Part shown: positions 1 to 33,385 of the stretch, in pieces | How positions within the stretch are numbered: the stretch's first letter is position 1 | Layout of the letters: the number at the start of each line of letters is the position of its first letter | Assembly (NCBI GenBank): GCA_019912545.1 | Contig: JAIOIK010000017.1 | Location: 1 to 33,385, forward strand | DNA length: 33,385 nt | From: Ignavibacteria bacterium | GTDB lineage: Bacteria > Bacteroidota > Ignavibacteria > Tepidaquicellales > OLB5 | Direction: 5' to 3' | Program-made: the position numbers and the translations under genes | Notes under the pieces: generated by a model | The model's input: the letters and a program-made list of their open reading frames with translations, nothing else | Database searches by the model: none | Told to the model about the DNA's origin: nothing

Positions 1-1461
1 AAAATTAACAACAGAGATCACAAAACCAATAGGGGAAATGTGCTTATCTTCGGCGGAGATGAAGTCTATCCAACGCCAAGCAAGCAAAGGTACAGGAACC
101 GTCTGATAAATCCGTTTGAGCAGGCAATTGGTGATGATAAGCCCAATAAAATTTCAGTTGAAACGCCCCATGTATTCGCTTTGCCCGGCAATCACGATTG
201 GTATGATGGGCTGGAAGCATTCACAAGACTGTTTTGCAGCGATCTTGGCTCAAGGAAATTCGCCGGAAGGCTTTCGCGGCAGAAGAGAAGTTACTTTGCG
301 CTAAAGCTGCCAAACAATTGGTGGCTGCTTGGCTCTGACGGCCAGCTTCATTCAAACATTGATACTGCTCAATTGGAATACTTCAGAAGCATTGCAGATA
401 ATCATATAAAGCCAGGCGATAAAGTAATTCTATGTATTTCTGAACCGATGTGGATATATGCTCATAAATATAAAAAGTACGGCGAGATATATGATGAAAG
501 CGATCTGATCTACCTGCAGGAAGAGATCTTGAAGCCAAAAGGCGCAGAGGTAAAAGTTTTTTTGACTGGGGATCTTCATCATTACAGGCGGCATGAGGAA
601 CTGCATGCAAAAGATGAAAATTCAAAGGTCCAGAAAATAACAGCAGGCGGCGGAGGCGCGTTCCTGCATCCAACACATGGCGCGGATTTCAGTATCTTAA
701 ATGAAGATAAACAGCTTCCCGGTCAGAAGCCAAGGGAGTTTGAAATGAAGAAATGCTATCCAAGCGAGAAGCAGTCGAAAAAACTGGGGTGGCTGAATAT
801 TTTCTTCCCGTTTATGAATCCGGGTTTTGGTTTCCTGACGGGTGTATTGTATCTCGTCACTATTTGGATAGTCAGTTCAACTTTCCATTTTGATTTTGCG
901 CATAATTTAAGGGGATTTCTGGATCAAACACTCAGAGCATTTCTGATCAATCCTGTGGCTACATTATGGCTTGGCGCAGTTGCAATGGGGTTTGTTTTCT
1001 TTACCGATACCCATTCAAAAGTATATAAATGGCTTGGGGGACTTGCGCATTTTTTCATGAATCTTTTCAGTATTGCTTATATAGGGCTTTTTGCCGCGTT
1101 TATTAACAACAGTGTATTCAACGAAAATATCTACACGGGATTTATTTTCATGCCCTTAATAATTTTCGGGCTTGGCTGGTTCTTCGGTTCGTTTAACATG
1201 GGGCTATATCTTACGGTTTCTATGAATATTTTCGGCAGGCATGATAATGAAGCGTTTTCAGCATTAAGGATACAGGATTATAAAAATTTTCTGCGCCTGC
1301 ATATTGATGAAGAGGGCACGCTTACAATTTATCCAATAAAGATACAAAAGGCTGCACGCAAATGGCGCGAGAGGAAAAGCAGTGAGGATGATAATGCGTT
1401 TATTGTGCCTGAGGACGGAACGAAGCCTGAGCTGATTGAAGAACCGATAGTTTTAAAGTAG
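1..1461 (+). CDS. Metallophosphoesterase with C-terminal membrane region (5' end outside the window)
   Basis: Calcineurin-like metallophosphoesterase. The frame is open back to base 1, so the GTG at 40 is probably internal and the N-terminus lies outside the window. Counting from base 40, visible metal-binding motifs are GGDEVYP (residues 5-11), GNHDWYDG (50-57) and GDLHHYRRH (177-185), the usual order in this fold. Hydrophobic stretches at roughly 260-400 suggest four or more membrane segments, followed by a charged tail. The fold hydrolyses phosphomonoesters or diesters using two metals; the substrate here is unknown. It ends with TAG and converges with the cupin gene, the two being separated by repeats and a perfect palindrome. 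The family is firm; the substrate and membrane topology are inferred. Confidence 0.85.
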   Translation, partial: KINNRDHKTNRGNVLIFGGDEVYPTPSKQRYRNRLINPFEQAIGDDKPNKISVETPHVFALPGNHDWYDGLEAFTRLFCSDLGSRKFAGRLSRQKRSYFALKLPNNWWLLGSDGQLHSNIDTAQLEYFRSIADNHIKPGDKVILCISEPMWIYAHKYKKYGEIYDESDLIYLQEEILKPKGAEVKVFLTGDLHHYRRHEELHAKDENSKVQKITAGGGGAFLHPTHGADFSILNEDKQLPGQKPREFEMKKCYPSEKQSKKLGWLNIFFPFMNPGFGFLTGVLYLVTIWIVSSTFHFDFAHNLRGFLDQTLRAFLINPVATLWLGAVAMGFVFFTDTHSKVYKWLGGLAHFFMNLFSIAYIGLFAAFINNSVFNENIYTGFIFMPLIIFGLGWFFGSFNMGLYLTVSMNIFGRHDNEAFSALRIQDYKNFLRLHIDEEGTLTIYPIKIQKAARKWRERKSSEDDNAFIVPEDGTKPELIEEPIVLK

Positions 1462-1481
1462 TAAAAAGTAAAAAGCTTGTC

Positions 1482-1590
1482 CCTTCGAAGGCAGGGATCA
1501 AATGTGAAACGGAAAAGCTCAGAAGCACGATGACGAAATTCCCCTCCAACGGAGGCCTGCCTGCTGCAGGCAGGGGTGCCCCGAAGGGGC
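1482..1590. repeat. Chain of short palindromes (dispersed repeat, copy 1)
   Basis: Four short perfect inverted repeats lie close together: CCTTCGAAGG (1482-1491), CCTCC-AAC-GGAGG (1543-1555), CCTGCCTGCTGCAGGCAGG (1556-1574) and GCCCC-GAA-GGGGC (1578-1590). The 19-nt palindrome recurs with the same or a complementary centre at 3695-3713 and 11409-11427. GC content is well above the surroundings. It looks like a REP/MITE-type intergenic element; no gene is seen. Confidence 0.7.
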
Positions 1591-1618
1591 GGGGTGGGTT
1601 AACTGCTCAAAAGACTAT

Positions 1619-1849
1619 AAAGCATCAAAAGCTTTAGCCACGAATGAACACTAATTTTCGCGAATTTTCTTATTTGGTTTTTTTGTGGGCTTCGTCCACA
1701 CCTCAGATTACAAATCTAACGCCATTGTTTAAAACCTGAAAGCATCAAAAGCTTTAGCCACGAATGAACACTAATTTTCGCGAATTTTCTTATTTGGTTT
1801 TCTTGTGGACTTCGTCCACACCTCAGATTACAAACCTGACGCCATAGTT
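1619..1849. repeat. Tandem duplication, 120-bp period
   Basis: Two near-identical units of about 110 bp begin at 1619 and 1739, exactly 120 bp apart, with only a handful of differences. Each starts AAAGCATCAAAAGCTTTAGC, contains TTTTCGCGAATTTTC and ends with an ACGCCA-containing segment. Degenerate relatives occur at about 4222-4275 and 5108-5240, so this is a dispersed intergenic family rather than a local accident. No coding potential is seen. Confidence 0.8.
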
Positions 1850-1853
1850 GAGA

Positions 1854-1886
1854 AGACTACAAAAGTCTTAAAGACTTTTGTAGTCT
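1854..1886. terminator. Perfect palindrome between convergent genes, likely bidirectional terminator
   Basis: The 16-nt arms AGACTACAAAAGTCTT (1854-1869) and AAGACTTTTGTAGTCT (1871-1886) are perfectly complementary around one central A. It lies between the phosphoesterase (+) and the cupin gene (-), where a shared terminator is expected. A close relative is at 3741-3773. Confidence 0.6.
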
Positions 1887-1897
1887 AAGATGACAAC

Positions 1898-2242
1898 TTA
1901 TGACTTTATCATTACCAGCAGCATTTTGAATTCTGATATTGCTTTTAGTGAATGCGGTTTATTTGCAGGCATAATAATAACTTCTCCGCTTTTTAGAATT
2001 ACAGATTTTGATGAAATTGTTATTTCTGCTTCGCCATCAAGGATCTGTACATATGCATCAAATGGTGCGGTGTGTTCACTAAGCCCTTCGCCTTCGGCAA
2101 AGGCAAAAACTGTAATTGTTCCTGATGGTTTTTTGAGTAATACACGGCTTACAATTGAGTTGGGCTGATAGCTCAGCAGGTTTTGCAGATCCATTTTTTC
2201 AGTATCAATAGTTTGTTCAGCAGGTTGTTCTTGTTTTGTCAT
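1898..2242 (-). CDS. Small cupin-domain protein
   Basis: A 114-residue single-domain cupin. After a short N-terminal helix region, residues of about 40-110 form the beta-barrel: SGTITVFAFAEGEGLSEH, then AYVQILDGEAEITI, then GEVIIMPANKPHSL. The glycine-rich turn and the late PxxxPH segment are typical of cupin motifs 1 and 2, and the two visible His residues (in SEHT and KPHS) could bind a metal. Such stand-alone cupins are often sugar- or metal-binding or stress proteins; the ligand cannot be read here. The gene appears monocistronic, upstream of the terminator palindrome at 1854-1886. Confidence 0.8.
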   Translation of the reverse strand: MTKQEQPAEQTIDTEKMDLQNLLSYQPNSIVSRVLLKKPSGTITVFAFAEGEGLSEHTAPFDAYVQILDGEAEITISSKSVILKSGEVIIMPANKPHSLKAISEFKMLLVMIKS

Positions 2243-2295
2243 TTGAAATTTTCTTTCGGTTTAATTGCAGTATCATATTCCGGAATAAAAATGAA

Positions 2296-2316
2296 ACCCG
2301 CAGCCGGGCCGCGGGT
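2296..2316 (-). terminator. Terminator after malate dehydrogenase
   Basis: Stem ACCCGC (2296-2301) / GCGGGT (2311-2316) encloses a GC-rich loop. Read on the minus strand it is followed by TTTCATTTTT. It lies just beyond the mdh stop. Confidence 0.55.
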
Positions 2317-2346
2317 AAAAAGAAACTTTAACAAAAAGGGTCTTAC

Positions 2347-3279
2347 TTAGTCCTTAAGGTTATCAAGTACATTCATTACTTCTTTTACAGCTTTGGCTGA
2401 CTCCTTAAGCAGTTTTGTTTCTTCATCGTTAAGTTTCAGCTCAATGATCTTCTCGATCCCGTTTTTGCCCAGGATGACAGGCACGCCGAGGAAAATATCT
2501 TTCAATCCGTACTCGCCGTTTAGCCATGCACAGACAGGGAATACCCTTTTTTGGTCGCGTACGATTGCCTCTACCATCTGCGCTGCGGCAGAACCAGGGG
2601 CATACCATGCAGATGTTCCGAGCAGGTTGACGATCTCGCCGCCGCCTTTTTTAGTTCTATCAATTATTGCATTAAGCTTATCTTCAGAAATAAGTTCAGT
2701 AACCGGAATTCCGCCAATGGTGGTGTATCTTGGCAGAGGAACCATAGTATCACCGTGACCGCCCATGAGAACAGCCTGGATATCTTTAGGAGAAACATTG
2801 AGTTCTTCGGCAAGGAAGGCTTTGTAACGCCCTGTATCAAGAATGCCCGCCATTCCGAAAACTCTTTTTGACGGAAATTTTGAATTAATATACGCGCAGT
2901 ATGTCATAACATCCAGAGGGTTTGATACTATTATTATGATCGAGTTTGGCGAGTGCCTTACAACCTGCTCTGTAACAGATTTTACGATCTTTGCATTCGT
3001 TGAGATCAGATCATCACGGCTCATGCCGGGCTTTCGGGGCAAGCCCGAGGTAATTACAACTACTTCAGAATTTGCAGTTCTGGAATAATCATTTGTTGAG
3101 CCGTTAATACGTGTATCATACATATTAATAGCTGAAGTTTCCCAAATATCAAGCGCTTTGCCTTCTGCAAAGTTCTCTTTGATATCAAGAAGAACGATTT
3201 CTTTAACAAGCTCGTGATGAGCCATTACTTCTGCGCATGTTGCTCCAACATTTCCCGCGCCAATTACTGATACTTTCAC
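2347..3279 (-). CDS. mdh: Malate dehydrogenase (NAD-dependent, LDH-like type)
   Basis: Interconverts malate and oxaloacetate with NAD in the cytoplasm (TCA cycle). The 310-residue length is normal for the family. Visible motifs are the nucleotide-binding GAGNVG (7-12), Asp32 at the end of beta-2 (favours NAD over NADP), substrate-binding arginines in GLPRKPGMSRDD (Arg82, Arg88) and Arg151, Asp148, and the catalytic His175 in MGGHGDTM. SNPLDVMTY precedes the substrate loop. The arginine in GLPRKPGM indicates malate rather than lactate specificity. Start is ATG at 3279; the gene stands alone between its own terminator and that of rplU-rpmA. Confidence 0.95.
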   Translation of the reverse strand: MKVSVIGAGNVGATCAEVMAHHELVKEIVLLDIKENFAEGKALDIWETSAINMYDTRINGSTNDYSRTANSEVVVITSGLPRKPGMSRDDLISTNAKIVKSVTEQVVRHSPNSIIIIVSNPLDVMTYCAYINSKFPSKRVFGMAGILDTGRYKAFLAEELNVSPKDIQAVLMGGHGDTMVPLPRYTTIGGIPVTELISEDKLNAIIDRTKKGGGEIVNLLGTSAWYAPGSAAAQMVEAIVRDQKRVFPVCAWLNGEYGLKDIFLGVPVILGKNGIEKIIELKLNDEETKLLKESAKAVKEVMNVLDNLKD

Positions 3280-3357
3280 TTTATGTTAAGATTTAGTTTA
3301 TAAATTTGTTTGTTTATATTTATTATTCATCGGATGAATATAAACATCTTAAAAAAG

Positions 3358-3385
3358 AAACGAGTGAACCCCGGTCCACTCGTTT
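3358..3385 (-). terminator. Terminator of the rplU-rpmA operon
   Basis: Stem AAACGAGTG (3358-3366) / CACTCGTTT (3377-3385), extended by ACC/GGT. Read on the minus strand it is followed by CTTTTTT. It lies 26 bp past the rpmA stop. Confidence 0.75.
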
Positions 3386-3410
3386 AATCCAAAATGATTG
3401 AATGAAAAAA

Positions 3411-3674
3411 CTATTTAGATTCTACGGGGAGTACGTTGATTATTTTCTTTGTACTGCTGTGATTGGTGAATTTTACTTTACCATCAATCAGAGAAAAGAT
3501 AGTATCATCTTTACCAAGCTTAACATTTTCGCCAACGAAGAACTTTGTTCCGCGCTGTCTTACTATTATGCTTCCGGCAGTAACAAGCTCTCCCCCGAAA
3601 CGTTTTACTCCAAGCCGCTGGGAATTACTATCGCGGCCGTTCTTTGTGCTTCCTAAACCTTTTTTATGAGCCAT
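3411..3674 (-). CDS. rpmA: 50S ribosomal protein L27
   Basis: Large-subunit protein whose flexible N-terminus reaches the peptidyl-transferase centre. At 87 residues it has normal length. The sequence begins [20 protein letters not shown], followed by [15 protein letters not shown] and [21 protein letters not shown], all diagnostic of L27. There is no Firmicutes-type cleavable N-terminal extension. It follows rplU by about 106 bp, the standard order, and the gap contains two palindromic repeats. Confidence 0.97.
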
Positions 3675-3694
3675 TATATTTCAATTAAAAATTA

Positions 3695-3713
3695 CCTGCC
3701 TGCAGCAGGCAGG
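3695..3713. repeat. 19-nt palindrome (dispersed repeat, copy 2)
   Basis: CCTGCCTGCAGCAGGCAGG, the same palindrome as 1556-1574 and 11409-11427 with a complementary central base. It is placed between rpmA and rplU. Confidence 0.75.
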
Positions 3714-3740
3714 CGAATTATAAATTACGAATTAAAAAAC

Positions 3741-3773
3741 AGATTACAAAAGTCTTTGAGACTTTTGTAATCT
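3741..3773. terminator. 33-nt hairpin between rplU and rpmA
   Basis: Arms AGATTACAAAAGTCT (3741-3755) and AGACTTTTGTAATCT (3759-3773) are perfectly complementary with a TTG loop. It is nearly the same sequence as the palindrome at 1854-1886, so it is a mobile or recurrent hairpin. Inside a ribosomal-protein operon it could attenuate rpmA transcription or act as a processing site. Confidence 0.55.
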
Positions 3774-3780
3774 TAGAAAT

Positions 3781-4089
3781 CTATTTTATAGAGTTGATCT
3801 CGATCTGTGTGTACTGCTGGCGATGGCCCTGAGTTCTTTTGTAGCCTTTTCTTCTTTTCTTTTTGAATACCATCACTTTATCATCTTTTACGTGATCTAA
3901 AACAGTGGCTTCAACATTCATAGAGAGACTTGGTGCGCCAACCTGGAAAGATTTATCATCTTTGCTGAACATAAGCACTTCTGAAAACGATACTTTAGCT
4001 CCAACATCTTCTTTGAGCTTAGGGACAAAAACCCTGTCGTTTTCTGAGATCTTGTACTGCTTACCCTTAATATTTACTATTGCGAACAT
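3781..4089 (-). CDS. rplU: 50S ribosomal protein L21
   Basis: Binds 23S rRNA in the large subunit. At 102 residues it is full length. The sequence opens MFAIVNIKGKQYKISENDR and contains FSEVLMFSKDDKSFQVGAP and the basic FKKKRRKGYKRTQGHRQQYTQIEI region that contacts rRNA, all typical of L21. It is first gene of an rplU-rpmA pair on the minus strand. Start is the ATG at 4089. Confidence 0.97.
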   Translation of the reverse strand: MFAIVNIKGKQYKISENDRVFVPKLKEDVGAKVSFSEVLMFSKDDKSFQVGAPSLSMNVEATVLDHVKDDKVMVFKKKRRKGYKRTQGHRQQYTQIEINSIK

Positions 4090-4221
4090 GATTATGAATT
4101 GTTTAAATTTTCTGGATTTTTGGATAAATCTGCAGCCGAAATTTCGATTGAGATAGCCACAAATATACCCAAAAATTAGGAAATAATCAATTTATGAAAA
4201 GTGCCAATTTGGGGTGATTCT

Positions 4222-4275
4222 ATATAAGTAAAAAGAAGCTTTAGACACTAATTTCACGAATTACGCGAATTTTCA
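4222..4275. repeat. Degenerate copy of the 120-bp repeat, in the 4090-4390 gap
   Basis: Contains AGAAGCTTTAGACACTAATT and ACGCGAATTTTC, matching the core of the 1619-1849 units. Nothing else is recognisable in the 300-bp gap between rplU and the DUF4256 gene. Confidence 0.5.
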
Positions 4276-4390
4276 ATATTTTTCATAAAGGATAATTACT
4301 TTTTGTTTTTTCTAAACCATTCAAGGTATTCGGCGGGGTGTTAGCAAGTGAATTCAATCGTACAGAAATTTCGTGTTTTAAGTAAAAAAT

Positions 4391-4966
4391 TCAGACCCTA
4401 AGTGAGCCGCGGAAGCCACGGCCGGCGTAGTACGATTCTGCACCGTTGTGATATATAAAGATAGTGCCATAGCGATAGTCAGCGAATATTGCGCCGCCGA
4501 GTTTTCTGATCTCAGCAGGGGTTTTTATCCAGCTTGAAGTTTTCGTATCAAATTTTCCGAGGCTGTGCAATTCGCGGTACTGGTCTTCATCCAGGATCTC
4601 AATTCCCATAGATGCAGCCATATCAAGCGCAGAGTTTTTCGGCTTATGTTCTTTCCTTGCATCAAGGGCGGCGCGGTCATAGCAAATGCTTCTGCGGCCG
4701 GCGGGAGTTTCGGCGGAACAATCGTAAAATATATACTCACCCGACTTTTTATCATAACCCACAACATCAGGTTCACCGCCGGAGGATTCCATTTCATGGA
4801 GTGACCATAATTTACCGGGACTTTTTCCCAGCTTTGCGGCTATTTTAGCCCAATCAAGACCCTTATGGCGGTTCATGTTCTTTTCAAAGCGGGATTTGAG
4901 TGTTTGGAGGAGGTCTTCACTTTGCCCCGGGGATAATGTTTTTTTGCTGCTCATGGTTTTGTTCAT
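4391..4966 (-). CDS. DUF4256 family protein
   Basis: A 191-residue soluble protein that I recognise as DUF4256. Signature segments are LLQTLKSRFEKNMNRHKGLDW near the N-terminus (residues 20-40), then LWSLHEMESSGGEPDVVGYD, the YIFYDCSAETPAGRRS segment, the ALDMAASMGIEILDEDQYRELH block and a C-terminal RYGTIFIYHNGAESYYAGRGFRG. The family is found in many bacteria and has no established function. Conserved polar residues (EMESSGGEPD, DCSxE, YHNGAxSYY) suggest an enzyme or ligand-binding pocket. The initiating codon could be Met1 or Met5 (MSSKKTL). It is monocistronic. Confidence 0.8.
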   Translation of the reverse strand: MNKTMSSKKTLSPGQSEDLLQTLKSRFEKNMNRHKGLDWAKIAAKLGKSPGKLWSLHEMESSGGEPDVVGYDKKSGEYIFYDCSAETPAGRRSICYDRAALDARKEHKPKNSALDMAASMGIEILDEDQYRELHSLGKFDTKTSSWIKTPAEIRKLGGAIFADYRYGTIFIYHNGAESYYAGRGFRGSLRV

Positions 4967-5020
4967 GGTACAATATTAATAATATTGAATAACTGTGTTT
5001 ATTTATGCAAATATAACAGT

Positions 5021-5094
5021 ATGTTGGTGATCCCGCAAGCGGGATTCAACAAACACTTTACGAGTCTTCGACTCGAAGAGTCGTAGACCAACAT
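5021..5094. repeat. Nested palindrome cluster (dispersed repeat)
   Basis: The outer stem ATGTTGGT (5021-5028) / ACCAACAT (5087-5094) encloses ATCCCGC-AA-GCGGGAT (5030-5045) and two overlapping hairpins, CGAGTC-TTC-GACTCG (5061-5075) and CGACTC-GAA-GAGTCG (5069-5083). It is built like the chains at 1482-1590 and 11357-11427. Confidence 0.65.
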
Positions 5095-5107
5095 CGGGGG
5101 GATTAAA

Positions 5108-5240
5108 TATTTAGAAGCTTCAGCCACTAATTTCACAAATTGTTCACTGACCTTTTTTGTGGACTGTCTGCACGCGTCAGGTTTCCGCCAGCAGGCTCCA
5201 AAGGAGTTTTCAACGGACAAGTCAAACCTGACGCCACGAA
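5108..5240. repeat. Diverged copy of the 120-bp repeat with internal inverted repeat
   Basis: Shares GCTTCAGCCACTAATTTCAC, TTTTTTGTGGAC and AAACCTGACGCCA with the 1619-1849 units. It contains the perfect inverted repeat GCGTCAGGTTT (5174-5184) / AAACCTGACGC (5224-5234). With the element at 5021-5094 it fills the gap 4967-5298; no gene is seen. Confidence 0.55.
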
Positions 5241-5298
5241 GAATGTTTGAAATAAAGAAACTTATATGATGCAAAATTATTCGATTTGAATTTTATCT

Positions 5299-5961
5299 CT
5301 ATTTAATTTGCTCATATTTATTATTCCCCAGCAAATCATATGGTTTTTCGCTGAATCTGTCATTCATTAAATAGACTGTAAGAAAAATGAGCGAAACAAA
5401 AGCCAGTAAAACAATAAATTGGCTTTTAGAAGTCTTCTGAATATCATGTTTTTGTTTTACTACGCACAATTCTCCAGGGCAATATTGTAGTTTATCTTTA
5501 AAAAAGAGGGGATAAAATTTACAGCCCAGACAAATTCCAAATGCTGATTCAAAGAACAGGAAAGCAAGGCAGATCATACAGGTAATACCTGTTAGGGGTC
5601 CGTAGGCATTCTTAAATATAAAATAGTAAAACATAAGCGATGCCAGTACAATTCCAACACTCCATGCAAATCTCTTTTGTGCAGCACCAACATATTCAGG
5701 TGTTTGATTCCGGACAATCAGCCGAGCAATGATCATTGTTGGAGAAAAATCAGGATTCACGAAGACCCGTATGAGTAAATCCATAAGGAAAAAAGTTATA
5801 ACGTACTTGATCGGAACAAAGTTATCGTTGAACATTATGTACATCAGGGATATAAATGTAGCCAAAAAAAGAATACCAGCGGCTGCTCTTATTTCGCGTT
5901 CATTCAGAACCGGGATGTCATATCCTTCGACATCTTTACCAAATTTAATTATTTTATTCAT
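5299..5961 (-). CDS. DUF4395 membrane protein
   Basis: Integral membrane protein of 220 residues from the preferred ATG at 5961. GGAAAGG lies about 8 nt upstream of this start; an earlier in-frame ATG at 6003 would add 14 residues but has no such site. DUF4395 features are VLNEREIRAAAG at the start, a DLLIRVFVNPDFSP segment, AAQKRFAWSVG, then ESAFGICLGCKFYPLF with the CxGC pair. There are roughly four hydrophobic helices plus one near the C-terminus. DUF4395 proteins often occur beside thioredoxin-like or rhodanese genes, but none is visible here. The function is unknown; the Cys pair suggests redox or metal chemistry. Confidence 0.75.
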   Translation of the reverse strand: MNKIIKFGKDVEGYDIPVLNEREIRAAAGILFLATFISLMYIMFNDNFVPIKYVITFFLMDLLIRVFVNPDFSPTMIIARLIVRNQTPEYVGAAQKRFAWSVGIVLASLMFYYFIFKNAYGPLTGITCMICLAFLFFESAFGICLGCKFYPLFFKDKLQYCPGELCVVKQKHDIQKTSKSQFIVLLAFVSLIFLTVYLMNDRFSEKPYDLLGNNKYEQIK

Positions 5962-6005
5962 TTTATTTTCCTTTCCGTTAGTATTAATAACAGTATTATA
6001 CATGC

Positions 6006-6029
6006 CTTGTTGGTGACAACACCAACAAG
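6006..6029. repeat. 10-bp perfect hairpin
   Basis: CTTGTTGGTG (6006-6015) / CACCAACAAG (6020-6029) with loop ACAA. Its arms resemble the outer stem of the element at 5021-5094. In the transcript of the upstream membrane gene it could act as a terminator, though the T-run after it on the minus strand is absent. Confidence 0.5.
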
Positions 6030-6064
6030 CGGGTTTTTGTAATTTTTCTTAAATTAATCAGGAT

Positions 6065-6703
6065 CTATTTTTTCTTTAATTCCTTTATTCCCCATGGAAT
6101 ATAAGCAATGCACATCAGAGCAGATCCAACAGTACTTATTAATTCAATATCAGGATTCAGTAAAAGCAGCAGGCCTGCAATGATAAAAATACCCTGCCAT
6201 TTTTGAATAACTTTTTCCTTCATCAGGCCAATGATCTGTATAATTCCACCTAATACCAAAGCGAATAGCAGCCATACAATAAAGAGTAAACCATTTTTTG
6301 ATACAATTACATGTAAGAAAGGCATAAAAGCAGTAAACTGTTCTTCAGAAAGCGTATCAAATGCCGACATTGTTAAGCATAAAGCGCCTTTATCTACAGC
6401 TAAAATGAATGCGCCGAAAACTCCAATTACACCACCCCAAAAACCAAAAGTCTTTCCTTTTCCCTGTAAAAAATTCATTACTCCAATGAAATAAACAATG
6501 ATTACAGGAACAGCAAATGTGACTATTAGGTGTCCGACGTGATACATGGAATTATTATGAAACCTGTTAACCAGCTGTTCAACTGATTGAAGCGGCTCCA
6601 TAGCCAGTAAATTAGGATGTGTAACAAAACCAATAAAGAGCATCAAAGGAAACACAATTATTGATAAAGCAAAGCTTTTTGTTTTTATAGTTTCAATTTT
6701 CAT
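6065..6703 (-). CDS. Polytopic membrane protein of unknown function
   Basis: A 212-residue protein from the ATG at 6703 (an upstream in-frame TTG at 6721 would add six residues and has no ribosome binding site). I see about six hydrophobic segments: SFALSIIVFPLMLFIGFV, LIVTFAVPVIIVYFIGVM, FGFWGGVIGVFGAFILAV, GLLFIVWLLFALVLGGIIQIIGL, a GIFIIAGLLLLL stretch and a final short helix. The FHNNSMYHVGH segment between the first two helices carries two His residues. No family is recognised. It lies downstream of the type IX-secreted protein gene on the same strand and upstream of the DUF4395 gene. Confidence 0.7.
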   Translation of the reverse strand: MKIETIKTKSFALSIIVFPLMLFIGFVTHPNLLAMEPLQSVEQLVNRFHNNSMYHVGHLIVTFAVPVIIVYFIGVMNFLQGKGKTFGFWGGVIGVFGAFILAVDKGALCLTMSAFDTLSEEQFTAFMPFLHVIVSKNGLLFIVWLLFALVLGGIIQIIGLMKEKVIQKWQGIFIIAGLLLLLNPDIELISTVGSALMCIAYIPWGIKELKKK

Positions 6704-6776
6704 GGTATTAGTTCTATTCAATTAGTATAATATCTGAGAGAAATGTATTACTTAGTTGTTTAAATTATTCACTCTC

Positions 6777-8237
6777 TTATTTCAACAGGATCATTTTTCT
6801 TGTTTGAGTAAAGTTATCAGATTCCAGTTTATAAAAATATATTCCGCTGCTCAGATTTTCTGCATTTAAACTTACCCTGTATCTTCCGCCAGTCAATAAT
6901 TCACTCACCAGAGTTGCCGTTTCTCTTCCGCATGCATCATATATAGTGAGTTTTGCTAATGATGTACTTGGAATATCGAACTCGATATCAGTTTTCGGGT
7001 TGAACGGGTTAGGATAATTTTGTAACAGCCGGTACTGCTTTGGATTATTTTCGTTAATGGGCTCTATGCCAATATGATTTATTACATTTAGCGTAAACAG
7101 GCAAATAGCAGATGCACCGGCTGTATCTACAGCAGTGACCCTTAAATTGAACGTTCCACTGGTTGTAGGCGTACCCGAAAATGTTCGGGTAAGCGAATCG
7201 AAACTTAACCAAGAAGGCAAAATTGCGCCGCTGCTTAGGGCTGCTGAATAAGTAAGTGCGCCGCCATCATCATCAAAGAAAGTGCTATCGGGGATAGTGT
7301 AAGAAAATTGGTTCCATGCAGTATCTGACTGGTTTGGAATTTGATTTTTAAGATATGGAGCAAAATTGGTGTGCCTTAGGCTATCAATTATGTTATCAAT
7401 TTTGACCCAGTAAGTAAAATACGAGTTCCATGCATTATTGCCGCGCGTGAAAAAGAGGTACTTACCATCGTGCGTAACAAACGGGCCGTATTCCCAGGTT
7501 GGATTTGGCAAATTGATATGGCTTCCTAATGATTTGGAATTAGTCCAGCCGCCCTCACTTTTTTTATAACTGATTAGCAGATCACCGGCAACAGAGGGGG
7601 AGTGCCTTGCATGAATTATATAGGATTCGTCTCTTGCGATAAAGAAATCACTTTCATCAAGGCTTGTGCAAACCGGCAGCCCGATATTGATGACAGTTGT
7701 ATCTCCACCTGCTATTATTACCTTGCCTACATCCCTGAGTGGTGAGCCCGGAAAGTTTGTGGATGTAAACAAGTTGTTCAGGTTTGTTGCCTGAGTGTAA
7801 TGCGACTGCTGGGGGAAATGGAACATTTTAAGCGGAGCGCTCCAGGAGGTACCTGTTCGTAGGGAATAGTACGCATCGGCCTGATCATAACTAAGACTTG
7901 CCTGTATATAAAGCACACTATCGTTTGGGGAAAGTGCAGGCGCCATATATCCGTTGAAGAGTTCAAACGGACTTTGCCACCGGTTATCGTAGTATTTGTA
8001 ATAAAATATTTTGAGAACCGGGTTAGAGTATGAATTTAATTGTCCATAATAAATCTCTTTCCCGTCATTTGATATTGAAATTCTTTCAATAGGGCGGAAA
8101 TTGCCGTTTATCGGCAAAACGAATATCTTAGGCGTGTGGCCGGGGGGGGCCTGGCCAAGATACAGACTATCTGCCGGAATCGGCTGTGCGAAACAGGTGT
8201 AACATAATAGTGAACAAAGAAAGATTAATGTTTTCAT
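6777..8237 (-). CDS. Secreted protein with type IX secretion C-terminal sorting domain
   Basis: 486 residues. A Sec signal peptide (MKTLIFLCSLLCYTCFA) is followed by a region of about 45-290 with repeated ISNDGKEIYYG, LSPNDSVLYI and THDGKYLFFTRG segments typical of PD40/WD40-like beta-propeller blades. Next is a cadherin-like or He-PIG immunoglobulin domain (LPSWLSFDSLTRTFSGTPTTSG, about 345-366). The last 85 residues, from about 402, form a sorting domain: NYPNPFNPKTDIEF, LTIYDACGRE and SGIYFYKLESDNF. In this group such domains direct export through the outer membrane by the type IX system and are cleaved. The ligand is unknown. The NYPNPFNP form is the best taxonomic clue to Ignavibacteria in the window. 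The start is supported by the signal peptide. Confidence 0.85.
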   Translation of the reverse strand: MKTLIFLCSLLCYTCFAQPIPADSLYLGQAPPGHTPKIFVLPINGNFRPIERISISNDGKEIYYGQLNSYSNPVLKIFYYKYYDNRWQSPFELFNGYMAPALSPNDSVLYIQASLSYDQADAYYSLRTGTSWSAPLKMFHFPQQSHYTQATNLNNLFTSTNFPGSPLRDVGKVIIAGGDTTVINIGLPVCTSLDESDFFIARDESYIIHARHSPSVAGDLLISYKKSEGGWTNSKSLGSHINLPNPTWEYGPFVTHDGKYLFFTRGNNAWNSYFTYWVKIDNIIDSLRHTNFAPYLKNQIPNQSDTAWNQFSYTIPDSTFFDDDGGALTYSAALSSGAILPSWLSFDSLTRTFSGTPTTSGTFNLRVTAVDTAGASAICLFTLNVINHIGIEPINENNPKQYRLLQNYPNPFNPKTDIEFDIPSTSLAKLTIYDACGRETATLVSELLTGGRYRVSLNAENLSSGIYFYKLESDNFTQTRKMILLK

Positions 8238-8489
8238 GATTTTTCGTGATAAATGTTGAATGCTCTCAATAAAATTTTACATAAATATAAATGAAAAAAA
8301 TTGTGTGAGAAAATCATTTCCTGTATATCGTATTGAATAATCTGTGAACCGGGCTTATTATTAAGTAAAAAATGGGGTTGTTTGGATACTTTGCAGCAGG
8401 AATAAGTGATTTAACTTATCATTACGGCGGGTTCACTTAATTTGGTTTTTAATAGCTTTTGTTATTTACTATTTTTGTACTGTATTAAT

Positions 8490-9524
8490 ATGAGTAATAA
8501 GGCTATTATAAAGCTTCATGTCATTTTCTGGATAGTTATATCATCCATTTCCTTATTAAATACATTTCTCTACATCGGTAATGCCCTGTTTGTTCCGCTG
8601 CTGATAAGCGCAATTATGGGAATGCTTTGTAATATCATCACATTTTATTTGTTTTATTTCTTAGTATCAGCCGGTAAGCTCAATAGAAAAGGTGTAATTT
8701 TTCTTGTACTTTTCGGGCTCTTTTACCTGAGTGCTGCTGGTTTCGTTTTTACGTTCATATTATATCTTCCGGTTGCATATTACTATTCTCCTTCTGACCC
8801 TCTTAATTATACACTGGCTAACGGGTTTGATTCTATTTATCAGGTAACTGCTTACCTTACAATTGTTTCAATACTGGGAAGCCTCTGGAAAGTCTCACTG
8901 ATCTGGTACAGAAATCAGATAAAACAAAAAGAAACCGAGAAGCAAAACATATCAAATGAACTTGCAATGCTGAGGGCGCAGATAAATCCGCATTTTTTAT
9001 TCAATACTCTGAATAATATAAAATCCTTAGTAAAGAGTATTCCTTCAAAGGCAGTTTATAGTGTTGATAAATTGACCGGAATGATGCGCTATATGCTTTA
9101 CGAGTCATCGTTAGAATCGGTTCCACTTGGCAATGAGATAGGGCATATCAATAATTATATTGATCTTGAAAAAATAAGGTACAGTGACCCGGACTTTATA
9201 GATTTCAAAATTTACGGTGATTATAAAGATATACCTGTACCTCCTCTTGTCTTTATGCCCTTTATTGAAAATGCTTTTAAACACGGGAACAAACTTAAAC
9301 CTGCGCCGGGAATAATCATTAAAATTGATGTCTTAAAAAGAGATATCAATTTTGAAATAAAAAATTTTATGAAAGAAAACCATGAAGCGCATGATAAAAA
9401 CAGCGGATTCGGACTTTCAAATATCAGGCGCAGGCTTGATCTGCTCTTCGATAAAAAATATGACCTTGTAATTGATAATAAGAATAAAACTTTCACAGTT
9501 AAACTTAACCTGATTATATCATGA
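8490..9524 (+). CDS. LytS-type sensor histidine kinase
   Basis: Membrane sensor kinase of the His_kinase (LytS/YehU) class, 344 residues from the ATG at 8490. An earlier in-frame TTG at 8442 would add 16 residues. Alignment of MSNKAIIKLHVIFW with MKRKHIILIHVIFW of the paralogue downstream supports 8490. Four membrane helices lie before about residue 135. The phospho-acceptor is His168 in AQINPHFLFNTLNN. The ATP-binding part has the N-box FMPFIENAFKHGN and a G-box GFGLSNIRRRLDLLF. It should phosphorylate the regulator encoded next, whose ATG overlaps its stop by 4 bp. The signal is unknown. Confidence 0.9.
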   Translation: MSNKAIIKLHVIFWIVISSISLLNTFLYIGNALFVPLLISAIMGMLCNIITFYLFYFLVSAGKLNRKGVIFLVLFGLFYLSAAGFVFTFILYLPVAYYYSPSDPLNYTLANGFDSIYQVTAYLTIVSILGSLWKVSLIWYRNQIKQKETEKQNISNELAMLRAQINPHFLFNTLNNIKSLVKSIPSKAVYSVDKLTGMMRYMLYESSLESVPLGNEIGHINNYIDLEKIRYSDPDFIDFKIYGDYKDIPVPPLVFMPFIENAFKHGNKLKPAPGIIIKIDVLKRDINFEIKNFMKENHEAHDKNSGFGLSNIRRRLDLLFDKKYDLVIDNKNKTFTVKLNLIIS

Positions 9525-10237
9525 TCATAAAATGTATTGCTGTTGACGATGAACCTTTGGCGCTGGATATTATCAAAGATTACATATCGCAGGTGCCATT
9601 TTTGAAACTGATGAAAACTTTCAATGACGGAATAAGTGTATTGGAATATCTCGCATCAAATAATGTGGATTTGATCTTTCTGGATATTGAAATGGGAGGA
9701 CTTTCCGGCACGCAGCTGCTGAAAACCCTTCAGAAGAAACCTAAGGTTATAATGACAACAGCTTACAGGAATTACGCCGTTGATGCGTTTGATCTTGACG
9801 TTACCGATTACCTGCTGAAACCGTTTTCGTTCGAAAGGTTCTTAAAAGCGGTAGAGAAATCATGCAATTCACTGAAAGAAGAGCAAAGTGATCACACGCA
9901 ATCCGGCGGAGCTGACAAAAACTACTTCTTCGTAAAATCCGGTTATAAAATATTAAAGGTGAATTTTGATGATATTTTATACATCGAAGGTTTGAGTGAA
10001 TACATTATTATAAAAACAAAAACAGTAAACATCATAACACTGCAGAGTTTCAAAAACATAGAGAAGACTCTTCCTGAGACCGGGTTTGTAAGAATTCATA
10101 AATCATATTTGGTTTCACTTAGTAAGATTGACAGCGTTGAAGGACAGAATGTTATTATTGGAAGTAAAGAATTGCCCATTGGGAATAAATACAAAAAAAG
10201 ATTTTTTGATATTATTTCACTAAAGGAGAAGAAATAG
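9521..10237 (+). CDS. LytTR-family response regulator
   Basis: 238 residues. The receiver domain (1-115) has acidic Asp9 and Asp10, phospho-acceptor Asp55 in DLIFLDIEMGG, Thr79/80 in IMTTAYRNYA, and Lys100 in YLLKPF. The LytTR DNA-binding domain spans about 128-233 (YFFVKSGYKILKV, ILYIEGLSEY, FVRIHKSYLVS). LytTR proteins bind direct repeats upstream of target genes. Its start overlaps the kinase stop (ATGA), so the two are translationally coupled, and the degenerate kinase follows 16 bp downstream. The target genes are not evident; the type IX-secreted gene, transcribed divergently from the kinase, is one candidate. Confidence 0.93.
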   Translation: MIIKCIAVDDEPLALDIIKDYISQVPFLKLMKTFNDGISVLEYLASNNVDLIFLDIEMGGLSGTQLLKTLQKKPKVIMTTAYRNYAVDAFDLDVTDYLLKPFSFERFLKAVEKSCNSLKEEQSDHTQSGGADKNYFFVKSGYKILKVNFDDILYIEGLSEYIIIKTKTVNIITLQSFKNIEKTLPETGFVRIHKSYLVSLSKIDSVEGQNVIIGSKELPIGNKYKKRFFDIISLKEKK

Positions 10238-10253
10238 AAGTATTTCTTTTAAA

Positions 10254-11282
10254 ATGAAAAGAAAGCATATAATACTGATACATGTAATATTCTGGGCTGT
10301 TATGCTGGTATCTACAGGACTTCAGATCATTCCTTTAATCGGTAAAACTCCGTGGAACTTCATAGCAATTGATTATTTGATTTATGCCGCAACATTTGTA
10401 ATGTTTTTTTATTTGTTTTATTTTTCTATTTCAAAAAAACATCAGGGTAGGAAGAAATTAATTTTTTTACTCATATCCGGGTTACTGTTCATATTAATTA
10501 TGACTGCTCCCATTACATACATTTATATATATATGTTATTCCCCAACTTGCTGGAAATGTCCGGGAATAAATTTCTTCTCAATTTCGGTAAGTATTATAT
10601 CAGCTTTTTTGAAATGAATTTCATGTTTGCAGTATTAGGCTCTCTTATAAAAACGGCACTAGAGTGGTACGAGAACACTATGAAGCAAAAAGAAGTTGAG
10701 AAGCAATTAGTTTCCGGTGAGCTTGCCCTGCTCAGGTCTCAGATCAACCCCAGGTTCCTGTTAAACACTTTAACTTATATTAAATCTCTGATCGGGACAC
10801 AGCCGGATAAAGCAATTTACAGCATTGAGAGTCTTTCGGAAATAATGAGTTATATGCTTTACGAAACATCTGCGGGTAAAGTCTTACTTGATAATGAGAT
10901 CAACTATATCAATAATTATTTGAACCTGCAAAGAGTAAGGTATAGCCCTGATCATATCCGTTTTGAAGTTACAAGTGATACAAGAGGCATAATGGTCCCG
11001 CCTTTGTTGTTTATGCCGCTTCTTGAAAATGCTTTCAAATACGGAGAAGGATCTGCGGAAACTCCCGGGATCATTATCAGTCTCGGTATATTTGAAAATA
11101 GTTTACTTTTCAAGGTTATGAATTATGTGAAGGGCAGTGCAGCCGAAACCAAAGATGAAGAAGGATTTAATGTAAGTGCAATTAAACGATACCTTGATCT
11201 TCAGTTTGGAAGTAAATACAGCCTGGAAACAATGAATGAAGGCAGCAAATATCTCATTGTATTGAATGTAAGACTTACCTGA
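10254..11282 (+). CDS. LytS-like sensor lacking the phospho-accepting histidine (probable pseudokinase)
   Basis: 342 residues, a paralogue of the kinase at 8490: the same N-terminal MKRKHIILIHVIFW, four membrane helices, and a His_kinase-like region. The phospho-acceptor motif reads RSQINPRFLLNTLTY, with Arg167 where His is required. The N-box LLENAFKYGEG is kept, but the G-box is eroded to GFNVSAIKRYLDLQFG, having lost the GxGL and the conserved Asn. It therefore probably cannot autophosphorylate by the usual route but may still bind nucleotide or dimerise with the active kinase. The frame is intact, which argues for a selected regulatory role rather than decay. Confidence 0.85.
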   Translation: MKRKHIILIHVIFWAVMLVSTGLQIIPLIGKTPWNFIAIDYLIYAATFVMFFYLFYFSISKKHQGRKKLIFLLISGLLFILIMTAPITYIYIYMLFPNLLEMSGNKFLLNFGKYYISFFEMNFMFAVLGSLIKTALEWYENTMKQKEVEKQLVSGELALLRSQINPRFLLNTLTYIKSLIGTQPDKAIYSIESLSEIMSYMLYETSAGKVLLDNEINYINNYLNLQRVRYSPDHIRFEVTSDTRGIMVPPLLFMPLLENAFKYGEGSAETPGIIISLGIFENSLLFKVMNYVKGSAAETKDEEGFNVSAIKRYLDLQFGSKYSLETMNEGSKYLIVLNVRLT

Positions 11283-11338
11283 TAAAACTTCTCGCAAATC
11301 CGCTCTTAAGCTATTTTACTATCTCGCTATTTGTTTTG

Positions 11339-11427
11339 TGGAGCTGAGGGGGATCGCTCCGAGGAGTCCCTTCGGGAAACCCCTGACCTTCCCGACACGG
11401 AGTGTCGGCCTGCCTGCTGCAGGCAGG
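11339..11427 (-). repeat. Interrupted tRNA-Ala 3' fragment plus palindromes
   Basis: Bases 11339-11356 repeat the tRNA-Ala 3' end seen at 11457, then a 21-nt palindrome-rich insert (11357-11377) splits the T-loop, and AACCCCTGACCT resumes at 11378. The insert holds CTCC-GA-GGAG and CCC-TTC-GGG. Downstream are CCGACAC-GGA-GTGTCGG (11392-11408) and the 19-nt palindrome CCTGCCTGCTGCAGGCAGG (11409-11427). It looks like an older integration scar later hit by the dispersed palindrome. Confidence 0.6.
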
Positions 11428-11456
11428 GACGCTCTCAAAATTATGAATGAAACAAG

Positions 11457-11503
<47 letters not shown>

Positions 11504-11599
11504 ACTTGAAACTGGCTGTCTTGTTATCTATTTCATAAAACTGCTATTTAGCTTTCTATCTAAGGGGATATTTTCTCCCTTTTATCCCTTTTTCTGTAT

Positions 11600-11620
11600 A
11601 AATCGTAGCCAAATCGTAGC
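11600..11620. repeat. Direct repeat pair, possible integrase arm sites
   Basis: AAATCGTAGC occurs twice with one base between (11600-11609 and 11611-11620), about 100 bp from the tRNA scar. Nothing else is recognised in the noncoding gap 11504-11780. Confidence 0.35.
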
Positions 11621-11780
11621 GAGAATTATAGCTAAAACAAGTATCAAAGATAGCCAAAAGACAGAATATAATCAATTTACTTTTCTCTATAGTGAAGCAA
11701 TCTGCACGTTTTCTTGTGCTTTTCCATCCTTTCGTCGTCAATTGCTGTTCAAATTATCAATTACAATTTATCCTTAAACA

Positions 11781-12674
11781 TTATATCCAAGGATGATTTT
11801 TAGGTGAAATGATTTTTAATACATCTTTGCAAGTAGTTAATTCTAGTTTATTGGAGAAACTATTATTTTGTACCCATTCTAATGATTCAAAACTATAAAT
11901 TCCGGTTATGAGTGATTTTATGTTCGGACAAGAAAGTGCTATTTTGAAGCTTATTGTTTTTAAAATACTGTCAATGTCAAAAGTAGCCGGTATGTCAAAT
12001 AAGTCGAGTAGTTTATTCTGTGCTAGTATTTTGATAATCAAATGTTTCTTTTCAATTTCAAAAATCCTACCTCTTGAGAATGGCGAAAAACCAATAACTG
12101 GTTTCTCTGGATTATTACAAAGAACCTCAACAAGCATACCTGTTTGCAGAATATTAGTATAACCACCAACAAAATCTACCAATTTTGATGTTATTGCAGT
12201 TTCAAATTCAATTTGACTTTTGCACATTAGCCCAATCTTTGGTTGATATTCCAAGTAATCAAAAATGCTAAATATTGATTTCTCAAGCCATTTCTCTAAA
12301 ACTTTCTTCTTCATTTGATGCAAATTAGTAACACCATGATCAACCTCAATGGATACTGCGTAAGGTTTATTACAAGCACAATTTCTTTTAGTTGCTAATA
12401 GACGGCTGTTGAGAAAAGAATTATCACCTTTAAGGATGGGCTCTATTGTACTTTGAACTTTTGTAATGTGGAATGTGCTACCCCCAAGTTCCTTAAGTAT
12501 TCGACAAACTCGTTCCTGTGTACCTAATTTTGCATTGGTGTGAATAACATTTAAACCGCTATTAATGCTTTTCTTCAAAAGCAATTCCCTTTTGTTATCA
12601 TCAATTCCGCTCTTAAGCACGCCGTTAAACAACATTGAAGTTCCAATACCTATATTCGAGAAAGAACTAAACAT
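11781..12674 (-). CDS. Aldo-keto-reductase-like protein with altered active site
   Basis: 297 residues. Family features are IGIGTSMLFNG at the N-terminus, an INSGLNVIHTNAKLG segment aligning with the usual DTAxxYG block, TKVQSTI around the catalytic Lys, GFSPFSRGRIFEI near 200 and CPNIKSLITGIYSFESLEWV near the C-terminus (NADP-binding region). In the DTAxxYG block both the catalytic Asp (now His) and Tyr (absent) are replaced, so ordinary carbonyl reduction is doubtful. It is the last gene of the minus-strand operon and its ATG overlaps the end of the carbamoyltransferase gene by 8 bp. It may be a repurposed or structural subunit. Family moderately sure; reaction unknown. Confidence 0.65.
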   Translation of the reverse strand: MFSSFSNIGIGTSMLFNGVLKSGIDDNKRELLLKKSINSGLNVIHTNAKLGTQERVCRILKELGGSTFHITKVQSTIEPILKGDNSFLNSRLLATKRNCACNKPYAVSIEVDHGVTNLHQMKKKVLEKWLEKSIFSIFDYLEYQPKIGLMCKSQIEFETAITSKLVDFVGGYTNILQTGMLVEVLCNNPEKPVIGFSPFSRGRIFEIEKKHLIIKILAQNKLLDLFDIPATFDIDSILKTISFKIALSCPNIKSLITGIYSFESLEWVQNNSFSNKLELTTCKDVLKIISPKNHPWI

Positions 12675-14399
12675 GGTGTTTCCTTTTTATCAAATAGTTT
12701 TGGATTATAATAAAGTCCAACTTGCTATCAAGGAAATCTGCAATGGCATCACTTGGTGAACTTACGATAGGATTACCCTTAATATTGAATGAAGTATTGA
12801 TAATAGCAGGAATACCGGTAAAACCTCTGTAATAATTTAGTAAATCCCAACATTTCTCATTGAACTTAGAGTTAATAGTTTGAATGCGTGCGGATCCATC
12901 TACATTAAGTGCAGCTGGAATATTTTTACAAGCTATTTCTCTTGCCTTACCTATGCACAACATAAAATTCAATATTGAATGTACAGAGTTTTCGACTTCA
13001 AAATAATCTAGTAGATATTCCTCAAGGATCATTGGAGCAAATGGCCTAAATGTCTCCCTTTCTTTAATGAGGGTATTCAATTTATCTTTTATGGAAATTG
13101 GGTATGCGGGAGATAAAATACTTCGATTTCCCAATGCTCTTGGCCCCCACTCCATTTTCCCTTGAAACCAACCAATAATTTTCTCTTTGCTTAATAAAGA
13201 AGCGGCAGTTAAACTAGGATTTTCTAAAATCTCAAACTCTATATCATTTGTATACCTAGAAATGTCAAGTTTAATTTCATCAGAAGAATATTCGTTACCA
13301 AGAAAAGGATCCCAATCGGGTTTACCTTTGAATTTCAAACACAATCTATTAGCGATCATTAATGCTGCCCCTAAAGATGTGCCACTATCATTTGGTGCTG
13401 GGGGAATGAATAGGTTTTCCACCTCATTAAGTTGCGCAACATATGAGTTGGCAACACAGTTGAGTCCGACTCCTCCCGAAAGACATACGTTTTTATACCC
13501 AGCACGCTTAATTGCTTCTGAAACAATCTTTGAAATTATTCTTTGAGTTAGAACTTGTAGAGAAGTGGCGATATCGACATGAACGGAAGAAATGCTCTCT
13601 CCTTTCTTTCTGTTGGGACCAAGCAATTTGGTTAAGTTATCAAAAGTATTTTTGCCCTTGGTTTTCCAAAAATCACAAACTCTCAAGTCGACAAATGTTC
13701 TTTTATTAACTTCATAATTGAATATTGAAGATAAAATATCCAAATAAATTGGTTTACCAAAAGCCGACAGTCCCATAACTTTGTATTCATCACTTTGTGC
13801 TTTAAATCCCAAAAACTCTGTTAGATAGGAATAAAAATAACCCACCGAAAAAGGGATGCTTATTCCCCCTAGTGATTTTATTGTTTTATTTTCTCCCCTG
13901 AAAAAACCCACAGATAAATATTCACCTCTTCCATCAATAGTAACAATAGTTGCGTTTTGAAAAGGGGACAAGAAAAAAGAACATGCCGCATGAGCTTGAT
14001 GATGGTTTACCCAAATTGCTTTCCAACCTTTAGCATTACTCCATTTTTTTAAATAAAACCACTCATTTAGTCTTTTACGAGCCTTTTTAAATCCATATGT
14101 AAATGATTTTAATGTCAAATACTGAAAAAACATTTTAAATGGAGCCCAAAAGGATAACCAAGGGTTCATAAAAAAAACAGTAAGGACATTTTTTTCTTTA
14201 TCTAAGGAAAACTTATTTGTTATGTAGTCAAGAGAATGTAAAGGGAATTTCCTGGTATGTTTTTCTCTATTAAATCGTTCTTCTTCTACAGCAAACAAAA
14301 TTTTGCCTTCAGAGTAAAGAGCCACGGCTGAGTCATGGGACCCATAATTTACGCCTATTATATATTTTGGGGCTTTATTACTGATAACAAAAAGTTCAT
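12667..14399 (-). CDS. NodU/CmcH-type carbamoyltransferase (5' end apparently frameshifted)
   Basis: Transfers a carbamoyl group from carbamoyl phosphate, through carbamoyl-adenylate, to an acceptor hydroxyl or amine, as in TobZ. The uninterrupted frame from a GTG at 14325 gives 552 residues, with HHQAHAACSFF, VTIDGRGEY, YKVMGLSAFGKP, LSGGVGLNCVANS, FIPPAPNDSGTSLGAAL, the FQGKMEWGPRALGNRSIL carbamoyl-binding segment and a PAIINTSFNIKGNPIV tail. The essential N-terminal block IIGVNYGSHDSAVALYSEG is in the same frame but upstream of 14325 with no start codon. An ATG at 14399 would supply MNFFVISNKAPKYIIG if one more T were present in the 5-T run at 14389-14393. The gene is 54 bp downstream of serS-like. 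Confidence 0.85.
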
Positions 14400-14453
14400 T
14401 AAATTTAATCTATATGAATATGATTGACAATATATATTTGTATGGAAACCTTT

Positions 14454-15749
14454 TTAGATCTTTTCTTTGTTAATAGGTGCAATATATTCCTCGCCGAACC
14501 ATTTTTGTAGAACTTGAGGAACCATTATTCCTCCTTTTGAGTCCTGGAATTGTTCGACGATTGCAGTAAATAGTCTACTTGTAGCTAAACCTGAACCATT
14601 CAATGTATAAACAAAATCAAGTTTACCCTTAGTCGTATTTCTAAATCGAACATTTGTACGAATAGCTTGATAATTCCCTGCATTAGAAACAGAACTGACT
14701 TCTTTATAGCCATGTGAAGGTATGTACACTTCTATGTCATAAGTTCTCTTCATTGAAGCACTAACATCTCCAGCCGCTAGTTTTGTAACTCTGTAATGCA
14801 ATCCTAATGATTCAACCAACTTGGCAGCATTCTCAACAAGTTCATCAAAAGAGTCACGCCATTTATCTGGATGTGCAAAGTGAAACATTTCAACTTTGTT
14901 AAATTGATGTCCTCGTATTGTTCCTTTCTCATCGCTACGATACCCTCCTGCCTCTTTGCGGTAACAAGGTGTATAAGAGAAAAGCTTAATCGGCAAAGAT
15001 TTTTCTAGCAGGATTTCGTCTCGATAAATATTCACTAACGCCGTTTCTGAAGTTGGCAATAAAAACTTTTGTTCTTCATTCAATGCATTATTATCACGGC
15101 TAATGAGAAAAACATCATCGGCAAATTTCGGAAACTGCCCTGCCCCTATACCACTGCTATATGTCAAAATATGGGGAGGCAAAACGAATCTGTATCCAGA
15201 TTTTAAATGCTCTGAAATAAAGTAGTTGATTAATGCCCATTCAAGAACAGCCCCCTTACCCCAATACAGCCAGTTACCAGTCCCGGCTAATTTAACCCCC
15301 CTGTCATAATCAATCAAGTTTAGATCCCTACATAAAGTCATATGATCAAGTTGCTTAAAATTTGATTCTGTCGCACTGCCATATGCTTTCAATACCTCAT
15401 TGTTTTCTTTTCCTCCTGGCAACAGGTCTTCATCGGGAATATTTGGTAAACTCAAAAGTAAATCATTCATTTTACTTTTAAGAAAAGTAGCTTCTTTCTC
15501 TAAAGATTTTGTAGATTCCGAAAGTAATTTTAACTCATTTTTTGTATTAGAAGAGGAAGTATCCTTTGCAAATTTTTTTGTAAGTTCATTTTGTTTATTT
15601 CTTGCAGATTCAAATTCTTGATTTGCCTTTCTCCAATCAGAATCAATTAATAATATTTCAGACAGAATATTGCTAAAGTCATTGCCTCTTTTATTTAAGG
15701 AATGGAGTATTGAGTTATGGTTATCTCTAATTTCTTTAATGCTAATCAT
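14454..15749 (-). CDS. serS: Seryl-tRNA synthetase, divergent copy in a biosynthetic operon
   Basis: 431 residues. The N-terminal antiparallel coiled-coil arm spans about 25-105. The class II catalytic domain has motif 1 (GYRFVLPPHIL and GIGAGQFPKF), motif 2 (CYRKEAGGYRSDEKGTIRGH) and motif 3 (LNGSGLATSRLF). The serine-binding TxE appears as LLPTSE. Several positions usually near-invariant differ: EISSCSNCxDFQARR is EVSSVSNAGNYQAIR here. It starts 11 bp after the radical SAM stop and is followed by the carbamoyltransferase. It could be the organism's only SerRS, but the context suggests an accessory paralogue for tRNA-dependent chemistry or self-protection. Confidence 0.9.
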   Translation of the reverse strand: MISIKEIRDNHNSILHSLNKRGNDFSNILSEILLIDSDWRKANQEFESARNKQNELTKKFAKDTSSSNTKNELKLLSESTKSLEKEATFLKSKMNDLLLSLPNIPDEDLLPGGKENNEVLKAYGSATESNFKQLDHMTLCRDLNLIDYDRGVKLAGTGNWLYWGKGAVLEWALINYFISEHLKSGYRFVLPPHILTYSSGIGAGQFPKFADDVFLISRDNNALNEEQKFLLPTSETALVNIYRDEILLEKSLPIKLFSYTPCYRKEAGGYRSDEKGTIRGHQFNKVEMFHFAHPDKWRDSFDELVENAAKLVESLGLHYRVTKLAAGDVSASMKRTYDIEVYIPSHGYKEVSSVSNAGNYQAIRTNVRFRNTTKGKLDFVYTLNGSGLATSRLFTAIVEQFQDSKGGIMVPQVLQKWFGEEYIAPINKEKI

Positions 15750-15760
15750 AAAAATGTGCT

Positions 15761-16915
15761 TTATTTCTTAATGTTGTCGTTATAAAAATCGTTCATTGGT
15801 TTAGGGTTCCCAATTGCCCCAAAACGTTGAGATCCTAGTTGATTATTATAATGCTTACGAATATCAATTGGGTGAATTACTTCAAGATCATTCTCTCGAA
15901 AATCCATAGCGGTTCTAATTAATTCCACTTTAGACTGTAAGGATTCTCCAGTAAGCATTATATCTGCTTCCGGCCAATCCATGCAAATAGATACTTTTCC
16001 ATTTGGTTTTACTCTAAGTTTGTGGCAACCACCACAGCGATATTTCCATGTATACATTGCCAAAACGCCTAGTATTACATCATAATCGCCAATTTTATAA
16101 TAATTATAAGATGGATTGTCGCCAAGGATGCTTTCTCTGTTAATTTGGTTTAAATCCCCAACCTTACTTAGAGTTTCAAGAATTTCCTTTTCTTCAACCT
16201 TTTCATTTTTCCAGTAATTCTCTCCTTTTTGTTCTAATTGCGCAGGATTTGAAGGGAAAAATTGGTTTAATTTAATTACTAAACTTCCAGCCCTATTTTT
16301 TCTTGAGTTTAACTTGTGGGCATATTTAATAAAATCTGGCAATTCATCTAAAGTAGACTTCATTGTACAGCAACTCATCTTTGTAGGAGTATTTAGCTTC
16401 ATTACTGACTGCTCCAGACCTGATACTACTTTGTCAAAAATATTGACTCCGGTAATCTCATGAAATTTCTGTGGATTTAACGTATCTAGGCTCAAGATTA
16501 CTCTTGTAAGTCCATTCTCTATCATCTTATCAATGTCTTTTGATAATCGGTACCCATTAGTTGTAATAATTTGTTCTGTGAATCCTATTACTTTTGCTTT
16601 TTGCATGCAATCTATAATATCTCTTCGCAAAGTTGGTTCGCCACCAGTCCAGTGTACTCTTTTGATGCCATTCATATAAGCTGCCTGCAATATTTCCACG
16701 ACTTGTATAAATGGTAATACCCTCTGTTGAGGAAAACCTCCTTCAGGAGCACAATAGGTACAAAAGAAATTACAATTTGGAGTTACGCCAAATCTTAAAT
16801 GCCATTTATCAGAGGGATTTTCTGAGTTGATATGAAAATAACCACCCATTGACTTTGTTGCATGTGTGCTATTCATACTATTTGAGTTAATTTTATTAAA
16901 TAGAGTATTAATCAT
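15761..16915 (-). CDS. MoaA-like radical SAM enzyme with C-terminal auxiliary [4Fe-4S] motif
   Basis: 384 residues. The radical SAM motif is C48-x3-C52-x2-C55 in TPNCNFFCTYCAPEGG. Further SAM-binding segments are WTGGEPTLRRDI and TTNGYRL. The C-terminal CGGCHKLRVKPNGKVSIC has C294-x2-C297-x13-C311, the spacing of the second cluster in MoaA. It lacks the C-terminal GG tail used by MoaA for GTP conversion and is about 50 residues longer. So it probably acts on another substrate, possibly a nucleotide, given its MoaA likeness. It is the first large gene of the operon; its ATG overlaps the stop of a 14-codon ORF. Start could also be Met14. Confidence 0.85.
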   Translation of the reverse strand: MINTLFNKINSNSMNSTHATKSMGGYFHINSENPSDKWHLRFGVTPNCNFFCTYCAPEGGFPQQRVLPFIQVVEILQAAYMNGIKRVHWTGGEPTLRRDIIDCMQKAKVIGFTEQIITTNGYRLSKDIDKMIENGLTRVILSLDTLNPQKFHEITGVNIFDKVVSGLEQSVMKLNTPTKMSCCTMKSTLDELPDFIKYAHKLNSRKNRAGSLVIKLNQFFPSNPAQLEQKGENYWKNEKVEEKEILETLSKVGDLNQINRESILGDNPSYNYYKIGDYDVILGVLAMYTWKYRCGGCHKLRVKPNGKVSICMDWPEADIMLTGESLQSKVELIRTAMDFRENDLEVIHPIDIRKHYNNQLGSQRFGAIGNPKPMNDFYNDNIKK

Positions 16916-16956
16916 TTCTTAAATTGTTCTATAGATTGATTTTGATTATTTGCCAT
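16912..16956 (-). CDS. Short ORF (MANNQNQSIEQFKK) coupled to the radical SAM gene
   Basis: A 14-codon ORF whose TGA overlaps the radical SAM ATG (ATGA). An in-frame stop lies two codons before its ATG. It may be a leader for translational coupling or a scaffold peptide. No ribosome binding site is seen and it could be chance. Confidence 0.3.
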   Translation of the reverse strand: MANNQNQSIEQFKK

Positions 16957-17228
16957 TGTTTAAGCTGGTTCTTAAAATTGAATTCCTCGTTTATAGGTTG
17001 TTCATTCAAATTTTCTGATAATAAATCCAAATGACATATTTAAATAAAAAAAGGAACAACTTAAGTCAATAATAACTCAATTTGTCCCCCTCATAAACAC
17101 TTTAAATATAATTATCCTTAAAAGCGAAATCAATGGATTTCAGAATGTTAATAAATATATAACTGAATAATCCGGATTTCATACATAGTTTAACACACTT
17201 TAGATTACAGAGTTACGACGGGGCATTC

Positions 17229-17257
17229 CATTTGACCTCAATAAATTGAGGCAAATG
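17229..17257. repeat. Hairpin 1 of the 17.2-17.5 kb structured region
   Basis: CATTTG-A-CCTCAAT (17229-17242) pairs with ATTGAGG-CAAATG (17245-17257), 13 pairs with one bulged A. The whole stretch 16957-17547 has no recognisable gene. Confidence 0.6.
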
Positions 17258-17268
17258 ATAGTATAGTG

Positions 17269-17395
17269 TGGCTATTACGTCCCTCGTAAACACTAAAGGT
17301 TTCCGAAGGACAGCAACCCCTTTTTAACCGCCTCATCATAAATCTATTTTCGGACGGTATAAAAAGGGGTTGCCATCCTTACGGAGGAATAGCCA
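17269..17395. other. Large two-level inverted repeat (possible origin, oriT or structured RNA)
   Basis: Outer arms TGGCTATT (17269-17276) / AATAGCCA (17388-17395) and an inner 14-bp perfect stem GCAACCCCTTTTTA (17313-17326) / TAAAAAGGGGTTGC (17360-17373), with partly complementary sequence between. The 127-bp element lies upstream of the first replication-relaxation-like gene. Its role is inferred only from structure and place. Confidence 0.55.
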
Positions 17396-17429
17396 CGTAA
17401 TAAAATAGTGTAATAAAATTAATAAGTAC

Positions 17430-17458
17430 TTGCGCGATAATTCTGACTGTGGTATTAT
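17430..17458 (+). promoter_or_regulatory. Possible sigma70-type promoter with extended -10
   Basis: TTGCGC (17430-17435), 17-nt spacer, TATTAT (17453-17458) preceded by TGG, which makes an extended -10. The -35 match is weak. It would drive the gene at 17548 through the hairpin at 17493-17542. Confidence 0.4.
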
Positions 17459-17492
17459 GGTTGTAGGAAATATCTTTGATGTTTTCGGGAAG

Positions 17493-17542
17493 CAAAAAAT
17501 TACATGATAATGAGCATTAGGGCTTAGTCATGTAATTTTTTG
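17493..17542. promoter_or_regulatory. 15-bp leader hairpin just before the 17548 start
   Basis: CAAAAAATTACATGA (17493-17507) pairs perfectly with TCATGTAATTTTTTG (17528-17542). The second arm ends five bases before the ATG at 17548. As RNA it ends in a U-run, so it could attenuate transcription or block initiation; as DNA it could be an operator. Confidence 0.55.
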
Positions 17543-17547
17543 TTTCT

Positions 17548-18360
17548 ATGACCACCCGTAAACTCCTTCTCAATAATTTACTTGATATTGGCGGCGTTGC
17601 CACTCTCAATAACCTCTATTCCCCTGACGCTAAAACTCACAAAGGAGGACTCTTATTTACCCGAAAACTCTTTAAGTCGTATATAGAAGACGGTTTAATC
17701 GAAAAAATAGACCCAATCGGCAAACCGGCTAATAAAGCCCGGGAGGTTTTTTATTGCCTGACCAAAAAAGGGGCAGCGTATATCGGCAGATCTGATGAAT
17801 ATAAATATAAAAAATGTCCACGCTCCCCGTATAATGCGCTTCATGAGAGCATGAAGTTTGATGTTGCATTGTCATTCTTACGGCTCTTTCTCAATAAAAA
17901 ATTCACATTCAGGTATGATTCGAGTTTCTATGGAGTTCGGCCGGATATTCTTATTCGAATTGAGAGTACACATCCAAAGGAGCTAACCCGCTTCTTACTG
18001 GTCGAAATAGAACGAAAGAAGACCGTAGACCGGGTATTTAACGAAAAGATTACCCGTTATGAAGAAATGTTCAAAGCCATTGAAAAGAAAAAATCTCATA
18101 ATCTCAGCCAATTCAAAACATTATTCGTGTACTCTGATCTTTGGTATGACGGCTTTTTACGACCCCAGCAGTACCATGAACCGCAAAATATTGAATCAAT
18201 CGGCAGAACTAATTATTTAGTCAAGAGCCTTGTTTCCCGATATTGCCGGAATTTACCACCCAACCGCTACCTGTTTATGCCTTTCCATGACTTCTACAGG
18301 TTACATGAGCCGGTATGGTATCAGGCAGACGGCAATCGTGTGCCGCTCATTATTAAATAA
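17548..18360 (+). CDS. Replication-relaxation-like protein (winged helix plus nuclease-like core)
   Basis: 270 residues. An N-terminal winged-helix region (about 1-85: LLLNNLLDIGGVATLNNLY, VFYCLTKKGAAYIGR) is followed by a core with VRPDILIRIES and, 14 residues on, FLLVEIERKK. The layout resembles the replication-relaxation family of plasmids and conjugative elements. The PD...ExExxK pattern also resembles a PD-(D/E)XK nuclease core. No canonical MOB relaxase is seen in the window, so this protein may recognise or process the element's DNA. No Shine-Dalgarno is seen, but a strong hairpin precedes the ATG. It is followed 11 bp later by a small membrane protein gene. A second relative is encoded at 20122. 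Confidence 0.65.
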   Translation: MTTRKLLLNNLLDIGGVATLNNLYSPDAKTHKGGLLFTRKLFKSYIEDGLIEKIDPIGKPANKAREVFYCLTKKGAAYIGRSDEYKYKKCPRSPYNALHESMKFDVALSFLRLFLNKKFTFRYDSSFYGVRPDILIRIESTHPKELTRFLLVEIERKKTVDRVFNEKITRYEEMFKAIEKKKSHNLSQFKTLFVYSDLWYDGFLRPQQYHEPQNIESIGRTNYLVKSLVSRYCRNLPPNRYLFMPFHDFYRLHEPVWYQADGNRVPLIIK

Positions 18361-18371
18361 TTGGTACTGGT

Positions 18372-18659
18372 ATGCCATTTAGTACAATCTCTATAATAGA
18401 ATTAGTAATCATTGCTATTCTTTTAGTAGTAATCGTTGAGTATGAAATAGAACGCCGCAACATGAAAAAGGAAATACATTTGGTGTATAGGGATATGGGA
18501 TTTAGGATTTCAGCTCATATTGAGCGGACATTAAAGCATGCCAACGCTGTACGGCATAAGCTATCCAATGAGCTGTATCTCAATAGTCCCAGGAAAAATG
18601 ATGTTATCAAAGAAGTATGCAATGCCTTTTATGAACAATTATCTAATAAACTTAAATAA
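18372..18659 (+). CDS. Small single-pass membrane protein
   Basis: 95 residues. One hydrophobic helix (about 6-24, IIELVIIAILLVVIVEY) is followed by a basic, probably helical soluble part with RHKLSNELYLNSPRKNDV. It begins 11 bp after the replication-relaxation-like gene and probably shares its transcript. No family is recognised. Single-pass proteins of this size are common accessory subunits in conjugation modules, which is only an inference here. Confidence 0.55.
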   Translation: MPFSTISIIELVIIAILLVVIVEYEIERRNMKKEIHLVYRDMGFRISAHIERTLKHANAVRHKLSNELYLNSPRKNDVIKEVCNAFYEQLSNKLK

Positions 18660-18691
18660 TAATCATATGTAAAAAAAGAAAGGAGTATAGC

Positions 18692-19423
18692 GTGAAAGAC
18701 ATTTTAAAATGCCTTGAAGCTATACTCCACCGTGGGTATAGCTCATTTACAATTTTCAATGACTGGCTCGATATAATGCTTTTTGCATTACAGCGGGACG
18801 ACCCTCATTATCTCGAAATTGTTAGGAAGTACAAAAACGACCAAGCCGAAGGTAAGCGTGAAATTGACTATTTCTGCAAAGCCTTTGCGCTGTTGCAAAT
18901 CGAGATGGAAAAGACCAATGACGATATTCTTGGGCAAGTGTACATGGAGTGGAACATGAGTAACAAGTACCGGGGACAGTTCTTTACGCCGGGTCACGTT
19001 GCCTCTATGATGGCTAAAATGCTCAGTCCCAAGGGCAGAATATTGGATCCTTGTTGCGGTTCAGGTGTGATGCTTGTTGAAGCGATTAAGACGATGGACA
19101 ATGAAGCACTTGATGGCTCAGTCTTTGTTGGTCAGGATATTGATATAACCTGTGCCAAGATGTGCGCTTTGAATTTGTTGTTCTTTAATGTTAATGGTTA
19201 TGTAGTTTGGGGAGATAGCCTCTTAATGGAGTGTAAACGGGTTTATCAGACAAGCAGAAGCGTTTTAGGCGGTAGTATTCGTGAATTGACGGGTGATATT
19301 TTAGAAGGTTTTATACGATCATATATACCGGCTGTGAAAGAAACCTTTAAGGAAGTTAAGCCCATGAGTGAAGAAGAAATTAATAAAATATCTGCTCAAA
19401 GTGAGCAGTTATCGTTCTTTTAG
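18692..19423 (+). CDS. N-6 adenine DNA methylase-like protein lacking the NPPY motif
   Basis: 243 residues from a GTG with AAAGGAG 6 nt upstream (18679-18685). The sequence follows HsdM-type methylases: KYRGQFFTPGHVASMMAKML (S-adenosylmethionine-domain entry), motif I DPCCGSG (119-125), then GQDIDITCAKMCALNLLF and WGDSL. The catalytic motif IV (N/D)PPY/F, expected shortly after WGDSL, is not present: the sequence reads LLMECKRVYQTSRSVLGG. There is no restriction or specificity subunit beside it. It may bind SAM and DNA without methylating, or use another residue. A zinc-ribbon gene follows at once. Confidence 0.75.
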   Translation: MKDILKCLEAILHRGYSSFTIFNDWLDIMLFALQRDDPHYLEIVRKYKNDQAEGKREIDYFCKAFALLQIEMEKTNDDILGQVYMEWNMSNKYRGQFFTPGHVASMMAKMLSPKGRILDPCCGSGVMLVEAIKTMDNEALDGSVFVGQDIDITCAKMCALNLLFFNVNGYVVWGDSLLMECKRVYQTSRSVLGGSIRELTGDILEGFIRSYIPAVKETFKEVKPMSEEEINKISAQSEQLSFF

Positions 19424-19437
19424 AAAGGAGGACTGAT

Positions 19438-19677
19438 GTGGAATCAATTGAAATTAAGCCTGATGTGATGGTGATTCTGTGCCAGAGAGCTGAAGAAGTG
19501 GGCAAGCCGATCACTGATGTTATAGATGAAATGTTACGTTCATTATTGTTGAATGGTTTTGGGAAGCCAGTTATATTAAAATGTAATAAATGTAAAAGCG
19601 AGATTGATTATGAAATAAATTATTCTCAAGGTTATTGTGATTATTGTGAAAGTGTCGTGTTCATTGATAAAGAGTGA
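19438..19677 (+). CDS. Small protein, possible ribbon-helix-helix plus zinc ribbon
   Basis: 79 residues from GTG at 19438, with AAAGGAGG at 19424-19431, one of the strongest ribosome binding sites in the window. Residues of about 5-38 (IKPDVMVILCQRAEEVGKP then VIDEMLRSLL) look like a ribbon-helix-helix DNA-binding domain. Cys49, Cys52, Cys67 and Cys70 in CNKC and CDYC form a zinc-ribbon pattern. It is translationally close to the methylase-like gene and followed by a terminator. It could regulate the island; the ribbon-helix-helix call is tentative. Confidence 0.55.
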   Translation: MESIEIKPDVMVILCQRAEEVGKPITDVIDEMLRSLLLNGFGKPVILKCNKCKSEIDYEINYSQGYCDYCESVVFIDKE

Positions 19678-19684
19678 GTTTTTT

Positions 19685-19720
19685 AAAGCTATCTGTATGA
19701 TAACGGGTAGCTTTTTATTT
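19685..19720 (+). terminator. Terminator after the methylase/zinc-ribbon pair
   Basis: AAAGCTATC (19685-19693) pairs with GGTAGCTTT (19706-19714) including one G-U, followed by TTTTATTTT. Confidence 0.7.
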
Positions 19721-19788
19721 TGTGTATATATGTGAAAATATGTTTTGATTTTTTAAAAAAAGTATTATTTTTGGTTTCACGCGAATAG

Positions 19789-19821
19789 AGGGATGACTCC
19801 TTGAATAAAGGGGTTATCCCT
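19789..19821. terminator. Hairpin, 14 bp with G-U pairs
   Basis: AGGGATGACTCCTT (19789-19802) pairs fully as RNA with AAGGGGTTATCCCT (19808-19821) using G-U pairs, with loop GAATA and then GTTTTG. It is a second terminator or the start of the structured region 19789-20111, in a gap of about 440 bp with no gene. Confidence 0.5.
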
Positions 19822-19908
19822 GTTTTGTTTATATGAGGTGCTTGTTATAAGCAAATGAGCTAAGTGTAGAAGGAATGTTAAATACCCGGAGCCTGCCCGA
19901 TAAGCCTG

Positions 19909-19995
19909 GCATACACTCTCACGTGCTTGTCAACCCTCCCTCCTGAAAAAGTGTGAGAATTAAGGAACAGGGTATGACAAGCGTTTGAGGTATGC
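19909..19995. other. Nested inverted repeat upstream of the transfer-like operon
   Basis: GCATAC (19909-19914) / GTATGC (19990-19995) and GCTTGTCA-ACCC (19925-19936) / GGGT-A-TGACAAGC (19970-19982), with partial pairing between. The arrangement, outer and inner stems around a 33-nt loop, parallels 17269-17395. A candidate nic region, iteron or structured RNA. Confidence 0.5.
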
Positions 19996-20094
19996 GGCTA
20001 CGCCATATTATTATGTGGAGGGCCTATAAACATTGTAAGTTATTTTAAAAAGAGAACTTAGTTATGAAAAGCCATATAAAACAACCGTAAACTT

Positions 20095-20111
20095 TATACG
20101 GGCGCCGTATA
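20095..20111. promoter_or_regulatory. Small palindrome before the 20122 start
   Basis: TATACGG-GCG-CCGTATA, 10 bp before the ATG. It would fit an operator or a translation-blocking hairpin. Confidence 0.4.
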
Positions 20112-20121
20112 GAACTTAAAT

Positions 20122-20823
20122 ATGAGAATTGAACAGAAAAAGACGATCAAAGTAGATGAACTTGCGGAATTTGTTCCAAGAAAAGCGGGAGCGACATGGA
20201 GTGCTTTGTGGCAGATATTCTACTATACACGGCTGTTCAAATATGTTCATAAAAAGCATTATCCCAAGATTAAAAAGAGTTTCGATAAGATATGCACCCA
20301 TGATAAATTACAAAAAATGTGTTCATTAGGCTACCTGAGAAGCCCTCAACGTGACATTTATTGTGCCACTGATAAAGTATTGCCTATTTTAAGGGAAACA
20401 GGCTTTAAAACCGAAATTTTGCCCTCTCAGCCTATTGGGAAAGGAGATATTAACGAGCTGAATAACACGGATATCTTTGTAAAGCTTACTAAACTTGAGC
20501 ATTTTTATGCGCTTGTATACCCAAACTTCGGTTACATTATTCCTGATGCCCTGATGATACAACTGGATAGTAAAAGTAAGAAATACAAACTGACTTTCAT
20601 CGAAGTTGAGGCACAAAAGCCAAATTGGAGTGAATATGTAGAGAAGAAACGTGAAAATTATCATAAGTTATCTAGAGATATTAGAGTTTTTGAATATTGG
20701 AAAAATATATGTGAGAAGTTGACTATTAAACCGCCTGATATAAAAGATTTGAGTTTTACAGTTTCATTCTACGGATCAATCAAAAAAGATTTCGGGATAG
20801 GGTTCACTTTTGAGAACATTTAA
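20122..20823 (+). CDS. Second replication-relaxation-like protein
   Basis: 233 residues. The N-terminal winged-helix-like part (about 10-95, with LQKMCSLGYLRSPQRDIYCATDK) precedes a core with IIPDALMIQL and, after 10 residues, LTFIEVEAQKPNW then KRENYHKL. The PD...ExExxK order matches the protein at 17548, although overall similarity is low. It heads a tightly packed operon: the next gene starts inside its last codons (14-bp overlap), then a coiled-coil membrane protein and a TraG/HerA-type ATPase. It is the best candidate for the DNA-recognition or nicking factor of that operon. Confidence 0.55.
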   Translation: MRIEQKKTIKVDELAEFVPRKAGATWSALWQIFYYTRLFKYVHKKHYPKIKKSFDKICTHDKLQKMCSLGYLRSPQRDIYCATDKVLPILRETGFKTEILPSQPIGKGDINELNNTDIFVKLTKLEHFYALVYPNFGYIIPDALMIQLDSKSKKYKLTFIEVEAQKPNWSEYVEKKRENYHKLSRDIRVFEYWKNICEKLTIKPPDIKDLSFTVSFYGSIKKDFGIGFTFENI

Positions 20824-21682
20824 AGAAATATTTGATTTTCGAGATAGAGACGACGATTTTGAGAGTCCGCTTGAATTTTTTCTATTTTTGATTGTTGGCG
20901 GAGCTTCTCAATATGGAATATATTGGGGAATAACTTATATACTAAACATCTTTAACACAGTCGGGAATGCCTACTCATTAGGAGGGAAGCTATTCAGCGT
21001 TTTGCTATTTTTTGTCGCGCTTATGATTGTATCAGTAGGCGTAAGAACTTTCCCGATATTCTGGTGGAAGATTGTCAGGATTATCTACCTTTTCCTTGTT
21101 TCTTCTCCCGAAATTATTAGAAATGAAACAGATATCGTTAGACGAATTTGGCAGAACAGGGGTTTTGGAAAGTTTCGTTTATTTGGAGGGTTCCTGTTTT
21201 ATTTCCGGTTGCGACAGAGAGTAATTGCATATTTTCTGGCCTTTTTATCAATTGGCATAACAACATGGTATTTTGCATTTAAGCAGCATGAATATGAAAA
21301 GACATACTGGAAAGTACATTTCTATTACGGCGAGCCGATACCTGAAATAGTGTTCAAACCAAATGTAAGCTATACCTTTGAATCAAGTGCTGATTTATAT
21401 GCCATATATTTAAACGGCACCGAACATATAGTGAGCAAATATATGAAACTTGAAGAAAATCCCCGGGTATTATCCCTAATTTTTCCTGAAAAATGGAATG
21501 TAAAGTTTCCAGACACGATGCATGTGGAGTTCTTATTCTATGCCGATCATATTAACGAAATCTTCAGCCAGTCATTCGAGGTCTGGGCAGACAAGGAAGA
21601 AGGACTGAAGCTAACATACAATGACTTTATCTTTGAGAGAGTAAAGAAAGTTCCAAGAACAAAAAGGTATTCAAGAAATTAA
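20810..21682 (+). CDS. Membrane protein of the transfer-like operon
   Basis: 290 residues from TTG at 20810, which overlaps the previous gene by 14 bp. I see three hydrophobic regions: about 24-48 (FLFLIVGGASQYGIYWGIT), 61-79 (LFSVLLFFVALMIVSVGV) and 137-157 (VIAYFLAFLSIGITTWYFAF). A basic cytoplasmic loop lies between the second and third. The C-terminal 130 residues look like a beta-rich extracytoplasmic domain. No family is recognised. Its place between a DNA-binding protein and an ATPase suggests a membrane component of a translocation channel. Confidence 0.6.
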   Translation: MRTFKEIFDFRDRDDDFESPLEFFLFLIVGGASQYGIYWGITYILNIFNTVGNAYSLGGKLFSVLLFFVALMIVSVGVRTFPIFWWKIVRIIYLFLVSSPEIIRNETDIVRRIWQNRGFGKFRLFGGFLFYFRLRQRVIAYFLAFLSIGITTWYFAFKQHEYEKTYWKVHFYYGEPIPEIVFKPNVSYTFESSADLYAIYLNGTEHIVSKYMKLEENPRVLSLIFPEKWNVKFPDTMHVEFLFYADHINEIFSQSFEVWADKEEGLKLTYNDFIFERVKKVPRTKRYSRN

Positions 21683-21693
21683 ACAATACAGTT

Positions 21694-22854
21694 ATGATTT
21701 GGTTTATAGTCGCAGTGGCAATATTTGTTTTGATCGGCAGCATGGTTGACTTTTCCTGCAACGGCTGGAATGTCACAAAGCAATTTTTTACAGATTCATG
21801 GTGGGGTATCATCGCTATTGCTTCAGGTTTGCTCTCGTTATTTATGTTTTACGGCTCAAGCAAATCGTATCGTGATGTCAAAATAAATGAAACATTTCTT
21901 CCTAATCCGGATAAATTACAATTAGATAAAAAGAAAGGCAGCATACCGATGTCAAAGAACAATACAGAAATCATGGAATTCGATTTGTCCCAACTTACTA
22001 TGAATGTCCTCACCAAGAAAATGGCATTTGTAATGACCAAACCTGGTCCTGTTTTTTTCAAAGGCTGGGGAAACAGGAGGCTTGAGCTTGACGTAGAGAG
22101 AGTTGAGATAATCAGGGAATATATTGAGGCGATCAGGAGTACGGGAGACTCGTTAATTCACCTGCATGCCGATTCGGTTCTCAGCTTCGAGAAAATGGAA
22201 AACCTGGTTAAGATAAAACGAAAAGACTTGATGTACCAATTGCGAGAATCAGAGCTAAAACTTGATCTGCTAGAACAAGAATACCAAACGAAAATAGAGA
22301 AACTTCATTTAGATATTGCGAACCTGGAAACACTGGTGTATGAGAAAATATCCCAGATTGAAAACCTCAATGCACAGACCGAGCAGATATTAAGCGAGAT
22401 TAGGAACAGAAGCAAAGAGGTTGATGCTGATATAAAAATTAAAAAAGATACATCAGAATCAGACATAAAGGTAAAAGAAGAAGAATCACGGGCAAGAATT
22501 CAGCTAGAAAAAGACAAAGCGAAAGCAGAAATATTCATAATGAAATTAAAAGCAGGTGATGATTCTGCTATCAGCAAAAAAAGAGCCACAGCCCTAGATA
22601 TGGTAATAAAAGAGATGAACATAGACAATATCACACCCACGGAAGTGTATTTGCTTATTAAGTTGCTTGATACAAATAATACAAATGACTTTTTAGATTT
22701 TACGAACAAGATGAAGGTAATGGAAGAGGAACTCGAAAAAATGAGGATACAAAACGAAATTCTTAAAGCAGATGCAAAGGAACGAAAGGCTAAAGCTAAT
22801 GAAACAGAAGCTCAATCCAAACAAAACATCAAAGACCTGTATAGTAATAAATGA
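21694..22854 (+). CDS. Membrane-anchored coiled-coil protein
   Basis: 386 residues. Two N-terminal hydrophobic helices (1-18 and about 36-54, WWGIIAIASGLLSLFMFYG) are followed by a small soluble domain (90-165, with KKMAFVMTKPGPVFFKG). A long coiled coil runs at about 175-295 (LDLLEQEYQTKIEKLHLDI), and a second, highly charged helix at 335-386. The stop overlaps the start of the ATPase gene (ATGA). No family is recognised. A coiled-coil membrane protein beside a TraG-like ATPase could be an anchor or scaffold for the translocase. Confidence 0.6.
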   Translation: MIWFIVAVAIFVLIGSMVDFSCNGWNVTKQFFTDSWWGIIAIASGLLSLFMFYGSSKSYRDVKINETFLPNPDKLQLDKKKGSIPMSKNNTEIMEFDLSQLTMNVLTKKMAFVMTKPGPVFFKGWGNRRLELDVERVEIIREYIEAIRSTGDSLIHLHADSVLSFEKMENLVKIKRKDLMYQLRESELKLDLLEQEYQTKIEKLHLDIANLETLVYEKISQIENLNAQTEQILSEIRNRSKEVDADIKIKKDTSESDIKVKEEESRARIQLEKDKAKAEIFIMKLKAGDDSAISKKRATALDMVIKEMNIDNITPTEVYLLIKLLDTNNTNDFLDFTNKMKVMEEELEKMRIQNEILKADAKERKAKANETEAQSKQNIKDLYSNK

Positions 22855-24041
22855 TTAAGCTGGGTATTGGATTAGACTCATCAGAAGGCTTTGCCGGAAT
22901 AAAGGAAAAAGACCGGTTTAAGCATCTGCTTTGTCTGGGCTCTACCGGAACTGGAAAAACCACCTTTCTTGCCAATCTCATTATTAAAGAGCTCGATAAT
23001 GCAAGCATTATCCTTGACCCAAACGGACATCTTACGGAATTTGTAGGTCCGTATATTCCCCAGGAAAGATTGATCTATATTGATAAGAATAACCACATAT
23101 CTCTCAATCCTTTGACCCGAAAATATCTCAACTGGTCAGAGAATGCCAAAGAGCTGATACAAGTTGTAAATGCCGCCGTTTCTGAAATTAATCCTAGACA
23201 AGTATCTCTGACCGCACTTATGACACGGATTACCAAAAATGCACTGCGGGTATTTACTAATGAACAATTATCAATTGAATATTTAATGAAGTTTCTTGAT
23301 AATCCAACAGAAAGAAAGATCCATTACAGTGATCCTTACTGGAGGGCTTTTGATGACAAAGGAAACCGGGAGCAAGTTGAAAGCTCTAAAAGGGTAAGTA
23401 CAAGACTTTCTGTGTATTATGATGATCTCGACTTGAGACCATTCCTAACTGGAAATAACGAATTTGATATAACGAAGATTGTAAAAGAGAAAAAAATAGT
23501 CTTAGTCAATCTCGATGGATTTGATGATGAAGCGACATCGTTTCTGGGCTGTCTCATAACAAACCAGATCAAATCATATTATCTGCATCAGGCAGAGCGT
23601 GGCGGGAACCCGCTCTATTTTTATTGTGATGAGTTTCATTTATTCATCACTGAACACTTTGACCGTTTTTTAGCTGAAGGCAGGAAGTTTAATATGAGCT
23701 TCAACTTTTCAGGGCACAGCTTTGCACTGCTCAACAAGTTTTTGCGGAGCATGTTCCTGAGAAGCTACGTTAAAATTGTTCTTCAAAACGAAGATGAAGA
23801 TGCCCAGATTTTGGCAAATTCTCTACAGGTCAAAACAACAGACATAATAAACTTAAAGCCTTTTCATGCACTAGCAAGAGTTGGAAATAAAAACTATAGG
23901 ATCGTTCTATTCAAGCCGCCGCCAACGGACACCTTATTCTTTAAACCTGAAAAACAAAAACCGGATGAAACCGTGTATGCCGAAAAAGACCTGAATTTTC
24001 TACGTGACGGCTGGTTGAGTTATGATATAATTGAAGGATAA
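22851..24041 (+). CDS. TraG/VirD4/HerA-type P-loop ATPase (coupling-protein-like)
   Basis: 396 residues. Walker A is GSTGTGKTT (30-38); Walker B is PLYFYCDEFHLF with Asp260-Glu261. Between them are DPNGHLTEF and the ISLNPL segment. The downstream LAEGRKFNMSFNFSGHSFALL and the ending resemble the ATPase domain of conjugative coupling proteins and HerA/FtsK translocases. There are no membrane helices of its own, unlike VirD4; these may come from its operon partners. It is the last gene of the four-gene overlapping operon and is followed by a structured region and a terminator. Expected to pump DNA; no VirB4 ATPase is in the window. Confidence 0.8.
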   Translation: MIKLGIGLDSSEGFAGIKEKDRFKHLLCLGSTGTGKTTFLANLIIKELDNASIILDPNGHLTEFVGPYIPQERLIYIDKNNHISLNPLTRKYLNWSENAKELIQVVNAAVSEINPRQVSLTALMTRITKNALRVFTNEQLSIEYLMKFLDNPTERKIHYSDPYWRAFDDKGNREQVESSKRVSTRLSVYYDDLDLRPFLTGNNEFDITKIVKEKKIVLVNLDGFDDEATSFLGCLITNQIKSYYLHQAERGGNPLYFYCDEFHLFITEHFDRFLAEGRKFNMSFNFSGHSFALLNKFLRSMFLRSYVKIVLQNEDEDAQILANSLQVKTTDIINLKPFHALARVGNKNYRIVLFKPPPTDTLFFKPEKQKPDETVYAEKDLNFLRDGWLSYDIIEG

Positions 24042-24076
24042 GCCGCCGTCAATATTACTTGGAGCAAATGTTCCTT

Positions 24077-24198
24077 GGCGAAGATGGATTATTATTCCTG
24101 TGCGTTCAACTATTCAATTGCATGCGCTCTTGTGGCGTTTGGGAGGTTCAGGATGACGACCTTGATCCATTCTTGCCGGTGCATGCGAGTTAGGTCGT
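24077..24198. other. Structured noncoding region after the ATPase gene
   Basis: GGCGAAGATGGAT (24077-24089) pairs mostly with ATCCATTCTTGCC (24165-24177), while ACGACCT (24156-24162) pairs with AGGTCGT (24192-24198), a crossing or alternative pairing. TGCATGCG occurs twice (24119-24126, 24180-24187). No gene is seen between 24042 and 24362. Confidence 0.35.
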
Positions 24199-24235
24199 AA
24201 AACAAACTTTCATGCATGGTTGCGGCTTAGATATA

Positions 24236-24278
24236 AAAAAGGCTGGATACTTCTTATAAAGAGGTAAACAGCCTTTTT
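24236..24278 (+). terminator. Terminator of the transfer-like operon
   Basis: AAAAAGGCTG (24236-24245) / CAGCCTTTTT (24269-24278), a 10-bp perfect stem ending in a T-run. Confidence 0.75.
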
Positions 24279-24289
24279 GCATTAACTAC

Positions 24290-24318
24290 TTGACAAATCC
24301 TTATAAGTATGGTACAAT
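24290..24318 (+). promoter_or_regulatory. Consensus sigma70 promoter
   Basis: TTGACA (24290-24295), 17-nt spacer, TACAAT (24313-24318): 11 of 12 consensus bases with ideal spacing. It drives the DUF3846 gene, whose AAAGGA site is at 24349-24354. Such a classical promoter is unlike the TTG / TAnnTTTG type of Bacteroidetes. Confidence 0.75.
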
Positions 24319-24362
24319 CTAAGAAATAAATATTAAAGAATTTCTAAGAAAGGACTTGTACA

Positions 24363-24629
24363 ATGACCGCTCTTTTAATTAAATCAAGCGGAGAGAAAAT
24401 TAGCATCACTCCTGAAAACGGAATTATCTTTTCCCTAAAAGAACTGCAAAAGCATGTAGGAGGGTATATCGAAATGCTCTTAACCAAAGATTAGCGAACC
24501 ATGATAGTTAATGAGGAAGGAAAGTTAAACAATCTTGAGGTCAACAGCGAGGCAACCAAACTGATAGAAGAAACAGAAATAGTCGGAGATGTTGTCGTCT
24601 GCGATTGGTCAATGATTCAGAGGAATTAA
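24363..24629 (+). pseudogene. DUF3846 gene interrupted by an in-frame TAG
   Basis: The ATG at 24363 (AAAGGA 8 nt upstream) opens 43 codons ending FSLKELQKHVGGYIEMLLTKD, then TAG at 24492-24494. The same frame continues as RT-MIVNEEGKLNNLEV and EIVGDVVVCDWSM to the TAA at 24627. Joined, the 88 residues match the whole DUF3846 pattern (LQKxVGGYIE, then xNEEGK, then GDVxxC). The stop therefore splits one family domain. An ATG at 24501 could restart translation. DUF3846 proteins occur in phages and mobile elements and have no known function. It could be a nonsense mutation, a sequencing error, a recoded stop or a split gene. Confidence 0.7.
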
Positions 24630-24643
24630 AATCTTAAATTTTT

Positions 24644-24690
24644 AAAGTCATCACGAGAATTTACATTCTCTTGGTGACTTTTTTATTTTG
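24644..24690 (+). terminator. Terminator after the DUF3846 gene
   Basis: AAAGTCATCACGAGAAT (24644-24660) and ATTCTCTTGGTGACTTT (24665-24681) pair with one mismatch and G-U pairs, followed by TTTATTTT. Confidence 0.7.
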
Positions 24691-24732
24691 TGTTAAAATT
24701 AATAAATAACTAAATATGAAAGGAGTTGTTCA

Positions 24733-25542
24733 TTGTCAAAACAAGAGTTTTTAAATTTTAAAGAGATTAGTTTAGCTATTACATTTGAAGATGTTCTGAA
24801 CTGGCTCAATATCCCGTTCCAGAGAAAGGACAAGGAATTACGGGGTGAGGGTTTTATCATAAATATTGATAAGAATCTGTTCTTCTGTCCAGATAATGAC
24901 GAGCTAAAGGGATCTGTCATTAACTTTGTGTCGCATTACAAGAAAGTGGATTTGAGAGAAGCAGCAACACTACTAAAAGGGGAATTTCTTTCAAAAAAGA
25001 ATGAGACTAAACCAAAGCGAGATATACCGAACCTGACCCTTGAATGGCATCCGTATATTCAGGAACGTGGCATCAGTGAAGAAATCTACAAGGAATATGA
25101 ATTAGGTTATGTAAAGCAACGAAGTGTTGTCGCCGGACGGATAGCCTTTAAAATATATGGCTATTTTGGAAAGCATATCGGATATATTGGCTACAAAGAA
25201 GAAGATGGTTCCTGGTTCTTCCCTAAAGGCTTTAAAAGACCGTTATACAACGCCTTTAGAGTTAAAGACCCTAAATCAGTCATAGTTACTGTTGACCCGT
25301 TTGATACCCTTAAAATTGCCTCATTGGGTTTTAAGCAGGTTGTATCTCTTTTAGCTAATTCGATGACCTCAGAGCAAGAGGGGCAACTTAAAAGATTCAG
25401 ATACATATTGTTGTTTCATCCAAAGCCTGAAAACATCGTGAATCGACTTTATACAACAAGTTTTGTAAAGGCTCCTGTACTTTCGAAGCCCATAAAAGAA
25501 ATGTCAGATAATGAATTGAAAGAATTTATAAAGCCCGCGTAA
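24733..25542 (+). CDS. Primase-like protein with degenerate zinc and Toprim motifs
   Basis: 269 residues from TTG at 24733 with GAAAGGAG at 24718-24725. The N-terminus follows the primase layout (ITFEDVLNWLNIP, LFFCPDNDELKGSVINFVSHY, LREAATLL) but keeps only one Cys, so the zinc finger is lost. Residues of about 100-180 resemble the linker before a Toprim domain. The Toprim-like part reads VIVTVDPFDTLKIASLGF (Asp188 where the catalytic EGxxD Glu is expected) and ILLFHPKPEN at 229 in place of the DxD segment. So ordinary primer synthesis seems unlikely; it may bind DNA or nucleotides for the element. Its stop lies inside the following terminator. Confidence 0.65.
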   Translation: MSKQEFLNFKEISLAITFEDVLNWLNIPFQRKDKELRGEGFIINIDKNLFFCPDNDELKGSVINFVSHYKKVDLREAATLLKGEFLSKKNETKPKRDIPNLTLEWHPYIQERGISEEIYKEYELGYVKQRSVVAGRIAFKIYGYFGKHIGYIGYKEEDGSWFFPKGFKRPLYNAFRVKDPKSVIVTVDPFDTLKIASLGFKQVVSLLANSMTSEQEGQLKRFRYILLFHPKPENIVNRLYTTSFVKAPVLSKPIKEMSDNELKEFIKPA

Positions 25543-25556
25543 ACGGGCTTTATTTT
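25530..25556 (+). terminator. Terminator overlapping the primase-like stop codon
   Basis: AAAGCCCG (25530-25537) / CGGGCTTT (25544-25551), followed by ATTTTTA. The stop codon is in the loop. Confidence 0.8.
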
Positions 25557-25566
25557 TATAAAAGAA

Positions 25567-25639
25567 GGCAGGTCTTTTCGCAATACTGGGAGCATTGCTA
25601 CTAAGAACGATGAGCACCCTTACCTACTCATCTCCTGCC
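25567..25639. ncRNA. Three-way-junction-like element (possible structured RNA)
   Basis: Closing stem GGCAGG (25567-25572) / CCTGCC (25634-25639) encloses GCAAT (25580-25584) / ATTGC (25594-25598) and GATGAG (25609-25614) / CTCATC (25627-25632). No protein-coding frame is seen. Strand and class are unknown. Compact nested pairing makes chance less likely, but the stems are short. Confidence 0.35.
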
Positions 25640-25671
25640 ATTTATGTACAAAAAATAATTATTACGCCATC

Positions 25672-25721
25672 GGCTTAATAGGAAATTATATTGCGATGAA
25701 ATGCCAATTTCTTATTAAGGC
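25672..25721. terminator. 16-bp hairpin between convergent genes
   Basis: GGCTTAATAGGAAATT (25672-25687) pairs with AATTTCTTATTAAGGC (25706-25721) with two non-Watson-Crick positions. It may end transcription from either side; the rest of 25722-25808 is featureless and AT-rich. Confidence 0.45.
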
Positions 25722-25808
25722 TATCATAATACCTTGTACTTAAATAATCTACCCTAAATATATAAGTTTGTCTGCCTTAAAATAATTCGTACTAGAATCC
25801 AATCGGTA

Positions 25809-26495
25809 TTATTTGACCAATTGTATTCGCAGATTACTTTGTTCTAAATTCATTTGTCTTGCTTCTTCATCTGATATCTGACGAATAAACTTCAAACCAG
25901 TTATAGGAATTAACGTTTTGTAATAATATTGTATGGAATCTTTATCAGGCTGTTTAGAATTTAAGGCTTTAGTTAATGCACCCGAGAAAGATGTTTTAAA
26001 AACAAGTAAATTAACTTTATCTTTGCTCCATATCTTAGTTGAATCAAGAATATCCGTTTCTAACCAATCTAAATATGAGTATAAGTAACTAGTACATTGA
26101 AACCTGTAGAAATCATTTGTTCGGGTATAGTATTCTATGAATGATCTTGTATATTCTGAAAGATTAACCGAAGAATTATTATACAATTTAAGCCAATCCC
26201 CATTGAAAAATTGATACCAGTAGTAATTTTCGTAATTATTTAGGTCGTCCATTGATTCCAACCAAAAGATCTTGGTTTTATATGTTGATTTATCGTTTGT
26301 ATCAACTTGATCTTTAATATGGATGACCAAATACCCATTAAAGTTATTGTCTACTTTATCTACTTCAATTAATTTAGGATAATAATCTAGAAAATCATTT
26401 TCAAACACTAACTCTCTCTTTAGTGTTTGTTGAGAAAAACATATGTTAATCACAAGTACAGAAAATATTATTGTATTTTTGATTATTTTACTCAT
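25809..26495 (-). CDS. Secreted protein coupled to the RHS gene; candidate immunity protein
   Basis: 228 residues. A signal peptide (about 1-21, IIKNTIIFSVLVINICFS, cleavage before QQ) precedes an acidic and aromatic-rich soluble domain with YYWYQFFNGDWLKLYNN and SYLYSYLDWLETDILD. No family is recognised. Its ATG overlaps the stop of the giant RHS gene (ATGA), so the two are co-translated. In polymorphic-toxin loci, the gene directly after the toxin usually encodes the immunity protein. Export to the periplasm would fit protection against an extracytoplasmic metalloprotease. This role is inferred from position only. Confidence 0.55.
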   Translation of the reverse strand: MSKIIKNTIIFSVLVINICFSQQTLKRELVFENDFLDYYPKLIEVDKVDNNFNGYLVIHIKDQVDTNDKSTYKTKIFWLESMDDLNNYENYYWYQFFNGDWLKLYNNSSVNLSEYTRSFIEYYTRTNDFYRFQCTSYLYSYLDWLETDILDSTKIWSKDKVNLLVFKTSFSGALTKALNSKQPDKDSIQYYYKTLIPITGLKFIRQISDEEARQMNLEQSNLRIQLVK

Positions 26496-29400
26496 TGAAC
26501 TGACCTCATAGTTTGAGTTTGTGATGAATTGATATTTACGTTACTATTAGATTTGAATATTTCTTTTACGTCGGCTGCATCAGGTCGACTCATCATTTGA
26601 TTTCTATTTTTACTCCAATGCATGATACTAGTTCCCCAATAACCTCTATCAGGTAAGCCCATCAGATGGCCTGCTTCATGTGGTCCTGTATATTTATCAG
26701 TTCTTAATTCAGAACTTTTGGAAATATAGAGAGTATTCCCTATAATCCCAACTCCTGAATATTCTTCGTTTACGCCAATTTCCGCATTTATAGTTTGGTT
26801 TAGCGCAAAATTATTTCCATCTGCATTTCCAACTGAGTTGAGCTCGTTCAATGATTTAGTCTCTATCAGATTTACTTGAGTTTCAACTGTATATTTTGTG
26901 CCATTCAATTCAACTTCTATACCAGTCCAATAATCTTCAATATCAGCTTCAAAAGTCTCTAATGCACCAATCTGACTTTCATTCAAACCATAATTACTAT
27001 TAAATTCAGAACTCATATAAGCAAAGTTCATTTCAAAAGTTATTGTTTTTGTGTCATTATTAATTGTTATTTTTGCATCTTTTCCATTAACATCTTTTGC
27101 TATTACAGGATTACAAAGACTGTAGCAATATGGAGTAACGTCAACATACTTATCCATCAACGGTTCCACCCCGCCCCATCTTCCAACACGGCTATCATAA
27201 TACCTAGCGCCAAAATAATCATAATTACTTTCAATATCTCTATCTCTTTCTTTTCCTGTGAATTTATAGCGGTTGTTTTCAGGCTGATAACTGCGGTTTT
27301 CCATAATGTAACCCCAACAGTCATAATCCTCAGCTGAACGGACTGAATTACGCGAATTTACCACTGCCCTTGTACTGCCGAGATGATCTTTCAAATAATA
27401 ATATTTAGTAGTATCTGCATTCATGTGACCTACCTGGTCTAATCCCCATAGATTCCATTGAACTAAATTCGAGCTATTGTAAATAGCGATCTCTTTCCCT
27501 GAAATATCTCTTACATAAAAAGTATTTGATGTTAATGACCAGTATCCTGAGCCGTCTCCTTCATCAACAAGAATGCTGTCACCATACTGAGGGGGTCCGC
27601 CTTCGCCTTCTTCAATCCCGCCGCCGGGAGGAGTTCCTAAAATGTAAATGTACTGCCGCTTGTTAATCCTGTTCCCGGCTTCATCATACCTGTAATATGT
27701 TCTGTAAGAAAACTGCGTAAGAACGTTAGTATTTTCAATAAGAAGATTCCGGTAATCATATTTTAAACCTGTATTTTTGTTCAGATCATCCAGTGTTACA
27801 TTGCCGTTATTATCGTAGGTATAATCCTGCACGCCGCCGATATTTTTAAGTTTGTTTGTTCCTGAATAATATGAATATGAAAAATTATCAACAAGATTAT
27901 TTGATGAACCGTAACGTTTCAGAGTTAAGAAATTCCCGTCTTTATCATACGTGTTAATAATATCATAAGTATTCGAATCTGCCGCAAGTATTTCATTGGC
28001 TTTCACCAAGCGGTTAGACTTATCGTAGATAAACACGTTTCTTCTTGTTCCTGTTACGCCAAAGTTATTTGAATACGAACCCTGCAAGTCCTGGTATCTT
28101 ATATTGCCGTTTGCATTATAAAATAAAACATATCTGAAAATCGTTCCCGGGCTTTGTGTAGTCCAGTTTACCCAGTTTCTGTTGTTATAAGTATAAGTAG
28201 TTGTAAGCTGGTTGTTGTTTACCTTATGCGTTAAAACCTGCGAGTTTTGATTATATGTATAGCTTGTTAAGCCGTAAAACGAGCCCGGCGCGTCTTCTTC
28301 TTCGGGATTTGGTGTCCATGCGCCCTGGTAAAGATCAGAAGCGCTCAGCCTGCCTGCCTGGTCAAAGCTGTATTTGAACATCTTCCCGTCTGCGCTGTTT
28401 GGTTGGTAGTCAAAATACGTGTTTTGCCCCTGCGAATTATACTGATAAGTCATTTCTTTCCAGCCAAGCCCGTCAATAAAACTCCACATTTTCATGACAT
28501 TTCCCCGTTCATCATAGCGGTAGAATTTATATCCCCAGCTATCGGTTAATTTGGTGCGGTATGCAGTAGCAACCAGATGTCCCTTAGTGTAATTAGGCGC
28601 GCTGTAATAATCATTGGGCTTACTTGAAGTGAAAATATTTACCGAAGCTGTAGTAAGTGTATCGTAAACGTTAATTGTGAACATTCCGTCCCCGGCGGGA
28701 TTATCGGTTGAAGGCGGGTTTTCAATATCTATATCCTCAAATCCCACGCCTCCGCCGCCCGGCTGCATTTCACCGATTGATGTCAGGCGGTTAATCGCGT
28801 CATAATTTCTGAAAGTGTAAACATTTGTCCCCCTTGCGTATTGGGATGCATCCTGTGAAAAATAAAGGTTATTGTTATTATCATACTTATAATTAGTAAT
28901 GCCTGCATCGGGAGTATTCCTGGCTCTCTGCCTGCCATAGCCGTCATAATAATATGTAATAGATTTATTGTTAGGCGTTTTTACTTCAATAAGCCTGTAC
29001 AGGTCATCATATTTATAGTCAGTCACCAGCGCTGTTTCGCCCGGGCTATCAATGCCGCTAATTGTTGTATCAGGGTCATAGGGACTATCAGGATCAATTA
29101 CTTCTTCCTCGTTTATATACTTAATCTCTCTCAACAGATTCCCAACTGCATCGAAATATTTATCAAACTTTCTGTTGGTTTCGTCTGTGAATGTTTGTCT
29201 TTCAACGAAATATTGATATGTATTGCCAAAATACCCCGGAAGTTCATCCGTGTAATCATAATTGCTTGCCGTTTTACTGTCATCCGTAAATTTAGTCTCA
29301 GAGCTTCTTTCAAGCATATCGTAAGAATACTTTGTAGAAAGATCCCGCCCGTCAACATCTTCAGCAAGCTTATTCAGGTAATTGAACTTATACAAATATG

Positions 29401-32400
29401 TATTGTAATCATTTGCAGTAGTATAAATATCTTTTTCTTTGATATTACCTAAGCCATCAACATGGTATTTGATCTTTTTGAGTACATTTGGGCTATGGCT
29501 TAATCTCGAATAGGTAAGGACAATGTTATTCACGTCATCATACCTGTAAACATAAGTTCCGCCGTGCACAACCGGGATAACAATTGTATCCCTATCAACA
29601 TACTGCCCTGAAATAGCGATCTTTTCGTTGTAGTTATTCATGAAAGTAGTAGTGTACAAATTCGTACAGGTATAATTAAAGAAATTCATATAAAAATTAA
29701 TACTGCTGCCTGCATCAATTACACTGCCTTCACCTTCTTCGCTTTCCCTGAATCTGAATGTTGGCTTGACCATGATCCCATAAACGTCTCTATTCCCCTG
29801 CTTCATGTTCAATAGAAGATTTTTAATATCGTAACTGTCGTAAACAGGATAGCATCCATTATAGGAATCCGGTGATACCACAATAGTTTGAGTATTAGAG
29901 TTTACTCTAACGCCCCTGGTGCGATAGTTGTTATTACCGCATTCATCATCCAGGCCATATGCATACAAACTATCTACCGGCTGCAGGATTGTTGAATAAT
30001 CGCTGGTTGGAGGCGGATTACCATTAACCGAACGGTTATACACCAAGTGCCACATTGAGTACGTTGCAGAATCTATCTGGCTAAAATTCCTCAAAAGCAC
30101 ATTAAATTTGAAAAATGCTGCCCAATTATTACCGTTGGTTTGAAATTGCATTGTAAACCTATCGCAAGCATCGGGATATGCATACCAAAATGTTTCGTCT
30201 TTTACAACAGCTTTATTTAGATTATTCTCATAATCTACATGTCCCCATCCATTTGCAGGTATAATTAAAGTTTGTGGTGATATGTTTTCATCCACATAAA
30301 GTGAATCATAACTGGCTATAGTGGAAAAATCTCCGGGTAAAGTGATAGCGCTGATCCTGTGAGTGGCCTGGTACTTCAATTCCGTTAGGTACCTGTTTTC
30401 ATTAATGATCTTAACAGGCATTCCGGCCTCGTTGTATTCCATATATATCCTTTTCAAAGTATCAACTGAATTTGAGCTAATTCTCCTGTAGTTATCAATT
30501 CTGATTGGTAGGCGGTTATCTTCCCAGTAATTAATCTGAATGGATGTACTTCCATTATTATATTTTACTCTATAAGATATCTTTGGAGTCTGACCGGATT
30601 CCGAAATTCCGGTGTACAACTCATTTTCATAATTTGAAACAGGATGATAGAAATATTTTTCTTCTTCGTTGTTGGGTTTAATTACTCTTTTCAGATTTCC
30701 TTCCTGATATGGCACAGCTCCGCTTGTATAATTACTACTTCCTTCATTATCCTGCTTATAATACTCGTATTTCACTTCAATTGAATTTGAAAAATTCGGC
30801 GCTTCGTAAGTTTTTTCTGATACCAACTGGCCATAGTAACCCCTTGAATCATTAACACTGAATAAATACTCATTTTTTTTCTTGAACAGCAAAACATTGC
30901 CTGCGCTTTTTCTGATCTCTTCTGTTGGGAAACCGATTTTATAGAATCTTCTTTTATGCTCTTCTGTAGCCCCATTGTAACCGGCTGAAGGAATATTGAA
31001 ATTCAGAAGAGTATCAAAATTGTAGAAATATGTTTCACCCCGGTTGTACTTCGGGTCAATTTCACGTTTCCAGATCACAAGGCTATCGTATTCATTACCT
31101 CCACCCGTGGCATCTTTATAATCATAATCATAGTCCCATCTTCTTTCAGTATTTTTGATGATATTTTTTCTTGTAGTCATTAAGAATGATCCGTCAAATG
31201 CATATCCTGACTTCGGCTCAGTTTGATAGGCAAATTCATTCTTTTGATACAACTGGTTATTGTTATCGGTATCAAAGTATTCTTCCTTAATTAGTTTTGT
31301 AACGCCATTGTAATTCTGGACATCCAAAGGATAATCATTTGGGCTTCCTAACCTGACTGGAAAAACTTTGTATTCTCTTATCACTTTTGTACTTTGTGGC
31401 GATTCATTGAGTGTACCTGAGCTTTGAGAAGAAGTTGTTCTTTCGGCAGTATAAGTATCGGCATCATCAACCGGAAAATTCTGGTCATTATGTGTTCCTC
31501 CATCTGAATAAGAATATTCGAAACCTGTTTCTGATTTAGGTGAAGTTGTGTTAAACTTATCGGTTCTATTAGTGAGCATATTCGAGTAAAAGGGCTCTCT
31601 GCCATAACCTTTATAGTAAGTAGTTCTGTTATAGCTTGGCGAATAATACGAAATAGTAAGCTCGTTAACACTAGCCGGATAATAACTGTATTCTCTTATT
31701 CCGCCTAAGAAATTTGTAAAGCTCTTCATTCGCTGAATTGTGCTGAATTTTAGATTTAAAACCTCCGGGCTGAAAAGTGGATTAGGCACACCTGTAAAAA
31801 GCCTTCTGTAATTTGCATTACCTTCATATGTAATGTTTGCTGTTTGCAAATTAGGATTTGTAATGGAAGTAATGTATCCTTTATGATTCGCTATGCCATT
31901 ATTGCTTCCGCTTGTATAGTAAACTGCCGGGTTCATTCCAAACCTGAAATTACCATTTACTGAAGATGCATTGAAGATCTTGAAAGCATTTACCGCGTAA
32001 GCTATACTTAACGAGCCATTTGATAAATTCTGAATATTCGGATTAATCCCGACCAGCAGTGGTCTTCCGACCAATTCAACTCCAACGGTTCCCGGCGCAT
32101 GGGTAAATTCATAGAATAATTCCAGCTTATAACCAAACCTGTCTCTGATCTCAGTCAATAGCGGCATCCTTGGCCTGAAGTTTCCTGTGCTTTCGGTTAA
32201 CCCAAAATCTGCAAACTTTCTTTTAATTTCTTTGTAGACAAACACCATTCCATCACCTCTTGTAAATTCGATTATCCTGTTGCGCATAGATTCAGGCGAA
32301 CTATCTTGAGGGTCAAACTGAACTTCAGCCCAATAGTGTGTTTCTTTTCCTTCTGAATGATAAACTCCTGTAAATGATGCGCCCGAATTTGTACTTTTAT

Positions 32401-33058
32401 TGACCAGCGTTATTAAGGAACCATCGCCTGAAAGCAGGTTTATCCTGTCTTTTTCCCAACTAATATTTTTCATAATATTGCAGAAGTGATAGCCCGGTAT
32501 CAGCATGTGTAAGTTATCACCTTCAACATAATTTGAGTTAGTTAATTGATTTGAAAAGAAATTGGTTTCAAAATTGAATACCTGGACGGCCATACCATTT
32601 AGACTCAATATCCATTCAGGGGCATTCATATTATGTCTTCTTAAAGTTTGATTCAGTTGATTATCCCATATACCAACGTTACCAAGATTTACCTGGTGTC
32701 CAACTGATCCATTATATATCATTTTCACTTCATACTGCATTTCACCGGCATGTTTAAAATTATAAAGCGGTATTTCATACATCAGGTTGCCGTTGAAATC
32801 ATTTATAATCTCATTTTCATCAAAACTAAAACTGCTTGATTTATAATAGCCGCGTTCATTGAACATTTGGCTTACATCTTTACCCTCGCCTTCCATCATG
32901 GCAGTTTCTGTCATTCCTAAGGAATCAAGAGAATCCAATAGCGATGGCGCAAAAACCTGAATAAGCGGCTCATATTGGGTTGTTATAGTATAAGCTGCTG
33001 CGAAGATTGAAAGCATAAATACAACTGAGGGAATAATGAGGCTTTTAGTCAGTTTCAT
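26492..33058 (-). CDS. Giant secreted RHS/YD-repeat protein with C-terminal metalloprotease domain
   Basis: 2188 residues. A Sec signal peptide (MKLTKSLIIPSVVFMLSIFAAA) is followed by an N-terminal region and YD-repeats that become dense after about 1150 (for example near 1370, YYYDGYGRQRARNTPDAG). The RHS-associated core is at about 1885-1990 (YYLKDHLGSTRAVV, YKFTGKERD, YFGARYYDSRVGRW), closing with NPVIAKDVNGK. The variable tail from about 1995 ends in a zinc-protease motif HEAGHLMGLPD (2127-2137) and a Met-turn-like SIMHW (2148 is the W). This is the HExxHxxGxxD metzincin form seen in snapalysins. The shell probably encapsulates the tail and releases it outside the cell. Export by Sec is unlike Rhs effectors of type VI systems. 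Confidence 0.88.
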   Translation of the reverse strand: MKLTKSLIIPSVVFMLSIFAAAYTITTQYEPLIQVFAPSLLDSLDSLGMTETAMMEGEGKDVSQMFNERGYYKSSSFSFDENEIINDFNGNLMYEIPLYNFKHAGEMQYEVKMIYNGSVGHQVNLGNVGIWDNQLNQTLRRHNMNAPEWILSLNGMAVQVFNFETNFFSNQLTNSNYVEGDNLHMLIPGYHFCNIMKNISWEKDRINLLSGDGSLITLVNKSTNSGASFTGVYHSEGKETHYWAEVQFDPQDSSPESMRNRIIEFTRGDGMVFVYKEIKRKFADFGLTESTGNFRPRMPLLTEIRDRFGYKLELFYEFTHAPGTVGVELVGRPLLVGINPNIQNLSNGSLSIAYAVNAFKIFNASSVNGNFRFGMNPAVYYTSGSNNGIANHKGYITSITNPNLQTANITYEGNANYRRLFTGVPNPLFSPEVLNLKFSTIQRMKSFTNFLGGIREYSYYPASVNELTISYYSPSYNRTTYYKGYGREPFYSNMLTNRTDKFNTTSPKSETGFEYSYSDGGTHNDQNFPVDDADTYTAERTTSSQSSGTLNESPQSTKVIREYKVFPVRLGSPNDYPLDVQNYNGVTKLIKEEYFDTDNNNQLYQKNEFAYQTEPKSGYAFDGSFLMTTRKNIIKNTERRWDYDYDYKDATGGGNEYDSLVIWKREIDPKYNRGETYFYNFDTLLNFNIPSAGYNGATEEHKRRFYKIGFPTEEIRKSAGNVLLFKKKNEYLFSVNDSRGYYGQLVSEKTYEAPNFSNSIEVKYEYYKQDNEGSSNYTSGAVPYQEGNLKRVIKPNNEEEKYFYHPVSNYENELYTGISESGQTPKISYRVKYNNGSTSIQINYWEDNRLPIRIDNYRRISSNSVDTLKRIYMEYNEAGMPVKIINENRYLTELKYQATHRISAITLPGDFSTIASYDSLYVDENISPQTLIIPANGWGHVDYENNLNKAVVKDETFWYAYPDACDRFTMQFQTNGNNWAAFFKFNVLLRNFSQIDSATYSMWHLVYNRSVNGNPPPTSDYSTILQPVDSLYAYGLDDECGNNNYRTRGVRVNSNTQTIVVSPDSYNGCYPVYDSYDIKNLLLNMKQGNRDVYGIMVKPTFRFRESEEGEGSVIDAGSSINFYMNFFNYTCTNLYTTTFMNNYNEKIAISGQYVDRDTIVIPVVHGGTYVYRYDDVNNIVLTYSRLSHSPNVLKKIKYHVDGLGNIKEKDIYTTANDYNTYLYKFNYLNKLAEDVDGRDLSTKYSYDMLERSSETKFTDDSKTASNYDYTDELPGYFGNTYQYFVERQTFTDETNRKFDKYFDAVGNLLREIKYINEEEVIDPDSPYDPDTTISGIDSPGETALVTDYKYDDLYRLIEVKTPNNKSITYYYDGYGRQRARNTPDAGITNYKYDNNNNLYFSQDASQYARGTNVYTFRNYDAINRLTSIGEMQPGGGGVGFEDIDIENPPSTDNPAGDGMFTINVYDTLTTASVNIFTSSKPNDYYSAPNYTKGHLVATAYRTKLTDSWGYKFYRYDERGNVMKMWSFIDGLGWKEMTYQYNSQGQNTYFDYQPNSADGKMFKYSFDQAGRLSASDLYQGAWTPNPEEEDAPGSFYGLTSYTYNQNSQVLTHKVNNNQLTTTYTYNNRNWVNWTTQSPGTIFRYVLFYNANGNIRYQDLQGSYSNNFGVTGTRRNVFIYDKSNRLVKANEILAADSNTYDIINTYDKDGNFLTLKRYGSSNNLVDNFSYSYYSGTNKLKNIGGVQDYTYDNNGNVTLDDLNKNTGLKYDYRNLLIENTNVLTQFSYRTYYRYDEAGNRINKRQYIYILGTPPGGGIEEGEGGPPQYGDSILVDEGDGSGYWSLTSNTFYVRDISGKEIAIYNSSNLVQWNLWGLDQVGHMNADTTKYYYLKDHLGSTRAVVNSRNSVRSAEDYDCWGYIMENRSYQPENNRYKFTGKERDRDIESNYDYFGARYYDSRVGRWGGVEPLMDKYVDVTPYCYSLCNPVIAKDVNGKDAKITINNDTKTITFEMNFAYMSSEFNSNYGLNESQIGALETFEADIEDYWTGIEVELNGTKYTVETQVNLIETKSLNELNSVGNADGNNFALNQTINAEIGVNEEYSGVGIIGNTLYISKSSELRTDKYTGPHEAGHLMGLPDRGYWGTSIMHWSKNRNQMMSRPDAADVKEIFKSNSNVNINSSQTQTMRSVQ

Positions 33059-33177
33059 TTTTTTGGGTTACTCCAAAGGTTAAAGTTATTATTTTTTTCA
33101 TTTTTTTGGTAATTATCCGTAAGACTCTGCGGCTTATACTGCTGGTACTAATATAATTTCTTTTTACTTTCTATGTG

Positions 33178-33311
33178 TATCATCTGATGATACTTTTTCT
33201 GCATCCGCAGAAAATCTCAAAAATGAGAAAAGGGCAACCCCATGATCATGTCATAGAATTACCCCTCTATACGTGTAAGACAAATATAATTGATAGTTTG
33301 CAAGAAAACAA
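33178..33311 (-). promoter_or_regulatory. RHS leader: hairpins and possible Bacteroidetes-type promoter
   Basis: On the minus strand TATATTTG (33281-33288) fits the TAnnTTTG -7 element, with TTG (33309-33311) 20 nt upstream. Between it and the gene are TATCATC-T-GATGATA (33178-33192), TTTTCTGC-ATCC-GCAGAAAA (33195-33214) and TCTCA-AAAA-TGAGA nearby, giving a leader of about 220 nt. The promoter call is tentative. Confidence 0.4.
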
Positions 33312-33385
33312 TATCTCATATTTTATCCAGTTGGGGAAATTAACTTTTATACAACTAAGATCAATCTGTCTATATTGATAGATTT

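Follow-up and report, generated by a model that had tools for sequence, protein, structure and literature searches.

A putative nick-and-pump module of relaxase-like nucleases and a TrwB-fold ATPase in a tRNA-integrating element that shares its backbone with tailed phages

An N-terminal membrane anchor is a defining trait of VirD4-type coupling proteins. The MOBC relaxases include TraX of pAD1 and MobC of CloDF13, and we take Pfam family PF13814 (Replic_Relax) to represent them. MOBC relaxases are reported to consist of a wHTH and a PD-(D/E)XK domain (PMC12857230), and PF13814 is given as MobC in PMC5357655. Pairs of a Replic_Relax or relaxase gene with a T4CP- or FtsK-like gene have been described before, both in Bacillus phages and in Firmicutes plasmids. 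In Lysinibacillus pSSII-1, Replic_Relax adjoins a TraM-recognition ATPase, and gp17-gp18 of the Tyroviruses are a T4SS protein and a replication-relaxation gene. The Bacillus phage pairs are viewed as plasmid-maintenance genes.

Here we describe a related gene set in the window, by which we mean the whole 33,385-nucleotide stretch of an Ignavibacteria contig. Four plus-strand reading frames, encoding a relaxase-like nuclease (RR2), two adaptors and an ATPase, were confirmed (Table 1), and the junctions given in the initial annotation, in order a 14 bp overlap, an 11 bp gap and a 4 bp overlap, were all correct. The search for the same gene order that it had proposed yielded 17 further loci, and the module is linked to islands and defence genes. 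In all 18 loci a nuclease is followed by one or two adaptors (a single adaptor gene in 3 of the 17) and then the ATPase, usually with a primase-like gene next. Since this order and the overlapping or abutting frames recur in all 17 other loci, the operon is not a product of chance. Viral contigs carrying it were recovered by profile search; direct searches with the ATPase and RR2 in genome contigs, viral contigs (by single sequence), phages and plasmids gave nothing or distant matches only. The operon had been regarded as an unfamiliar minimal machine for DNA transfer or translocation. It is less unfamiliar than that, given the relaxase and T4CP- or FtsK-like pairs on record, and it does not stand alone: it is only the core of a backbone to which the Toprim gene, a second relaxase-like gene (RR1) and a structured element (R1) also belong. 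This backbone is part of a tRNA-integrating chromosomal element, and 9 of the 18 loci lie in tailed phage or virus contigs, a setting that the initial annotation, otherwise partly supported, had missed.

Table 1. Coordinates of the features of the element within the window
Feature	Position	Strand	Basis or remark
attL, duplicated 3' part of tRNA-Ala(GGC)	11456..11503	.	48 bp identical to intact tRNA-Ala(GGC), G000:C35:9735-9808
Repeat CGTAGCCAAATCGTAGCGAGAA, probable arm-type integrase site	11591..11625	.	recurs immediately within each border of the G034 element
Cargo: aldo-keto reductase-, carbamoyltransferase-, SerRS-like and radical SAM genes	11781..16915	-	names read from sequences
R1, conserved three-way-junction element, 143 bp, candidate nick/replication origin	17263..17405	.	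fold and covariation
RR1, relaxase-like protein, Replic_Relax type	17548..18360	+	PF13814 matches in relatives
Small protein, hydrophobic N terminus (read from sequence)	18372..18659	+	ORF only
N6 DNA methylase	18692..19423	+	PF02384, 1.2e-19
Small CxxC (zinc-ribbon-like) backbone protein	19438..19677	+	homologues at same place in most elements
RR2, wHTH + PD-(D/E)XK relaxase-like nuclease	20122..20823	+	233 aa; predicted model, invariant residues
Adaptor 1, membrane protein, probable extracytoplasmic domain	20810..21682	+	290 aa, TTG start; TM segments
Adaptor 2, membrane-anchored coiled-coil protein	21694..22854	+	386 aa; homologues at same place
DNA-translocase ATPase, TrwB fold, without membrane anchor	22851..24041	+	396 aa; structural match
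Primase-related Toprim protein	24733..25542	+	phrog_47 DNA primase, 7.7e-19; PDB primase 2au3, 4.5e-7
YD-repeat/Rhs-like cargo gene, 2188 aa	26492..33058	-	homologues adjoin backbone in G020, G027

The left border is laid out as in the G034 element, which is bounded by a 98-bp tRNA-Ala duplication; contig C35, which carries the intact tRNA, also has the integrase and Shango defence genes. Duplications of tRNA sequence form the att sites in G034, G073, G024, G029 and the window, and the integrases of these elements belong to one family. Repeats near the 8-kb core were not att sites, and the true ones lie further out. Only 2 of the 44 related genomes have the radical SAM cargo gene, and in both it adjoins the element. 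In other elements the methylase slot is occupied by ArdC antirestriction protein and/or RadC, and ArdC, RadC and methylase genes are typical of elements that enter cells as DNA. The YD-repeat/Rhs-like gene occupies the region that holds the terminase and virion genes in phage relatives.

RR2 has the predicted architecture of a MOBC relaxase (Pfam Replic_Relax). In its model (pLDDT 82.7), residues 1-95 are MarR-like (Z about 7) and residues 107-233 resemble the NucS/EndoMS nuclease domain (Z 7.6-8.0), modest scores for what is a prediction only; this is the winged-helix N terminus and PD-(D/E)XK catalytic domain of the MOBC group. Catalytic-type residues P141 D142, E161, E163 and K166 are invariant in the nine members compared and form the D...ExE...K motif, and a coupling-type ATPase is encoded nearby, as with MOBC relaxases. 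Unlike those, the elements have two paralogues each, only a weak sequence match, a new host group and a phage context, and nicking is putative. PF13814 matches 8 of 10 RR1 family members (best 1.3e-5); RR1 of the window scores 0.0048 and 17.4 bits, below the curated cut-off of 25.3. RR2 of the window has no Replic_Relax match, the only one in its family being in L045 (1.1e-5). The RR1 and RR2 profiles align with each other over the catalytic motif (E 9.4e-4). Foldseek gave no match to RR2 under 0.001, PDB sequence searches with RR1 and RR2 returned nothing convincing, and comparison of the RR1 profile with the Replic_Relax protein of pSSII-1 was negative. The deposited CloDF13 mob region was the intended MOBC yardstick, and since no intact MobC frame was recognised in it, direct comparison was impossible.

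The ATPase matches DUF87/HerA (3.8e-11), TrwB_AAD_bind (1.1e-7) and T4SS-DNA_transf (9.7e-5). Its model (mb64db67cd2f0; mean pLDDT only 70) has TrwB as best structural match (Z 21.6, 328 residues, 3.5 A), ahead of HerA (Z 16-17) and TcpA/FtsK (about 10). Like TrwB/VirD4 coupling proteins, it is predicted to have a RecA-like motor with an all-alpha insertion, which lies between the Walker motifs at residues 95-212 and is common to TrwB. The earlier impression that the set resembles one for DNA nicking and DNA pumping is upheld. Aligned relatives of the ATPase are of similar length, about 386-433 aa. Unlike TrwB/VirD4, the protein lacks a transmembrane anchor (a scan of three ATPases of the family, those of the window, L022 and L024, revealed no hydrophobic segment), its adaptors are separate genes, and no secretion system genes accompany it. 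Adaptor 1, annotated as a three-pass membrane protein, has two clear TM segments in a Kyte-Doppler scan and a third that is only possible; its slot in other elements holds a 2-TM zinc-ribbon protein. Adaptor 2 has one N-terminal TM segment followed by a long coiled coil. In L046 a single open frame spans adaptor and ATPase and may be a genuine fusion. The proposal that the middle proteins supply the missing anchor agrees with these segments and fails to extend to 3 of the 18 loci, where the module has no TM segment at all, which weakens the case for translocation across a membrane. As the initial annotation had said of the window, VirB4 is missing, and PF03135 is absent from the whole genome (G000). 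A search of nine host genomes for VirB4 found none besides the ATPase itself, so a partnership with a type IV secretion channel was not seen and any mating channel would have to come from an unseen helper. No full T4SS locus was found, including beside the operon in any relative examined; the notion that homologues are always embedded in one does not hold.

R1 folds with a z of -6.2, and an alignment made without fitting to this structure shows compensation at 25 of the 37 pairs. Among 59 related genomes, 9 contain R1 and 7 of those also have an ATPase match; no Rfam family matched it at the gathering threshold. A promoter-like TTGACC-19-(T/G)ATAGT lies upstream and would suit a functional RNA, a reading we do not favour because G-U pairs are almost absent: apart from one terminal G-T column, there are 3 in about 480 cells. 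Such nearly exclusive Watson-Crick covariation fits a site acting at the DNA level, and R1 is a candidate origin.

On balance, the four genes are probably a nick-and-pump relaxosome module and, as such, the core part of a tRNA-integrating element that processes its DNA. After excision by the integrase, one or both of the Replic_Relax/MOBC-like nucleases would bind and nick R1, as the nuclease folds and gene positions suggest. The TrwB-like ATPase, probably a hexamer, would pump the nicked DNA while held by one or two adaptors, which usually but not always include a membrane anchor, and the Toprim protein may aid second-strand synthesis. In phage members the module would work on the phage's own DNA; for members without virion genes (headless), including that of the window, the likeliest outlet would be mobilisation through a helper's borrowed channel. 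Counting against this reading are the absence of VirB4 from the nine host genomes, the ATPase without anchor, the 3 of 18 loci without TM segments, RR1 below the Pfam cut-off and RR2 without a Replic_Relax match.

Some relatives are tailed phages and others are headless elements carrying defence genes or different cargo; both kinds share one backbone. The operon is present in 9 of 9 headed loci, just upstream of the terminase, which follows the Toprim gene in all 8 with enough sequence. Operon position directly before the terminase suggests a role in replication or packaging over export. The module could serve phage replication and packaging, with RR1 starting replication at R1 and the ATPase moving or segregating replicating DNA towards the terminase, and headless members would be satellites that retain it so that a related phage can replicate and package them. 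The companion primase-like gene speaks for this, as do the RR2 tree, on which headed and headless forms are intermixed with at least two forced changes, and the IetAS and Shango genes of headless elements, defence genes being common in phage satellites (PMC11389934). We nevertheless judge it the less likely reading: TerL, portal and major head genes beside the operon are freely replaced, leaving no fixed partner, the genomes with headless elements have no L028-type portal and hence no resident helper of that type, and membrane segments are kept in most loci. Like phage satellites and integrative mobilizable elements, the headless members are tRNA-integrated, carry defence cargo and lack virion genes. 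G034 and G073, each with its own integrase and att, are delimited by tRNA repeats, the G034 proteins tested had no virion matches, and phrog_38 TerL was not found in G000, G034 or G073; relaxase-like genes and a candidate origin, traits of integrative mobilizable elements, are present. Unlike either class, they have the entire backbone in common with virion-encoding phages.

A defence or exclusion complex of the HerA-nuclease type, in which the ATPase and the PD-(D/E)XK nuclease attack competing DNA, is improbable. Weak PADLOC HerA model matches (6.7e-7) and the HerA-nuclease complexes among the structural matches point that way, but TrwB is the closer structural match, RR2 resembles RR1 and Replic_Relax, and the module, a core part of the phages, occurs together with the primase-like gene, integrase and R1. 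Slightly less probable still is a motor drawing phage DNA in at infection, a role that the Pony genome paper (PMC3853050) suggested for a phage FtsK-like protein, since the membrane adaptors and the SLT transglycosylase-like gene that several phages carry near RR2 are outweighed by loci without an anchor, by retention of the module in elements without virions and by lack of support for these proteins in virions.

Returning to the relaxosome reading, close described counterparts include the Replic_Relax and T4SS/FtsK-like pairs that Bacillus phages carry (Tyroviruses gp17-gp18; Novomoskovsk/Bolokhovo), which bring the same two activities to tailed phages. The present elements differ in their three- or four-gene operon, adaptors, primase-like gene, R1, second relaxase-like gene and headless members. 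Virion genes are swapped while the backbone stays constant. More tentatively, a single chassis (an origin in structured DNA, a pair of MOBC-like relaxases, a soluble pump of the TrwB type and its adaptors, a primase-like protein and a tRNA integrase) may have switched repeatedly between tailed phage and headless defence-carrying element, one conjugation-type pump serving virus and island alike. Conjugation-type DNA processing and tailed phages are here joined in one conserved backbone, which may offer a route from phages to mobilisable defence islands. Since headed and headless members occur as natural pairs, the role that a relaxase-coupling protein set plays in a phage can be tested, and the conserved, apparently DNA-level structure beside a relaxase gene makes the origin directly testable. 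In headless elements the backbone is under purifying selection, with dN of 0.2-0.36 for RR1, RR2, Toprim and most ATPases and dS saturated or >1.

The initial annotation described four tightly packed reading frames, and these were found as claimed (overlap of 14 bp, gap of 11 bp, overlap of 4 bp) on contig C116, the whole of which the window spans, from a genome totalling 3.66 Mb. Homologues of the operon's ATPase occur in 14 of the 99 genomes searched, the window's own counted, and their surroundings share a conserved order: the relaxase-like RR1, an ArdC/methylase/RadC slot, a small CxxC protein, variable genes, the relaxase-like RR2 that opens the operon, one or two adaptors, the ATPase, and a Toprim/primase-like gene. 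In each of the 18 loci compared, neighbouring operon frames either overlap or lie close together, at most 39 bp apart. Long non-coding gaps precede RR2 (19678-20121) and the Toprim gene (24042-24732), as in sister elements, and may hold additional signals.

Coordinates and extents of the block, the elements and associated features
Feature	Type	Coordinates or length	Context
RR1		17548-18360	upstream part of conserved block
RR2		20122-20823	conserved block, before adaptor(s)
Shango SngABC, complete set		L104 4126-9556 (G000:C35)	between the element's integrase and intact tRNA-Ala
G034 element	headless	35.9 kb	tRNA-Ala end duplicated, 98 bp
G073 element	headless	32.8 kb	tRNA-Met end duplicated, 45 bp
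G024 element	headed	39 kb	tRNA-Asp end duplicated, 119 bp at 91%
G029 element	headed	42.8 kb	tRNA-Thr end duplicated, 56 bp at 82%

The evidence supports the operon as a predicted nick-and-pump module. Pfam Replic_Relax is matched weakly by RR1 (8 of 10 relatives) and, for RR2, by the most distant member only; the RR1-RR2 profile alignment covers a PD...ExE motif. The predicted structure of RR2 (pLDDT 82.7) combines a winged-helix domain with a PD-(D/E)XK domain, the same architecture as MOBC relaxases (PMC12857230); in PMC5357655, PF13814 appears under MobC. The top structural match of the ATPase model (pLDDT 70) is TrwB (Z 21.6, 328 residues, 3.5 A); HerA scores Z 16-17, and TcpA and FtsK about 10. 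The ATPase lacks a membrane anchor. Its adaptors are of two kinds. In one, a zinc-ribbon protein with two TM segments is paired with a soluble coiled-coil protein; in the other, seen in the window, a TM protein that has an outer domain accompanies a coiled-coil protein with a TM segment of its own. No TM segments were found in loci L025, L029 and L043. At L046 3853-6045, one of several copies in genome G238, coiled-coil adaptor and ATPase share a single open frame, which could be a true fusion or an artefact of a frameshift.

The window ATPase is just 26-30% identical to those of sister elements, the nearest included, and 39% identical to that of viral contig L045, whereas RR2 and Toprim proteins of the nearest sisters are 57-64% identical to the window's. 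On these identities, the motor was probably swapped by recombination within an otherwise constant operon.

The operon is also present in seven IMG/VR virus contigs. Terminase and portal genes follow the Toprim gene in the six whose sequence extends that far (L039-L042, L044, L045) and in prophages G024 and G029, with a major head gene in several of these eight headed loci; in other genomes the same region carries T9SS-type proteins, YD-repeat genes or defence genes. A single integrase family serves the elements delimited by duplicated tRNA ends, and backbone genes of headless elements are under purifying selection. Contigs L039 and L040 are 73% identical in RR2, 88% in Toprim and 72% in the ATPase, and their terminases have no BLAST similarity; major head families differ between L039 and L042. 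Headed and headless members intermix in the RR2 tree, with five changes, at least two forced by well-supported branches, and the Toprim tree forces one change and no more, so that repeated switching is likely, short of proof.

Upstream of RR1 lies R1, a three-way junction of about 143 bp (17263-17405; fold z -6.2), preceded by a promoter-like TTGACC/(T/G)ATAGT and without a match in Rfam. A covariance model search detected R1 in 9 of 59 related genomes, seven of them with an ATPase match (the others being G031 and G037); it also occurs in prophage or viral loci L025, L042 and L053 and in headless G073 and G078. Pairs changed on both sides number 25 of 37 in an alignment not fitted to structure. 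An alignment fitted to the model (12 sequences, about 480 cells) contains 7 A-C mismatches and 3 G-U pairs, a count that leaves out a terminal column with G-T in 11 of 12. An RNA structure is expected to hold more G-U pairs, and because of this shortage R1 appears likelier to be a DNA feature (a hairpin, a cruciform or inverted sites bound by protein) than an RNA. Adjacency to a relaxase-like gene suggests a candidate origin of nicking or replication.

Positions 11456-11503 duplicate the 3' portion of a tRNA-Ala(GGC) gene that is intact on another contig, C35, where the integrase, sharing 59% identity with the G034 one, is also encoded. We therefore infer that the element extends from 11456 beyond the window's right end and terminates on C35. 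A genome-wide search for an L028-type portal and a phrog_38 terminase found neither in the window's genome. Aldo-keto reductase, carbamoyltransferase, SerRS-like and radical SAM genes cluster at 11781-16915; traced by its radical SAM gene, the cluster occurs in 2 of 44 relatives, each time within the same element type, and is perhaps a small-molecule pathway carried as cargo. A 2188-aa YD-repeat protein (26492-33058) has a metalloprotease-like stretch (GPHEAGHLMG) in its C-terminal part, and both G020 and G027 have relatives of it next to this backbone. In headless G078, IetAS lies between Toprim and integrase.

Retention of the operon before terminase in phages points to a role in replication or packaging. 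For headless members, mobilisation-type use is slightly ahead, since the motor has a TrwB fold, most adaptors carry membrane anchors and the module persists without virion genes. Nine host genomes yielded no VirB4, and conjugation would therefore require a helper. Replic_Relax accompanies T4SS/FtsK-like genes on a Lysinibacillus plasmid and in the phages Novomoskovsk and Bolokhovo (PMC9658697) as well as Tyroviruses (PMC9703825). Among P1-like elements, phage-plasmids are described as losing virion genes and becoming mobilisable (PMC10879196). In the P1-like elements, however, it is the non-phage form that acquires the relaxase; in the present family, headed and headless forms alike have relaxase-like genes. 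Given these precedents, the window system is a variant of a relaxase-like and pump gene pairing already on record, and thus not a new category. The 22-kb Microcystis phage Mwe-JY31 (L078) has a distant ATPase relative, and the gene directly downstream weakly matches the RR1 profile (E 0.005).
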